Assembly: GCF_003355515.1 (NCBI RefSeq)
Contig: NZ_CP031367.1
Coordinates: 1,798,001 to 1,862,000, forward strand
Direction: 5' to 3'
DNA: 64,000 bases
Origin: Aliarcobacter trophiarum LMG 25534
GTDB lineage: Bacteria > Campylobacterota > Campylobacteria > Campylobacterales > Arcobacteraceae
Below the pieces are notes generated by a model, which did no database searches, was not told where the DNA came from, and worked only from the letters and a program-made list of their open reading frames with translations. The translations under genes were made by a program, and so were the position numbers. Below are positions 1-64,000 of this stretch, piece by piece (within the stretch, counting starts at the first letter, position 1; each line of letters starts with the position of its first letter).

Positions 1-82
1 AAATTTTAAAGTTTTAAATATAATTTATTTAGTATTTTATTTAATTATGCAATAATCAAGATTATATTTTATAGGTAAAAAG

Positions 83-271
83 ATGACAGAGATTATTCCA
101 AATAATATTTTAAAAATACAAAAAAAACTAGCAACTTTGCAAAAAGATTCAAGAAATTATAAAAAATATACCAAGATTTTAGCAAAACATATAAAAACTC
201 ATACTATGAGAGAGAGAGTAAAAGCCCATATTAAAGCGATTGAGACTATACAAAGTTTAAAGGATGAGTAA
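83..271 (+). CDS. small basic hypothetical protein (62 aa)
   Basis: A 62-residue, lysine-rich, probably all-helical protein with no motif I recognise. It has an AGG about seven bases before its ATG and a TATATTTTATAG stretch just upstream that could serve as a -10 region. It lies 84 bases before recA on the same strand and could be co-transcribed with it. The codon use (AAA, ATT, TTA) is like that of the neighbours. No signal peptide or membrane segment is visible. It may be a lineage-specific small gene; a spurious frame is possible, but the placement and start site favour a real one. Confidence 0.45.
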   Translation: MTEIIPNNILKIQKKLATLQKDSRNYKKYTKILAKHIKTHTMRERVKAHIKAIETIQSLKDE

Positions 272-355
272 AAATATTGCAAATTGATATATTTTTAAAT
301 ACTTTCAAAAAATTCTGCTAATATTTCAACATAAAAATAAAAAGAGGAGATTAAT

Positions 356-1399
356 ATGGATGAAAATCAAAAAAAATCACTAGAATTAGCAATTAAACAA
401 ATAGATAAAGCCTTTGGGAAAGGAACATTAATTAGACTAGGTGATAAAGAGGTTATTCCTACAGAAGCTATTAGTACAGGTTCTTTGGGTCTTGATTTAG
501 CTCTAGGAGTTGGTGGATTGCCAAAAGGAAGAGTAATAGAGATTTATGGGCCAGAAAGTTCAGGAAAAACAACTCTAACTCTTCATGCAATAGCTGAAGC
601 TCAAAAAGCTGGTGGAGTTTGTGCATTTATAGATGCAGAACATGCACTTGATGTAAAGTATGCAAAAGATATTGGTGTTGATATAGATAATCTACTTGTT
701 TCTCAACCAGATTTTGGAGAACAAGCTTTAGAAATACTTGAAACTGTTATTAGAAGTGGAGCTGTTGATTTAGTTGTTGTTGATAGTGTTGCTGCTCTTA
801 CTCCAAAAGTAGAGATTGATGGTGATATGGATGATCAACAAGTTGGTGTTCAAGCAAGACTTATGAGTAAAGCTTTGAGAAAAATCACTGGACTTTTAAG
901 CAAAATGAACTGTACAGTTATTTTTATTAATCAAATAAGAATGAAAATAGGAATGACAGGATATGGAAGCCCAGAGACAACAACTGGCGGAAATGCTCTT
1001 AAATTTTATTCAAGTGTAAGACTAGATATTAGAAGAATTGCAACACTAAAACAAGGAGAAAATTCTATAGGAAATAGAGTAAAGGTAAAAGTTGTAAAAA
1101 ATAAAGTTGCAGCACCATTTAAATTAGCTGAATTTGATATTATGTTTGGAGAGGGTATCTCTAAAACTGGTGAAATAGTTGATTATGGAGTAAAACTTGA
1201 TATTATAGATAAAGCTGGTTCTTGGTTTAGTTATGGTGATACAAAAATTGGTCAAGGTAGAGAAAATGCAAAAGTCTTCCTAAAAGAGAACCCAAGTATT
1301 GCAAAAGAACTAGAAGATAAAATTTTAAACTCAATGGGTATAAATGATGCGATAATCACTGGAAGTGATGATGAAGAGAGCTCTTCATTAGATGATTAA
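356..1399 (+). CDS. recA: RecA recombinase
   Basis: RecA forms ATP-dependent filaments on single-stranded DNA, catalyses strand exchange and stimulates LexA-type self-cleavage where such proteins exist. The 347-residue length is normal. Walker A GPESSGKT is at residues 65-72, the Walker B-like strand [12 protein letters not shown] follows, and the L2 region has the usual [10 protein letters not shown]. The C-terminus is acidic ([10 protein letters not shown]), as in other RecA proteins. The start is fixed by AGAGGAG six bases before the ATG. A terminator overlaps the stop codon, so the gene probably ends its transcript. No SOS-type operator was recognised upstream. Confidence 0.98.
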
Positions 1400-1419
1400 A
1401 AAGAGGTTCTCCTCTTTTT
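1398..1419 (+). terminator. intrinsic terminator of recA
   Basis: The hairpin AAAAAGAGG-TTCT-CCTCTTTTT overlaps the recA TAA stop and ends in a T run. The A-rich left arm lets it act for the convergent bioB transcript too, since bioB stops five bases further on. Confidence 0.75.
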
Positions 1420-1423
1420 AAAT

Positions 1424-2293
1424 CTATCTTTCATCTGGCATTAAGTGCATATTTTTTGCTATTTTAAATCCCAATTTTTCAAGAGCTTCAACATCATCTT
1501 TTGGAGTTTTTCCAGTAGTTGTAAGATAATCTCCTATTACAAAAGCATTTGCTCCTCGTTCAAAAATCTCATATTGTCTATCACCAAACATAAGCTCACG
1601 TCCACCAGCAACCATTATTTTATGTGCATTTGGTATCATTTTTCTTGCAAGAGTTATTAAATCAAAAGCTTGTTCTATATCTACTGTATTTTCAACAATA
1701 GGTAAAGCTTCATTTGGATGAAAAAAGTTTAAAGGTACATTCATAGGATCTAGTGAATTTATTGCTTCTAGCATAGAAATTCTATCTTCTTGAGTCTCCC
1801 CCATTCCAAAAATTCCACCACAAACTAGTTTTAATCCAGCCTCTTTTGCATTTAGACAAGTTTGGTATCTCTCATCCCAAGTATGAGTTGTACAAATTTG
1901 TGGATAGAAATCTCTTGAAGTTTCTAAATTGTGGTTGTAGTTATCAACTCCCGCTGCTTTTAACTCTTTTAATTGTTCTAAGCTTGCTATACCATTACAA
2001 GCAATTACTCTAAGTCCTAAATTTTCAGCCTTAACAGCTTTTGCAGCTTGTGCTATAAATTTTGTTTTCTTATCAGTAAGTCCAGCACCAGCAGTTACTA
2101 AACAAAATCCAACTGCTCCATTTGCTCTAGCAATTTTTGCCTCTTTTACAATCTGCTCTATATCTTTTTGTTTATATCTATCTATATTAGCTTTATATTT
2201 TACACTTTGTGTACAAAATTTACAATCTTCATTGCAAGTACCACTTTCAACATTGCAAATAGCACATAAAAAAATATCTTCATTATTACTCAT
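1424..2293 (-). CDS. bioB: biotin synthase
   Basis: Radical SAM enzyme that inserts sulfur into dethiobiotin, the last step of biotin synthesis. The radical SAM cluster motif CNEDCKFC is at residues 20-27. The downstream segments LVCGGIFGMGET and NVPLNFFHPNEALP match BioB barrel strands. At 289 residues it is somewhat shorter than the E. coli enzyme, as is usual for Campylobacterota. It is convergent with recA and shares its terminator region. A bioC-like gene lies far away at 42430-43122, so biotin genes are dispersed here. Confidence 0.95.
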   Translation of the reverse strand: MSNNEDIFLCAICNVESGTCNEDCKFCTQSVKYKANIDRYKQKDIEQIVKEAKIARANGAVGFCLVTAGAGLTDKKTKFIAQAAKAVKAENLGLRVIACNGIASLEQLKELKAAGVDNYNHNLETSRDFYPQICTTHTWDERYQTCLNAKEAGLKLVCGGIFGMGETQEDRISMLEAINSLDPMNVPLNFFHPNEALPIVENTVDIEQAFDLITLARKMIPNAHKIMVAGGRELMFGDRQYEIFERGANAFVIGDYLTTTGKTPKDDVEALEKLGFKIAKNMHLMPDER

Positions 2294-2373
2294 TTTTATA
2301 CTCTTCTTTCTTAAAATTACTTATATTTAAAATAAACATAGATTATATTACTATTTACTTTAATCTTAGTTTT

Positions 2374-4680
2374 TTATTTTTTTACTGTTTTTTTAACTAC
2401 TTTTCTAGCAGGTTTTTTTGTAACTTTGCTATCTTTTTCTATTATTTCCAAGCACTCTTCTAAAGTTAAACTTGAAGCCTCTTTTGTTTTTGGTATTTTA
2501 AAATTCTTTCTACCTTGTTTTATATATGGACCATATTGACCATCTAAAATTTGAATTTTCTCTTTTTCAAACTCTTTTATCAAAGCTTTACTTTTAGCTT
2601 CATCAATTTCATTTATAATCTCTCTTGCTCTTTGCTCATCCACTGTATATGGATCATCAGTTTTTAATGAGTAATATTTTGTTTTTACTTGTAAATATGG
2701 ACCAAATCTTCCAATATTTGCTTTTATCTCTTCATTATTTAAAGTAGTCCCAACAACTCTTGGAAGTGTAAATAAAAACAGAGCTTCTTCCAAAGTAATT
2801 GTATCCATATTAAACTTTTCAGGAATTGCTACAAATTTTGGTTTCTCTTCATCATCTTTTGTTCCAATTTGAATAAAAGGTCCAAATCTTCCAACTCTAG
2901 CACTTACAGGTTTCCCACTTTTTGGATCGATCCCAAGTTCTCTCACCTGTAGATAATCCGATTTACTTATATTTTCTTCTTTATCTTTTATAGTCTCTTT
3001 AAAGTCTCCATAAAAGTTTCTCATTACATCAACCCAAACTTTTTTACCATCTGCTATTTCATCAAACTCTTCTTCAATTCTCGCAGTAAATCCTAAGTCA
3101 ATAATATTTGAGAAATGATCAGTTAAAAAGCTATTTACAATCTCACCTGTTGGTGTAGGTGCTAGTTTCTTATCCTCCGTTTTTACCACATACTCTCGTG
3201 CTTGAATAGTTGAAATAGTTGGAGCATAAGTTGAAGGACGACCTATTCCCTCACTTTCAAGTTTTTTTACAAGTGAAGCTTCTGTATATCGTGCTGGTGG
3301 TTTAGTAAAGTTTTGCTCACTACTTAGTTTTTCTAACTCTAAAACTGTTCCAACTTTTATATTTGGTAATATTTTTTCAGTACTATCAAGTGCACTCTCT
3401 GGATTATCACTACCTTCTGTATAAGCTTTCATAAATCCAGCAAAAATAATCCTTTGACCCTTTGTTTGGAACTCAAACTCATTTTTAGCTCCAGCTTCTA
3501 TCTTATATGTAGTGTTAGCAATTTTTGCAGTTGCCATTTGAGTAGCAATAGTTCTTTTCCAAATTAAGCTATATAGTTTATACTGGGCATTATCTAAATA
3601 CTGTTTAACAAGAGTTGGTTTTAAGCTCATATCAACAGGTCTTATTGCTTCGTGTGCCTCTTGTGCACCTTTTGCAGTTGATTTAAAAGCTCTTGGTTTA
3701 GAAAGAGAATAATCTTTTCCATACTCCTCTTCAATAACTTTTTTAGCCATAGAAGTAGCAACAGTTGATAGGTTTAAAGAGTCCGTTCTCATATATGTAA
3801 TCAAACCACCTGTGTGATTTGGAATATTTTCAACATTTCCTTCATAAAGTTGTTGAGCAATCATCATAGTTTGTGCAACACTAAGACCTATTTTTCTACT
3901 TGCTTCTTGTTGCAAAGTTGAAGTTGTAAATGGAGGTGCTGGATTTCTTGTACTATCTTTTTCCTCAATATCTACAAGTTTGTATATACCACTATTTAAA
4001 GATGTTTCAATCTCTTTTGCTTGTTTTTCATTTTTTACTTTTAAATTTTTGCCATCTTTTTTTGATAATTCACTTGAAAGTTCAGGATTTATAAAATCTG
4101 CTTTTATTTTCCAAAACTCTTCAGGAACAAAAGCTCTTATCTCATTCTCTCTATCAACAATTATTTTTACTGCAACACTTTGAACTCTTCCAGCACTCAA
4201 GCCATATCGCACTTTTTTCCAAAGTAATGGTGAAAGTTCATATCCAACTGCTCTATCTAAAATTCTTCTTGCTTGTTGAGCATCTACAAGATTTTGATCA
4301 ACATCTCTTGGGTTTTGAAGTGCCTTTAGTATTGCATCTTTTGTAATTTCGTGAAAAACTATTCTTTTTATTGGGTTTTTTTCAATTTTTAATGCTGGTA
4401 TTAAATGCCAAGCAATAGCCTCTCCTTCTCTATCCTCATCGGCCGCTAGGTATATAGTTGTATCTTTTGATATCTGTTTTTTTAACTCTGATATAACCTT
4501 TTTTTTATCTGTACTTACTTGATAGTTCGGTTTGAAGTTATCTTCAGGATCAAATCCTAGAGTTGATTTTGGTAAATCTCTTACATGCCCCATAGATGCC
4601 ATAACTACATAGTCAGGGCCTAAAAATTTTGAGATTGTTTTTGCTTTTGCTGGAGATTCCACTATTACTAAATTTTTCAC
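2374..4680 (-). CDS. topA: DNA topoisomerase I
   Basis: Type IA topoisomerase that relaxes negative supercoils. The Toprim domain is N-terminal (VIVESPAKAKTI; DEDREGEA at residues 81-88). The catalytic tyrosine is Y296 within GGLITYMRTDS. The C-terminal half carries glycine-rich topoisomerase repeats (VGRFGPFIQIG, IGRFGPYLQVK, DGQYGPYIKQG) in place of the four-cysteine zinc fingers of the E. coli enzyme. It ends in a lysine-rich tail that probably binds DNA or RNA polymerase. The start is GTG at 4680. The 768-residue length is typical for the phylum. Confidence 0.97.
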   Translation of the reverse strand: MKNLVIVESPAKAKTISKFLGPDYVVMASMGHVRDLPKSTLGFDPEDNFKPNYQVSTDKKKVISELKKQISKDTTIYLAADEDREGEAIAWHLIPALKIEKNPIKRIVFHEITKDAILKALQNPRDVDQNLVDAQQARRILDRAVGYELSPLLWKKVRYGLSAGRVQSVAVKIIVDRENEIRAFVPEEFWKIKADFINPELSSELSKKDGKNLKVKNEKQAKEIETSLNSGIYKLVDIEEKDSTRNPAPPFTTSTLQQEASRKIGLSVAQTMMIAQQLYEGNVENIPNHTGGLITYMRTDSLNLSTVATSMAKKVIEEEYGKDYSLSKPRAFKSTAKGAQEAHEAIRPVDMSLKPTLVKQYLDNAQYKLYSLIWKRTIATQMATAKIANTTYKIEAGAKNEFEFQTKGQRIIFAGFMKAYTEGSDNPESALDSTEKILPNIKVGTVLELEKLSSEQNFTKPPARYTEASLVKKLESEGIGRPSTYAPTISTIQAREYVVKTEDKKLAPTPTGEIVNSFLTDHFSNIIDLGFTARIEEEFDEIADGKKVWVDVMRNFYGDFKETIKDKEENISKSDYLQVRELGIDPKSGKPVSARVGRFGPFIQIGTKDDEEKPKFVAIPEKFNMDTITLEEALFLFTLPRVVGTTLNNEEIKANIGRFGPYLQVKTKYYSLKTDDPYTVDEQRAREIINEIDEAKSKALIKEFEKEKIQILDGQYGPYIKQGRKNFKIPKTKEASSLTLEECLEIIEKDSKVTKKPARKVVKKTVKK

Positions 4681-4797
4681 TTAAATTGCCTTTTATTTAT
4701 AAAAGTTTGCATTTTATCATAAAATTTGTAAGGTTTTCTTAATAGCCTAAATATTTACATTTTATTAATTTTAATAATAGTGTATATAAAACATAAT

Positions 4798-5595
4798 CTA
4801 TTCAAAAATTATAATCTCAGTTTCCAACTCAATATTAAACTCTTTTTTTACTTTTTCTTTTGCTAAATTTATCAAAGTTGTTGCTTCATCAAATGTACCA
4901 GAGCCATGATTTACCAAAAAGTTTGCATGAGTATTTGAAAACTCCATATCTCCAACTCTATACCCTTTTAGCCCAACAGCTTCTATTAATCTTCCTGCAA
5001 AATCACCTTTTGGGTTTTTAAAACAACTTCCAGCACTAGCAATTTGTGGTTGATTATCTCTCATTTTTGTAAAATCATTTTGTCTATCTTGTGAAAAGCC
5101 TTTAGTTTTATAAAAAACTACTTCATAGATAATAGTATCAATTTTTGTCTGTCTATATGAAAAATCTATACTCTCTTTTTTAATATATCCATCTTTTGTC
5201 TTTATAGAGTCTATATAATTAAAAATTTCCCACTCTTTTAGACCTGCATTCATCTTTACTAAACCACCCAAATTTCCTGGTAATTTTGCTAAAAATTCTA
5301 AATTTGCAATATCATTTTTTCTTGTATATGTAAGTAGTTTTCCACTACTAGTGGCACAACCAACATATAATTTATCGTTTTCATCTTTTATATAATCAAA
5401 CTCTTCTCCCAAAATAGCAAACTTTTTTTCACAATTTGGAGAAATCAACAAATTATTCCCTCTTCCAATTATGTGAAAATCTGGATAATCACCTATTTCA
5501 TTGATAACTAAAACCTCTTTTACTCCTCCAATATGAATTGAAGAGTATCTTTTAAAATCTACTGTTTTATAGTAATTATCTATTTTCTCGCTCAT
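4798..5595 (-). CDS. murB: UDP-N-acetylenolpyruvoylglucosamine reductase
   Basis: FAD enzyme that reduces UDP-GlcNAc-enolpyruvate to UDP-MurNAc in peptidoglycan synthesis. FAD-binding signatures are IIGRGNNLLI and LPGNLGGLVKMNAG. The catalytic serine segment is ASAGSCFKNP, and the C-terminal glutamate lies in the NHGSGTFDEA region. At 265 residues it is a short MurB, the usual size in Campylobacterota. Its ATG overlaps the end of mqnD by four bases, so it is translated as part of the operon running from the AAA+ ATPase gene. Confidence 0.93.
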   Translation of the reverse strand: MSEKIDNYYKTVDFKRYSSIHIGGVKEVLVINEIGDYPDFHIIGRGNNLLISPNCEKKFAILGEEFDYIKDENDKLYVGCATSSGKLLTYTRKNDIANLEFLAKLPGNLGGLVKMNAGLKEWEIFNYIDSIKTKDGYIKKESIDFSYRQTKIDTIIYEVVFYKTKGFSQDRQNDFTKMRDNQPQIASAGSCFKNPKGDFAGRLIEAVGLKGYRVGDMEFSNTHANFLVNHGSGTFDEATTLINLAKEKVKKEFNIELETEIIIFE

Positions 5596-6470
5596 CTAGC
5601 TCTTAACTCTTCATATTCACTTGGGATTAAAAAATCTTCTGCTTTTATTAAATTTTGATAATGACCACTCTTATATCCCAACTCAAAAAGTTTATTTATG
5701 GCTTTATATTGAATATCACTTAGTTTTACAGAATTATCATTTGCATACAGATCCAAATATTTATCTAAAGTAGTAGCATCTACTCTAATTAAACCTTTTT
5801 CAAGTAGCATAGGAGCTAAAGTTTTCCTATTTTTATTTGCAACATCAACTGCTTTTATTAAAGCATCTTCATATTTTATTGCATCACTAAGTGGAATTGA
5901 TCTTCTTAAACACATTCCACCAAGAGGAAGTGGTAAATTCTCACCATCACAAAGCTCTTGCCAAATATCCCAAATCTCTCTTTCAACTTCTAACTCACTA
6001 CTATAAGTTAAAATAGACTCATGGATTAAAACTCCAGCATCAACAACTCCATCAAGCACAGCTTTTTCTATATCTAAAAAGTTCATATATGTAATTCTTG
6101 CATCTGGATATGCTATTTTAAAAAGAAGTGCATTTGTAGTAAACTCTCCACTAAGAGCAACTTTGAAATTTCTTTTTAGATTTACACCTTTTTTCTTAAT
6201 AAGTTTTGGACCATAACCTTCTCCAAAACTAACAGCTGTTTTAAGCAAGGCAAAATCATCTTTTACAAAAGGATATAGAGCAAAAGAGATAGCACAAATA
6301 TCGTAAACACCTTTTAGTGTTGCTTGGTTTAAAGTCTCTATATCTAAAGCGATATTATCAAATTTTGCATCTTTTATATCTATCCAACCAAATTTAATAG
6401 CATAATACATAAAAATATCATCTGCATCTGGAGAGTGCCCTACACTAATAGTTTTGCTAAGTTTCGTCAA
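5592..6470 (-). CDS. mqnD: 1,4-dihydroxy-6-naphthoate synthase (futalosine menaquinone pathway)
   Basis: MqnD converts cyclic de-hypoxanthine futalosine to 1,4-dihydroxy-6-naphthoate in menaquinone synthesis. Family signatures are GHSPDADDIFMYYAI, VETLN-like IETLNQATLKG, IHESILTY and NLPLPLGGMCLRR; the fold resembles periplasmic binding proteins. I place the start at the TTG at 6470, because AAAAGGAG sits seven bases upstream of it; the longer frame would begin inside the preceding gene without such a site. That ribosome site contains the stop codon of the upstream gene, indicating translational coupling. The pathway fits a Campylobacterota menaquinone user. Confidence 0.88.
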   Translation of the reverse strand: MTKLSKTISVGHSPDADDIFMYYAIKFGWIDIKDAKFDNIALDIETLNQATLKGVYDICAISFALYPFVKDDFALLKTAVSFGEGYGPKLIKKKGVNLKRNFKVALSGEFTTNALLFKIAYPDARITYMNFLDIEKAVLDGVVDAGVLIHESILTYSSELEVEREIWDIWQELCDGENLPLPLGGMCLRRSIPLSDAIKYEDALIKAVDVANKNRKTLAPMLLEKGLIRVDATTLDKYLDLYANDNSVKLSDIQYKAINKLFELGYKSGHYQNLIKAEDFLIPSEYEELRAR

Positions 6471-6474
6471 TTTC

Positions 6475-7236
6475 TTACTCCTTTTCCAAAGCAACTTTAC
6501 AAAAACTATAAAGGTTACTCTCTTTATTCGTTATTGCAATAGTTCCAAAAAGATTTTCATCTAAAATAATCTCTTTTTTATAGCTAATATTTTCTATTTT
6601 ATAGCTTACCATATCACCACTTTTTACCTTTGCAATATTTAAAAATGTTTGACTAGCTAAGATTTTTTCATTTAAAGAGCAATTTTTTGAAAAATATAGA
6701 ATAGTTCCATTGAAACTTTCCAAATCTTCTGGCTCTTCTAGATTCTTTTCTAAAGAGCTTTTATATGAGTTTTCTAGCTCTTTTGAAGAGAAAAATATAG
6801 AAAAATCTGTATATTTTTCTATACTTTTTACTAAAGTTAAAATATTTTCTATATTTTTGTGATTTAATAAATCATCTCCTAAAATCAAAGCTTTTTTACT
6901 AGCTTTCTCATATATAGAAAAAATATCTTCAAATTCATCTTCTCCTGCACTGCTTTCTGCTGATAAGTATCCAATATCTAGGTTTTCTAAATACTCTTTT
7001 ATACTATTATCTTTTTTTGCAAAAAAGTATAAAATAAGAGCCAAAATAGCCTCTTCGCTTCCTACTTCATATTTTATAAATTGCTTATATAACTCTTTTA
7101 ATATGTATTTATCTATTGGGTGCATAAAAATAAAGTTTGCCTCATTTTTACAAGCTTTTTCCAAACTATTTTTCAAATTTTCATCTTCAAAAAATGTACC
7201 AACACTTAAAATATAATCATATTTTTCTAAATCCAT
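6475..7236 (-). CDS. hypothetical protein resembling a NuoG-type C-terminal region
   Basis: A 253-residue acidic protein without signal peptide or membrane span. The opening DYILSVGTFFEDENLKNSLEKA and FIFMHPID resemble the molybdopterin-oxidoreductase-like part of NADH-quinone oxidoreductase subunit G, which in Campylobacterota is often diverged. I see no iron-sulfur cysteine motifs, so it is not a full NuoG. Its stop codon lies inside the ribosome site of mqnD, and it follows the AAA+ ATPase gene by 11 bases, so all three are co-expressed. The function is unknown and the NuoG resemblance is only an impression from short segments. Confidence 0.6.
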   Translation of the reverse strand: MDLEKYDYILSVGTFFEDENLKNSLEKACKNEANFIFMHPIDKYILKELYKQFIKYEVGSEEAILALILYFFAKKDNSIKEYLENLDIGYLSAESSAGEDEFEDIFSIYEKASKKALILGDDLLNHKNIENILTLVKSIEKYTDFSIFFSSKELENSYKSSLEKNLEEPEDLESFNGTILYFSKNCSLNEKILASQTFLNIAKVKSGDMVSYKIENISYKKEIILDENLFGTIAITNKESNLYSFCKVALEKE

Positions 7237-7247
7237 AAAAATCCTTT

Positions 7248-8981
7248 TTAAAAAAATCCAACTTTGTTTTCACTATCAAACTGCCCTTTTTTCTCTTTGC
7301 TTATCTGCTCTTCAAAATCTTTTAGAGTAAAAATTGCATTTTCACTAATTGCTAACTTATACGCAGTGTTTTTAATTACTAGCTCTATTTGACCACCAGT
7401 TAGTTCATATTTTGCAATTTTTTCAAAATCAAAATCTTTCTCAAGTGGAAGAGCAGGTGGTAAAAGTTTTTTCCAAAGTTCAACTCTTTGCTCTTTATTT
7501 GGTTTTACAAACTCTATTTTGTAGTTAAATCTTCTTGAAAAAGCTTTATCTAGATTTTCTAGCAAGTTTGTAGTAGCTATTAAAATACCATCAAATTTCT
7601 CTATCTGTTCCAAAAATATATTTTGCATCTGATTATGCATCTTATCTGCACTACTTCCTGCTCCACTACTTCTTGAACTTAAAAACTGGTCTGCTTCATT
7701 TAAAAGAAGCACTGGCTCAGTTTTTGTCTGCTCTTTTATTTCGTTGTATTTATCAAAAATGTTTCGCACATTTTTTTCACTCTCTCCAATGTACATAGAT
7801 AAAATTTTTGAACAATCAAAACTTAAAACCTCTTTCTTGAGAGATTTTGCTAATGCTAAAGCTGTAATAGTTTTACCAGTTCCAGCAACTCCATAGAAGA
7901 TTATTTTTGCATCTATTCCTCTTTTTTTATCTTTTATTCCCCAAGCTTTTAACCTATTTATTACACTTTTATCTACTTGTTTTAAAAGATTGTTTAAAGT
8001 CTCTTTTGTTTTTGGGTTCAAAACTACATCATCTAAATTTTTTGTTGTACTATTTAGTTCAAAAATCTCTTGCTCTTTTATAATTGTTTCTAGTTTTATT
8101 TTAGATACTGCTGAGCCTTTTTTGTTTGGATGAGAGATTTTATACAGTACTTCATCTGGAATATAAAAGTTTCTATTAATTCCACCAAAAGGAGTTAAAA
8201 CCTCATCATAATCTATTAAATTTTTAGATACCAAAGTAGAACTCTCTTCTAACAAGCTTCTATATTTTATCTTTTCATAATCATCATTTGACACAAGCTC
8301 AAGAAGATAGTTCATCTCTCTTAAAGTTCCATCTCCTCCACTATACTCCTCTTTTAAAAGAGCTAAAAATAGCACTTTTTCTTGCTCATTTAAACTATGT
8401 TCTTCAAAAAAATCTTCTAGCACAATTTTATTTGTAGTTGCACTAATTCTCTCTTTTATTCTATTTTCGACTAACATTAACTTGTTTTTTAATCGTGTAG
8501 AGCTAGGTGAATTAACATCAAAGTTTCTCTTTACACTATTTAGCTGTTGAGTAATATCGATTTTTAAAAACTGATCTTGAAGATATTCCAAATGGTCACT
8601 ATAATCTTTTATTTCAGGTAATACAAACTCACTAGTTCCACTTTCAAGCATCTTTAAATATGAACTTGAAAGCGCAACACTTGTATTTATTAATTCAAAC
8701 TTTGAAGCATCATTTAGCTTTACTTGATCAAATGCAATTTGAATAATCCAACCAAATTCTAGAAGTGATTTAATAATATTTAATTTTTCCAAGTGCTCAT
8801 ATTTTTCTATATTATAAAATTCTCTTAAAATATCAATAACACTTATTACATCTCTACCATTTAAATACTCTTTTGATAGGAATTGAAGGATTCTAGCCTC
8901 TTCTTCACTACACTTTAATTGATTGAAAAATCCACTCTTTTGTACATCTTTTGCTTTTAAAAAATCAATAACTTCTTGCAT
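7248..8981 (-). CDS. AAA+ family ATPase with helical N-terminal region
   Basis: A 577-residue soluble protein with a C-terminal AAA+ module. Walker A GVAGTGKT is near residues 365-372. The Walker B region reads VLLLNEADQF, with Asn where Asp is usual but the catalytic Glu kept. Sensor 1 is IATTNLLENLD, followed by arginine fingers AFSRRFNYKIEF. The N-terminal 300 residues are helical and of unknown fold. The module is close to the FtsH/CDC48/spastin class, suggesting remodelling of a protein complex, but the substrate cannot be inferred. It heads a minus-strand run with the NuoG-like gene, mqnD and murB. Confidence 0.85.
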   Translation of the reverse strand: MQEVIDFLKAKDVQKSGFFNQLKCSEEEARILQFLSKEYLNGRDVISVIDILREFYNIEKYEHLEKLNIIKSLLEFGWIIQIAFDQVKLNDASKFELINTSVALSSSYLKMLESGTSEFVLPEIKDYSDHLEYLQDQFLKIDITQQLNSVKRNFDVNSPSSTRLKNKLMLVENRIKERISATTNKIVLEDFFEEHSLNEQEKVLFLALLKEEYSGGDGTLREMNYLLELVSNDDYEKIKYRSLLEESSTLVSKNLIDYDEVLTPFGGINRNFYIPDEVLYKISHPNKKGSAVSKIKLETIIKEQEIFELNSTTKNLDDVVLNPKTKETLNNLLKQVDKSVINRLKAWGIKDKKRGIDAKIIFYGVAGTGKTITALALAKSLKKEVLSFDCSKILSMYIGESEKNVRNIFDKYNEIKEQTKTEPVLLLNEADQFLSSRSSGAGSSADKMHNQMQNIFLEQIEKFDGILIATTNLLENLDKAFSRRFNYKIEFVKPNKEQRVELWKKLLPPALPLEKDFDFEKIAKYELTGGQIELVIKNTAYKLAISENAIFTLKDFEEQISKEKKGQFDSENKVGFF

Positions 8982-9095
8982 TTAGCCCCAAAAAATAAAA
9001 TTTGTTTAAGTTTATATAATATCTTAAAAGTTCTTAACTATAAATGAATAAAAAGATGTTAAAATAGTATCAGATTTTTTTGGGGAGTTTTGATT

Positions 9096-9710
9096 ATGTT
9101 AAAATTTATTAAATTTTCTTCTTTCTTACTTATTGCTAGTTTTTTTATGGCTTGTGCAGGACACAAACAAGCTGTACAAAAACTTCCAAGTGAGCTTGAA
9201 CAGTTAAATATTGATTGTAAAAGAGATAGTTTGAGTTTTGAACTTGATTGCTATGATTTTATTGCAAATAAAAATAGTTTTGCAATGTTAAGATTGGGAA
9301 TAGATGCTCAAAATAAAGGTAAAGTAGATGAAGCTTTAGAAAGATATACGAAAGCTCAAAAAGCTGGAAACTTCTATGCAAATGCTCTTTTATCCTCTTT
9401 ATATGGAAATGGTATTGGTGTAGAGTTTAATGAAAGAAAATCTATTAATCTTCTAAAGGATGTTGAAGATGTAGATCCCATAGCTGCATACAGACTATCT
9501 TTTTACTACTTTTCAAATAACAATCCAAACAAAGCTATAGAGCTTTTAGTTTTTGCTGCTCTTGAGGGTGTTAAAGATGCTCAAAAAGATTTGGTTTTAA
9601 TATTTTCAAATGGTCAATATGTAGATGTTGATGAAGAAAAAAGTATGTATTACGACTCTCTTTACCAAAATGGCGAAGATGATTTTACAAAAAAAATATA
9701 TGGAAGATAG
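9096..9710 (+). CDS. Sel1-repeat lipoprotein
   Basis: Exported lipoprotein: a hydrophobic signal ends in the lipobox FMAC, with Cys near residue 19. The mature part has TPR-like Sel1 repeats (ALERYTKAQKAGNFYANALLSSLY and following), which usually mediate protein-protein contacts in the periplasm. The ATG at 9096 is preferred over the TTG two codons earlier because GGGGAG lies eight bases before it. It is followed without any gap by a paralogue of the same design. The partner and role are unknown. Confidence 0.75.
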   Translation: MLKFIKFSSFLLIASFFMACAGHKQAVQKLPSELEQLNIDCKRDSLSFELDCYDFIANKNSFAMLRLGIDAQNKGKVDEALERYTKAQKAGNFYANALLSSLYGNGIGVEFNERKSINLLKDVEDVDPIAAYRLSFYYFSNNNPNKAIELLVFAALEGVKDAQKDLVLIFSNGQYVDVDEEKSMYYDSLYQNGEDDFTKKIYGR

Positions 9711-10349
9711 ATGTTTAAAAAGAGTTTTATTTTAATTTTTATTTCGTTTTTGTTTACTGCTTGTTCATTTAAAATGCCAGAATTCTTAAGTTTTTCAAGT
9801 ATAGATTATTTAGAACTTCAAAAGGAAGCTGATATTTGTAGAGATTTAGATACTGAAAAAGAGAAGTTAGAGTGCTATAAAAAAATAGAGAGCACAAACT
9901 CTTTTGCACAAATAAGATTAGGTACTTACTACTCAACTAAAAAAGAGTATAAAGAGAGTTTAAAATACCTAAATATGGCAAAACAGAGTGATAATCTATA
10001 TGCTAATCTTCCTTTGGCACTTTTATACTATACAGGTGAAGGTGTGAGAAAGGATATAAATAAATCTTTTGAACTTTTAAAAGAAGCAAGTGATATTGAC
10101 CCAATTGCTGCTTTTCAACTATCAAGATTTTACCTACAAGGTATAAATACAAGAATTGATTATGATAGAGGTATAAAGTTGCTTTTATTTGCTGGAACAT
10201 CTGGTGTACTTCAAGCTCAAGATTTACTTTCTAATATCTATAAAGAGGGACTTTATGGAGCTCCAAAAGATCAAGTAAAGTATGAGTTTTGGTTAAAAAA
10301 AGCTAAAGACAACAAAGAAGACAAGAACTCAAAAATCTACATATTTTAA
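9711..10349 (+). CDS. Sel1-repeat lipoprotein, paralogue of the upstream gene
   Basis: A 212-residue lipoprotein: the N-terminal hydrophobic segment ends in FTAC. Sel1-like repeats follow, for example SLKYLNMAKQSDNLYANLPLALLYYTGEG and DPIAAFQLSRFY. The pattern C..D...EKLECY.KI.S.NSFAQIRLG also occurs in the preceding protein, so the pair arose by tandem duplication. Its ATG directly follows the upstream TAG stop, so translation is probably coupled. Periplasmic scaffolding is plausible; no direct functional clue is visible. Confidence 0.75.
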   Translation: MFKKSFILIFISFLFTACSFKMPEFLSFSSIDYLELQKEADICRDLDTEKEKLECYKKIESTNSFAQIRLGTYYSTKKEYKESLKYLNMAKQSDNLYANLPLALLYYTGEGVRKDINKSFELLKEASDIDPIAAFQLSRFYLQGINTRIDYDRGIKLLLFAGTSGVLQAQDLLSNIYKEGLYGAPKDQVKYEFWLKKAKDNKEDKNSKIYIF

Positions 10350-10388
10350 GATTTAAAAAGGTCGCAAACTTCTTTTTAAAGAGTGAAA

Positions 10389-12020
10389 ATGATAAAAAGT
10401 AATATCTTTTCTGGACTTACTGTTGGAATTATTGCATTGCCTTTATCTATGGCTCTTGCAATTGCAACAGGAGTTCCTCCCGAACTAGGACTTTATACTG
10501 CAATAATTGCGGGAGTTTTTGCCGCAGTTTTTGGAAGTAGTAAAGTAAATATTTCTGGTCCTACAGCTGCATTTATAGTTATTTTAATTCCAATAGTACA
10601 AGAGTTTGGTATAGCTGGATTACTTTTATGTGGTCTTATGTCTGGAGTTATTTTAATTTTAGTTGGAGTTTTTAGACTTGGAAACTTAATAGAGTTAGTT
10701 CCTTATCCAGTAACTGTTGGATTTACCTCTGGAATTGCTGTTGTAATAGCAACTTTTCAGATAAAAGATTTTTTTGGATTAACTATAGAAAGCTTTACAG
10801 GAAGCTATTTAGATAAGCTTTTTCTACTCTTTAGTAGTTTTACTACCTTTAATATTTTTGAATTTTTAACAGCATTTATTACCCTTTTAATCCTTATTTT
10901 TTGGAAAAAAACAAAGAGTAAAATTCCTTCTGCTTTGATAGCCTTGGGTTTTATTACTATTGTTGTTGCACTTTTAAATCACTATTACTCTTTAAATATC
11001 TCAACAATAGCTTCAACTTTTTCATACAACATAAATGGACTTGAAGGCTCAGGAATTCCACCTATTCCTTTACAATTTTCTCTTCCTTGGGGACATTTAG
11101 ATAGTAGCCAAATTAATTTTGATTTAATAAAAAAACTTCTTCCACATGCTATTGCTATTGCTATTTTAGGAGCTTTAGAGTCCCTTTTATGTGCCGTTAT
11201 AAGTGATGGAATGACTGGAAATAAAACAGATCCAAATAAAGAGTTAATAGGGCAAGGTATTACAAATATAGTTGTTCCATTTTTTGGAGGGATTCCAGCA
11301 ACAGCGGCAATTGCTAGAACTGTTGCAAATATAAATTCAGGCGGAACAGCAAAACTATCTTCAATAGTTCACTCTCTTTTCATTTTGGTTTCTATTTTAT
11401 TTATAGCTCCCTATATCTCTTATCTTCCAATGGCGGGCTTATCTGCTCTTTTACTAATTGTTGCTTGGAATATGAGCGAGATAAAACACTTTACAAATAT
11501 CTTAAAAACTGCTCCTAAAGATGATATATATGTACTTTTAACTTGTTTTGGTTTAACAGTTTTAATAGATATGCAAGTTGCTGTTGCTGTTGGGATTGGA
11601 CTTGCATCTATACTATTTATAAAAAGAACTATTGATTTATACTCTATTGAGCTTGTAAGTGAAGATATGAGTTTACATCCTGATTTACCAAAAGATATTC
11701 TAATTTATGATATAAATGGTCCTATGTTTTTTGGAGCTGCACAAAAAGCTATGAAGACCTTGATAAATGCAAATGATAAAAGAGATATAGTAATTTTAAA
11801 TATGAAAAATGTAACTATGATAGATATGACCGCAATGGTTGCTCTAAAATCAATTATAGATGGCTTTGAAGCAAAAAATAAAAAACTGATTTTTTCAGGT
11901 CTTAGCAATCGTGTACAAAAAAAGCTTGAACGTGCCAAATTTGATTATGTAACTACTTTTTCAAATATAAATGACTCAATAGAGTATGCTAAACACTTAT
12001 TAAATGTTTTAGAAGAATAA
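10389..12020 (+). CDS. SulP family anion permease with STAS domain
   Basis: Inner-membrane anion transporter (sulfate or bicarbonate class). About ten to twelve hydrophobic segments occupy residues 1-415, including the family signature GLTVGIIALPLSMALAIATG near the N-terminus. A cytoplasmic STAS domain follows (VILNMKNVTMIDMTAMVAL). The true start is probably the ATG at 10389, preceded by AAAGAG, rather than the upstream GTG. The substrate is uncertain: many SulP proteins without an adjacent carbonic anhydrase carry sulfate. It stands alone between the Sel1 lipoproteins and a dehydrogenase. Confidence 0.88.
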   Translation: MIKSNIFSGLTVGIIALPLSMALAIATGVPPELGLYTAIIAGVFAAVFGSSKVNISGPTAAFIVILIPIVQEFGIAGLLLCGLMSGVILILVGVFRLGNLIELVPYPVTVGFTSGIAVVIATFQIKDFFGLTIESFTGSYLDKLFLLFSSFTTFNIFEFLTAFITLLILIFWKKTKSKIPSALIALGFITIVVALLNHYYSLNISTIASTFSYNINGLEGSGIPPIPLQFSLPWGHLDSSQINFDLIKKLLPHAIAIAILGALESLLCAVISDGMTGNKTDPNKELIGQGITNIVVPFFGGIPATAAIARTVANINSGGTAKLSSIVHSLFILVSILFIAPYISYLPMAGLSALLLIVAWNMSEIKHFTNILKTAPKDDIYVLLTCFGLTVLIDMQVAVAVGIGLASILFIKRTIDLYSIELVSEDMSLHPDLPKDILIYDINGPMFFGAAQKAMKTLINANDKRDIVILNMKNVTMIDMTAMVALKSIIDGFEAKNKKLIFSGLSNRVQKKLERAKFDYVTTFSNINDSIEYAKHLLNVLEE

Positions 12021-12088
12021 AACTTAATATTGATATAAAATAAGATTTTAGGAACTATTTTGAAGTAAACTCTGAAAAAGGAGTTTTT

Positions 12089-12901
12089 ATGGCAAAAGTT
12101 ATTTTAATTACAGGTGCAACATCTGGTATGGGAGAAGCTAGTGCAAATCTTTTAGCAAAAAACGGCTACAAAGTTTATGCAGGAAGTAGAGATGAAAATA
12201 TCTCAAAAGTTGATGGAAATATAACTTATATCTATCTTGATGTTACTAAAACAAATAGTATAAAAAATGCCGTTCAAAAGATAATTAACATTGAAGGCAA
12301 AATTGATATACTATTAAACAATGCAGGATATGGTCTTCTTTCAACTTTAGAGGATGGAACTGATGAAGAGATTTTTAATCAGTTTGATGTAAATGTTTTT
12401 GGTCTAATAAAAACAATAAGAGAAGTTTTACCTTTTATGAGGGAGAAGAATTCTGGAGTGATTATAAATATTAGCTCATTTTTGGGGAAAATGGGACTTC
12501 CTTTATTGTCTCATTATAATGCTTCAAAATATGCAGTTGAAGGAATAACAGATTCTCTTAGATTTGAAACCTTACCATTTAATATAAGAGTTCACTCTAT
12601 AGAGGCTGGGCTTTTTGGAACAAACTTTGTAAAAAAAGGTTTAACAATCAATGAGGCTACAATGAGAGAAGAGTCACCATATAAAGCTTTAACTTCTCAT
12701 TTAGTACCAATTGTAGCAAAAGCAATAAATGAGGGACCAGATCCAATTGCAATTGCAAATGCTGTAAAGAATATAATTGAAGATGAAAATTCTCTAATAG
12801 CTATTCCTGTTGGAACAGAAGCTGAAACCTTTGTACCTCTTAGAAAACAATTAAGTAATGAAGATTTTGAGAAAAAAATTATTGAAACTTTTGGATTATA
12901 A
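12089..12901 (+). CDS. short-chain dehydrogenase/reductase
   Basis: NAD(P)-dependent oxidoreductase of the classical SDR family, 270 residues. The cofactor motif TGATSGMGEA is at residues 7-16, NNAGYG follows in the fourth strand, the catalytic serine is in NISSFLG, and the active-site pair is Y-N-A-S-K in SHYNASKYAVEG. The C-terminal segment is unlike fatty-acid synthesis FabG, so a ketone or steroid-like substrate is possible; it cannot be named. AAGGAG precedes the ATG. A strong hairpin follows the stop. Confidence 0.88.
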   Translation: MAKVILITGATSGMGEASANLLAKNGYKVYAGSRDENISKVDGNITYIYLDVTKTNSIKNAVQKIINIEGKIDILLNNAGYGLLSTLEDGTDEEIFNQFDVNVFGLIKTIREVLPFMREKNSGVIINISSFLGKMGLPLLSHYNASKYAVEGITDSLRFETLPFNIRVHSIEAGLFGTNFVKKGLTINEATMREESPYKALTSHLVPIVAKAINEGPDPIAIANAVKNIIEDENSLIAIPVGTEAETFVPLRKQLSNEDFEKKIIETFGL

Positions 12902-12918
12902 GAGTTTTATATATTTAT

Positions 12919-12947
12919 GAAAAGTGAGTTTTAAGCTCTCACTTTTC
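12919..12947 (+). terminator. hairpin terminator between the SDR and MFS genes
   Basis: Perfect 10-bp stem GAAAAGTGAG / CTCACTTTTC with a 9-base loop, between convergent genes. The flanks are T/A rich on both strands, so it could stop transcription from both sides, although there is no long uninterrupted T run. Confidence 0.6.
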
Positions 12948-13012
12948 AATAAAGTAAAAAATCATACAACAAAAAAATATCTTATAGCTTCACAAATTAA
13001 TACTATTAATAT

Positions 13013-14209
13013 TTAAAATTGAGTTTTCTCAATTCTAAAAACTTTACAAGTAAATATAAAAGCTAAAATACTCAAAATAAATAGTAATCCCAACCAATAA
13101 AAAATTGAAATCTCTACTAAATATCCTGCAACTAAAGTTGCAGTTGCTGGAAGTAAAAGCTGTAAAGAACCTAATAAAGCAGCAGTTGCACCTACTGATG
13201 TTTTTTGAGAAGACATTGCTATAGCGAATAAACTAGCTTCTGCTAAACCTAAGCCAAAAAATGAGATGAAAAATCCTATTACTATTCCATCCAAACCAAC
13301 TACAGATATATTTGAACTTATAAAACTTACTACTGAACCAAAAATTATAATAGCAGCTCCAAATATTGAGATTTGCTTCATATTTACTATTTGTAATAAT
13401 TTAGTAGATAGTAATGCACCAAATAAAAGGGCACTTCCAGTTGCTCCAAATACCAAACCAAACGTTTTTGAATCAAGATTATAAATCTCTTTGTAAGAGT
13501 ACGAAGCTCCAGAAATATAGCCAAAGATAAACATATACATTAAACAAGTTGCAAAAGCAGGAATTAAGAAGTTCATATTTTTTATAATATTGAAGTAAAT
13601 AATAAAGATATTTTTAAAATTAATTATAACTTTTTTTTCATCTTTTAATGTCTCTGGTAATATAAATAATGATAATATTAATACTAAAATAGCTAGTATA
13701 AATAGTACATAAAATACCGCCTTCCAACCAAAAACTTGATCAATATATCCACCTATTGCTGGAGCTAAAATAGGTGTAATTGCTCCAATAGTAATTAAAA
13801 TAGCAAATATTTTTGCTGCAACTTTTCCCTTTGATACATCTCTTACCATGCTAATTAAACAAATATATATTAAAGCAACACCTAATCCTTGAATAATCCT
13901 ATATAGTAAAAACAACTCTATATTTGATGAAGTAGTGATTGCAAAAGAGCATAATGCATATAAAGAGGTTCCTAAAATTAATGGTATTTTTCTTCCAAAA
14001 TAGTCAATTATTGGTCCAAAAAAAAGCTGACCAACTCCCATTGCAAATAGATAAAATGTAAGCGAAAGTTGTACCTTTGAGTAAGGAGTTTCAAAAAATG
14101 CTGCAATATCAGTCATTGATGCTAAATACATATCAACTGCCATATAACAAAGAATTTCGATTATGGCAATGGTCATAATAAATTTAAAACTAATTAATCT
14201 TCTTTTCAT
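13013..14209 (-). CDS. Bcr/CflA-type multidrug efflux MFS transporter
   Basis: Twelve-helix proton-driven drug exporter of the DHA1 Bcr/CflA subfamily, about 398 residues. The signature AVDMYLASMTDIAAFF in helix 1 and the loop GPIIDYFGRKIPLILG between helices 2 and 3 are characteristic. I use the ATG at 14209, because GGAAG lies five bases before it; the upstream TTG has no site. It is directly downstream, on the same strand, of a broken tetR-type gene, with an operator-like palindrome between them. Loss of that repressor may leave the pump constitutively expressed. Confidence 0.88.
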   Translation of the reverse strand: MKRRLISFKFIMTIAIIEILCYMAVDMYLASMTDIAAFFETPYSKVQLSLTFYLFAMGVGQLFFGPIIDYFGRKIPLILGTSLYALCSFAITTSSNIELFLLYRIIQGLGVALIYICLISMVRDVSKGKVAAKIFAILITIGAITPILAPAIGGYIDQVFGWKAVFYVLFILAILVLILSLFILPETLKDEKKVIINFKNIFIIYFNIIKNMNFLIPAFATCLMYMFIFGYISGASYSYKEIYNLDSKTFGLVFGATGSALLFGALLSTKLLQIVNMKQISIFGAAIIIFGSVVSFISSNISVVGLDGIVIGFFISFFGLGLAEASLFAIAMSSQKTSVGATAALLGSLQLLLPATATLVAGYLVEISIFYWLGLLFILSILAFIFTCKVFRIEKTQF

Positions 14210-14230
14210 AAAATCTTCCAAAATATATTA

Positions 14231-14246
14231 CAATACAGTCGTATTG
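14231..14246. promoter_or_regulatory. candidate TetR-type operator
   Basis: The inverted repeat CAATAC-AGTC-GTATTG has perfect 6-bp arms. It lies about 22 bases upstream of the efflux-pump start and downstream of the tetR frame. Size and position fit a TetR-family operator controlling the pump, which is inference. Confidence 0.45.
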
Positions 14247-14271
14247 AGATTGAAAGTTTATCAAAAAAAGC

Positions 14272-14805
14272 TTAAAGTAAAAAAGTTTTTAAATCTTCTA
14301 AAATCTCTTTTCGTTCTTCTTCTGATAGCTTTATATACTTTAAAGATAATAAAGCAAATAGTGCTTCTGAAAATAAAAATGCTAACCTTAATTTTTTTCC
14401 TTCGTCATTATTTGTATCTATAGAGTTTAAAGAGATTCTATACCAATCTTGGAACTCTTTTAAAATAGATTCATCTTGCAAAAGCATAGTTACCATTTTT
14501 GATGATTTATTAAATTGTTCATTGTTTTTATACTTAGATATATATTCAATATGAGCTTTAATTTTTGCATCTTTAGAAATATCACCTTTGGATAGAAGTT
14601 CTATTTGGTGATTATACTATTCTTCGTTTTTTGCTGAAACTGCCTTTATCATTCCTTCTTTATTTCCAAAAGTATATTGGACTCCACCTATTGAGATATT
14701 TGCTTTAGCCGCAACTTTTCTAATACTTAAACCTAAAAGTCCTTCATTTAAAATAATATCTTCAATAACACTTATTAGATGATTTTTATCTATTTTAGTT
14801 GCCAA
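14272..14805 (-). pseudogene. TetR family regulator interrupted by an in-frame stop
   Basis: The N-terminal part, from a TTG start at 14805 with AGGA seven bases upstream, is a TetR helix-turn-helix (LSIRKVAAKANISIGGVQYTFGNKEGM). Codon 63 is TAG at 14617-14619. The same frame then stays open for 114 more codons to 14272, with typical TetR ligand-domain helices (DEGKKLRLAFLFSEALFALLSL). No shift of frame is needed to join them, so this is a nonsense change, not a frameshift. The intact protein would be about 177 residues, a normal TetR length. It precedes the Bcr/CflA pump on the same strand and presumably once repressed it. Confidence 0.82.
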
Positions 14806-14841
14806 ATTATTTTCCTATTTGATACTCTATTTAATATTATT

Positions 14842-14960
14842 TGTGAGATTCAAAATAAATTGATAATGATTTTTTCATAATATTAAATACCTTTTTTTAG
14901 GAATCTTATAATAGTTTTTATTAAAACTAATTTTATATATGTACAATAAAAATTGACAAT
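14842..14960 (+). repeat. left end of the Tn7-like element with two spaced transposase-site repeats
   Basis: The first site, about 14850-14869, contains AAATTGATAATGA, a 13-base exact inverted match to 23351-23363 at the right edge. The second site, 14939-14960, matches the third right-end repeat (minus strand of 23353-23374) at 20 of 22 positions. Both sites point inward, as TnsB sites do. Confidence 0.6.
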
Positions 14961-14961
14961 A

Positions 14962-15090
14962 TTATTCAACATAAGTCTTTAACTGATTAAAAAAGTATCT
15001 ACACTCTTGGGGGCATTCCCAAATATTGAAATTATCCAAGTCATGATGTCTAGTATAAAAGCTGAAGGATATTTGCAATTGTATTAAAAT
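14962..15090 (-). other. short open frame, possible gene remnant
   Basis: The stretch 14806-15203 holds the transposon left end and no full gene. Within it the minus strand is open for 42 codons with a protein-like composition: SFYTRHHDLDNFNIWECPQE and then CRYFFNQLKTYVE before the stop. It has no plausible start, which suggests the C-terminal remnant of a deleted gene. I do not recognise the family. The rest of the gap is plain AT-rich sequence. Confidence 0.25.
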
Positions 15091-15203
15091 TTATATAAAA
15101 TGAAAATCTCTAACATTTAATACTACACAAATATATATTGTTAAATCCTTTCATAAGAGCCTATTATTTATTACCATTCTATCAACAAATACATAAATAT
15201 TCT

Positions 15204-15226
15204 AGTAACGATAATAAAGAATTATA
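15204..15226 (+). repeat. dif-like recombination site S1
   Basis: Outer arm TAACGATAA, centre TAAAGAA, inner arm TTAT. The 20 bases TAACGATAATAAAGAATTAT (15206-15225) recur exactly, inverted, at 17381-17400. The site lies 20 bases beyond the stop of the DUF262-HNH gene and bounds the first restriction module. Confidence 0.65.
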
Positions 15227-15245
15227 AATAATCTATACTTTCTTA

Positions 15246-16349
15246 TTACTTTCCAGACTTTGTTCTATTACAATCTTTACAAAGCATTTGACAATTTTCT
15301 TCAATTGTTTTTCCTCCTTCATGCCAAGGCTTAATATGGTCACCTTCCATTTGAGAGATTGGAAAAGTATTATGACACTTAGCACATATTCCATCTTGTA
15401 GTTCATAAATCTTTTGTTTAATTGCATCTGAAAATGCACGCAATGAAAGATATCGTTCATTACGAGTTAACACATAAGGATAAATACCACTTTTTTTCTC
15501 AACATCATCATCCAATATTAATTGAGCAATCTCTACTTCTAATTCATGTGTATCATAAAGATTTTCTTTATAAGTATTATATAAAAAGCCCCAATCAACA
15601 TTTTTCATAAATTTTTCTCTTTTTTTTGTAAATGTTGATTCTATCCACGATATGACACTTTGAAAATATATCCATAATGCACTTGCATTAGGATCATGTT
15701 GATGATCTTGCATATATTGGTCTATATTATTATTACTTATCCATTTTATGGCTGTTTCTAAATATTCTTGTCTATTTACTTTACCTGATAGATAACTATT
15801 GGCTATTGCATTTGCGGGACAATTGCTTTTACTAAAATATCTTTTTGCATCAGTAATCCAAGAACCAGAAAAAACAGCATTTCTAAGTTCTTGACTAGAT
15901 AATCTTTCTCCTGCAATATTAATAGTTTCAAACCATTTTAATTTTTCACTATTTTTACCACTACATAAATATATCATGAGTTTATACTCTAAAATCTTTT
16001 CTTGTTCATCTTCTTGAAGGTTATGAAAGGCTCTTGGTTGAGAAAAATCACCAATATTCGCAGAGAAATCTCCTTCTACATATTGACATATAGAAATAGT
16101 ACGTTGTTGACCATCAATTACTTCATAGTCTCCATCTTCTTTAACTGCCCAATACATTACATTTAATGGAAAATCTTTAGTAATTGTATCAATTACTGCA
16201 TCTCTTTGCTTATCTCCATAAACAAACTCTCTCTGATATGGAGGACGAATATCTAATTTTCCATTGTAACTAAAGACCCCATTCTCTTCATTATCTTGAT
16301 ATCCTTCAATTAATTCACGAATTGTTATCTCTTTAAGTTCAATTTTCAT
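15246..16349 (-). CDS. DUF262-HNH restriction nuclease
   Basis: A 367-residue predicted endonuclease. The N-terminal DUF262 (ParB-like, GmrS-type) domain shows PPYQREFVYGDKQRDAVIDT and the DGQQR motif near residue 78. This domain couples nucleotide binding to cleavage in GmrSD, SspE and BrxU. The C-terminus is an HNH nuclease: CAKCHNTF, MEGDHIKPWHEGG, then ENCQMLCKDCNRTKSGK, with zinc cysteine pairs and the catalytic DH. Its ATG overlaps the methylase stop by four bases (ATGA), so both are made from one message. Pairing with a cognate-type methylase suggests a restriction enzyme blocked by adenine methylation; a modification-dependent role is the alternative. Confidence 0.82.
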   Translation of the reverse strand: MKIELKEITIRELIEGYQDNEENGVFSYNGKLDIRPPYQREFVYGDKQRDAVIDTITKDFPLNVMYWAVKEDGDYEVIDGQQRTISICQYVEGDFSANIGDFSQPRAFHNLQEDEQEKILEYKLMIYLCSGKNSEKLKWFETINIAGERLSSQELRNAVFSGSWITDAKRYFSKSNCPANAIANSYLSGKVNRQEYLETAIKWISNNNIDQYMQDHQHDPNASALWIYFQSVISWIESTFTKKREKFMKNVDWGFLYNTYKENLYDTHELEVEIAQLILDDDVEKKSGIYPYVLTRNERYLSLRAFSDAIKQKIYELQDGICAKCHNTFPISQMEGDHIKPWHEGGKTIEENCQMLCKDCNRTKSGK

Positions 16350-17365
16350 AATTTTTTATTCCTTATTAATATTCTTGCATATTTCTGTTTTCCATTAATA
16401 ATTCCACGATGTCTTTTCTTATCATTAGTTCGTAGTAATTCTACTTCTTTTGAGCTATCTCCACTGTGTGTTTGCCCTACAATTTCAAATTGTTCTGGAT
16501 TATATTTACTCAAGAAAGTTACTGGAACACCCATAACTCCACCATAATCGATAGGAATCTCTGCTACTTTATCAATATTAATTGCATTATAATTTTCATA
16601 GGTTGGATATTCTTCATTTTTATATAATTTATATAATATTAAATCCTCATGTCTTTTGGCTATATCTAAATTTGTATACCAACATATATTGCCTAAACTT
16701 CTCCATTTTTGACCTGTTTCATCTTCTCTATATCTTGTTTCACGCGCTTGATAGTGATTAGGAACTTTAAATTCCATATCTCCACTTCTATTGCCCAACC
16801 AAATTTTGTTTTCTTTAATTAGAGAAAACGTCTCTTTAGTTGTCGCAGCATTTTGATTTCCAATAATTATAAATTTTTTATCATATTCTATGAGTTGAGC
16901 AATATATTCACGAAATAGAGAAAAGGGAGGGTTTGTAACTACTATATCAGCCTGTTTTAGTAATTCAATACTTTCTTCACTTCTAAAATCTCCATCTCCT
17001 TCTAAATAGTTCACTCCTATTTCTTGTATATCTGGAATACTATTACCATTTTTATCACCATAGTACTCTAAATAAATTGCCTGCTTAGAATTTCCTTGAG
17101 TAAAAAGATCCATATTGTTATTTTGGAAACATGTCGTTATCAGTTTTTTTAATCCTAATTTTTCAAAATTATATGAAAAATAGTGAAAAAAGTTACTAAC
17201 TCTAGGATCATCACAATTACAATAAATTATTTTATCTTTAAAATGTTTTTTATAATGCTTTAATTCTTTTTCTATATCAGTTAATTGAGTATAATACTCA
17301 TCCTCTTTATTTATTTTTGCTTTATGTAAATTTTTATTTAAATCTTTTTTATTTAGCTTTGTCAT
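16346..17365 (-). CDS. M.EcoRI-like adenine-specific DNA methyltransferase
   Basis: Strong resemblance to the EcoRI methylase along its whole length: YCNCDDPRVSNFF, GLKKLI, GDGDFRS.ESI.LLK, the catalytic DIVVTNPPFSLFREY (NPPF), LIKENKIWLG, and NYNAIN...IP.DY.GVMGVP.TF. It transfers methyl groups to adenine N6, in M.EcoRI within GAATTC; the target here is not known. The second ATG (17365) is favoured because AAGGA lies five bases before it. The partner downstream is a DUF262-HNH protein, not an EcoRI-type nuclease. A TAGAAT -10 element at 17405-17410 (minus strand) lies beyond site S2, so the gene's promoter is probably outside the module. Confidence 0.9.
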   Translation of the reverse strand: MTKLNKKDLNKNLHKAKINKEDEYYTQLTDIEKELKHYKKHFKDKIIYCNCDDPRVSNFFHYFSYNFEKLGLKKLITTCFQNNNMDLFTQGNSKQAIYLEYYGDKNGNSIPDIQEIGVNYLEGDGDFRSEESIELLKQADIVVTNPPFSLFREYIAQLIEYDKKFIIIGNQNAATTKETFSLIKENKIWLGNRSGDMEFKVPNHYQARETRYREDETGQKWRSLGNICWYTNLDIAKRHEDLILYKLYKNEEYPTYENYNAINIDKVAEIPIDYGGVMGVPVTFLSKYNPEQFEIVGQTHSGDSSKEVELLRTNDKKRHRGIINGKQKYARILIRNKKL

Positions 17366-17373
17366 CATTTTCC

Positions 17374-17403
17374 TTAAAGGATAATTCTTTATTATCGTTA
17401 ATT
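17374..17403 (-). repeat. dif-like recombination site S2
   Basis: Carries ATAATTCTTTATTATCGTTA (17381-17400), the exact reverse complement of 20 bases in S1. Its outer arm ATTATCGTTAATT (17391-17403) is repeated, inverted, at 18476-18488 in S3, so the integrase gene is framed by a 13-bp inverted repeat. The site sits in the methylase leader, next to the ribosome site. Confidence 0.65.
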
Positions 17404-17506
17404 GATTCTATCAAAATAATTCTAAAATAATATATAAAACACTCATACTTCATAGCATTAAAAGTAACTAATAACTAAACTCCCACTTTTAATTTAAAGG
17501 AGTTAC

Positions 17507-18433
17507 ATGGTATTACCAAAAGCAATTGAAAAATTTAGATTTCATTGTGTTTATGAGAAGAATCTAAGTTTAAAAACTATGCATGCTTACGATGCAGATC
17601 TAAAACAATTTTTAGAGAAATTTAAAAATTATAAAATAAATGAAATATCAAAATTTGATCTAAAAGATTATGTGGAGAGTTTATTTAACCATTCTTACAA
17701 AATAAAAACTATAAAACGAAAAATAGCAGTATTAAAAACTTTTTTTAATTACTTAGAATTTGATGAAATTTTAGAAATAAATCCATTTAGAAAATTAAGA
17801 CTATCTCTTAAGGAACCTAAATTACTACCTAAAACACTAGATATTAAAGAAATTAAAACTATTTTAAAATATCTATATAATTTAAAACATATTTATGATA
17901 AATCCACTTTTAGATACAAACTTCTAGTAAGAGATATAGTATCAATTGAAATCTTATTTTCAACTGGTATAAGAGTATCTGAGCTATCCAATTTAAAAAA
18001 AAATGAAATAAATATCAAACAGGGAATCGTAAAAATATTTGGAAAAGGCTCAAAAGAAAGAATTATTCAAATTTGTGATAAAGAAGTTTTAAATCTATTA
18101 AAAGAGTATTCTATTCTATTTAATTTAAATAGCAATCCAAATAATCATTTTTTACTAAATAGATTAAACAATAATTTTTCGGAGCAATCTATTAGAGCTA
18201 TGATTCATAAATATGAACAAAAATTAGGTTTACGACAAATTACTCCCCATATGTTTAGGCATTCTTTTGCAACACTGCTATTAGAAGAAGGTGTAGATGT
18301 AAGATATATACAAAATATGTTAGGGCATTCTTCAATATCAACTACGCAAATATATACAAAAGTAAATACAAAACATCAAAGAAAACTGCTTAGTTCAAAA
18401 CATCCAAGGAGAACCTTTAGCTTGTCTTTATAA
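17507..18433 (+). CDS. Xer-like tyrosine recombinase/integrase
   Basis: A 308-residue recombinase with an N-terminal SAM-like core-binding domain (about 1-90) and a C-terminal catalytic domain. Catalytic residues are visible: R in FSTGIRVSELSNLKK, K in GKGSKER, H-x-x-R in PHMFRHSFATLL, H in MLGHSSISTTQ, and the nucleophilic Tyr in IYT. The layout is closer to XerC/XerD than to phage integrases. AAAGGAG precedes the ATG. It lies between two restriction modules, each bounded by inverted dif-like sites, which are its likely substrates. It could also be the housekeeping Xer recombinase, but its position inside an accessory island argues against that. Confidence 0.88.
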   Translation: MVLPKAIEKFRFHCVYEKNLSLKTMHAYDADLKQFLEKFKNYKINEISKFDLKDYVESLFNHSYKIKTIKRKIAVLKTFFNYLEFDEILEINPFRKLRLSLKEPKLLPKTLDIKEIKTILKYLYNLKHIYDKSTFRYKLLVRDIVSIEILFSTGIRVSELSNLKKNEINIKQGIVKIFGKGSKERIIQICDKEVLNLLKEYSILFNLNSNPNNHFLLNRLNNNFSEQSIRAMIHKYEQKLGLRQITPHMFRHSFATLLLEEGVDVRYIQNMLGHSSISTTQIYTKVNTKHQRKLLSSKHPRRTFSLSL

Positions 18434-18436
18434 TTA

Positions 18437-18460
18437 AAACTAGACTATAAAGTCTAGTTT
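18437..18460 (+). terminator. intrinsic terminator of the integrase gene
   Basis: Perfect 10-bp stem AAACTAGACT / AGTCTAGTTT with loop ATAA, three bases after the stop codon. It isolates the second restriction module from integrase transcription. Confidence 0.75.
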
Positions 18461-18475
18461 ATAGTCAAAGATTTA

Positions 18476-18505
18476 AATTAACGATAATTTAAGATTATCA
18501 TTAGT
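18476..18505 (+). repeat. dif-like recombination site S3
   Basis: Left arm AATTAACGATAA, centre TTTAAGA, right arm TTATCATTAGT. The 19 bases GATAATTTAAGATTATCAT (18483-18501) recur inverted at 21561-21579 (S4). The centre differs from that of S1/S2. The site lies 20 bases before the nuclease-methylase gene. Confidence 0.65.
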
Positions 18506-18525
18506 CTAATATAAAGAAAATAATA

Positions 18526-20481
18526 ATGGCAAAAAAAGAAGTAGTAACAGACCTTTGGGTTTATGAATTATTAAAAGAAGCAAATATAAACTTAGAGCCA
18601 CAAGGTAGCACAGTTTTAGAAATAGATGAGGCTTTAAAAACAGCTTCAAAAAGTGGTTCAGGAAAGGTTGGTTTTCCTGAATATGTAGGAGTTGTAAAAG
18701 ATTTTTTACTTGTTATTGAAAACAAAGCTTCAATCTCAAAACATATAAAACTAGATGATAATGAATTAATTAGCAAAGAGCCAAAAGATATTAAAGATTT
18801 TGCCGTAAATGGTGCATTGTTTTATGGGCAACATTTAGCAAAAAATACAACATATAAAAAAGTTTTAGCTTTTGGAATTTCAGGAAATGAAAAAAAGCAT
18901 AAAATAAGCCCAATTTTTATAGATGAAACAGAATTTTATAGAGAATTGCCTGAACTAGAGAGTTTTATATCTTTCAATGAAAAAAATATTGAAGAGTATT
19001 ATATAAGGGAGATATTAAAAGAAGAAACAAATAAAGAAAAAGAGTTAGCAGAAATTTTAAAAGATGCTGCAACACTCCACAAAGATTTAAGAAATTATGG
19101 AAATTTAGAAGATAAACAAAAACCTCTGTTGGTTTCAGGTATATTATTGGCTCTTAGAGAAGTTGAATTTAAAGGCTTTAATATAGATGATTTAATAGGC
19201 GATGATATAAACACCGACGGACAAAAAATCTATGAAGCTATTGAAAAAAATCTTCAAAGAGCAAAAGTATCTCCTGAAGTTAAAAAAGATAAACTCTTAA
19301 GCCAATTTGCACTAATAAAAGATACAAAAATATTAAATGAGATAAATAAAAATTTAGGGAAAACTCCACTAAAACACTATGCAGAATTTTTAAATGATAA
19401 AATATATAAAAGCATAAAATACACTAAATCATCAGAAGATTATTTAGGAAGATTTTATGGCGAGTTTATGAGTTATAGTGGTGGAGATGGACAAAATTTA
19501 GGAATAGTTCTAACTCCAAAACATATTACTGATTTATTTTGTGATTTAGTAGATATAAAATACAATGATATAGTGCTAGACCCAACTTGTGGAACTGGTG
19601 GTTTTCTTGTAGCTTCTATGTATCATATGTTGGAAAAATTAGAAGAAGAGAAAAATAAATCTGATATTACAGATAGCAAATATCAAAATTTACAAGCAAG
19701 TATTAGACAAAAACAGCTTCACGGTTTTGAGCTGCAACCTTATATGTTTACAATAGCAACTACAAATATGATTTTAAGAGGAGATGGAAAAAGTACACTT
19801 TTTAATGATGATTTTCTAGCACAAAATCCAGCTAAACTACAACTAAATCAAGCAACAATTGGAATGATAAATCCCCCTTATTCTCAAGGCTCAAAGCAAA
19901 ATACAAATTTATATGAGATAAATTTTATAAGCCATTTATTAGATAGTTTACTAGAGGGAGGAAGATGTATAGCTATTATTCCTCAATCTTCAATGACAGG
20001 AAAAACAAAAGAAGAGCAAGAGATAAAAGAAAATATACTTAAAAAACATACTTTAGAGGGTGTAATAACTCTAAACAAAGATACCTTTTATGGTGTTGGA
20101 GTAATGCCTTGTATAGCTATTTTCACAGCTGGAGAGTCACATAAAAAAGATAAAGAGTGTAAATTTATAGATTTTAGAGAAGATGGCTATAAAATAGCTG
20201 CACATATTGGGCTTATGGAAACAGAAGCAGCAAAAGATAAAAAACAGCATTTATTAGATGTTTGGTTTGATAAAATGAAAGCCGAAACAAAATTTTGTGT
20301 AAAAACAACGATAGAGCCTAGCGATGAATGGCTACATAGTTTTTACTATTTTAATGATGAAATCCCAACGGCAGAGGATTTTGAAAAAACTATTGGAAAT
20401 TATCTAACTTTTGAGTTTTCGATGATTATGCAAAATAGAGAGTATCTTTTTGAAGAGGAAACAAAAAATGTTAAATCTTGA
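18526..20481 (+). CDS. BcgI-like fused nuclease-adenine methylase (RM subunit)
   Basis: A 651-residue restriction-modification subunit. The N-terminus is an HsdR_N-like PD-(D/E)XK nuclease: FPEYVGVVKDFLLVIENKAS with D59, E65 and K67. The rest is an HsdM-type N6-adenine methylase: SAM motif VLDPTCGTGGFLV near residue 351 and catalytic NPPYSQG near 448. A nuclease fused to HsdM plus a separate specificity protein matches the Type IIB BcgI design (A subunit about 637 residues), which cuts on both sides of its site. No separate HsdR is present. The site S3 lies just upstream, and the ribosome site is weak. Confidence 0.82.
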   Translation: MAKKEVVTDLWVYELLKEANINLEPQGSTVLEIDEALKTASKSGSGKVGFPEYVGVVKDFLLVIENKASISKHIKLDDNELISKEPKDIKDFAVNGALFYGQHLAKNTTYKKVLAFGISGNEKKHKISPIFIDETEFYRELPELESFISFNEKNIEEYYIREILKEETNKEKELAEILKDAATLHKDLRNYGNLEDKQKPLLVSGILLALREVEFKGFNIDDLIGDDINTDGQKIYEAIEKNLQRAKVSPEVKKDKLLSQFALIKDTKILNEINKNLGKTPLKHYAEFLNDKIYKSIKYTKSSEDYLGRFYGEFMSYSGGDGQNLGIVLTPKHITDLFCDLVDIKYNDIVLDPTCGTGGFLVASMYHMLEKLEEEKNKSDITDSKYQNLQASIRQKQLHGFELQPYMFTIATTNMILRGDGKSTLFNDDFLAQNPAKLQLNQATIGMINPPYSQGSKQNTNLYEINFISHLLDSLLEGGRCIAIIPQSSMTGKTKEEQEIKENILKKHTLEGVITLNKDTFYGVGVMPCIAIFTAGESHKKDKECKFIDFREDGYKIAAHIGLMETEAAKDKKQHLLDVWFDKMKAETKFCVKTTIEPSDEWLHSFYYFNDEIPTAEDFEKTIGNYLTFEFSMIMQNREYLFEEETKNVKS

Positions 20482-21625
20482 ATATAAAGAGTGGGATAAA
20501 TTTAAGTTTATAGAGATATTTAATATTAAAAATGGATTTTACAATAAAAAACCAAATATAGAAGCAATAGGAAATATACCTTTTATTGGGGCAGTGGATA
20601 ATTCTAATGGTATAACAGAGTTTTATACTTTAAAAAATATTGAGAATAGCAGTAAAACTGGAGATAAGAACAATGTTAATTTGGAAAAGAAACTTTTTCA
20701 ATCTAATGCAATTTGTGTTACAAATAATGGTTCGGTAGGATATGCTTATTACCAAAAAAGTAAATTTACTTGTAGCCACGATGTAAATCCTTTATACCTT
20801 AAGAATAAAATATTAAATCAATCTATTGCAATGTTTTTAATAACTTGTATTGAAAAACAGAGAGTATGTTTTGAATATTCGAGAAAATGGCGACCAAAGA
20901 GAATGATAAAATCTAATATTCTCTTACCAATAGAAGAACCTGAAAAACCTAATTTTGAATATATGGAAGAGTATTCAAAATCTATCATAAATAGCAAAAC
21001 TGAAAAATATAAACAATATGCACAAAAAGTTTTAAATAGTATTGAATATAAAAATATAGAAACACTAGAAAACAAAGAGTGGGAAGATTTTTTTCTAATA
21101 GATATTTTTACTACTATTCAAAGAGGAAAAAGATTAACAAAACAAAATCAAACAAAAGGAAATATACCTTATATTTCATCAACAAGTTTAAATAATGGTG
21201 TAGATAATTTTATAGGAAATAAAACAGATGTTAGGATTTTTTCTGATTGTTTAACGATTGCAAATAGTGGAAGTGTAGGAGCTAGTTTTTATCAACCTTA
21301 CAATTTTGTAGGAAGCGACCATATAACACATCTAAAAAAAGAGAATATGAATAAGTATGTATATATATTTATCTCAACTTTAACAAATAGATTTTCAGAA
21401 AAGTATAATTTTAATAGAGAAATTAATGATAAAAGGATTTCAAGAGAAAAAATAATGCTTCCAATAAATGATAGAAAAGAGCCTGATTTTCAATATATGG
21501 AGCAATATATGAAAAATCTAACATATAAAAAAGTTAATCAATATTTGTCATTTATAAATTATGATAATCTTAAATTATCATTAGTTTATTTTATACAAAG
21601 ACTCATAAATCTAATATTAGTTTAA
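20468..21625 (+). CDS. Type I/IIB specificity subunit (HsdS-like)
   Basis: A DNA-recognition subunit of about 385 residues with two target-recognition domains. Each starts WDKFKFIEIFNI or WEDFFLIDIFTT and ends in a matching helix (PNFEYMEEYSKSI and PDFQYMEQYMKNL). Segments such as ICVTNNGSVGYAYYQ and LTIANSGSVGASFYQ are typical of HsdS. The ATG at 20468 is chosen because GAGG lies nine bases upstream; it overlaps the end of the nuclease-methylase gene by 14 bases. The last residues (YDNLKLSLVYF onward) are encoded by dif-like site S4 and sequence beyond it, so the C-terminal tail depends on where the module is inserted. Confidence 0.83.
   Translation: MLNLEYKEWDKFKFIEIFNIKNGFYNKKPNIEAIGNIPFIGAVDNSNGITEFYTLKNIENSSKTGDKNNVNLEKKLFQSNAICVTNNGSVGYAYYQKSKFTCSHDVNPLYLKNKILNQSIAMFLITCIEKQRVCFEYSRKWRPKRMIKSNILLPIEEPEKPNFEYMEEYSKSIINSKTEKYKQYAQKVLNSIEYKNIETLENKEWEDFFLIDIFTTIQRGKRLTKQNQTKGNIPYISSTSLNNGVDNFIGNKTDVRIFSDCLTIANSGSVGASFYQPYNFVGSDHITHLKKENMNKYVYIFISTLTNRFSEKYNFNREINDKRISREKIMLPINDRKEPDFQYMEQYMKNLTYKKVNQYLSFINYDNLKLSLVYFIQRLINLILV
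21561..21585 (-). repeat. dif-like recombination site S4
   Basis: The minus strand of 21561-21579 equals the 19-base core of S3 (18483-18501), with the centre in opposite orientation. The right arm TTATCATTAGT is also shared directly with S3. It lies within the 3' end of the specificity gene. A 13-base direct repeat TAAAGAAAATAAT follows both S3 (18512-18524) and S4 (21623-21635). Confidence 0.6.
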
Positions 21626-21634
21626 AGAAAATAA

Positions 21635-23335
21635 TCAAATAATTTTATTCAATAATCCAGCATACCAATTAGCAAGCTGGATTTCATTTAAATTTTCATT
21701 TCTCTCATGGTTCTTTTTAGTAAATTTAGGGTTAGTTTGAGAATATCTTTTTAGCATATTATCTATTCCACTATCTTCTTTAAGATAAAGATTTATAAAA
21801 AAATCAAAATTACTATTTTGTATTTGTGAATTAGATATTATTACCCAAGTTGAACAAGCAGAATAAGTATTATTTTCTAATTCTAATAATCCTACATAAG
21901 AATTCTCATATTTAAACGTTGCTGTTAAATATTGTCTAGGTCTTTTTTTTATTTTACATTTTGGATTGATTTTTGTTTCATCATCTTTAAGTGTATATTG
22001 AGGTAAATCTTTTTTCCCATTTAAATGAAAATCTTTTATATCAGTACGTTGCTGTAAAAAGTTTATATATTGATTGAAAACTACAAAATTATCTATTTCA
22101 GTTAAAGGTTTAGATGAAGATTGTTTTAAAAATTCACTTGAAATAACAACTTTTCTAATAGTTTTATTTCCTTTAGAAGATGACTCAGTTAAACTTTGAT
22201 CAGTTATATCATCGGTTTGTTGCTCTTTATAAATTTTTAGTAAATCTTCTAAAATATCTCTTGATGAAGATTCTTCATCTACAGGAATATTATTTAAACT
22301 ACCACAACTTTTTTTTCTATCTTTTTGATGATAAGTTTGAGTATTTCTTTTACTTGCATGTGTTATTTTTAAAACTTCAGATGTTTCATTTGGGATGTCT
22401 TTTTCTACTTTTGGAAGATTCTCTAAATTTCCTAAATTTAAAATAACTTTATTTTTTTCTATAATTTTTGTTAATTTATCAAAACCTATATCTGAATAAT
22501 CATTTGTAATTTCATGAATAAAGTAATACTTTTCATTCGTTTCTTTATTTGTAACAAGCGAACTTCTAGTGTCAATTTGAAATTCTTCTTTTGTTGGGAA
22601 ATTAAATTTCAAATGCATTTTATACATATCATCATCAAAATTGTTTTCTTGCATAAATTTCAAATAGTTATGGATATATCCAGATACATTATCAAACTCT
22701 TTAATTGCATTTTTTTGACAAGCAAATCTATGTATGAAAGCTGCATCTTCATCTGTTCGATAAGTTGGTAAAACTATTTTTGCATTGGCTCTATCATCTT
22801 CACACATAATGTATAATTCATTTAAAGTAGAGTCTAGGACAGCTTCTCTTAATTGTGAAAATCTAAAATAATAATATATTCCTATAGTAAAGTGAGGAAT
22901 GATTATTTTAATATCATCTTGCTCAACTAAATAACAATTAATATTTTTTGCATCTTTAAGAAGTTTATAGTTCCATCCTAATAAAGTTCCTATACTTTCC
23001 TGTTCTAGGATATCTTTTAGTTTTTTTTCATTATTTTTATTAATAAATTTTGTATTTATTTTAAAGTTTTTATCTACAATATCTTTATTTAAATATTTTT
23101 CAGTTTTTTCACCATTTTTAAATGATTTACAAAGAGGATAGTGAGTAAATAAAAGTTCTGGAGATACTCTGTAAGTAAATATTTGATTTTTAGACATATT
23201 TTTAACAACAACTTCGTAGTAACTATTTCCAAAACTCTCTTCATCAAGTGCTATTCTTAGAGGCAATAAGAATTGAAAAGTATCATTTGGGTTATCTTTC
23301 ATAAACTCTGGAATGATACTTCTCTTCTTAGCCAT
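21635..23335 (-). CDS. TnsE-like transposition protein (candidate)
   Basis: A 566-residue soluble protein. Three regions recall TnsE of Tn7: an N-terminal segment IPHFTIGIYYYFRFSQLREA, a middle YYFIHEITNDYSDIGF before a low-complexity Ser/Thr/Glu linker, and a C-terminal domain with FVVFNQYINFL and KRPRQYLTATFKYENSYVGL followed by LELEN. In Tn7, TnsE directs TnsABC to replicating DNA and conjugal plasmids. Its start faces the tandem repeats at the element's right end, and it reads inward, as tns genes do. No other transposition gene is nearby, so it would act with proteins supplied from elsewhere or be a relic. The family call rests on my reading of distant similarity. Confidence 0.55.
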   Translation of the reverse strand: MAKKRSIIPEFMKDNPNDTFQFLLPLRIALDEESFGNSYYEVVVKNMSKNQIFTYRVSPELLFTHYPLCKSFKNGEKTEKYLNKDIVDKNFKINTKFINKNNEKKLKDILEQESIGTLLGWNYKLLKDAKNINCYLVEQDDIKIIIPHFTIGIYYYFRFSQLREAVLDSTLNELYIMCEDDRANAKIVLPTYRTDEDAAFIHRFACQKNAIKEFDNVSGYIHNYLKFMQENNFDDDMYKMHLKFNFPTKEEFQIDTRSSLVTNKETNEKYYFIHEITNDYSDIGFDKLTKIIEKNKVILNLGNLENLPKVEKDIPNETSEVLKITHASKRNTQTYHQKDRKKSCGSLNNIPVDEESSSRDILEDLLKIYKEQQTDDITDQSLTESSSKGNKTIRKVVISSEFLKQSSSKPLTEIDNFVVFNQYINFLQQRTDIKDFHLNGKKDLPQYTLKDDETKINPKCKIKKRPRQYLTATFKYENSYVGLLELENNTYSACSTWVIISNSQIQNSNFDFFINLYLKEDSGIDNMLKRYSQTNPKFTKKNHERNENLNEIQLANWYAGLLNKII

Positions 23336-23348
23336 ATCTAATTTATCC

Positions 23349-23420
23349 TCTCATTATCAATTTTTAATGTACATATTATCACTATTTAATGTCCATTCTC
23401 ATTGTTTAATGTTTGTGACA
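23349..23420 (-). repeat. right end of the Tn7-like element with three tandem repeats
   Basis: Read on the minus strand from 23420: TGTCACAA, then three units each starting ACATTAAA at spacings of 20 and 22 bases, each followed by a TGAnAAT core (TGAGAATG, TGATAATA, TGATAATG). The last two units match at 19 of 22 positions. Tandem 22-bp sites are what the right end of Tn7 has. The block overlaps the mnmG stop codon and the leader of the TnsE-like gene, so regulatory repeats are an alternative reading. Confidence 0.6.
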
Positions 23421-25274
23421 ATTATTATTCAAATTCAAATGTATAATATCAATAGCAGCAGGAGTTATCCCAGAAATTAAACTTGCATTATAAAGTGTTG
23501 GTGGTTGGTTTTTCTCTAACTTTTCTATAACTTCATTTGAAAGTCCTGGAAGTCCTTTATAACAAAAATTTTCAGGAATTCTTAGTTTAAGCATCTTCTT
23601 CATTTTTTCTATCTGTTTTTGCTGTTTTTGAATATATCGATAATATTTTGCTTCTATAATAATTTGTTCTTTTAGATACAAATCAAGCTCTTTTAAACTA
23701 GGAACCAAAAAATCAAGTTTTTCTATATCTATAGTATTTCTTCCTATTAAATCTATTAAAAGAACTTTATCATTTATCTTTTCTTCACCAATAGAGTCCA
23801 AAAGTTCCAAAGTCTCTTTTTTTGAAGTTATCCAGCTATTTGCCATAAACTCTACTGCATCTTCTAAAACTTTTCTCTTATTTTCAACATTTGTAAAAGT
23901 TTCAATATCTATAAGTCCTAACTCGTACCCATATTTTGAGAGTCTAATATCAGCATTTTCTTCTCTTAAAAGAAGTCTATACTCAGCACGGCTTGTAAAC
24001 ATTCTATATGGCTCAGAAGTTCCTTTTGTAACTAAATCATCTATTAAAACACCAATATATGCCTCATCTCTTCTTAAAATAAATGGCTCTTTACCATCGA
24101 TTGCCAAACTAGCATTTATACTTGCCATCAATCCTTGAGCAGCTGCCTCTTCATAACCAGTTGTTGCATTTATTTGCCCTGCATGATAAAGATTATTTAA
24201 TTTTTTTGTTTCAAGTGTATGTTTTAACTCTGTTGGGTCAACATAATCATACTCAATAGCATATCCATATCTTATAACTCTTGCATTTTCTAAACCTTTA
24301 ACTGAAGCTATCATCTTTTTTTGTATTTCAATAGGCAAAGAACTTGACATTCCATTTATATAGTATTCTGTACATTTTGCTGTTTGTGGCTCCAAAAATA
24401 GTTGATGTCTCTCTCTTTCACTAAATCTTTTTACCTTATCTTCAATACTAGGGCAATATCTTGGACCTAAACCCTCTATTTGCCCTGTATAAATTGGGGC
24501 TCTATGAAAATTTTGTGAAATAATCTCGTGAGTATCAAGGTTTGTATAAGTTACATAACAAGGATATTGTGTTGGGTTAAAACTCTTTTTATCTGTTCTA
24601 AATGAAAATGGTGTTGGTTTTATATCTCCTCCATGCATATCCATAACTGAAAAATCGATGCTGTTTGCATCTATTCTTGATGGTGTTCCAGTTTTCAGTC
24701 TTCCTACATTTAAACCCAACTCTTTTAGCTGAATTGATAAAGTGCTAGATGGCAACTCCCAAGCACGACCAGCACTATAAGTATTTTCTCCAATATGGAT
24801 TAATCCTCTCATAAATGTTCCAACTGTAAGAATAGTTTTCTTTGACCTAAACTCCTCTCCTAGTTTTGTCTTTACTCCTAAAACTTCACTATTTTCAACT
24901 ATTAAATAACTCACCTCATCTTGATAAATATCTAAATTTGGTGTAGAGTGACAAACTTTTCTCATATACTCTTTGTAGAAATCCATATCAATTTGAGCTC
25001 GTGTACCTTGAACAGCAGCACCTTTTGAGTCATTTAATACTCTAAACTGAATTCCAGTTGCATCTGTACAAAGTCCCATTTCACCACCTAAGGCATCTAA
25101 CTCTTTTACCAAATGACCTTTTGCTAAACCTCCAATAGCTGGATTACAACTAGCAGCTCCTATTTGTTCAACAAGCATAGTTATTAATAGTGTTTTTTTT
25201 CCTAATCTTGCACCTGCTAATGCTGCTTCAATTCCAGCATGACCAGCTCCAACAACGATAATATCGTATTGCAT
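23406..25274 (-). CDS. mnmG: tRNA uridine-5-carboxymethylaminomethyl modification enzyme MnmG (GidA)
   Basis: FAD-binding partner of MnmE that installs the cmnm5 group on wobble uridine of certain tRNAs. The FAD motif [17 protein letters not shown] is at residues 8-24, [20 protein letters not shown] follows, and the C-terminus shows [15 protein letters not shown] and [10 protein letters not shown]-type [15 protein letters not shown]. The 622-residue length is normal. The last residues (CHKH and the stop) are encoded by the end of the Tn7-like element, which apparently inserted in the final codons and supplied a new stop without damaging the conserved protein. Confidence 0.95.
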
Positions 25275-25380
25275 TAATTTTCCTTTTTATAAAGCAGATT
25301 TGATTTTTAAATATTAGTAAAAATTAGCTTCTTATGATTTTTTGGCTATTATAACTAAATTTTATCTAAAGGTTTTTTAA

Positions 25381-25995
25381 GTGTTTACAGGTTTAATAAG
25401 AGAAATGGCAAAGGTTGAAAGTTTTTCAAATAATATCTTAACTCTAAAAGCAAACTATAAACCAAAAATTGGGGACTCTGTAGCAGTTAATGGTGCTTGT
25501 TTAACTGTAATTAAAATCTCAAATAACTCTTTTAGTGTAGAGCTATCTCCTGAAAGTACAAGCTTACTTGCTCTTGAAAACTATAAAAATGAAGTTCATA
25601 TAGAACCAGCTATGCAAATGGGAGATAGATTTGAGGGGCATATTGTGCAAGGACACATAGATTGTGTCGGAACTATTAACAAGATAGAGAAAAGTGGTAA
25701 CTCAAAAGATTTCTATATAGAAGTTCCAAAAAAATTCTTAAAATATATGATAGATAAAGGAAGTGTAGCTATTGATGGAGTCTCTTTAACTATAAACGAA
25801 GTTTTAGATAATAGTTTTAGACTTACAATTATTCCTCATACTATAGAAAATACCCTTTTTAAAACTTACAAAGTAGGAAGTAGAATAAATATTGAAACAG
25901 ATATGTTTGCAAGATATATTTACAATATGTTTAAAAAAGATGATAAAAATAGTCTATCATGGGGTGAAGTTGATAAAATAATGTCTAGATACTAA
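25381..25995 (+). CDS. ribE: riboflavin synthase, alpha chain
   Basis: Dismutates two 6,7-dimethyl-8-ribityllumazine molecules to riboflavin. The N-terminus MFTGLIREMAKVE and the two lumazine-synthase-like halves, each with a substrate loop (VNGACLTV and IDGVSLTINEV), are diagnostic. The catalytic region also has HIVQGHIDCVG. The start is GTG at 25381, with AAAGG upstream. It is divergent from mnmG and convergent with mreC. No FMN riboswitch structure was recognised in the 106-base leader. Confidence 0.93.
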   Translation: MFTGLIREMAKVESFSNNILTLKANYKPKIGDSVAVNGACLTVIKISNNSFSVELSPESTSLLALENYKNEVHIEPAMQMGDRFEGHIVQGHIDCVGTINKIEKSGNSKDFYIEVPKKFLKYMIDKGSVAIDGVSLTINEVLDNSFRLTIIPHTIENTLFKTYKVGSRINIETDMFARYIYNMFKKDDKNSLSWGEVDKIMSRY

Positions 25996-26007
25996 ATTGA
26001 GTGAAAT

Positions 26008-26832
26008 TCAATCTTTTATTTGCTCTTTGTTTTCTATATTTTCTAGTATATTATTATCTTTAGCTTCAATATTACTATTTGCTCGATATGTATAAAAGAA
26101 TCTCTTTTTTAGAGGATTTGCATAAGGTTTTATTGTTGCAACTTTCATCTCTGGAAAATCTTTTACATCTATAACTTTACCAACTCTAAGACCCTCATAA
26201 AAGATATTATCCATTCCTGAAGTCATAACCTCATCTCCAATATTTATATCAGCCCATACAGGAATAAATTTTACAGATAATAAATTACTCTCATCATTTG
26301 CAGTTGCAATTCCAGGGTTTTTCTCATCTCCTATAAAAACAGCATAGGTACAATCTTTGTTCCCATTTAAAAGTCCTATACTTTTCCCATTTTTAGTCAT
26401 AGAAATTCCTGCTGCATAATTTTCAGATATTAGTCCAGAAATTTTATTATCACTAGGAACTTTATCTAACCAAATACTTGTAAAATCATCAAAATCTATG
26501 TATGACAAGACTCTAACAACTTCAATTTTAGAGTTAACTTCTGGAATTTCTATGTTTTCTAAAAAACTTTTGAGATTATCTACTTTTGAGATTGTAGTAT
26601 TATAGAGTACTTTATACTCTCTTAACTCTAAATTCTCATTTTGAAGCTCTATTATTAGTTTTTCTTGCTCAAAATGATTTGCAAATCTTTCAGAAATATT
26701 TATATATGTCTCTATATATGATTTTTTAATACTTGCAAATATTTTGAACTCTTTTGCCAAAAACTCATCTAATTCAAAAAGATAAGATAATCCAGCAACA
26801 ATAAATAGAAATAAAAATAAGAATCGCTTCAT
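26008..26832 (-). CDS. mreC: rod shape-determining protein MreC
   Basis: A bitopic membrane protein of the elongasome: an N-terminal transmembrane segment (FLFLFLFIVAGLSYLF), then a coiled coil (about residues 50-90, QENLELREYKVL) and a periplasmic beta domain (GLISENYAAGISMTKNGKSI, DEVMTSGMDNIFYEGLRVG). At 274 residues the size is typical. It links MreB filaments to the cell-wall synthases. It follows mreB by 10 bases on the same strand, in the classical order. Confidence 0.9.
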   Translation of the reverse strand: MKRFLFLFLFIVAGLSYLFELDEFLAKEFKIFASIKKSYIETYINISERFANHFEQEKLIIELQNENLELREYKVLYNTTISKVDNLKSFLENIEIPEVNSKIEVVRVLSYIDFDDFTSIWLDKVPSDNKISGLISENYAAGISMTKNGKSIGLLNGNKDCTYAVFIGDEKNPGIATANDESNLLSVKFIPVWADINIGDEVMTSGMDNIFYEGLRVGKVIDVKDFPEMKVATIKPYANPLKKRFFYTYRANSNIEAKDNNILENIENKEQIKD

Positions 26833-26842
26833 CTACAATAGT

Positions 26843-27883
26843 TTAAGAGTTTTTCATATCTTCAATGATTTTTAAAAGACCTGGTTCATCTAAAACCTGA
26901 CTTGTTCCATAAGCTACTGATAAAAGTGGCTCTTCTGCAATTTTTACAGGGATTTTTACAATTTCAGTAAGATATTTATCCAACCCTCTAATTAATGCTC
27001 CACCACCTGTTATTATAATTCCATTGTCAACAACATCTCCAGCTAAATCTGGTGGCATATTTTCTAATACGCTTCTAATTGCACTTGCTATCTCTTTAAG
27101 AGGCTCTTTTATTGCAATTCTAATTCCTTCACTTCCTAGCTCAATTGTAGATAAATATCCAGAGTGATCTTTACCTTTTATTTGGATTTTTAGTTCAGGG
27201 TCAAGCTTAACAGCTGCTCCAACTTCTATCTTAACTGTTTCAGCTGTTCTTTCACCAATAAATAAATTGTAATTTTGTCTTACATACTCAATAATTGATC
27301 TATCTATCTTATCTCCACCAACTTTAACTGATTTACATAAAACTAATCCACCTAAAGATGTAACACCTATTTCAGTAGTACCTCCACCAATATCAACAAC
27401 AACATGCCCTTCTGGATCACTTACTGGAATACCAGCTCCAATAGCTGCTGCCATTGGCTCTTCTACAAGGAAAACTTCTCTAGCTCCAGCACTTAAAGCT
27501 GATTCTTCAACTGCTTTTCTCTCAACTTGTGTAATACCATATGGAATACAAATAATTACTCTAGGTCTTATAAATGATTTTCTTGAGTGTGCTTTTTCAA
27601 TAAAATATCTAATCATTCTTTCAGTCATCTCAAAATCTGCAATAACTCCATCTTGCATAGGACGAACCGCTTGGATATTTATAGGAGTCTTTCCTAGCAT
27701 TCTTTTTGCTTCTTGCCCAACTGCTAAAATTCTATCTTTCCCTTGTCTATCTCTTTGTACTGCTACAACAGATGGCTCATTTATTATAATACCTTTCCCT
27801 CTTACGCTCACAATTGTATTTGCTGTACCTAAGTCTATCGCCATATCGTTTGAAAAAACGCCTATAAATTTATCTAAAATCAT
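26843..27883 (-). CDS. mreB: rod shape-determining protein MreB
   Basis: Bacterial actin homologue that organises lateral wall growth. The actin-fold phosphate loops are seen: AIDLGTANTIVSV near residue 15, HVVVDIGGGTTEIGV near 160, and IIITGGGALIRGLDKYL near 290. The 346-residue length is standard. It sits between clpX, two bases away, and mreC, so these minus-strand genes are probably one transcript. Confidence 0.96.
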   Translation of the reverse strand: MILDKFIGVFSNDMAIDLGTANTIVSVRGKGIIINEPSVVAVQRDRQGKDRILAVGQEAKRMLGKTPINIQAVRPMQDGVIADFEMTERMIRYFIEKAHSRKSFIRPRVIICIPYGITQVERKAVEESALSAGAREVFLVEEPMAAAIGAGIPVSDPEGHVVVDIGGGTTEIGVTSLGGLVLCKSVKVGGDKIDRSIIEYVRQNYNLFIGERTAETVKIEVGAAVKLDPELKIQIKGKDHSGYLSTIELGSEGIRIAIKEPLKEIASAIRSVLENMPPDLAGDVVDNGIIITGGGALIRGLDKYLTEIVKIPVKIAEEPLLSVAYGTSQVLDEPGLLKIIEDMKNS

Positions 27884-27885
27884 AC

Positions 27886-29106
27886 TTATCCTTTAATAAC
27901 TTTTGGTTCTTCTTTTTTTAAAACTACATCTTTTGTAATCACTATCTTCTTATTTTTGTACTTTGGAATATCAAACATGATATCAAGCATAATATCTTCC
28001 AAAATAGACCTTAAACCTCTTGCACCAGTTTTTCTAGTAATTGCCAAATTTGCCAACTCTAAAAGAGCATCTTTTTCAAACTCTAAAGTTACATTATCCA
28101 TTTCAAATAGTTTATTGTACTGTTTGATTAAAGCATTTTTTGGCTCAGTTAAAATATGAACCATATTCTCTTTTGTAATCTCATTTAAAGTTGCTATCAT
28201 ATGAAGTCTTCCAATTAACTCTGGAATTAAACCATATTTTACTAAATCATCTGTCTCAACATTTGATATAACTTTATCTTGTTCTTCTTTTGATTTTTTA
28301 TCTTGATTAAAACCTAAAACATTCGCACCTTGTTTTCTTTTTATTATATCTTCAAGTCCATCAAAAGCTCCACCACAAATAAATAAAATATTTGTAGTAT
28401 CAACTTGTAGTGAGTCTTGTCCTGGGTGTTTTCTCCCACCTTTTGGTGGAACATTTACAACAGCACCTTCAACAATTTTAAGTAAAGCTTGTTGTACACC
28501 TTCACCTGAAACATCTCTAGTAATACTTCTATTTTCACTCATTCTTGCAATTTTATCAATCTCATCAATAAAAATAATTCCTCTTTGTGCTTTCTCAATA
28601 TCACCACCAGCAGCCTGAACAAGCCTTGTTACAACATTTTCAACATCATCTCCAACATATCCAGCTTCAGTTAAACTAGTAGCATCTGCAATTGCAAGCG
28701 GAACATCAAGGTATTTTGATATCGTTTGGGCTAAAAGAGTTTTTCCACTTCCTGTTGGTCCTATTAATAAAACATTTGATTTGTTTAATTCAATTTCATC
28801 TTGCAACTCATCTTTTCTAAAAATTCTTTTATAATGGTTATATACTGCAACTGAAAGAACTTTTTTTGCTCTATCTTGTCCTATTACATACTCATCTAAA
28901 ATCTTTTTTAGCTCTGCTGGAGTTTTTATCTTTATATTTTCTGTTTTTTTAGTTTTAGGATTTGTCTCATTTTCAACAAAATCACCACTCATAATATCAT
29001 AAGCTGCTCCAACACAAGCTTTACATATACAAGCATTGTCTCCAGTTATTATAGGATTTGCTTTTGTATCATTTGCTCCACAAAAGTCACATATTAGTTT
29101 ACTCAT
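27886..29106 (-). CDS. clpX: ATP-dependent Clp protease ATPase subunit ClpX
   Basis: AAA+ unfoldase that feeds tagged substrates to ClpP. The N-terminal zinc-binding domain has CDFCGAND and CICKAC. Walker A is GPTGSGKT, Walker B is [11 protein letters not shown], and the pore and sensor segments SVSGEGVQ-like [14 protein letters not shown] and [12 protein letters not shown] follow. At 406 residues it is full length. Its ATG overlaps the lpxA end by eight bases. clpP is not in the window. Confidence 0.96.
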
Positions 29107-29902
29107 CTTCGCTCTTTACAACTCTTTCAAAAGGAATACCTCTTTTTGTATCCATTACAAACTTTGCCATCTCTTTTACATAAGGGTTTTTGTCATTTTC
29201 ATATAAATCAAAGGCTGCCTCTTGAAGTGGTTTTTTCATATTAAATAGAACTCTAAAAGCATGTTTTAAAGCATCAATATCAGCTCTATTTTCCATTCTT
29301 CTTCTAAGACCTACAAGATTTAAGCCCTTTACTAAAGCTTTATTTCCTTCTGCCAAACAAAATGGTGGAATATCTTGAGCAACTGCACTAGCACCTCCAA
29401 CCATCACTCCTGTTCCAATTTTACAAAATTGGTGAATTGGTGTAAGACCTCCAATAACTACAAAATCCCCACATTCAACATGTCCAGCTAAAGTTACACC
29501 ATTTGCAAAAATTGAGTTATTTCCAATTATACAATCATGAGCTACATGAGTATATCCCATAAATAGGTTATTATTCCCTATAACTGTTTTAGAGTGCCCT
29601 GTAATAGTTCCAGGGTTAAATAAAGTGTACTCTCTAATTTTATTATTATCTCCAATGATTAGTTCAACATCATCGTTTGGATTAAACTTTAAATCTTGAG
29701 GAATTGAACCAATTGTTGCATGTGAAAAGATATGGTTGTTTTTTCCAATTGTTGTCTTTCCAGTTATTAAAGCGTGGCTATCTACTATTGTGCCATCACC
29801 TATTTTTACATTTTTACCTATAATTGTATATGCACCAATTGTTACATTTTCCCCTAATATCGCACCATCTTCTATTATGGCAGTTTTATGAATATTACTC
29901 AT
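29099..29902 (-). CDS. lpxA: UDP-N-acetylglucosamine acyltransferase
   Basis: First enzyme of lipid A synthesis: transfers a hydroxyacyl chain from ACP to UDP-GlcNAc. The N-terminal two thirds form a left-handed beta helix of hexapeptide repeats ([20 protein letters not shown]). The catalytic His region is [17 protein letters not shown], and the C-terminal helical part includes [22 protein letters not shown]. The 267-residue length is normal. It lies between fabZ and clpX; the lpxB-fabZ-lpxA order is a typical envelope cluster. Confidence 0.95.
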
Positions 29903-29914
29903 GGTTTTCCTAAA

Positions 29915-30358
29915 CTATTTATCAACAATCATTGCTTTAAATTCAGCTTCAGCTGTTAATTTTCCATCAACATAAGCCTTTCCTTCAAGTACCATTAAAG
30001 TACTCTTCATCTTAACAGCAGTAAGCTCATAATCAAGCCTATCTCCTGGGCGTACTGGATTTCTAAACTTAGCTTTATCTATACTCATAAAATAGATAAC
30101 TTTCTCTTTCATCTGCTCATCTGTAAGTCCTGAACTTTTTAAAGCTAAAACTCCACCACATTGAGCCATACCTTCAAGTATCATAACTCCTGGATAAATT
30201 GGATGTCCTGGAAAATGCCCTTGAAAAGCTGGTTCAGATATAGATATATTTTTAAAACCTTTTATAGATTTGGCTACTTCCATATCTGTAATTCTATCAA
30301 CCAATAATAGCGGGTATCTGTGAGGTAAAATCTCTTGAATTTGTATAATATCAAACAT
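29915..30358 (-). CDS. fabZ: 3-hydroxyacyl-[ACP] dehydratase FabZ
   Basis: Hot-dog-fold dehydratase of fatty acid elongation. The active-site helix shows [11 protein letters not shown] and [20 protein letters not shown], with the catalytic His and Glu. I take the second in-frame ATG (30358): AGGA is six bases before it, whereas it would abut the first ATG. About 147 residues. It shares hydroxyacyl-ACP substrates with the adjacent lpxA and is 12 bases upstream of it. Confidence 0.94.
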
Positions 30359-30411
30359 AATCATTCCTGAATTTAAAATTGCTAAAGTTGAGGATTATAA
30401 CTAAAAGTAGT

Positions 30412-31455
30412 TTAGTTTTTTATAATAGTAGCCATATTTCTTGAACTCCCATATTTTAAATACTCTCTCAGGAGCTTTGAATTTTCAAAAAAAAGATTTT
30501 TATCAAAAGTTTTATAATCATATAAAAGATTCTCCACACTTACTTCATTTTGTAAGAATTCACTATGAAGTTGTTTTCTACCCATCTTCTCAAAAAAGAT
30601 ATTTGCTAAACCTACAAAATTTAACTTTACAAAAGTCTTTCCTATAAAAAAGTCAAACTTTTTTGCAATATATGAAAGAGTAAAGGGTGTTCCAATTAAT
30701 GCAGCTTCAAGAGTCGCTGTTCCGCTACATATAAATGCATACTCTGCTTCTAAAAGAGCTTTATGGCTATTTTTTGAGATTATAAAATCATTGATATCTC
30801 CATATACTTTTTTTATATATTCATCATCAAATTTAGATGGAATTACCAAAATATACTCTTTATTTGGAATTTTCTTAATTAACTCTTTGAAAATTGGCAT
30901 AAGGTTTTTTATCTCAGTAGCTCTACTTCCTGGCATAAATACTATCTTATTTGAGTCTATAATCTCTTGCTTGAACTCTTTAATTTCATCAAGCAAAGGA
31001 TGCCCAACATAAGTTATCTTCTCTTTATCATTATAGATATCACTTTCAAAAGGTAAAATTGAACATAATTTTGTACAATATTTCTCTAAAGCAATTACCC
31101 TTTTTCGTTTCCAAGCCCAAGCTTGTGGCAAGATATAGTAGATTATCTCAAGATTTGGATAAGTTTGTCTTAACTTTTTTGCCAAGGGAAGATTAAATCC
31201 ACTACTATCAAGAAGTAAAACTTTGTCACAATCTTTTGCTAGATTTACTAACTCATCCCTTAATCTAAAAAAAAATCTTAACTTTTTAATAGCATCCACA
31301 AAGCCCATAATTGCTAAAGAGCTTAAATCATAAAGAGGATTTCCAAGCTCTTTATCAAAAACCCCAACAATCTCTATCTCTTCTCCTAAATATTTTTTCA
31401 GCTCTTTTAAATGAATATTTGATGATGTCTCCATAGCACTTACTAAAATTTTCAT
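30412..31455 (-). CDS. lpxB: lipid-A-disaccharide synthase
   Basis: GT19 glycosyltransferase that joins UDP-diacylglucosamine and lipid X. Family segments are the N-terminal KILVSAMETSSNIHLKELKK, YYILPQAWAWKRKR, VGHPLLDEI, FMPGSRATEIKNLMP and CSGTATLEAALIGTPFTLSY. The 347 residues are slightly short but complete. Its start overlaps the end of queH by four bases. Confidence 0.93.
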   Translation of the reverse strand: MKILVSAMETSSNIHLKELKKYLGEEIEIVGVFDKELGNPLYDLSSLAIMGFVDAIKKLRFFFRLRDELVNLAKDCDKVLLLDSSGFNLPLAKKLRQTYPNLEIIYYILPQAWAWKRKRVIALEKYCTKLCSILPFESDIYNDKEKITYVGHPLLDEIKEFKQEIIDSNKIVFMPGSRATEIKNLMPIFKELIKKIPNKEYILVIPSKFDDEYIKKVYGDINDFIISKNSHKALLEAEYAFICSGTATLEAALIGTPFTLSYIAKKFDFFIGKTFVKLNFVGLANIFFEKMGRKQLHSEFLQNEVSVENLLYDYKTFDKNLFFENSKLLREYLKYGSSRNMATIIKN

Positions 31456-32528
31456 ATAATCTCCTCTTTTGTATCTTCATATACAGCACTATTTATGTAA
31501 ATATCATATTTTACATTCTCTATTTTATCAATAACTATTAAAGCAGATAGATCATAAGGATTATTTAAAATTTTATCTCTTATTTCTAGCTCTTCTTTAA
31601 AAAGTGGTGGATTAAAGATAAGCTCTTTTATATTTTTGTACTCTTTTTTTGCATATTTGTTAAAAATTTCAAGTTCAATAAATTTTATATCATCACGATT
31701 GAAATAGTAAATATCATCTTTTATAAACTCAAGCCTAGCACTACTTTGCCCTTTATTATTTAAAATAGAATATGCAAAGATATATGAAGGAATAACCTCT
31801 TTATTTACTATGACTTTTCCACTTAGAAGCCTATAGTTTAAAAACTTTTGTTTGATTATTTTATAATCTTTTTTACTATCTTCTAAGTTATTTCTTGTTT
31901 TATAAAGCTCAAGCCTCTCTTCTATTGAATCTGGTAAGATTTGATTTGAAATTGGATTAAACATCTCATCCATAAGCTTTTTCTGGTTATCTCTTTGGAT
32001 AGTAAGTCCAAATAAACAGCCACAATAGTTTTGTCTATATAAGCTATTCTCTTTTACACTTTTTCCTTGTAACTCCATACCATTTCCGCTTCTATAATCT
32101 TTAAAAACAAACTCTACTTCATATTTTTTTTCTAAATATTTTCCAATTGTTTCAAGCTTTTCTTGGGATTTTTTTGGAGATATAAGAAGAGTTGTTGTAA
32201 ATTTATTATGATTTAACTCTTTTGCTTTTTGTACACTATTTTCTAGCCTATCATCATAACAAACTACACATCTCTCATCTTTCTCAGGTAAATGTTCTAA
32301 TCCTTTTACCTTTTTTAACCACTCTTCAAGATTATAGCTACCCTCTAATAGTTCTATTCCTAACTTTTTACAAGAGTACTCTACATCTAAATATCTAAGT
32401 CTATATTCACTATAAGGATGAATATTTGGGTCATAAAAATAACCTATAATCTCCTCATTTGGATACTCTTCTTTTATCTTTTCTAAAAAATAGTGGCTAT
32501 CAACTGCACAACATATATGAACAAGCAA
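31452..32528 (-). CDS. queH: epoxyqueuosine reductase QueH
   Basis: Non-cobalamin epoxyqueuosine reductase of the DUF208 family, the last step of queuosine synthesis in tRNA. It has the N-terminal HICCAVDS pair of cysteines, the Y-D-P-N-I-H-P motif, ERCVVCYDDRLE, and the YRQNYCGCLFG cluster. The family protein is about 200 residues; here a C-terminal extension of some 150 residues of unknown function follows. That extension is common in Campylobacterota and contains no motif I know. It is the first gene of the lpxB-fabZ-lpxA-clpX run. Confidence 0.88.
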   Translation of the reverse strand: MLVHICCAVDSHYFLEKIKEEYPNEEIIGYFYDPNIHPYSEYRLRYLDVEYSCKKLGIELLEGSYNLEEWLKKVKGLEHLPEKDERCVVCYDDRLENSVQKAKELNHNKFTTTLLISPKKSQEKLETIGKYLEKKYEVEFVFKDYRSGNGMELQGKSVKENSLYRQNYCGCLFGLTIQRDNQKKLMDEMFNPISNQILPDSIEERLELYKTRNNLEDSKKDYKIIKQKFLNYRLLSGKVIVNKEVIPSYIFAYSILNNKGQSSARLEFIKDDIYYFNRDDIKFIELEIFNKYAKKEYKNIKELIFNPPLFKEELEIRDKILNNPYDLSALIVIDKIENVKYDIYINSAVYEDTKEEII

Positions 32529-32678
32529 ATATTTCCTTTTATATAGTTCCTATTGAAAAGAAACCGTTTTTATCTCTACTACTTTTTTAATGGAATTTAT
32601 AAAAAAATCCCTCTTCAAAGCATAGTCTTTACAACGCAGTGAAGATAAGAAGTAGCTTCTTTTTAGAACTCTCTTTGT

Positions 32679-32710
32679 GAAAACTATAAAGAGCATAACT
32701 ACTTATGCTC
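32679..32710 (+). repeat. intergenic hairpin repeat, copy A
   Basis: Contains ACTATAAAGAGCATAACT and a perfect hairpin GAGCATAA-CTAC-TTATGCTC. Related sequences lie at 52476-52509 and 54972-55000. It precedes the promoter of the small lipoprotein gene. Its function is unknown; a terminator or a small repeat family are both possible. Confidence 0.4.
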
Positions 32711-32726
32711 ATAAAATAAATTAAGG

Positions 32727-32732
32727 TATAAT
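32727..32732 (+). promoter_or_regulatory. -10 element of the small lipoprotein gene
   Basis: Perfect TATAAT within GGTATAATTATAG, 34 bases upstream of the presumed ATT start. No -35 element is obvious. Confidence 0.5.
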
Positions 32733-32765
32733 TATAGTTAAAAAATTTTAAACAAAGGATTTACT

Positions 32766-33152
32766 ATTAAAAATATACTATTTCTATCTTTTTTTCTACT
32801 TTTTATAACTGGATGTAGTCAAAAAGAGCCACAATTATCTTCAAATAGTGCAACTATTTTATTTAAAACTCCTAAAATGAAATTTCACGATAAAGGTTTT
32901 ATTTTTAAATACAAAGATTATACTCAAGTACAGATATTTAATGCAGGAGTTGCTATTTTAGATATGAAAATATATGAAAATAAAGTTTGTAAAAGCACTT
33001 TTAAATGTCAAGATATAGAGAGTTTTAACAGTGAAAACCTAAGTTCTAGCTATCCAAAAAGTTTCTTGAAAAATCTTTTCGACAAAGATGATAAAGAGAT
33101 TAGTTATAAAGATAGTGAAAATGGAATTTTAATTAAAATTATAAGAGATTAA
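32766..33152 (+). CDS. small lipoprotein with apparent ATT start codon
   Basis: The frame starts with a signal peptide (KNILFLSFFLLFITGC) whose Cys is a lipobox, giving a precursor of 128 residues. No ATG, GTG or TTG precedes the signal in frame; the stop TAA at 32739 closes the upstream side. AAAGGA at 32754-32759 is six bases before an ATT at 32766, which is therefore the likely start. A later ATG (32877) would remove the export signal. The mature part (FKYKDYTQVQIFNAGVAILD) has no recognised family, and conserved Cys residues may pair (VCKSTFKCQ). ATT starts are rare, and a mutated ATG or sequence error is possible. Confidence 0.65.
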   Translation: MKNILFLSFFLLFITGCSQKEPQLSSNSATILFKTPKMKFHDKGFIFKYKDYTQVQIFNAGVAILDMKIYENKVCKSTFKCQDIESFNSENLSSSYPKSFLKNLFDKDDKEISYKDSENGILIKIIRD

Positions 33153-34495
33153 AAGTTTAAAACTCCAATCTCTTTTAACATTAAAATAAATATTGCAATT
33201 GGTGTTAAAAATCTTAAAATAAATAACCAAGAACTATAAATATATTTTCCCATATATGGTTCTAAACTACTTCTCAAAAGCTCTTTATCCATAATATAAC
33301 CAACAAATATAGATATTGCAATTCCTCCTAAAGGCATTAAAATTGCACTTGTAAAGAAATCTAAAATATCAAAAATATTTTTCCCTCCAACAGATAAATA
33401 CTCTTTAAACTCATTTGACATAGATAAAATTGCAAATACTCCAATAAAATAAGCTATAAATGTTATTATCATAGTGGCTTTTGCTCTTTTCACTCCTCTT
33501 CTTTCTATTAGATACATTACAGCTGGTTCTATCATAGAAACAGCTGATGTAATAGCAGCAAAAGCTAGAGCTATAAAGAAAAATATTGCAAAAATAGTTC
33601 CTATGCTACCCATTTCATAAAAAATTGCTGGAAGTGTAATAAATACAAGTCCAGCACCTTTGTCTGGAGTTGCATTTGCACTAAAGATTATTGCAAAAAT
33701 GATAAGTCCAGATATAAATGCCGTTAATATATCCATAATCACTACAAAAAATGTAGCCTTTAAAATATGTGTATCATCACTAATTGATGCAGAATATGTA
33801 AGTATTGTTGCAACTCCTACAGATAGACAGAAAAAGGCATGTCCAACTGCTATTAAAATAGAGTTTGTATTAAAGTTTGAGAAATCTACATAAAACATAA
33901 ACTCAAAAGCTTTACCAAACCCACTCATAGTTGTTGAGTATAAAAACATCCCTAAAAAGATTATAAAAAGAGCTGGAATTAAAAGGTTATTTAGCTTTTC
34001 TATTCCTTTTTTTACACCTTTTTTGATAATAAAATAAATACTATAAAATACAAGAGAAAAATAAAAAAGCTGTGAAAAAACTCCTGTTTGTGTATAATTT
34101 AGAAAATAATTTTCAGCTTCACTTACACTTTTTGGAAGAGTATCAAAACTTAAAACTATATAGTGTAAAATCCATGCAATTACTATTGGATAAAAAGATA
34201 TTATTAAAACCCCTGTTATAAAAGAAAATCCTATATATTTAAAATACTTGTTATTTTTAGGACTTAAAGTTTCAAATGTACTAACAGCATCTTTTTTTAC
34301 AATTTTTCCCAAAATAATTTCTGCTATAAAAATAGATAAACCTATAGTAAAAACTGCTAGTAAAAACACCAAAACAAAAGCTCCACCACCATTTGCACCA
34401 GTAATATATGGAAATTTCCAAATATTACCAAGCCCAATAGCACTTCCTGCAATTGCTAAAACATATCCAACTCTTGAAAATCTATTTTTATACAA
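33149..34495 (-). CDS. sodium-dependent transporter, SNF/NSS family
   Basis: LeuT-fold Na+-coupled symporter, about 12 membrane segments in 448 residues. The helix 1 signature [21 protein letters not shown] with the Na+ and substrate site, the [11 protein letters not shown] stretch and later [19 protein letters not shown] are typical. Bacterial members carry amino acids; the substrate cannot be inferred. Its stop overlaps the convergent lipoprotein gene by four bases. Confidence 0.9.
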
Positions 34496-34597
34496 AAAAA
34501 CCTCTTAATTTTTATCTTTATTGTATCAAAATCTTCATTACAATTTTTAGTCAGCAAATATTTGATACAATCAAAGAAAATATATAGAAAGGTTTAT

Positions 34598-35440
34598 ATG
34601 AAATTTTTTGGAGCTCATGTAAGTGCAAGTGGTGGAGTTTTTAATGCTCCTTTGAATGCTATGAATATTGGAGCAAAAGCTTTTGCACTATTTACAAAAA
34701 ATCAAAGGCAATGGAGTGCAAAAGCTTTAGATAATAAAACAATAGATTTATGGTTTAAGAATTTAGAAAAGAGCAAAATTGAAGCTAAACATATTTTGCC
34801 ACATAACTCATATCTAATCAATTTAGGTCATCCAGATATTGAAGCCAGAGAGAAATCTTTAGATAGTTTTATAGATGAAGTTCAAAGATGTGAAATCTTA
34901 GCTCTTGATAAATTAAACTTTCATCCAGGAAGCCATTTAAGAAAAATAAGTGAAGAAGAGTGTTTAGATAATATTGCAAAATGTATGAATATAACTTTAG
35001 ATAAAACAAATGGAGTAAAACTGGTACTTGAGAATACTGCAGGGCAAGGAAGTAACCTTGGGTTTAAATTTGAGCATCTTGCATATATAATAGATAAAAT
35101 TGAAGATAAAAGTCGTGTTGGAGTATGTATTGATACTTGTCATATGTTTACAGCTGGTTATGATATTAGAACAAAAGAGGCATATGAAAAAAGTTGGAAT
35201 GATTTTGAAAATATTGTAGGATTTAAATATTTAAGTGGAATGCATATAAATGACTCAAAACCAGAGCTTGGAAGCCGTGTTGATAGACATGATAGTTTAG
35301 GTGAGGGCAAAATTGGTTGGGATGCTTTTAAATTTATAGCAAATGATCCAAGAATGGAAGATATTCCTTTAGTATTAGAGACTATTGATGAAAGTATTTG
35401 GGTAAAAGAGATAGAGGCACTGTATAGTTTGATAAAATAA
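34598..35440 (+). CDS. nfo: endonuclease IV (AP endonuclease)
   Basis: Zn-dependent AP endonuclease of base excision repair. The TIM-barrel motifs are [63 protein letters not shown] and LVLETID, giving the metal-binding His/Glu/Asp set. The true start is the ATG at 34598 with AAAGG upstream; a longer frame from a TTG at 34562 adds residues not found in the family. The protein is 280 residues. Confidence 0.94.
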
Positions 35441-35477
35441 GAATATATTTTAAAAGAGAGGATTGTAGGGAATAAAA

Positions 35478-35522
35478 AAGCTTACCTTGAATTACTAAGA
35501 AAGAGTAAAAGAAGGTAAGCTT
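35478..35522 (-). terminator. terminator of the rRNA operon
   Basis: On the minus strand, an 11-bp stem AAGCTTACCTT / AAGGTAAGCTT with a long loop, followed by a T run, 26 bases after the 5S gene. Its size suits an rRNA operon terminator. Confidence 0.75.
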
Positions 35523-35548
35523 ATTGTAAAAGTTAAAAACTCAATAAG

Positions 35549-35664
35549 CTGGCGGCGACCTACGTTTCCACAGGGGGACCCTGCAGTATTATCGGCGATG
35601 AAGTGCTTGACTACCAGGTTCGGAATGGGGCTGGGTATTTCCACTTCTCTTTAACCACCAGCAA
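35549..35664 (-). rRNA. rrf: 5S ribosomal RNA
   Basis: The minus strand reads TTTGCTGGTGGTTAAAGAGA at the 5' end and has the conserved loop CCATTCCGAACCTGG; about 116 bases. It is the last gene of the rRNA operon. The ends are estimated to within a few bases. Confidence 0.93.
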
Positions 35665-35827
35665 ATTTGAGTGCTAAAAGCTTGAGATAAACTCTTAACA
35701 CTCAAATTGCGAGATTGAGAAATTTAATGCTAAAGTCTTTTTTGTATATCTATATATATTCAACACATATTAAACATAATAAATATGCTTAATAAGATAG
35801 TAAACCAAAGAAAAATTGTTAAAAATA

Positions 35828-38736
<2,909 letters not shown>

Positions 38737-39107
38737 ATCTAATAAAATCTTACAACTTTATTTAGATTAGTTTTTCTTGCCTATAAATATAATTCCTTAT
38801 ATTTATAAATTTGATAATATTCTTTGGCTACTATCTTATTAAACATAAAGTCTAATAATTTAGTTGTGTTATCTATAGTTAAATTTAATTATTACATTAA
38901 ATCTTAGATATGAAATTTTTTTATTTAAAATTAAATACTTCTATTTAACTTTACGAAAAAATTTTAAAGACTTTAACATTATATTTTTAAATATCTTGCT
39001 ACTTCAAATAACTAAAGTTATCTCAAGGTAACGCTTTCTGATTAAAACCAGATATAAACTCTTATTTATAAAAGCTTATATCTAACTTCTCTTTCTTTAT
39101 CTCTATA
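38737..39107. other. spacer between tRNA-Ala and 23S rRNA
   Basis: 371 AT-rich bases within the rRNA operon. It contains the 23S leader, which presumably pairs with sequence after 23S for RNase III processing. No gene is seen. Confidence 0.6.
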
Positions 39108-39183
39108 TGGTGGAGAATAGCGGGATCGAACCGCTGACCTCCTGCGTGCAAAGCAGGCGCTCTCCCAGCTGAGCTAATTCCCC
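39108..39183 (-). tRNA. tRNA-Ala (TGC)
   Basis: 76 bases on the minus strand, from GGGGAATTAGCTCAGC to encoded CCA. The anticodon loop is CTTTGCACG with anticodon TGC, and the T loop is GGTTCGATCCC. It lies in the 16S-23S spacer. Confidence 0.96.
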
Positions 39184-39192
39184 ATAATAATC

Positions 39193-39269
39193 TGGTGGGC
39201 CTATCAGGACTTGAACCTGAGACCTCACGATTATCAGTCGAGCGCTCTAGCCAGCTGAGCTATAGGCCC
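39193..39269 (-). tRNA. tRNA-Ile (GAT)
   Basis: 77 bases on the minus strand, starting GGGCCTATAGCTCAGC and ending in encoded CCA; anticodon GAT in CTGATAATC. Acceptor arms GGGCCTA/TAGGCCC pair fully. The Ile-Ala pair in the spacer is the usual arrangement. Confidence 0.96.
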
Positions 39270-39395
39270 CATATTTACCTATAAATTATCTGTTGTTCTT
39301 CAAATAATCTTTACAAACTAAATATATGTTGTTAAAAGTAAGTTTCTTTATTCATTTTTTATATTAAGAACCAAATCTTAATATTTTTTCTTTGA

Positions 39396-40914
<1,519 letters not shown>

Positions 40915-41162
40915 TTTTGATTAAATCTAATTTAATCTTTATGTAGTAGTTGAATCTGACTTTTTTGTTTTTAATTACTTAATTACAAAATTATCACTCA
41001 AATTTATAGACAAGTTAATAAATACTCTTCAATATTTATCTCTTGTTCAATTTTTTTTACTTTTAACAATCATGATATTTAGTTTACAAAGATTACTTCA
41101 TTAAACTCTCAATATCTCTTTTAAAGAACTCTAATCTAACCCCTCGGTCAAATTGGACGGGA
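40915..41162 (-). other. rRNA operon leader
   Basis: About 250 bases between promoter and 16S, without a gene. A boxA-like GAGTTCTTTAAAAGAG sits near 41114-41132 (minus strand), in the expected place for antitermination. Confidence 0.5.
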
Positions 41163-41191
41163 ATTATAGTGCCTTTTTTCCTCTTTGTCAA
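41163..41191 (-). promoter_or_regulatory. rRNA operon promoter with full consensus
   Basis: On the minus strand, TTGACA (41186-41191), a 17-base spacer and TATAAT (41163-41168). Both hexamers are perfect and the spacing is ideal. A GC-rich discriminator (CCCGTCC) follows, as in stringently controlled promoters. Confidence 0.85.
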
Positions 41192-41277
41192 GAGCTTATC
41201 ACTTAATATACGCTTAAATTGTGGAATTCTTTTTTATTAATCTTTTATTTACCATTTTTCAATATCATATTGTCCTA

Positions 41278-41302
41278 ATATAACATTGATATAGTGTTAT
41301 AT
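41278..41302. promoter_or_regulatory. palindrome upstream of the Bax-inhibitor-type gene
   Basis: Inverted repeat ATATAACA-N9-TGTTATAT, 38 bases before the ATG, in the promoter region of the downstream gene. It could be an operator for an unknown regulator. Confidence 0.35.
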
Positions 41303-41339
41303 ATGATTTAAGACTTAAAACTATTAATAAAGGAAAGAG

Positions 41340-42038
41340 ATGTATAACAGAGATTATTTGACAGATAAGACAAATAGCTACTCAAATGAATCATCACAAC
41401 AAGCATATATAATGAGCTTTTTAAAAGCCACTTATCAACTTTTTGCTGGTTCACTTTTAGCAGCAACAGCTGGAGCATATATTGGATTAGGAATTGTAAA
41501 CTATATTGCAGGTCCTATGATGTGGGTTTTATTTGCAATTGAATTAGGACTTATCTTTTTTGTAATTCCTAGAGTAAAACATACTCCTGGTGTAAATTTA
41601 GCAGTACTATTTGCATTTACATTTATAACAGGTCTTACAATTGCACCATTATTAACTTCAATTTTTGCAATGCCAAGTGGTGCATCTATTGTTGGACAAG
41701 CATTTTTGATGACATCTGTAGCATTTGGTGGAATTTCAATGTTTGCTATGACAACTAAAAAAGATTTCTCTTTTATGGGTAAATTCTTATTTATTGCACT
41801 TATCATAATGATTGTTGCTGGTATTTCAAATATCTTTATTCAATCATCAATGATGCAACTAATGATTGCAAGTGCTGGAGCTTTACTTTTCTCTGCATTT
41901 ATTTTATATGATACACAAAATATAATCAAAGGAAACTATGACTCTCCTGTTGAAGCAGCACTTTCACTATATTTAGATTTCTTTAATCTATTTATATCAC
42001 TTCTTCAAATTCTTGGAATTATGAAGAATAACGAATAA
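41340..42038 (+). CDS. Bax inhibitor-1 / YccA family membrane protein
   Basis: A 232-residue integral membrane protein with seven hydrophobic segments. It carries the BI-1 features YQLFAGSLLAATAGAYIGL at helix 1 and the C-terminal ILYDTQNIIKGNYDSPVEAALSLYLDFFNLFISLLQ, including the Asp pair region thought to gate proton/calcium leak. E. coli YccA modulates FtsH; the role here is not known. AAAGGAAAGAG precedes the ATG. A strong terminator follows. Confidence 0.88.
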   Translation: MYNRDYLTDKTNSYSNESSQQAYIMSFLKATYQLFAGSLLAATAGAYIGLGIVNYIAGPMMWVLFAIELGLIFFVIPRVKHTPGVNLAVLFAFTFITGLTIAPLLTSIFAMPSGASIVGQAFLMTSVAFGGISMFAMTTKKDFSFMGKFLFIALIIMIVAGISNIFIQSSMMQLMIASAGALLFSAFILYDTQNIIKGNYDSPVEAALSLYLDFFNLFISLLQILGIMKNNE

Positions 42039-42067
42039 AAAGATGGGTTCATTCCCATCTTTTTTTA
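42037..42067 (+). terminator. intrinsic terminator after the BI-1 gene
   Basis: Stem AAAAAGATGGG / CCCATCTTTTT with loop TTCATT, then a T run, starting at the stop codon. Confidence 0.8.
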
Positions 42068-42073
42068 ACTTCT

Positions 42074-42478
42074 ATGAATAAAAATCACTTAAGACTAATT
42101 GACGCAAACCTAAATCGACTTAGAGAAGGAATTAGAGTTGTAGAGGATATTTTTAGATATATCTATAATAATAAAGAGATTTCAATAAAATTAAAAGAGT
42201 TAAGACATCTTTCAAGAACTAAAAACTACTATGAACTTCTTGAAAATAGAGATGTAGCAAATGATGTTTTAAGAAATTCAATAAGAAGTGAACAAAATAG
42301 AGAAGATTTAAACTCTATTTTAATAGCGAACTTTAAAAGAGCTCAAGAGAGTTCTAGAGTTTTAGAAGAACTTACAAAATTATTCTCAATAGAAGATAGT
42401 GAAAATTTCAAATATATAAGATATGAACTCTATAATTTAGAAATTGTTTTAACAAAAATAACTTCAAACTCTAAATAG
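42074..42478 (+). CDS. stand-alone ThiE N-terminal-type domain protein
   Basis: A 134-residue helical protein matching the extra N-terminal domain (ThiED type) found before the thiamine-phosphate synthase barrel in some bacteria: LRLIDANLNRLREGIRVVED, LKELRHLS, and NFKRAQESSRVLEEL. The barrel itself is absent here. In other Campylobacterota the domain is fused or stands alone near thiamine genes. No thiamine gene is adjacent. It follows the terminator of the BI-1 gene by about seven bases. It overlaps the convergent bioC-like gene by 49 bases. Confidence 0.7.
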   Translation: MNKNHLRLIDANLNRLREGIRVVEDIFRYIYNNKEISIKLKELRHLSRTKNYYELLENRDVANDVLRNSIRSEQNREDLNSILIANFKRAQESSRVLEELTKLFSIEDSENFKYIRYELYNLEIVLTKITSNSK

Positions 42479-43122
42479 TTTAAACTATAATCTTTATACA
42501 ATTGTTTTGCCTTTTTAAAATTTAATTCACTTTTTCCACTTACGCCTGATTTTTTAATATAATCAAAAAGCTCTTTTTTATTTTCAAACTCTAATTTATA
42601 AGAAATAGTTTCAAATTCACAAGAAAAATAACTAGAAAATGCCTCTTTTATACTCTTTTCATCTAAAATTGGAGATTTCTGATTTGTAAGTTCTTGAATA
42701 GTTTTAAAAGTATTTGAAGTAAATAAAACAACATTTATCTCTTTTGTAATTTTACTTAATTTTTCTACTATTTTTTTTAAATCATTTGACCACTGAAGTG
42801 CTGAAGATGATAGTACAATATCAAAATTTTGTTTTTCTATCTCAGAAAAAAACTCAATACTATCAAAATTCAGACATTTTACACTTAGATTTTTTGCTTT
42901 TGGGTGAAGTTCACACATCTGTTTTGAACCATCTATTGCTAAATATTTATCAAACTCCCAATTTATATTTGAAAAAATTTGCCCACTTCCACAACCTAAT
43001 TCTAAAATACTCTTTGGTTTTGATTTTAATTCTCTTACCAAAGATTTTGCACAAATTTGCTGAATGATATTGTATGATTTATACTCTTTTGCATATTTTG
43101 AAAACTGATTTTTAAGTTCCAT
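42430..43122 (-). CDS. bioC: BioC-like SAM-dependent methyltransferase
   Basis: A 230-residue class I methyltransferase. SAM motif ILELGCGSGQIF is near residue 40, and the motif LSSSALQWSNDL is characteristic of malonyl-ACP O-methyltransferase BioC. BioC makes the methyl ester primer for pimelate chain synthesis in the biotin pathway. bioB is elsewhere in the window. A generic methyltransferase is the alternative. Its 3' end overlaps the convergent ThiE-domain gene. Confidence 0.68.
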   Translation of the reverse strand: MELKNQFSKYAKEYKSYNIIQQICAKSLVRELKSKPKSILELGCGSGQIFSNINWEFDKYLAIDGSKQMCELHPKAKNLSVKCLNFDSIEFFSEIEKQNFDIVLSSSALQWSNDLKKIVEKLSKITKEINVVLFTSNTFKTIQELTNQKSPILDEKSIKEAFSSYFSCEFETISYKLEFENKKELFDYIKKSGVSGKSELNFKKAKQLYKDYSLNYLEFEVIFVKTISKL

Positions 43123-43204
43123 TTATCTCTTTGAATTTTTTTAACATTATTTTAACAAGTTTTAGATAAAATAGACACCATTTTTTAAAAAGGAATTATA
43201 GATT

Positions 43205-43558
43205 ATGACATCTACACTTTTAATAGTTCAATTTGTTTTGGCAGTACTTATTGTAATTGTTGTATTACTTCAAAAGAGCTCTAGTATAGGACTAGGAGCA
43301 TATAGTGGAAGTAATGAATCGCTTTTTGGTGCCAAAGGACCTGCTAATTTTTTATCAAAAGCAACTATGGCTTTAGGACTTGTTTTTGTATTAAACACTC
43401 TCTTTCTAGGATATACATATAATCAAGAGAGAAACAAAAGTGCTATTGACTCTCTTAAAATTGAGTCTTTAATACCATCAAGCCCAACAACACAAAACTC
43501 AACAACACCATCTGCACCAGAAGCACCAACGGCTCCAGCTTCAGTGCCTGAAAAATAG
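43205..43558 (+). CDS. secG: preprotein translocase subunit SecG
   Basis: Small SecYEG component with two transmembrane helices. The N-terminal helix LIVQFVLAVLIVIVVLLQKS is followed by the conserved GLGAYSGSNESLFGAKGPANFLSKATM loop and a second helix. A Thr/Pro/Ala-rich tail (about 30 residues) is a variable extension. It starts a plus-strand run with frr and pyrE. Confidence 0.92.
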   Translation: MTSTLLIVQFVLAVLIVIVVLLQKSSSIGLGAYSGSNESLFGAKGPANFLSKATMALGLVFVLNTLFLGYTYNQERNKSAIDSLKIESLIPSSPTTQNSTTPSAPEAPTAPASVPEK

Positions 43559-43576
43559 AATAAAGGAGATATTACT

Positions 43577-44134
43577 ATGTTAGAAGAAGTTTATTCACAA
43601 ACAAAAGAGCAAATGGAAAAATCTATTGAATCTCTAAAAAGAGACTACAAAACTCTAAGAACTGGTAAGGTAAGCACAAATATTTTAGATAATATCAAAG
43701 TTGATTACTATGGAACTATGACTGATTTAAGTCAAGTTGGTTCAGTTTTAGCAACAGATGCTACTACTATTACAATCAATCCTTGGGAAAAAAATCTTTT
43801 AGGACTAATTGAAAAAGCAATCCAAAGTGCAAATATTGGAGTAAATCCAAATAACAATGGAGAAGTAATCAAACTATTCTTCCCACCAATGACAGTTGAA
43901 CAAAGACAAGAGACTGCAAAAAATGCAAAAGTTATGACTGATAATGCAAAAGTTGCTATTAGAAATATTAGACAAAATGCAAATACAAAAATCAAAAATC
44001 TTCTTAAAGATAAAGAGATAACAGAAGATGATAGTAAAAAAGCTCAAGATGAAGTACAAAAAATAACTGATGGTTTTGTAGCAAAAGCTGATGAAACTCT
44101 AAAAACAAAAGAGAAAGAGATTTTAACGGTATAA
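43577..44134 (+). CDS. frr: ribosome recycling factor
   Basis: With EF-G it splits post-termination ribosomes. The protein has 185 residues, with the signature [26 protein letters not shown] and the three-helix bundle ([26 protein letters not shown]). GGAGAT precedes the ATG. It lies 18 bases after secG. Confidence 0.96.
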
Positions 44135-44136
44135 AG

Positions 44137-44745
44137 ATGAATATAGAACAAATTTATAAAGATTCAAGTGCTCTATTGGAAGGGCACTTTAAATTAAGCA
44201 GTGGTAACCACTCACAATTTTATTTACAAAGTGCAAAAGTTTTAGAAGATCCAAAAACTGCAAAAATTTTAGCTGAAGCCTTAGCAAATGATATTAAGAA
44301 ATCAGGAATTAAAATAGATGCTGTTTGTGCTCCCGCTCTTGGTGGCTTAGTAGCTGGTTTTGCTCTTGCAACTGCTTTGGATGTAAGATTTATCTTTGCA
44401 GAAAGAGTAGATGGAAATATGGCTATAAGAAGAGGATTTGAAGTAAAACAGGGAGAAAAATATCTTGTTTGCGAAGATATTATAACAACAGGTGGAAGTG
44501 CTTTAGAAGCTGCTGCACAAATAGTAAAAGATGGTGGAGAAGTTGTAGCTTATGCAGCTTTGGCAAATAGAGGCTTTTGTAAAAGAGTGGGTAGTAGCAT
44601 TGAGAGAAAAGATAACTGTAAACTTCCTCTTGATAAACCACTTTTTGCACTAGAAGATTTTGCTTTTGATATGTATGCACCTGAAAACTGTCCTATGTGT
44701 AAAGCTGGAACTGTTGCTATTAAACCAGGTAGTAGAGGAAACTAA
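44137..44745 (+). CDS. pyrE: orotate phosphoribosyltransferase
   Basis: Converts orotate and PRPP to OMP in pyrimidine synthesis. The PRPP-binding motif is [17 protein letters not shown]. Other conserved segments are [20 protein letters not shown] and [18 protein letters not shown]. The 202-residue length is typical. Its stop overlaps the start of the RDD gene by one base. Confidence 0.95.
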
Positions 44746-45233
44746 TGGCAAAATGGAGGGATGTAAAACAAAATAGAGTAAAATTCACAGAAGATAACTC
44801 TAAAAATATTTTGCACTCTTCAATTGTCTCTATTTCAAAAAGGTTTAGAGCCTTTTTAACTGATCTTTTTTTAATCACAACTCCTATTTTATATATTGTA
44901 ATTTATCTTATTTTAGATGGCGGAGATAGTTTTTCACAAAATAGAACTCTTGGTTGGTCTATAATTCTTATAAGCACTTTTTTTATTTTAGCTATATTTT
45001 GGCTTAAAAATGGGCAGACACCTGGATTAAAAGCCTATGATTTAAAACTTGTAGATAATAAAACAAAAACTAGAGTATCTATTTTACAAATTTTTATTAG
45101 ATATCTTTCGACTCTATTTTCAATAATTCTTGTTGCTCCACTATTTTTTGTTTTTTTCAATAAAGAGAAAAAAACTATTCAAGATATTTTATCTAATACA
45201 GTTATTATAAACGAAAAAGATGCTCTTTTTTAA
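44745..45233 (+). CDS. RDD family membrane protein
   Basis: A 162-residue protein with an RDD domain: KRFRAFLTDLFLITTPILYI (R...D), a second hydrophobic segment, then GQTPGLKAYDLKLVD and a third segment, ending in FFNKEKKTIQDILSNT with the second conserved Asp. The function of RDD proteins is mostly unknown; some transport compatible ions or solutes. It is translationally coupled to pyrE and the following MFS gene. Confidence 0.82.
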   Translation: MAKWRDVKQNRVKFTEDNSKNILHSSIVSISKRFRAFLTDLFLITTPILYIVIYLILDGGDSFSQNRTLGWSIILISTFFILAIFWLKNGQTPGLKAYDLKLVDNKTKTRVSILQIFIRYLSTLFSIILVAPLFFVFFNKEKKTIQDILSNTVIINEKDALF

Positions 45234-46308
45234 TATATCAGCATTTTATTTTTTCTATTTTGCTGCTGTTGGTATATATGTAATATTTTTACCAAAAGTT
45301 TTAAATGATCTTGGATATAATGCTTTTGATATTGGAACTGCTTTAGCGATTGCTCCTTTAATGAAATTTTTAATGCCTTTTTTATTTTTGAAACATATTA
45401 ATTTAAGCCAGTCTATGTTTAAAAAAGCACTATTTATCACTGTTTTAGCTGTAGCACTTTTTTATATCACAATAGAACATTTTTATCTTTTTATGCTAAA
45501 TAATGCTATTTTAGCTGCTTGTTTATCTTTAATTTTACCATATCTTGAAGTTACAACTGTAATTATTTTAGGGAAAGATAGATATGGAAAAGCAAGACTT
45601 TTTGGCTCTATTGGTTTTATGATTATAGCCTTAGTTTTGGCAAAATTTTTAACAACTCCATTTGTTGCTCTGCACTACTACCTAGCAATTGTAGTTTTAA
45701 CAGTACTATTTGCATTACTTTTATTGAAAAATGATTTGGAAGAGAAAATAAATCAAATAAGCGATGAGACTTTCTCTTTTTTTAAGTATCTTGCCTTTTG
45801 GATTAGCATATTTTTTATGCAAGTTAGTTTTGGTGGGTTTTATAACTTCTTTACAATATATGAGATAGAGCATGGTCTATCTTTAGAAACTATCTCTTAT
45901 CTTTGGGCTTTTGGTGTTATTTGTGAAATTTTAATGCTATATTTTCAAGCACCAATTTTGAAAAATAATCTTTTAACTATAATAAAGTTTTGCATAGGAG
46001 TAACAGCTTTTAGATGGCTACTTTTATATTTATACCCTAACTCTATTGAAATTGTATTTTTTACTCAAGCTATTCATGCCTTTTCATTTGCACTTTTTCA
46101 TAGTGCTGTTGTTATTTATCTATACTCACTTTATGATAATAAAAAACTAGCTCAGCAGTTTTTATTTGGTGTAGGTTATGGTTTTGGTGCATTTATAGGT
46201 GCTTTATTTGCTGGTGCAGTTTATGGAAAATACCTATTTTTATTTAGCTTTATTTTTGCCTTTTTCTCTTTTGTGGCTATCTGTTTTGTGAAAAAAGAGA
46301 GAATATAA
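45220..46308 (+). CDS. MFS transporter of the HcaT/MFS_1-like class
   Basis: A 362-residue permease with eleven or twelve membrane segments. The N-terminus FFYFAAVGIYVIFLPKVLNDLGYNAFDIG resembles phenylpropionate-type and nucleoside-type MFS members. Further support is GKARLFGSIGFMI, which is typical of this class. The substrate is unknown. The start overlaps the RDD gene by 14 bases. Confidence 0.8.
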   Translation: MLFFNISAFYFFYFAAVGIYVIFLPKVLNDLGYNAFDIGTALAIAPLMKFLMPFLFLKHINLSQSMFKKALFITVLAVALFYITIEHFYLFMLNNAILAACLSLILPYLEVTTVIILGKDRYGKARLFGSIGFMIIALVLAKFLTTPFVALHYYLAIVVLTVLFALLLLKNDLEEKINQISDETFSFFKYLAFWISIFFMQVSFGGFYNFFTIYEIEHGLSLETISYLWAFGVICEILMLYFQAPILKNNLLTIIKFCIGVTAFRWLLLYLYPNSIEIVFFTQAIHAFSFALFHSAVVIYLYSLYDNKKLAQQFLFGVGYGFGAFIGALFAGAVYGKYLFLFSFIFAFFSFVAICFVKKERI

Positions 46309-46464
46309 GTTAAAAGTTTATAACTTATCATTAACTACATTTTTTAAATATAATTATCTTACCTAATTTTAATTTCCTAATCAATTATCTTAGTATTTAA
46401 ATTACTTAATTAAATAATATACTGTATTATGTTACTATTAGTATAAATAAATAAAAGGTATCAG

Positions 46465-47856
46465 ATGAATAAACTTATTAGAATAAAAGATTTTTCTTAT
46501 CTTATAAAAATAAATAAGAATATAATAGTAGATACTTGGTTAGAAAATCAAATAGTAAAAGATATTTTTTTAGCACACCAACTATCTTTAAAAATCGAGC
46601 AAAAAAAGGTTTTTATCGATATATTTGAATCTATTATGGGCTCAATGCAGTGGGAGTTGAGTATTTCAGATTCATCGACAACAGATAAATTTTTAAATAT
46701 CTTAAATGAATCATCTTTTAGTACAAATGACTTTTTTACTCTTTTTACATCATTAAAAAACTCTATAATCCTATTTTTTAATATCGAGGGGTTATTGTCA
46801 TTTAAACTATTAAAAGATATCGAAAATAACTTTTTAGAGATTACAAAAGAGCTTTTTATAAAATATGAACAGATGAATAATTTAGAACCTATTCCTACAG
46901 TTGATAATACAAATCTACTCAATGAATATAAAAAAGCTGTTGACTTAAGTACTATTGTTTCAAAAACAAATCCAAAAGGGATTATAACTTATGTAAATGA
47001 TAAATTCTGCGAAATATCTGGTTTTAAAAGAGAAGAGTTAATAGGTAAACCTCATAATATTGTAAGGCATCCTTCTATGTCAAGCAATACTTTCCAAGAA
47101 CTATGGAGCACTATAAAAAATAAAAAAACATGGAATGGACTAATAACAAACCTAAAAAGTGATGGAAGAAGTTATGTTGTAAACTCTACAGTAGTCCCAA
47201 TTTTAGATGTTGATGGTGATATAGTTGAATTTATAGCTATAAGAAATGATGTAACAGATTTTGAACAAGCAAAAGAGCAATTAAGTAATTTAAATAAGGC
47301 TATGAAACATAAAGTAGATGAACTTTATTCTATGGCACAAACACTAGAACAACAGGCTTCTATTGATGTTTTAACTGGGGTATTTAATAGAATGAAATTT
47401 GAAGAATTTTTTGAATTTGAAATGCAAAAAGCAAAAATACAAAGAACAAAACTCAGTATTATTTTACTTGATATTGATAATTTTAAAAATATAAATGATA
47501 ATTTTGGGCATGATATTGGAGATGAAATATTAAAATCTATAACAAAACTTATATCTTTAAACATAAGAGCTACTGATACTATTTCAAGATGGGGTGGAGA
47601 AGAATTTGCAATTTTACTCCCTGGAACTTATCTTGAAAAAGCTATTCTTGTTGCAAATAATATTAAACAAATTATAAATGATCATGACTTCTCTTTAACT
47701 CCAAGTAAAACTACTTGCAGTTTTGGAGTTGCAACATTAAATGATATGGATAGTAAAGAGAGTTTATTTAAAAGAGTAGATAATGCTTTATATAAAGCAA
47801 AGAATATTGGTAAAAATATTGTAGTAGGTGAAGATGAGCTTGATAAAGATTTTTAG
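46465..47856 (+). CDS. PAS-GGDEF diguanylate cyclase
   Basis: A 463-residue soluble signalling protein. Residues 1-140 form a helical sensor region of unknown ligand (possibly a globin- or hemerythrin-like fold). A PAS domain covers about 155-270 (VSKTNPKGIITYVNDKFCEISGF). The GGDEF domain covers about 295-460, with active site RWGGEEF and the inhibitory I-site RATD five residues before it. It makes cyclic di-GMP. Upstream, the 155-base gap is AT-rich with no clear operator. Confidence 0.88.
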   Translation: MNKLIRIKDFSYLIKINKNIIVDTWLENQIVKDIFLAHQLSLKIEQKKVFIDIFESIMGSMQWELSISDSSTTDKFLNILNESSFSTNDFFTLFTSLKNSIILFFNIEGLLSFKLLKDIENNFLEITKELFIKYEQMNNLEPIPTVDNTNLLNEYKKAVDLSTIVSKTNPKGIITYVNDKFCEISGFKREELIGKPHNIVRHPSMSSNTFQELWSTIKNKKTWNGLITNLKSDGRSYVVNSTVVPILDVDGDIVEFIAIRNDVTDFEQAKEQLSNLNKAMKHKVDELYSMAQTLEQQASIDVLTGVFNRMKFEEFFEFEMQKAKIQRTKLSIILLDIDNFKNINDNFGHDIGDEILKSITKLISLNIRATDTISRWGGEEFAILLPGTYLEKAILVANNIKQIINDHDFSLTPSKTTCSFGVATLNDMDSKESLFKRVDNALYKAKNIGKNIVVGEDELDKDF

Positions 47857-47870
47857 AAATTGTCTTGTAA

Positions 47871-47904
47871 TTTAATATTTAGGCTATTTTAGCCAAATAT
47901 TAAA
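47871..47904. terminator. bidirectional terminator
   Basis: 15-bp stem TTTAATATTT-(A)-GGCTA / TAGCC-AAATATTAAA with one bulged base, between convergent genes and overlapping the transporter's stop codon. Confidence 0.75.
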
Positions 47905-48865
47905 TCCAGTTTTTTCTCTTGAAAAATATAAATTGAGAGATAACTACAAGCCCTAGTATTCCTAAAAATATAAAAAAGGCATTCTCATGATTCGCCCCTG
48001 GAATTCCTCCAACATTTATCCCTAAAAGCCCTGTTAAAAAAGTAAGTGGCAAAAATATTGCAGATAAAATAGCCAAAATATACATTTTCTTATTCATCTG
48101 CTCAGTTAGACTATTGACTAGCTCTTCTTGAAAAAGTATAACTTTATCTCTTATTGTATCAAGCTCCTCTATATGACGTATTAATTGGTCTGTTGTCTCT
48201 CTTAATTCAATTTTTTGATACTCATCTATCCAAGTTAACTTTTCATTATAAAGTTTAATTAAAGCCTCTTTTTGTGGAGCCAAATATCTTTTTAAAATAA
48301 TACTCTCTCTTCTAATCTTTAGTATTTCTGCTCTAAAACCACCTTTATGTTCATCTTCTAAAATATTCTCTTCTAAAAAATCTGCCCTTTCTTCGATTTT
48401 ATCTATTACACTATCCATTCTATCAATCATTCTATAAGTTAATTCAACTAAAAATTCAGAAGAACTTTTTATACCATTTCCTCTTCTTAAGTTTTCACTT
48501 ATCTCTGTTACAGATAAAATATCCTTTCTACTTGTAGAGATTATTAAAGAAGAGGAGATAAAGATACGAATAGAGATCATCTTCTCTGGTTTTGAATTTG
48601 GTTCTAAATTCACACCTCGTAAAGCAATCAGTAAAGCATCATTTAAAACAATAGTTCGTGGTCTTGTTTCATCTGTTAAAAGTGCTTCAACGGCAACAGA
48701 GTCAATGTTACTATATTTTCTAATCCACTCTTTTGCCTCTTTAGTAGTATAATCAAAATGCAACCACAAGATTTCATTATTTTTTTGTAGCTTAGATAAA
48801 TTTTCATACTTAAACTCTTTGGCAGTTCCATCTTTTTCTATTAAAAAACCTTGAAATGGTCTCAT
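47900..48865 (-). CDS. ZntB/CorA-type divalent cation transporter
   Basis: A 321-residue CorA-superfamily protein with a large cytoplasmic N-terminal domain and two C-terminal transmembrane segments. The first ends LTGLLGINVGGIPG where CorA has GMN, and the second ends in FKRKNWI. The GIN-x-GGIP loop is typical of the ZntB branch, which moves zinc. It lies just before the nickel transporter genes, so another metal is possible. Confidence 0.82.
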   Translation of the reverse strand: MRPFQGFLIEKDGTAKEFKYENLSKLQKNNEILWLHFDYTTKEAKEWIRKYSNIDSVAVEALLTDETRPRTIVLNDALLIALRGVNLEPNSKPEKMISIRIFISSSLIISTSRKDILSVTEISENLRRGNGIKSSSEFLVELTYRMIDRMDSVIDKIEERADFLEENILEDEHKGGFRAEILKIRRESIILKRYLAPQKEALIKLYNEKLTWIDEYQKIELRETTDQLIRHIEELDTIRDKVILFQEELVNSLTEQMNKKMYILAILSAIFLPLTFLTGLLGINVGGIPGANHENAFFIFLGILGLVVISQFIFFKRKNWI

Positions 48866-48877
48866 CTTTTACCTTTT

Positions 48878-49537
48878 TTAACTTAATCTTATCTCTGTTA
48901 AGCTCTTATTTTCCAAATTATAAACCTTTGAAGCTAATTTTTCTATAAAGATTTTATCATGAGAGACTATTACCATTGATTTATCTATTTTGTTTAAAAT
49001 ATCTAAAATTAAATTTTCACTCTTCTTATCTAAAGCATTTGTAGGTTCATCTAAAAGTAGTATTTTTGGCTCTTTTATCAAAATTGCCGCAAGTGCTACA
49101 ATCTTTTGCTCACCTCCACTTAAATCATAAATCACTCTATTCTCAAGATACAAAATATCTAATCTTTTTAACATCTCAATACTTTTTTTATATGCTTCCT
49201 CTTTTTTTATACCCAAAGTTAGTAAAGAGAACATAATATCTTCAATAACAGTAATACATAGAAAAAAACTACTTACATCTTGTGGTAAATAACCTATTTC
49301 ATCCCTATATTTTTCAAAATCGTTTTGATATTTTATTTTATTATGGAAAATTTCTATCTCACCATTTGTAGCAATTTTTAAGCCAGCAATTATTTTAAGA
49401 AGTGTTGATTTTCCAACACCATTTTGTCCAACAATAGCGATCTTCTCTTTATGGTCCAAATCAAAATTTATATCCTCTAATATATACTTATCACCTTTTT
49501 TATATGATATGGATCTTAAATTTAACGAACAACTCAT
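48878..49537 (-). CDS. nikO: ECF-type nickel/cobalt transporter ATPase
   Basis: ABC ATPase of 219 residues: Walker A GQNGVGKST, signature LSGGEQKIVALAA, Walker B ILLLDEPT and the switch His in VIVSHD. It powers the ECF transporter with the adjacent CbiQ/NikQ and CbiM/NikM proteins. Its ATG overlaps the upstream gene by four bases. Nickel is favoured over cobalt because the operon adjoins hydrogenase maturation genes. Confidence 0.85.
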   Translation of the reverse strand: MSCSLNLRSISYKKGDKYILEDINFDLDHKEKIAIVGQNGVGKSTLLKIIAGLKIATNGEIEIFHNKIKYQNDFEKYRDEIGYLPQDVSSFFLCITVIEDIMFSLLTLGIKKEEAYKKSIEMLKRLDILYLENRVIYDLSGGEQKIVALAAILIKEPKILLLDEPTNALDKKSENLILDILNKIDKSMVIVSHDKIFIEKLASKVYNLENKSLTEIRLS

Positions 49538-50178
49538 GAACTAACCTTTATAAAAAATAGAACTATAAAAAGAGATAATAAAAGTAAATCTGTAACTTTT
49601 AAACTAGCCTCACAATTTAGAAATATCTCATCTTTAAAGCCTCTTAAAAGAAAACTCTCTTTTAAACTATTTGTTTTTGATACTGTTTTTATAAACAAAA
49701 CTCCAAATATATTTCCATAAGTTTTATATGTAAAAATATCTATTTTGGGCTTAAAGTTCCTAGCTTTTAAAGAGTTCTTAATATTTTTTAACTCAATATT
49801 TAACTCAAAAATCAACCTTACAGTAAAATATAGAGTTGAAACAAATTTTTTTGGAAATCTCAAGATTTTAAACCCTTTAACAATATCAAATCCATTTGAA
49901 GAGAAAAATAGTAAAAGGTTAAATAAAATTATTAGATTAACTTTAAGAAATAGATTTATCGCTTCATATATATTTGTCTCAAAATATAAAAAAATGGATA
50001 AAACCACTATAAAGAAATTCAAAAGGAGCAGTTTTCTTACAATTTTTAAAAATATTTTATAGTTTAAAAATATCAAAAAAACCGCAGGAACAAAGAAAAG
50101 TAACTCAACTCTTGAAAAACTTACAATTAAGCTAAACAATATGGAACAAATAAGAGAAATTGCTGGATTTAATTTCAA
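49534..50178 (-). CDS. nikQ: ECF transporter transmembrane protein (CbiQ/NikQ type)
   Basis: A 214-residue membrane protein with five or so hydrophobic segments and the cytoplasmic SLKARNF motif plus ESFLLRGF, the coupling helices that contact the ATPase. It is diverged from CbiQ but keeps the coupling motif. It overlaps both neighbours by four bases, so the set is translationally coupled. Confidence 0.75.
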   Translation of the reverse strand: MKLNPAISLICSILFSLIVSFSRVELLFFVPAVFLIFLNYKIFLKIVRKLLLLNFFIVVLSIFLYFETNIYEAINLFLKVNLIILFNLLLFFSSNGFDIVKGFKILRFPKKFVSTLYFTVRLIFELNIELKNIKNSLKARNFKPKIDIFTYKTYGNIFGVLFIKTVSKTNSLKESFLLRGFKDEIFLNCEASLKVTDLLLLSLFIVLFFIKVSS

Positions 50179-50657
50179 GTTTTAAATCTTTTTATTAAAA
50201 TAAAAATTAGAAAAATCAAAAATAATCCAAAAGCTATTTTTAAAAATTCAAAGTAGTTTAATTGCTCTTCTAAAACCTCTATTCTATGTTTTAAAATACT
50301 ATTTTCTTCTATTAATTGTTCTAACTCTTTACTGTTTTTTACTCTACTATTTTCTTGATCTTTTTCGATTAAAGTTGAAGTTTTTATCTCTTTACTAACT
50401 AAATGACCGCTTCCTGCATCAATAGTAACCTTTAAATCATTTTTAGAAATTTTATAATTATATTCACCATTTTTGTCCAAAATATCTTCAAAATCAGGCT
50501 CTTTTTCTACTTCTATTTTAAACTTACAATTTATACAAGGTTTTGCATTTGCAAAATATGAGTTAATATATAAATTCTCATCTTTTAAATCTAAAAATAG
50601 ATTTACTTTGTGAGCAGATAAAAATATTGGTAAAAACAAGATTATTATAAATCTCAT
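50175..50657 (-). CDS. nikL: NikL-like auxiliary component of the nickel ECF transporter
   Basis: A 160-residue protein: signal segment (IIILFLPIFLSAHKVNLFLD), a periplasmic domain with CINCKFK, a coiled coil (LEQLIEENSILKHRIEVLEEQL) and a C-terminal membrane anchor. This layout and position match NikL of NikMLQO systems. The mature N-terminus SAHKVN has a His that may bind metal. The family call rests mainly on context. Confidence 0.65.
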   Translation of the reverse strand: MRFIIILFLPIFLSAHKVNLFLDLKDENLYINSYFANAKPCINCKFKIEVEKEPDFEDILDKNGEYNYKISKNDLKVTIDAGSGHLVSKEIKTSTLIEKDQENSRVKNSKELEQLIEENSILKHRIEVLEEQLNYFEFLKIAFGLFLIFLIFILIKRFKT

Positions 50658-50661
50658 ATGC

Positions 50662-51255
50662 TTAATTCTTTAGTAAATTTGGCATAGTTTTTTTAATATA
50701 TAAAAATAAAAAAAGTGTAACTAAGCCTTCTAAAATCATTGTTGGAATATTTATAAAAAGTATAGAGTATGCGATAGTTTCATACTCTTGTCTTGAAAAA
50801 AATAATAATATAAAAAGAGTCAAAGATGATATTAAAATTCCAAAAAATCCAACTAAAAAGAACTTAATCTTATCATTTAATCTTTTCAAAAAATCTAATT
50901 TAAAAAGTAGAAAAACAAAATATGAAGCTACTCCCATAATTACTATATTTGCTCCAATAGAGCTAATTCCACCAAAACCTAGCAAAAAAGCTTGTAAAAT
51001 AAGTGCCAAAGAGATAGAAAATATTGCAGTACTTCCCAAAAAAAGTCCAATAAATCCTATGAGCATTAGATGAATTTGAGTTGGTCCAAAAGGTATATGA
51101 ATAAATGAAGCTACGAAAAATAAAGCACTCATAGCTGAAGCTAATGCTATCTTATCATTTGTAAGATTTTTAAAAGAGTAGTATAAAAAACCAAAAGCTA
51201 CAACAGTAGATACTGTTGCAACTTCTAGACTTAAAACACCATCACTTATATGCAT
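50662..51255 (-). CDS. nikM: nickel substrate-binding membrane component CbiM/NikM
   Basis: A 197-residue S component of the ECF transporter. It starts MHISDGVLS; the N-terminal Met-His chelates the metal in this family. About six hydrophobic segments follow, including PFGPTQIHLMLIGFIGLFLG with the second conserved His. It lies between nikL and the DUF4198 protein. Confidence 0.88.
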   Translation of the reverse strand: MHISDGVLSLEVATVSTVVAFGFLYYSFKNLTNDKIALASAMSALFFVASFIHIPFGPTQIHLMLIGFIGLFLGSTAIFSISLALILQAFLLGFGGISSIGANIVIMGVASYFVFLLFKLDFLKRLNDKIKFFLVGFFGILISSLTLFILLFFSRQEYETIAYSILFINIPTMILEGLVTLFLFLYIKKTMPNLLKN

Positions 51256-51256
51256 T

Positions 51257-51982
51257 TTAGTATGCTTTTAACCAAAACAAAGCACCATTTTCTATTGGAT
51301 ATTTTTTACCTTTATACTCTTTTTCACCCTCTTCTATTAAAGCTGCGAAGCCCCACCATCCTTTATGGTTCATCACAAAAGAGAAAACTCCATTTTTATC
51401 AGTTTTTATGCTTTGTGTTATATGTGAAGAAGTTGGAGCTTTTAATCCAAATTCATTGTAAAGCTCAACTTCAACTTCTATATTTGTTTGAGTTTTTCCA
51501 TCTTTTAAAACAACTCCTTGAAAGATATTTCCAGCATAAATCCCAAAAGGTTTTGTAAGAGGAACTATCTCATATTTTAAACCAATTGGTTCATCCCATC
51601 CATCTTCAACACCAAAAGCGCTAACAATTACCTTTGGAACATGGCTTATAAAAAGTCCTTCGCTCTCTTCGAAATATGGCTCTGGTTGTACAAAAAATTT
51701 ATAAACTCCTGGCTTTGTAACTGTATAAGAGCTTTGCCAAGCTTTATTTTCAAACTTAGTTATTTGTGTGGGAACAATCTCATTTTTTGTACTATTTACA
51801 TAGATACCTTTTGGTTTTTCCATATTCATTCCACTTTGTTCAAATGGATGAATAAACATAGAATCTATTTTAATATTTGAATCTTTCTTATCTTCTATAT
51901 TATCGCTTGATGGAAGAAGAGTTAGAAAATGTGCATTTCCATATAAAATAGTAAGTAACAAAGTTGAAATAATTTTTTTCAT
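51257..51982 (-). CDS. nikK: periplasmic DUF4198/NikK-type protein
   Basis: A 241-residue exported protein with a signal peptide ending near GNAHF. It has DUF4198 features: AHFLTLLPSSDN, FIHPFEQSGM, GVYKFFVQPEPYFEESEG, and C-terminal VEVELYNE plus GWWGFAAL. In NikKMLQO systems it is the extra periplasmic nickel-binding part; the His at the mature N-terminus fits. It heads the nickel operon. Confidence 0.78.
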   Translation of the reverse strand: MKKIISTLLLTILYGNAHFLTLLPSSDNIEDKKDSNIKIDSMFIHPFEQSGMNMEKPKGIYVNSTKNEIVPTQITKFENKAWQSSYTVTKPGVYKFFVQPEPYFEESEGLFISHVPKVIVSAFGVEDGWDEPIGLKYEIVPLTKPFGIYAGNIFQGVVLKDGKTQTNIEVEVELYNEFGLKAPTSSHITQSIKTDKNGVFSFVMNHKGWWGFAALIEEGEKEYKGKKYPIENGALFWLKAY

Positions 51983-52070
51983 AAAATTCCTTTTTTATCT
52001 TGTTGAATTATAATTATCTTTAGTTTATGTAAAATAAAATTTACTTTTTCTTAATTATTTTTGGAACAAA

Positions 52071-52412
52071 TTACTCAAATTCTAAACTCATAAGATACAT
52101 CTCTTCACCATCTATTACTTTTAAATTTACACTTTGGCATTTTGGGCATGAAAACTCATGTTTTTCTAAAATAGATCTACTATTACAATCATTGCATAAG
52201 ATCTCAATTTTCTGAATATTTATTATAAATTTAGAATCATGGCAAATAGTTTGCTCTTTAAATGTATCAAAGGCGGTTTGAAGTAAATCAGGTTCTACCC
52301 CACTTAAAACTCCAATTTTCACAACTACTTTTGTAACTCTTTTTGCATTATTTTGTCGTGCATATTCTTCACAACTTTCCAGTAGAGATTGAACTATACT
52401 ATATTCATGCAT
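52071..52412 (-). CDS. hypA: hydrogenase nickel incorporation protein HypA
   Basis: Nickel chaperone that works with HypB on the hydrogenase large subunit, and for urease in some relatives. The nickel site is the N-terminal MHEYSIV (His2), and the zinc site has two CxxC pairs (CNDC and CPKC). The 113-residue length is standard. It follows hypE and a hairpin repeat. Confidence 0.95.
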   Translation of the reverse strand: MHEYSIVQSLLESCEEYARQNNAKRVTKVVVKIGVLSGVEPDLLQTAFDTFKEQTICHDSKFIINIQKIEILCNDCNSRSILEKHEFSCPKCQSVNLKVIDGEEMYLMSLEFE

Positions 52413-52475
52413 AATAGTTTCCTTTTAATATTAAGTTTTCTTTTTTAGTACAGAAATAAATTCTGTTAAAAAGAA

Positions 52476-52509
52476 GCAAAAACTCTAAAGAGTGCAACTT
52501 ATTGCACTT
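52476..52509. repeat. intergenic hairpin repeat, copy B
   Basis: Contains CTCTAAAGAGTGCAACTTAT and the hairpin GTGCAA-CTTA-TTGCAC, seven bases after the hypE stop. On the minus strand the stem is followed by a T-rich tract, so it may be a terminator or attenuator between hypE and hypA. Confidence 0.45.
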
Positions 52510-52515
52510 AATTCA

Positions 52516-53511
52516 TCAACAAATTCTAGGAAGAAGCTCTCCACAAGGCATATCCAAAAACCTTTTTGTACCAAATGAGCTATTTAAAACCACTTTTTGT
52601 GGATATTGTTGTGTAACTTTTCCTATAATTGAAGCATTTTTTGCATTTTCAAATCTTTGTAAAATCTCTAAAGTTCTATTTGCATCCTCTTTTGCTATAG
52701 CCAATACAAATGTTCCTTCATTTGCCAAAGAAGTTGCTTCAAAACCTAACATTTCACAAACTCCCTTTACCTCATCACTAACTGGAATACTTCTCTCATC
52801 TATTTCTATACAGACATTTGACTGTTTTACCCACTCATTCAAAACTGCACTTAAACCGCCTCTTGTAGCATCTCTAAGAGCTGTTATTTTAATCTTTTCA
52901 TCAATCAAAGCCTTTACCAAAGGAAATAAAGAGGAGCAATCACTTTTTAAATTTGAACTTAACTCTATTCCCTCTCTTGAGATATAAATAGTTGCTCCAT
53001 GTGCTCCGATATCTCTACTTACTAAAATTAAATCATTTGTTGAGATATTATTTGAGCTAATTCCACTATATAAAACCTCTCCTATACCTGAAGTATTTAT
53101 AAAAAGTTTATCAACAGAACCTTTTGGAACAACTTTTGTATCACCACTTACTATTATTGCATCATTTTTTGCCAACTCTTCTTTCATAGAATTTACTATA
53201 CTTTGTAATTGAGAAACTTCAAACCCTTCTTCTATAATAAAACTACAAGTAAGATATTTTGGCTTTGCCCCCATCATCGCTAAATCATTGCAAGTTCCAC
53301 AAATTGCTAATTTTCCAATATCTGCTCCAGCAAAAAAAAGAGGGCTAACTGTAAAACTATCTGTACTTAGAGCAAGTTTTCCACCTTCTATAACTGCAGC
53401 ATCTTCATTTCTCTCTAAAATCTCATTTTTAAAAGCATTATAAAATACCTCTTTTATTAGTTCATTATTCTCTTGTCCACCATTCCCATGTGCTAAAGTA
53501 ACTGTTTTCAT
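52516..53511 (-). CDS. hypE: hydrogenase maturation protein HypE
   Basis: Dehydrates the carbamoyl group on its C-terminal cysteine to a cyanide ligand for the active-site iron. It ends in PRIC, the diagnostic modified tail. The N-terminus is TVTLAHGNGGQENNELI. The start at 53511 has AGGA upstream; a longer frame would overlap hypD by 50 bases. About 331 residues. It is an ATP-dependent PurM-like enzyme. Confidence 0.94.
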   Translation of the reverse strand: MKTVTLAHGNGGQENNELIKEVFYNAFKNEILERNEDAAVIEGGKLALSTDSFTVSPLFFAGADIGKLAICGTCNDLAMMGAKPKYLTCSFIIEEGFEVSQLQSIVNSMKEELAKNDAIIVSGDTKVVPKGSVDKLFINTSGIGEVLYSGISSNNISTNDLILVSRDIGAHGATIYISREGIELSSNLKSDCSSLFPLVKALIDEKIKITALRDATRGGLSAVLNEWVKQSNVCIEIDERSIPVSDEVKGVCEMLGFEATSLANEGTFVLAIAKEDANRTLEILQRFENAKNASIIGKVTQQYPQKVVLNSSFGTKRFLDMPCGELLPRIC

Positions 53512-53518
53512 ATATATC

Positions 53519-54646
53519 CTATTTAAGTAAATTCCCATATTTATAGTAAGCACTACAAGCACCTTCACTACTTACCATACAAGAACCAATTGGATTTGTA
53601 GGAGTGCAAACTGTTCCAAAAAGCTTACAATCAAGAGGTTTTGCAACTCCACTTAAAATATCAGGACATCTACAAGCTTTATTCTCTTTTGCTCTATTCT
53701 TTGGAAGAATTTCATCATACACTAGTTTTGCATTATATTTTTTATACTCTTCTCTTAACTCATATCCACTTTCAAGAATAGTTCCAACACCTCTAAACTC
53801 AAAAGAGGTTTTAATTAAATATTTATCTACAAGCTCTTGAGCTTTTATATTTCCTTCAAAGCTAACTACTCTTTTATACTCAACTTCCAACTCTACTCTA
53901 TTTTGTACAAATTGACAAACCAACATGTAAATTGACTCTATAACATCAACAGGCTCAAAACCACTTACAACAACTGGTTTATTATATCTTAAAGGGAACT
54001 CTTCATAGATTTTACTTCCACTAATCACACTAACATGAGCTGGTCCTAAAAAAGCATCTATTTTATTATCTTTTTTATCCACTAAAGCTCTCATAACTTC
54101 GGGAACTGTAATATGATTTATATGGAAAAGAATATTTTTTATATCATTTTTTATAACCTGTTCAAGTAAAGCACAAGTCATAGGAGTTGTTGTTTCAAAT
54201 CCTATTGCAAAAAAGACTACTTTTTTATCTTTGTTTTCAGTAGCAATCTTTAGACAATCCATAGGAGAATAAACAAATCTTACATCAGCACCTTTTGCTC
54301 TTGCATCTTGCAAACTTCCACGGCTTCCAGGTACTTTTATCATATCTCCTAAAGTTACAAGTATCACATCTTTTTGTAAACTCAACTCATAAGCACTATC
54401 AACTCTCTCTTTTGGCATTACACAAACAGGACATCCAGGTCCATGAACAAAATTGATTTTTTTATTTAAGATTTGAGGAAGTCCATATTTCATAATAGTA
54501 TGAGTATGCCCACCACAAACCTCCATAATATTTATAGTTTTATCATAATTTTCAAGCTCTATATCTATTAGTTTTTTGTAGGCTTTTATTGTTTTTGGAT
54601 CTCTAAAACCATCATATAAATCTTTTAGTTGTAACTTTTTAACCAT
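53519..54646 (-). CDS. hypD: hydrogenase maturation protein HypD
   Basis: Iron-sulfur scaffold on which Fe(CN)2CO is assembled with HypC. Motifs: MEVCGGHTHTIMKYGLP, VHGPGCPVCVMP, GFETTTPMTC, and the C-terminal cluster CRCPDILSG with CKLFGTVCTP. The 375-residue length is typical. It overlaps hypC by eight bases. Confidence 0.95.
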   Translation of the reverse strand: MVKKLQLKDLYDGFRDPKTIKAYKKLIDIELENYDKTINIMEVCGGHTHTIMKYGLPQILNKKINFVHGPGCPVCVMPKERVDSAYELSLQKDVILVTLGDMIKVPGSRGSLQDARAKGADVRFVYSPMDCLKIATENKDKKVVFFAIGFETTTPMTCALLEQVIKNDIKNILFHINHITVPEVMRALVDKKDNKIDAFLGPAHVSVISGSKIYEEFPLRYNKPVVVSGFEPVDVIESIYMLVCQFVQNRVELEVEYKRVVSFEGNIKAQELVDKYLIKTSFEFRGVGTILESGYELREEYKKYNAKLVYDEILPKNRAKENKACRCPDILSGVAKPLDCKLFGTVCTPTNPIGSCMVSSEGACSAYYKYGNLLK

Positions 54647-54899
54647 TTAAGGCCTCTTGCTTCTCTTTCTCTTCTAGTTTTTCTATAATTTCTTGGTAAA
54701 CTTTCAAAGACTCTAGAGCATCTACTTCATCTATTTTATTCATGGCAAAACCAATATGAATTAAAACATAATCACCTACTTTTACCTCTTGGTCTATTAA
54801 ATCTAAACAAGCTGTTCTTTCAACTCCCATGGTATCAACTACACAACTATTTGTATCTTTATCTATGCTTTTTATTTTTGATGGTATTGATAAACACAT
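54639..54899 (-). CDS. hypC: hydrogenase assembly chaperone HypC
   Basis: Small OB-fold chaperone: MCLSIPSKI, with the catalytic Cys2, and GDYVLIHIGFAMNKID. It carries the iron ligand set between HypD and the large subunit. The C-terminal extension is Glu/Lys rich. 86 residues. Confidence 0.95.
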   Translation of the reverse strand: MCLSIPSKIKSIDKDTNSCVVDTMGVERTACLDLIDQEVKVGDYVLIHIGFAMNKIDEVDALESLKVYQEIIEKLEEKEKQEALNG

Positions 54900-54971
54900 A
54901 ATTTTCTCCTAAAAATATCCCATCTTTCAGGGACTAAATTCATATCTAACTACTTAAAAAATTACTAAAGA

Positions 54972-55000
54972 GGCAAACTCTAAAGAGCATAACTTATTAG
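54972..55000. repeat. intergenic repeat, copy C
   Basis: Contains GCAAACTCTAAAGAGCATAA and CTTATT, very similar to copy B, three bases after the hypB stop. The second hairpin arm is degenerate. Confidence 0.4.
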
Positions 55001-55002
55001 GA

Positions 55003-55815
55003 TTAACGCATCTTTCTTTTAAAATTTATCCAATCAATTACATTTTGGAGTGACTCTTTATCTTTGATATTTACCTCTAAAATATCTACATTTGGTTTTA
55101 ATTTTCTAGCTTCTTGTTTCTCTTTTTCTATATCATATTCAAAATAAGGCAACAAATCAGTTTTTGTAAACAAAATTAAATCAGCACTTCTAAACATAAC
55201 TGGATATTTTATAATTTTATCTTCCCCCTCAGGTATTGAAACAAGTACAATATTTAAGTGAGTTCCTACATCATAAGATGCTGGGCAAACTAAATTTCCA
55301 ACATTCTCTATAAAACAAACATCAATTTCGTCTAAATCAATATCATGTAAAGCTTTATGAACCATAAATGCATCCAAATGGCAAGCACTTCCTGTTTGTA
55401 TTTGAATAGCATTTATCCCTTTTGCTTTTAATCTATCAGCATCTTTTGATGTCTCTAAATCTCCTTCAACAACTGCAAATTTAAAATTACAAATTTCTGA
55501 TAATTTTTCTAAAAATGTTGTTTTTCCACTTCCAGGACTTGACATAAGGTTTATTCCTAAAACTTTATGATTATCAAAATGTACTCTATTATGAGAGGCT
55601 TCATGATCATTCTTATCTAATATTTTTTGAATTATAGAAATAGTTTTTACATCATTTAATAAAGGATTAGATTTTAAATTATCATTTATAGGTTTAAATA
55701 TAGTTCTATTTCCATGATTATGGTGACTATGATTATGTTCATGGTGATGATGTGAATGATTATGCTCCATTCCAGCTATTGTACATCCGCAATCTTTACA
55801 CATATTTTTCTCCAA
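55003..55815 (-). CDS. hypB: hydrogenase nickel incorporation GTPase HypB
   Basis: GTPase that delivers nickel. The N-terminal CKDCGCTI is a metal site, followed by a His-rich stretch (about residues 17-35) that stores nickel. The G1 motif is SSPGSGKT near 95, then EGDLETSKD and the switch ENVGNLVCPASYD, with the FTKTDLL specificity motif. The 270-residue length is normal. Confidence 0.95.
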   Translation of the reverse strand: MEKNMCKDCGCTIAGMEHNHSHHHHEHNHSHHNHGNRTIFKPINDNLKSNPLLNDVKTISIIQKILDKNDHEASHNRVHFDNHKVLGINLMSSPGSGKTTFLEKLSEICNFKFAVVEGDLETSKDADRLKAKGINAIQIQTGSACHLDAFMVHKALHDIDLDEIDVCFIENVGNLVCPASYDVGTHLNIVLVSIPEGEDKIIKYPVMFRSADLILFTKTDLLPYFEYDIEKEKQEARKLKPNVDILEVNIKDKESLQNVIDWINFKRKMR

Positions 55816-55911
55816 TTATTTTTATAAAAGTCTAACCCAATTTATTTTAAAACTATTTGATAAAAATTAAACACATATGTAAATTTAGAACCAATTTGTT
55901 ACAATCTATTT

Positions 55912-56553
55912 ATGATATGCCCAAACTGTAAAAACAAAGAGTTTTATACTCTTGCAAATAATTATATAAAATGTAAGAAATGTTCTAAAAAGCTCTCTTT
56001 AAAGAAGATTGAAAAAGATATTTTAGTTATACAAAAATTCTGTGAAAACAAGAGTGCTTTTGAAGTATCAAGTGAATTAAAACTAAATTATAAAACTATA
56101 AAGGATAGATTTGATATTTTAAGAGAAAAAATTGCAATTTTTTCTGAAGTTATTTATAATTCATCAATAAAAGATAGTACTGAATATGAAGAGTTTTATT
56201 ATCTAAAAGAGAGAGAAAAATTAAAGAAAAGAAAGAGTCTTAGTGAAGCTATAAATATTATTGGGTTTTATTCTAACCAAAAAGTATATACTCTTTTAAT
56301 GCCAAAAATAGGTAATAGAGCATTTGATGTAGAAGATGGATTTATTCAATATTTAAGTTGGTATAAAATTCACTCCCAAAATGCGCATCAAACAAAACTA
56401 AATAAGTTTTGGAAGTTTTTAGAAAAAAATCTGAAAAAACATAAAGGGGTAGATGAAGATAGATTTTTCTACTATTTAAAAGAGTATGAATTTAAGTTTA
56501 ATTATAAAAAATCTGAACAGCTAGAGATTTTAAAATCTCTTAGTTTCTCATAA
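55912..56553 (+). CDS. transposase-derived zinc-ribbon protein (IS1595-like, probably domesticated)
   Basis: A 213-residue protein. The N-terminal zinc ribbon (CPNCKNKEF...CKKCSKK) and helix-turn-helix (KSAFEVSSELKLNYKTIKDR) match IS1595-type transposases. The central part resembles the catalytic domain, but acidic positions are altered (STEYEEFYY instead of a DE motif). There are no terminal repeats nearby. It is the only plus-strand gene in the hydrogenase cluster, divergent from hypB, and may have become a DNA-binding regulator. This is inference. Confidence 0.65.
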   Translation: MICPNCKNKEFYTLANNYIKCKKCSKKLSLKKIEKDILVIQKFCENKSAFEVSSELKLNYKTIKDRFDILREKIAIFSEVIYNSSIKDSTEYEEFYYLKEREKLKKRKSLSEAINIIGFYSNQKVYTLLMPKIGNRAFDVEDGFIQYLSWYKIHSQNAHQTKLNKFWKFLEKNLKKHKGVDEDRFFYYLKEYEFKFNYKKSEQLEILKSLSFS

Positions 56554-56555
56554 AA

Positions 56556-56858
56556 CTAAAAATCAAAATCAAAGATTTCAGATAAAAATCCCTCTTTCTT
56601 CTTTTTATACGGTGCTTGTTGTCTATTATTATAAGAGTTATATTGTTGATTATTATTGTATTTATCATATGAATCTCTATCTTCATTTTTCGCAAAATTT
56701 GATTGTTGATTTGTCTGATAACTTGAACTCTTTTCTATAATTTTATCTAATTCTCCTCTATCAAGCCAAACTCCTCTACATGATGGACAATAATCAATTT
56801 CAACACCTTGTCTTTCACTCATTACTAATTCTATATCTTTGCAAATAGGACATTTCAT
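56556..56858 (-). CDS. TFIIB-type zinc ribbon protein
   Basis: A 100-residue protein. The N-terminal zinc finger (MKCPICKDIELVMSERQGVE then YCPSCRGVWLDRGELDKII) is the zf-TFIIB family. A Gln/Asn-rich disordered tail (about 50-85) and a basic-acidic end follow. The function is unknown. It sits between hypF and the transposase-like gene, convergent with the latter. Confidence 0.82.
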   Translation of the reverse strand: MKCPICKDIELVMSERQGVEIDYCPSCRGVWLDRGELDKIIEKSSSYQTNQQSNFAKNEDRDSYDKYNNNQQYNSYNNRQQAPYKKKKEGFLSEIFDFDF

Positions 56859-56880
56859 TATAATACTCTTTTATTTAATT

Positions 56881-59127
56881 TTATAATTGGAAATATACTT
56901 GACCCAAACTTATAGCTTCATCATTTGGGCTATATTTCTCTCCTAAATAAACATCTCTATTCATTTTATTAAGCTCTTTTAATAAAATCTCCACTAAAGT
57001 TCTGTTTTGAAATACTCCACCACATAAAATTATTGGCATCCCTTTATAACTATTGGAAATATCAATAACCATATTTACAACTGTATTTATAAATTTTGAA
57101 GCAATAGCTTTTTTATCTTTTTTACTCTCTTCTTTTACAATCTCTTTTATCATTTTTGAAAAATCAATAATATTATCGACAATCTCATAAGAGAAAAACT
57201 CTTTTATATTCTCATTATATAAATTTTCTATACAAAGACCAGTTTCTCCTTCATACTCTTGTATATGTAAAATATTAGCAAGTGAACAAACTGCATCAAA
57301 CAATCTCCCAAGAGAGCTTGTAAGTGGTGAGTTTAAACTTTTCTGCCAAAGTGTATATAATGTTTTTATCTCTTCTTTTTCAAATAAATTCAAGCAAGAT
57401 AGATTTAAATTTAAAACTTCTTCTAATGTAAAACTATCAAAAAGCAGTGATAATGCAACTCTTTTTGGCTCTTTTATAGCTAGTTCTCCCCCTAAAAGTT
57501 TAAAATATTTTAGATGATAAGCTCTTTTATACTCTTTTGAATTTGCAATAAATACTTCGCCTCCCCAAATATTTTTATCATCCCCATATCCTGTCCCATC
57601 AAAAACAAAGGCTAAAACATCTTCTTTTATAGAGTTTTCTGCTAAAACTGCCAAAACATGTGCATAGTGATGTTGTACTTGAACTAATTTTAAATTTGGA
57701 TTTTTATGCTTTAACTCAAAAGCAAATTTTGTACTCTCATATTTTGGATGTTTATCACAGACAATAATTTCAGGTGTAAAATCATAGAAACAGAGGAAAT
57801 TTTCTACGGTTTTTTTATAGTTTTCTATTGAAGCAATAGAATCTAAATCCCCCAAATATGGAGTTGTAATAATTTTATTATCAAAAGCTATACTAAAAGT
57901 TGATTTTTGATTTGCACCTAAACTTAATATTTTCTTACTAAATCTACTATTGACTTTTAAACTATTTGGAGCATAGCCTCTACTATTTCTAAGTTTTATT
58001 ATTTTTTCATCAGTAGTAACTTGCACTATTGAATCATCACAACTATTTAATATCTCTCTATTATAATCAAGTACAAAATCAACTAAATTATTCAGTTTTA
58101 AAAAAATATCCTCTTTTGCTGTGATTATTGGTTCACCTTTTAAATTTGCACTAGTTGCAATAATTGGCTTAAATAGGTTTTCAAATAAAATATAGTGTAA
58201 AGCACTATTTGGTAAGAAACAACCAATTCTTTTTATATTTGGGGCTACAAGATTTAATAAATCTCTATTATCTTTTTTTTCTAATAAAACTATTGGTCTT
58301 TGTTTTGAACTTAAAATATTTTCCTCTATTTGTGAACATATAGCATACTCTTTTAAGAAATTTATATCTTTAAACATAACAGCAAAAGGTTTTGTAGCCC
58401 TTTTCTTAAACTCTCTTAGCTTTATTATAGTTTTATTATTTGAGGCATCACAAACTATATGAAATCCTCCCATACTTTTTATTGCTAAAATTTTTCCATC
58501 ATTTATATATTTTGAAGCTAAATTTATAGCATCTATTTTTGATGCAATTAAAGTTTTATTATTGTTATATAAAAAAGTTGTTGGTCCACACTCATCACAT
58601 GAAATTGCTTGTGCATGGTATCTCCTATTTATTGGATTTTCAAACTCATTTTGACACTTTTTACAAAGATAAAAATCCTTTAAAGCACTGTTTTCTCTAT
58701 CATAAGGAATAGTTTTGGTTATGGAGTATCTAGGACCACAATTTGTACAGTTTGTCAAAGGGTATAAATATCTAAAATTATTTTTATCAAAAATATCATC
58801 TATACAATCTTCACAAATAGCTATATCACTAGGAATTGTAGTTGTTTTATTATCAGAACTATTACTATTTTCTATTTTAAACTCAGAAAATTGTTTATTC
58901 GAATCTTCTATTTTAATATCATCAATAACAGCAAGAGGTGGAGGATTATTTTTTAACTCTTCTAAAAAACTAAAAATATCATTAGTCTCTCCAAAGACTT
59001 CTATATTTACGCCAATATTATCATTATTTACATAACCATAAAGATTGTGTTTTATTGCTAAATTATATACAAAAGGACGAAATCCAACCCCTTGAACAGT
59101 TCCATAAACTCTTATTTTCTTACTTAT
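56881..59127 (-). CDS. hypF: carbamoyltransferase HypF with apparent ATA start
   Basis: Makes the carbamoyl thiol on HypE for cyanide ligand synthesis. The frame runs open over 748 codons: acylphosphatase domain (RVYGTVQGVGFRPFVYNLA), zinc fingers (CEDC, CTNCGPRYS, CKKC, CDECGP), YrdC-like domain (FKKRATKPFAVMF) and Kae1-like domain (HHYAHVLAV, GGVFQNRTL). No ATG, GTG or TTG occurs in frame before the zinc fingers. The first residue position fitting the family is an ATA at 59127-59125, overlapping the upstream TAA as ATAA. A mutated ATGA overlap or sequence error is likely. The first normal start, TTG at 58758, would delete the acylphosphatase domain. Confidence 0.82.
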   Translation of the reverse strand: MSKKIRVYGTVQGVGFRPFVYNLAIKHNLYGYVNNDNIGVNIEVFGETNDIFSFLEELKNNPPPLAVIDDIKIEDSNKQFSEFKIENSNSSDNKTTTIPSDIAICEDCIDDIFDKNNFRYLYPLTNCTNCGPRYSITKTIPYDRENSALKDFYLCKKCQNEFENPINRRYHAQAISCDECGPTTFLYNNNKTLIASKIDAINLASKYINDGKILAIKSMGGFHIVCDASNNKTIIKLREFKKRATKPFAVMFKDINFLKEYAICSQIEENILSSKQRPIVLLEKKDNRDLLNLVAPNIKRIGCFLPNSALHYILFENLFKPIIATSANLKGEPIITAKEDIFLKLNNLVDFVLDYNREILNSCDDSIVQVTTDEKIIKLRNSRGYAPNSLKVNSRFSKKILSLGANQKSTFSIAFDNKIITTPYLGDLDSIASIENYKKTVENFLCFYDFTPEIIVCDKHPKYESTKFAFELKHKNPNLKLVQVQHHYAHVLAVLAENSIKEDVLAFVFDGTGYGDDKNIWGGEVFIANSKEYKRAYHLKYFKLLGGELAIKEPKRVALSLLFDSFTLEEVLNLNLSCLNLFEKEEIKTLYTLWQKSLNSPLTSSLGRLFDAVCSLANILHIQEYEGETGLCIENLYNENIKEFFSYEIVDNIIDFSKMIKEIVKEESKKDKKAIASKFINTVVNMVIDISNSYKGMPIILCGGVFQNRTLVEILLKELNKMNRDVYLGEKYSPNDEAISLGQVYFQL

Positions 59128-60626
59128 ATGTAATCCATTGCATACTCTTTTGGTAAGATTATATTATATTTTTTACTAAGTTCTTTATAAACCTTATGGA
59201 AAATTTGTCTATTTGAAAAAATATTCCCACATAAAACTATATCTTTTGCTTTTGTTTTTCTTGCTATTTCTCTTAAGTAATCTATTAAAAATTCACCTAA
59301 AAATTCATAAAAAGAGAAACTAAGTATCTCATTTGAAACATCCGCCATTTTATACGACATAACTGATTGAATAACTCTTCTATAATCTAAATAGTTTTTA
59401 TTATCAATTTTAATTAATTTCATATCAATTTGTAAAGCATCAACATAGCCACTATTTAGAGCTAAATCTTCAAAATCTTTTACTTCTTCTAAGTTTAAAA
59501 GTTTAGTTATAGTTTCTAGGATAGTATAAAAACCACTGTTTTGTGAAAGTTTTATATCTTTCGTATAAGGAAATTTCTTTAAAAAGTTATCAACCAACCT
59601 TCTACAATTTTCATCCATACAAGATATATCTTCCAAAATTTGGTTCATATTAGATTCAATATCTGGAATATATATTACTCTTTTTTCTTCTTCATTTACA
59701 ACTCTTATATCTACAAAACTATTTTTAGAATTCAATGAAAAATAAGCTCCAATAGAGTTTTTATCTAAAAGATTATGCTCATGTAAAACTGCATTATAAA
59801 TATTTGAAAAAGAGTTTAAATATTCACTACTTGAATTAAAAACTATATCTTTTTTATAATCATATTTTGGATACAAAGTTTCATCATCACAAATAATGAG
59901 ATTTACTCCTTCAAAACTAGAGGCTTTTAACTCATCTTTTTTAGTTGTATATAAAATATAATCAATATTTTGTTCTTTTAATGCTTTTGACAGCTCAACT
60001 TCTTTAAAAGAGTTTACAACTCTTGTAAAAATATAACCACTCTTTGAAATATTTTCATCTATATTTTTTAGTTTTAATTTAACTAAAGGTCTTTCAATTG
60101 AACATAAAAGATTTAGTTCATCATTTTCTATAATAAATAAATCATTTAAAACTCTACTATTTATAAGTAACAATTTTATCTCTAGATCACTCTTTAAAAA
60201 CTCTTTTATTATCTCTTTATTTGGTAAAAATAATTTTAACTCTTCAAACTCAATAAGCTTATTTTTGTTTAACTCTACAATTTGGCTTAAATAATCAAAA
60301 TTAGAATTTTCTAAAATTCTTTTAACTTTTATATTTGTTAAAATCTCAAAATTCTCTTTTATATTTTTATCTTCTAATTCTTTGTCATTTTCATCGAAAT
60401 CTTCAATCAAGTAAGATTTCTTTAAAAACATAGAATAAGGAAGATTTGTCTCTAAATTTGAGAAAAGCTTTTCAATATTTTTAAGCTCATCATCAATAAA
60501 TATTAGAATAAACCCAAAATATTGTTTTGTATTTGCATTTATATTTGAGTAATTTATAACCTCATCTATTAATCTTTTAAAATAAAAAGAAGTTGAGTTA
60601 TATTCTATTTTATAGATTAACTTCAT
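59124..60626 (-). CDS. hydE: hydrogenase accessory protein HydE (HypF-related)
   Basis: A protein of about 500 residues found in the hydABCDE cluster of Wolinella and Helicobacter relatives. The C-terminal region (KAKDIVLCGNIFSNRQIFHK, then KEYAMDY) resembles the Kae1-like end of HypF. The N-terminal 350 residues are acidic and unlike known domains. It is required for hydrogenase activity in relatives; the exact step is not known. The ATG at 60626 with GAGG upstream is preferred to one at 60644. It overlaps hydD and, by four bases, hypF. Confidence 0.75.
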   Translation of the reverse strand: MKLIYKIEYNSTSFYFKRLIDEVINYSNINANTKQYFGFILIFIDDELKNIEKLFSNLETNLPYSMFLKKSYLIEDFDENDKELEDKNIKENFEILTNIKVKRILENSNFDYLSQIVELNKNKLIEFEELKLFLPNKEIIKEFLKSDLEIKLLLINSRVLNDLFIIENDELNLLCSIERPLVKLKLKNIDENISKSGYIFTRVVNSFKEVELSKALKEQNIDYILYTTKKDELKASSFEGVNLIICDDETLYPKYDYKKDIVFNSSSEYLNSFSNIYNAVLHEHNLLDKNSIGAYFSLNSKNSFVDIRVVNEEEKRVIYIPDIESNMNQILEDISCMDENCRRLVDNFLKKFPYTKDIKLSQNSGFYTILETITKLLNLEEVKDFEDLALNSGYVDALQIDMKLIKIDNKNYLDYRRVIQSVMSYKMADVSNEILSFSFYEFLGEFLIDYLREIARKTKAKDIVLCGNIFSNRQIFHKVYKELSKKYNIILPKEYAMDYI

Positions 60627-61197
60627 GAGTGAAATCCTCTTCATTAGGAATTCTAGTTAGATGAGAACCATTATAACTTCCAATTAAACTTTTTACAATA
60701 TCTTCAACACTTATATCTGACCTTTTTGTAAGTTTAAAACCTAAACTTTCTATCTCTTTTAAAGAAGTTTCTATAAAAAGTGGGAATTTTTCTTCCATAA
60801 GTTTTGTAAGCCCTATTTCAACACTTTGTATATCTTGTGGAACTACTCCTATAATTGTAACATTTGCATAAGAATCTAAAACGGAGACAATCTCTAGCAT
60901 CTCCACAATTTCTACTTCATGAGCAGTTTTTCTATATTTCCCAAGTCCTAATAAAACATCACTAGGAAGCCTAAATATACTTCCAACTTCATCATCAATA
61001 GAGACAGTATCTAAAATAATGACATTTTTATACTCTTGAAAATATGCCATTAGTTTAAATCCCAATGTTCCACCATCAATAATTTCTAAACCTTCACCAA
61101 ATTGATAATTCTGCTTTATATATTCACTTGCATAAATTCCTATACCCTCATCTTTAAAGAGCATATTTCCAACACCAATTATAATTGTATCTTTCAT
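60610..61197 (-). CDS. hydD: hydrogenase maturation protease HydD
   Basis: Endopeptidase that clips the C-terminus of the large subunit after nickel insertion. Motif: IIGVGNMLFKDEGIGIYASEY (with the nickel-sensing Glu/Asp), then EIIDGGTLGFKL and RKTAHEVEIVEML with His. The 195-residue length fits the HyaD family. It is downstream of hydC. Confidence 0.92.
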   Translation of the reverse strand: MKDTIIIGVGNMLFKDEGIGIYASEYIKQNYQFGEGLEIIDGGTLGFKLMAYFQEYKNVIILDTVSIDDEVGSIFRLPSDVLLGLGKYRKTAHEVEIVEMLEIVSVLDSYANVTIIGVVPQDIQSVEIGLTKLMEEKFPLFIETSLKEIESLGFKLTKRSDISVEDIVKSLIGSYNGSHLTRIPNEEDFTHEVNL

Positions 61198-61233
61198 ATA
61201 AATATTTAAAAGGCTTAAGCATAAGCTTAAACC

Positions 61234-61935
61234 TTACTTCTCCTCTTCTTTTACAAACTTACTTCCACCAAATACTATAGCAATATCACCCTCTTTCCAG
61301 AAAATTGTTCTCCAAACTTGGTAGTAAATATGTATCATTACCCAAACAAGTATAAAATACATAGTATAATGATGTGCTATTCTAACCCCAATATTTCCAC
61401 CAAAAACATACAGTGTCCAATCAGTAACCAAATGAAGCATTGTTGGCCACCAAGTTCCAATAGAGCTATGTCCAGATGCAAGTCCATGAACATATAGCTG
61501 AAGTCCAGAAAATAGCATAAATACTAACAATAGATGAAAAATTGTAAAAAATACAATATTAAAACTATCACTATGGCTTGAATCAAACTTTTTTCTTCTA
61601 TTAAGTGTAATTAGATTTAAAAATACCTCAAAAAACTCAACAATATTTTGTTTATTTGGTATTAGTTTTTTATAAGGCTTTTCAAATCTTGAAAAAAAGT
61701 ATAAATAACCAACTAAAACGGCGGTTACATCAAATATGATAGCAACAATAAAATGGGCCCATCTATTCCATGCCATAACATATTTATCAACAGCAGGGTC
61801 TGCTATAAATGTTTGATAATATGGATGACCAATATATAAACCAGTGATAACCGCAGCTATCATACTAAAAAATGTAACCCAGTGAACTATTCTCATAGTT
61901 CCTGTCATTCTTTTTATCTCTATATTTTTTGCCAT
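61234..61935 (-). CDS. hydC: Ni/Fe-hydrogenase b-type cytochrome subunit HydC
   Basis: Membrane anchor that passes electrons from the small subunit to menaquinone. Four hydrophobic segments with haem-ligand His residues (MRIVHWVTF, HFIVAIIF, HLLLVFMLF, HHYTMYFILVWVMIHIYYQ). 233 residues. The menaquinone pathway gene mqnD is also in the window, consistent with this acceptor. Confidence 0.92.
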   Translation of the reverse strand: MAKNIEIKRMTGTMRIVHWVTFFSMIAAVITGLYIGHPYYQTFIADPAVDKYVMAWNRWAHFIVAIIFDVTAVLVGYLYFFSRFEKPYKKLIPNKQNIVEFFEVFLNLITLNRRKKFDSSHSDSFNIVFFTIFHLLLVFMLFSGLQLYVHGLASGHSSIGTWWPTMLHLVTDWTLYVFGGNIGVRIAHHYTMYFILVWVMIHIYYQVWRTIFWKEGDIAIVFGGSKFVKEEEK

Positions 61936-61945
61936 AAATTGCCCC

Positions 61946-63670
61946 TTAAATTGGATTTACTTTATAAACACCAAGCTCTTTACCATTTGTATCAATAATA
62001 TGAACTGCACAAGCAATACAAGGATCAAAACTATGAATAGTTCTTAAAATTTCCAAAGGTTGCTCAACATTTGCAACTTTCGTACCAATTAAAGCAGCTT
62101 CATAAGCTCCCATTCTTCCTTTATAATCTCTTGGAGCCGCATTCCATGTTGATGGAACAACAGTTTGATAATTTGCAACTTTTCCATCTTTTATCTTAAC
62201 CCAGTGTCCCAAAGCTCCTCGAGGAGCCTCTTCAAGACCAATTCCTTTTGCATCTTTTGCAACTGTATTAAAATCGAACTCTGTCCATGTTGATAAATCT
62301 CCATTTGCTGTATTTAAAGCTAACTCATCTATCCATTCCATCATAATATCAGACATTAACTCACTCTCTATTGCACGAGCAGCTGTTCTCCCGACTGTTG
62401 AAAATAATACTGTTGCAGGAAGATTTGCATTTGTTAAAAAATTTGTCACATATTTTTTAATTCTTTCATCATTTGAAGCATACCCTACAATCATTCTAGC
62501 AAGTGGACCTACTTCCATTCTCTCATCATCATAAAGTGGAGATTTAATCCATGAGTATTTATTTTGTGTATCCAAATATGCGATATTATCCTCTTTTTTA
62601 CCAAAACCTGTGTAGTTTGGCTCTGTTACACCATCAAATGGATGAAGATTTGTATTTCCTTTATACCAAGCATGAGTCACATCTTCAGTAATTTTTGCTT
62701 CATCTACTTTATAAACTTTGCTTAAATCTTTATTCTTTACAATTCCAGTAGGAAAAAGTTTTTGTGATTTATAAAATGGTAAATCATCAAGATTAAATCC
62801 ACCATAAGTCATATAGTTTCCTAATCCTCCACCAGTTCCATTTAAGGCCTCTTCCCCATACATAGTTCCAGCCATATAAACATCAGGTAAATATGCCTCT
62901 TTTATAAACTTTCTTCCTTTTTTAAGTAACTGTTTGAATTCGGCAATTCTTGCAGGATTTTTAATATCTTGAACACAAGTAACTCCACCTACAACAAAAG
63001 ATTGTGGATGAGGGTTTTTACCCCCGAAGATAGCCATCATTTTTGCCAACTCTCTTTGAAGTTCAAGAGCGTCAAGATAGTGAGAAAGCCCTATTAAATT
63101 CTGTTCAGGAGTTAATTTGAAACCATCACTTCCCCAATAAGCATTTCCAAAAATACCTAATCTTCCTTGTTTTATATATTTTTGAACTCTCTCTTTTACT
63201 TGGATATATACATCTTCACTAGCATTCCAAGCTCTTTGGTTTGAAAGAGCTGCCCATTTTTGAGCTTCAGCTACTGTTGCTTTTGGGTCTGCATCAAGTG
63301 CTTTTGTAATATCAACCCAATCGAGAGCATGAAGATGATAAAAATGTACAACATGGTCATGAAGATATAAAGCACCTTGAATAAGATTTCTTACTAATCT
63401 TGCATTTTTTGGAATAGTTATATTAAAGGCATCTTCAACTGCTTCTATACTTCTTTGATAATGAGTTCCTGTACAAACTCCACAAATTCTCATAGCTAAT
63501 AAGCCACAATCTCTAGGGTCTCTTCCTTTTAAAATCTCTTCTATACCTCTAAACATTGTTGAAGATGAAAAAGCATCTGTTATAATATTGTTTTCATCAA
63601 TAATTGCCTCAATTCTAAGATGCCCCTCAATCCTTGTGATTGGATCTACTACTAAGTGTTTCTTTACCAT
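61946..63670 (-). CDS. hydB: Ni/Fe-hydrogenase large subunit HydB
   Basis: Catalytic subunit of the uptake hydrogenase, 574 residues. The active-site Ni-Fe ligands are RICGVCTGTH near residue 62 and DPCIACAVH near the C-terminus. After that His, 17 residues (IIDTNGKELGVYKVNPI) form the peptide removed by HydD. The N-terminus IDPITRIEGH-type (VVDPITRIEGHLRIE) is group 1 typical. It overlaps hydA by one base. Confidence 0.96.
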   Translation of the reverse strand: MVKKHLVVDPITRIEGHLRIEAIIDENNIITDAFSSSTMFRGIEEILKGRDPRDCGLLAMRICGVCTGTHYQRSIEAVEDAFNITIPKNARLVRNLIQGALYLHDHVVHFYHLHALDWVDITKALDADPKATVAEAQKWAALSNQRAWNASEDVYIQVKERVQKYIKQGRLGIFGNAYWGSDGFKLTPEQNLIGLSHYLDALELQRELAKMMAIFGGKNPHPQSFVVGGVTCVQDIKNPARIAEFKQLLKKGRKFIKEAYLPDVYMAGTMYGEEALNGTGGGLGNYMTYGGFNLDDLPFYKSQKLFPTGIVKNKDLSKVYKVDEAKITEDVTHAWYKGNTNLHPFDGVTEPNYTGFGKKEDNIAYLDTQNKYSWIKSPLYDDERMEVGPLARMIVGYASNDERIKKYVTNFLTNANLPATVLFSTVGRTAARAIESELMSDIMMEWIDELALNTANGDLSTWTEFDFNTVAKDAKGIGLEEAPRGALGHWVKIKDGKVANYQTVVPSTWNAAPRDYKGRMGAYEAALIGTKVANVEQPLEILRTIHSFDPCIACAVHIIDTNGKELGVYKVNPI

Positions 63671-64000
63671 TATATCTCCTTGTTTTCATCTGCTTTTTTT
63701 CCAGCAACTACACTAGCAATTGCATGAACTCCAATACCAACTGCTGTTGCAGTTAAAAGTCCCAAACCAAACTGATCAACAGTTTTCTCAACTCCACCTG
63801 TTGGTGCTTTTATTCTTGCTGTTGCCATTGGTCGTTCATAAGCATATTTATCCCAAAAATCTGGTTCACTACATCCTATACAACCTCTTCCTACCCCAAC
63901 TGGCCAATTTACTCCATCATTGTATCTTACAATTGAACAGTTATTAAAAGTCATTGGGCCTTTACATCCAACTTTATATAAACACCAATTATTTTTAGCA
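63670..64000 (-). CDS. hydA: Ni/Fe-hydrogenase small subunit HydA (partial, C-terminal)
   Basis: The gene continues beyond the window end; the frame stays open through 64000 with [10 protein letters not shown]. Visible parts are the distal and medial iron-sulfur cluster ligands ([25 protein letters not shown]) and the C-terminal membrane anchor ([20 protein letters not shown]). It hands electrons from HydB to the cytochrome b. The internal ATG at 63954 is not the start. Confidence 0.93.

Follow-up and report, generated by a model that had tools for sequence, protein, structure and literature searches.

A protein of 566 residues that resembles TnsE is encoded beside what looks like a transposon end, in the window analysed here (the whole stretch of 64,000 nucleotides), and the question that this raises is what such a protein is doing there on its own. 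A sequence-only reading of the locus had found no TnsABCD, and had suggested that the protein might recruit the transposase of another element, or might control the neighbouring restriction genes. In Tn7, TnsE acts through the sliding clamp to guide TnsABC-mediated transposition into DNA that is being replicated (PMC5371812). The protein described here would, by analogy, be expected to act in the same way.

Sequence comparison and structure prediction identify the protein as a genuine, though highly divergent, TnsE. The predicted C-terminal domain (residues 412–566) matches the TnsE crystal structures 9d5l, 5d17 and 5d16 with Z scores of 13.8, 12.2 and 12.0 over 142–145 residues, the next unrelated fold scoring 5.7; Foldseek gives a probability of 1.00 for the TnsE fold, and the C-terminal domain structures of TnsE are matched end to end. 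The pLDDT of this domain is mostly 65–93, while the N-terminal half is modelled at low confidence, and the claim about the fold is therefore limited to the C-terminal domain, where no unrelated fold was obtained. An hhalign comparison with Tn7-type TnsE (a reference alignment of five proteins, headed by the TnsE of plasmid R721) covers both halves, pairing residues 129–563 with 102–529 over 388 columns (E 7.9e-6, probability 84%), and the invariant positions common to both include P147/P121, H543/H510 and W557/W527. The likeness to TnsE that had been read from the letters is thus borne out.

Scans of the protein against Pfam and NCBIfam gave no family match, TnsE_C included, a PADLOC scan gave nothing useful, and searching the PDB with a sequence profile produced no match. 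A search with TnsE_C had been proposed as a check; it failed for the protein itself but matched two of its 14 relatives weakly (best E 6e-4), with a further homolog, L062, at 23.1 bits under a cut-off of 26.7. Profile comparison with the TnsE_C-positive L055 gives E 2e-14. The subfamily thus escapes the curated profiles, and the number of TnsE proteins has probably been underestimated.

The gene lies directly 3' of mnmG, and a tandem array of three repeats, each about 20 bp long, separates the two. The features of the locus are as follows.

14836–14841, no strand: flank ATTATT, a direct repeat of 23421–23426, imperfect target duplication
14842–14962, plus: far transposon end, TGTGAGATTC and a pair of TnsB-like sites spaced by 93 bp, in inverted orientation to the mnmG end
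15205–15229, plus: dif-like site 1
15246–16349, minus: cargo, type II restriction enzyme with GmrSD_N and HNH domains
16346–17368, minus: cargo, EcoRI-family adenine methyltransferase
17377–17401, minus: dif-like site 2
17507–18433, plus: Xer-family tyrosine recombinase, 308 aa
18478–18502, plus: dif-like site 3
18526–20481, plus: cargo, type IIG restriction enzyme-methyltransferase
20450–21625, plus: cargo, specificity subunit of a restriction-modification system
21560–21584, minus: dif-like site 4, adjoining the 3' end of tnsE
21635–23335, minus: tnsE homolog, 566 aa, intact, ATG start (alignment, profile, predicted fold, dN/dS)
23351–23420, minus: mnmG-proximal transposon end, TGTCACAAAC and three TnsB-like sites at a spacing of 20–22 bp
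23406–25274, minus: mnmG, attachment-site gene on the same strand as tnsE, its last codons provided by the transposon end

The element is bounded by an array of TnsB sites at each end and runs from 14842 to 23420 (8579 bp, 8.6 kb). A TnsB-site matrix, trained on the mnmG-side ends of relatives together with the three sites of the window itself, gives five hits of at least 16 in the 64-kb window, and none in six shuffled windows. Three of these (23351–23411, scores 18–24) lie between the mnmG stop codon and the tnsE reading frame and read inward, so that the frame does indeed read inward from tandem end repeats, as had been noted. The other two, at 14851 and 14944, are in the opposite orientation, and their spacing of 93 bp is within the 92–104 bp seen in relatives. 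The sequence TGT CAC AAA CAT TAA, which belongs to the transposon end, encodes the final four residues and the stop of MnmG. It is plausible that the far flank, AAT AAT ATT AAA TAG as read by eye, would restore the mnmG tail and its stop.

Both junctions are flanked by the 6-bp sequence AATAAT within an AAT-rich tract, the duplication usual in the family being 5 bp. Because it is one base too long and lies in such a tract, the repeat is weak evidence, and neither proves nor refutes a single insertion. Just beyond the far end, a TetR-like regulator (14280–14830, minus strand) appears, by eye, to be broken by an in-frame stop, and it adjoins a Bcr/CflA-type efflux gene at 13013–14221.

Within the 64-kb window there is no tnsA, tnsB, tnsC or tniQ, and the element is therefore a remnant, not an autonomous member of its family. 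The absence of TnsABCD reported earlier thus holds for this element but not for the genome, which contains a complete Tn7-like element of 22 kb in comM/yifB (L002 13522 to L003 15641, or G000:C1 about 548523–570641).

The solitary gene is explained by its relatives, which carry tnsE at the same place in complete transposons. A homolog is present in 20 of 104 Arcobacteraceae genomes, and 20–30 kb around each was scanned for core genes and TnsB-like sites. Both subgroups of these TnsE proteins, that of the window (51–86% identical to it) and a second (about 27%), are located at mnmG. In 15 loci tnsE occurs together with tnsA, tnsB, tnsC and tniQ. At mnmG, 11 of these belong to the window's subgroup (tnsE being broken in one of them, G080) and three to the second; the remaining one (G013b) lies elsewhere. 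The complete elements at mnmG are inserted into its 3' end. Next to mnmG come the first end, tnsE and cargo; tniQ-tnsC-tnsB-tnsA follow, oppositely oriented, and in some elements further cargo precedes the far end. Exact 5-bp target duplications were found by script for seven elements, and by reading for an eighth (G013a, ATATT). In genomes free of the element the mnmG tail is intact, and rejoining the flanks of the element in G021 gives the empty site of G026. The cargo beside tnsE differs widely from one relative to the next. G021 was considered for a time as another element without tnsABC, and was dropped when tnsABC was located further along a longer stretch. A 71% identical TnsE homolog lies on a contig of 4.2 kb (L070) which ends before any far end.

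The two ends of the window element resemble different relatives. The mnmG end is 90–95% identical to those of G011, G003 and G008, and tnsE is closest to that of G011 (86% identical); the far end is 79% identical to G016, 76% to G013a and 51% to G011, a comparison that involves few sequences. As the ends come from different subgroups, recombination with another element at mnmG is the most likely route, and the comparison suggests that what is left in the window is the remnant of a recombinational deletion. Tandem insertions at mnmG are seen in G013a, G080 and G053/G056, so that several elements do meet in one cell. Products of decay are also common at this site: a bare end scar in G008, stubs of tnsE in G003, G100, G062 and G077, and in G082 a tnsE with stops, tnsB and tnsA not being found in its contig. 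The mnmG 3' ends of G009, G006 and G008 (L144, L163, L149) have element-free tails resembling coding scars of former transposon ends, either as CQKQ and CKKR tails or as a full bare end.

On the basis of these observations, the locus is most likely a decayed, dead remnant of a Tn7-like element at mnmG with a Tn6022-like layout, which has kept both ends, tnsE and cargo and has lost its core. In complete members of the family, tnsE is placed immediately inside the end next to mnmG and is directed inward, with the core toward the other end in the opposite orientation. Insertion at mnmG would probably be determined by TniQ, and TnsE would be expected to guide the transposon into DNA under replication, as in plasmids during transfer. 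The block tniQ-tnsC-tnsB-tnsA would have been lost from the window copy, most likely by recombination with another element at a heavily re-used site, leaving a non-autonomous copy. We infer the succession of these steps, the part played by recombination and the inactivity of the copy today.

Within tnsE itself no decay is visible, since the gene is intact and its dN/dS on the window branch (about 0.2–0.25) is barely higher than that of G011 (about 0.2). With dN about 0.04 and dS about 0.17, again like G011, either the loss of the core is recent or some constraint persists. A reading of tnsE as a frameshifted gene or pseudogene was ruled out by the open frame and the dN/dS of about 0.2.

An intact gene under purifying selection beside restriction-modification genes might suggest that TnsE has taken on a new role, such as the regulation of these genes, as the sequence-only reading had proposed. 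We regard this as highly improbable: no feature of the sequence ties tnsE to the restriction genes, and in every relative tnsE adjoins quite different cargo, always together with the transposition core. An ordinary element minus tnsABC-tniQ is the simpler account, because the complete relatives all carry the core at the opposite end. The other earlier proposal, that TnsE recruits a transposase from another element in the genome, would have to draw on the comM/yifB element. With tnsA, tnsB, tnsC, two tniQ and a GTGGA 5-bp duplication, that element is complete, and it holds the sole TnsB and TnsC of the whole genome. However, these are only 38% and 28% identical to their counterparts in the mnmG family, its terminal repeats (TAATGCTACT) are unlike the TnsB-like sites of the window, and it has its own TnsE of 598 aa, whose similarity to the window TnsE, compared alone, is below significance. 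The search of the genome for a TnsB able to act on the window ends therefore led only to a distant protein whose own ends are different, which makes recruitment in trans within the genome unlikely, and there is scarcely any chance that the comM/yifB element supplies a transposase redirected by the window TnsE.

A somewhat better case, though still an improbable one, can be made for a living non-autonomous transposon, mobilised in trans by TnsABC and TniQ of a related complete element, for instance one carried on a plasmid. Both arrays of TnsB sites and an intact, conserved tnsE are still there, many members of the family have complete relatives of the element, and the tandem insertions bring elements together. 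Against this, the genome has neither a cognate TnsB nor a second copy of the window's end, no other element that lacks tnsABC and retains an intact tnsE and both ends was found among the 104 genomes, and the ends in the window come from two subgroups. We therefore keep to the remnant reading, in which TnsE is probably without a working partner in the host cell, and would be left over from a recent loss and not a regulator with a new role.

The layout is closest in kind to that of Tn6022-like elements, which have remote TnsEs near one end, away from the core genes (Faure et al. 2023, PMC10293859). As there, tnsE lies close to one end and on the strand opposite to tnsA, tnsB, tnsC and tniQ, at a long distance from them, and the protein diverges strongly from Tn7 TnsE within the same fold. 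Unlike there, the attachment site is mnmG and not comM, no tnsF is seen adjacent to tnsE, and the window copy is without its entire core. With Tn7 itself (the R721 copy, NC_002525) the family shares the C-terminal fold of TnsE, short tandem TnsB sites at one end with spaced sites at the other, and 5-bp duplications, which here are found in the complete relatives. In contrast, Tn7 has tnsABCDE as a single operon and inserts by glmS, and its TnsE is only about 14% identical.

The cargo region has an organisation of its own. Four dif-like sites of the pattern TTAACGATAA-N7-TTATC-like lie in the element, and mark the borders of its modules: restriction enzyme and methyltransferase, Xer recombinase, type IIG enzyme and specificity subunit, and tnsE. 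The R, HxxR, H and Y catalytic motifs of the Xer-family protein appear, by eye, to be present. At up to one mismatch there are no further copies of the sites in the 1.9-Mb genome, and with two mismatches allowed the hits do not rise above background. The nearest Xer genes are in G016 (92%) and G056 (74%), and the Xer region as a whole is 90% identical to that of G016. These two relatives show the same pattern: a matrix trained on the window sites only has its best matches in G016 at two sites on either side of a gene for 1299 aa, and in G056 at three sites, which border the Xer gene and a gene for 1306 aa. Gene modules bordered by dif-like sites are also a feature of the Xer-site-flanked p-dif modules of Acinetobacter; the putative sites described here differ in being inside a Tn7-like element with its own Xer recombinase and in having a spacer of 7 bp. 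An Xer recombinase with dif-like sites that would delimit two restriction-modification cassettes may perhaps be newer than the finding of TnsE.

That Xer recombination deleted the core is an appealing idea, but it was set aside, since none of the complete relatives was seen to have its core flanked on both sides by dif-like sites. A more elaborate proposal, to which we give limited credence, is a mobile defence island in two layers. An element homing to mnmG would carry its own Xer recombinase and dif-like sites, at which whole restriction-modification cassettes would be exchanged in the stretch from tnsE to the far end; the same exchange would have removed the core, and a related TnsABC could still move the island. 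The pattern of cassettes suggests a testable route for the exchange of defence genes among transposons.

The use of mnmG as an attachment site for Tn7-like elements seems to be unreported, neither mnmG nor gidA being mentioned in the two main Tn7 surveys that were searched. The results extend the range of TnsE-bearing Tn7-like elements to the mnmG site in the Arcobacteraceae, and show that elements both stack and decay there, leaving coding scars at the C-terminus of MnmG. A compact relative also occurs away from mnmG, on contig C3 of G013 (L050), where tnsE (2050–3759) faces tniQ-tnsC-tnsB-tnsA (3765–8343) beside a phosphoesterase-like gene.
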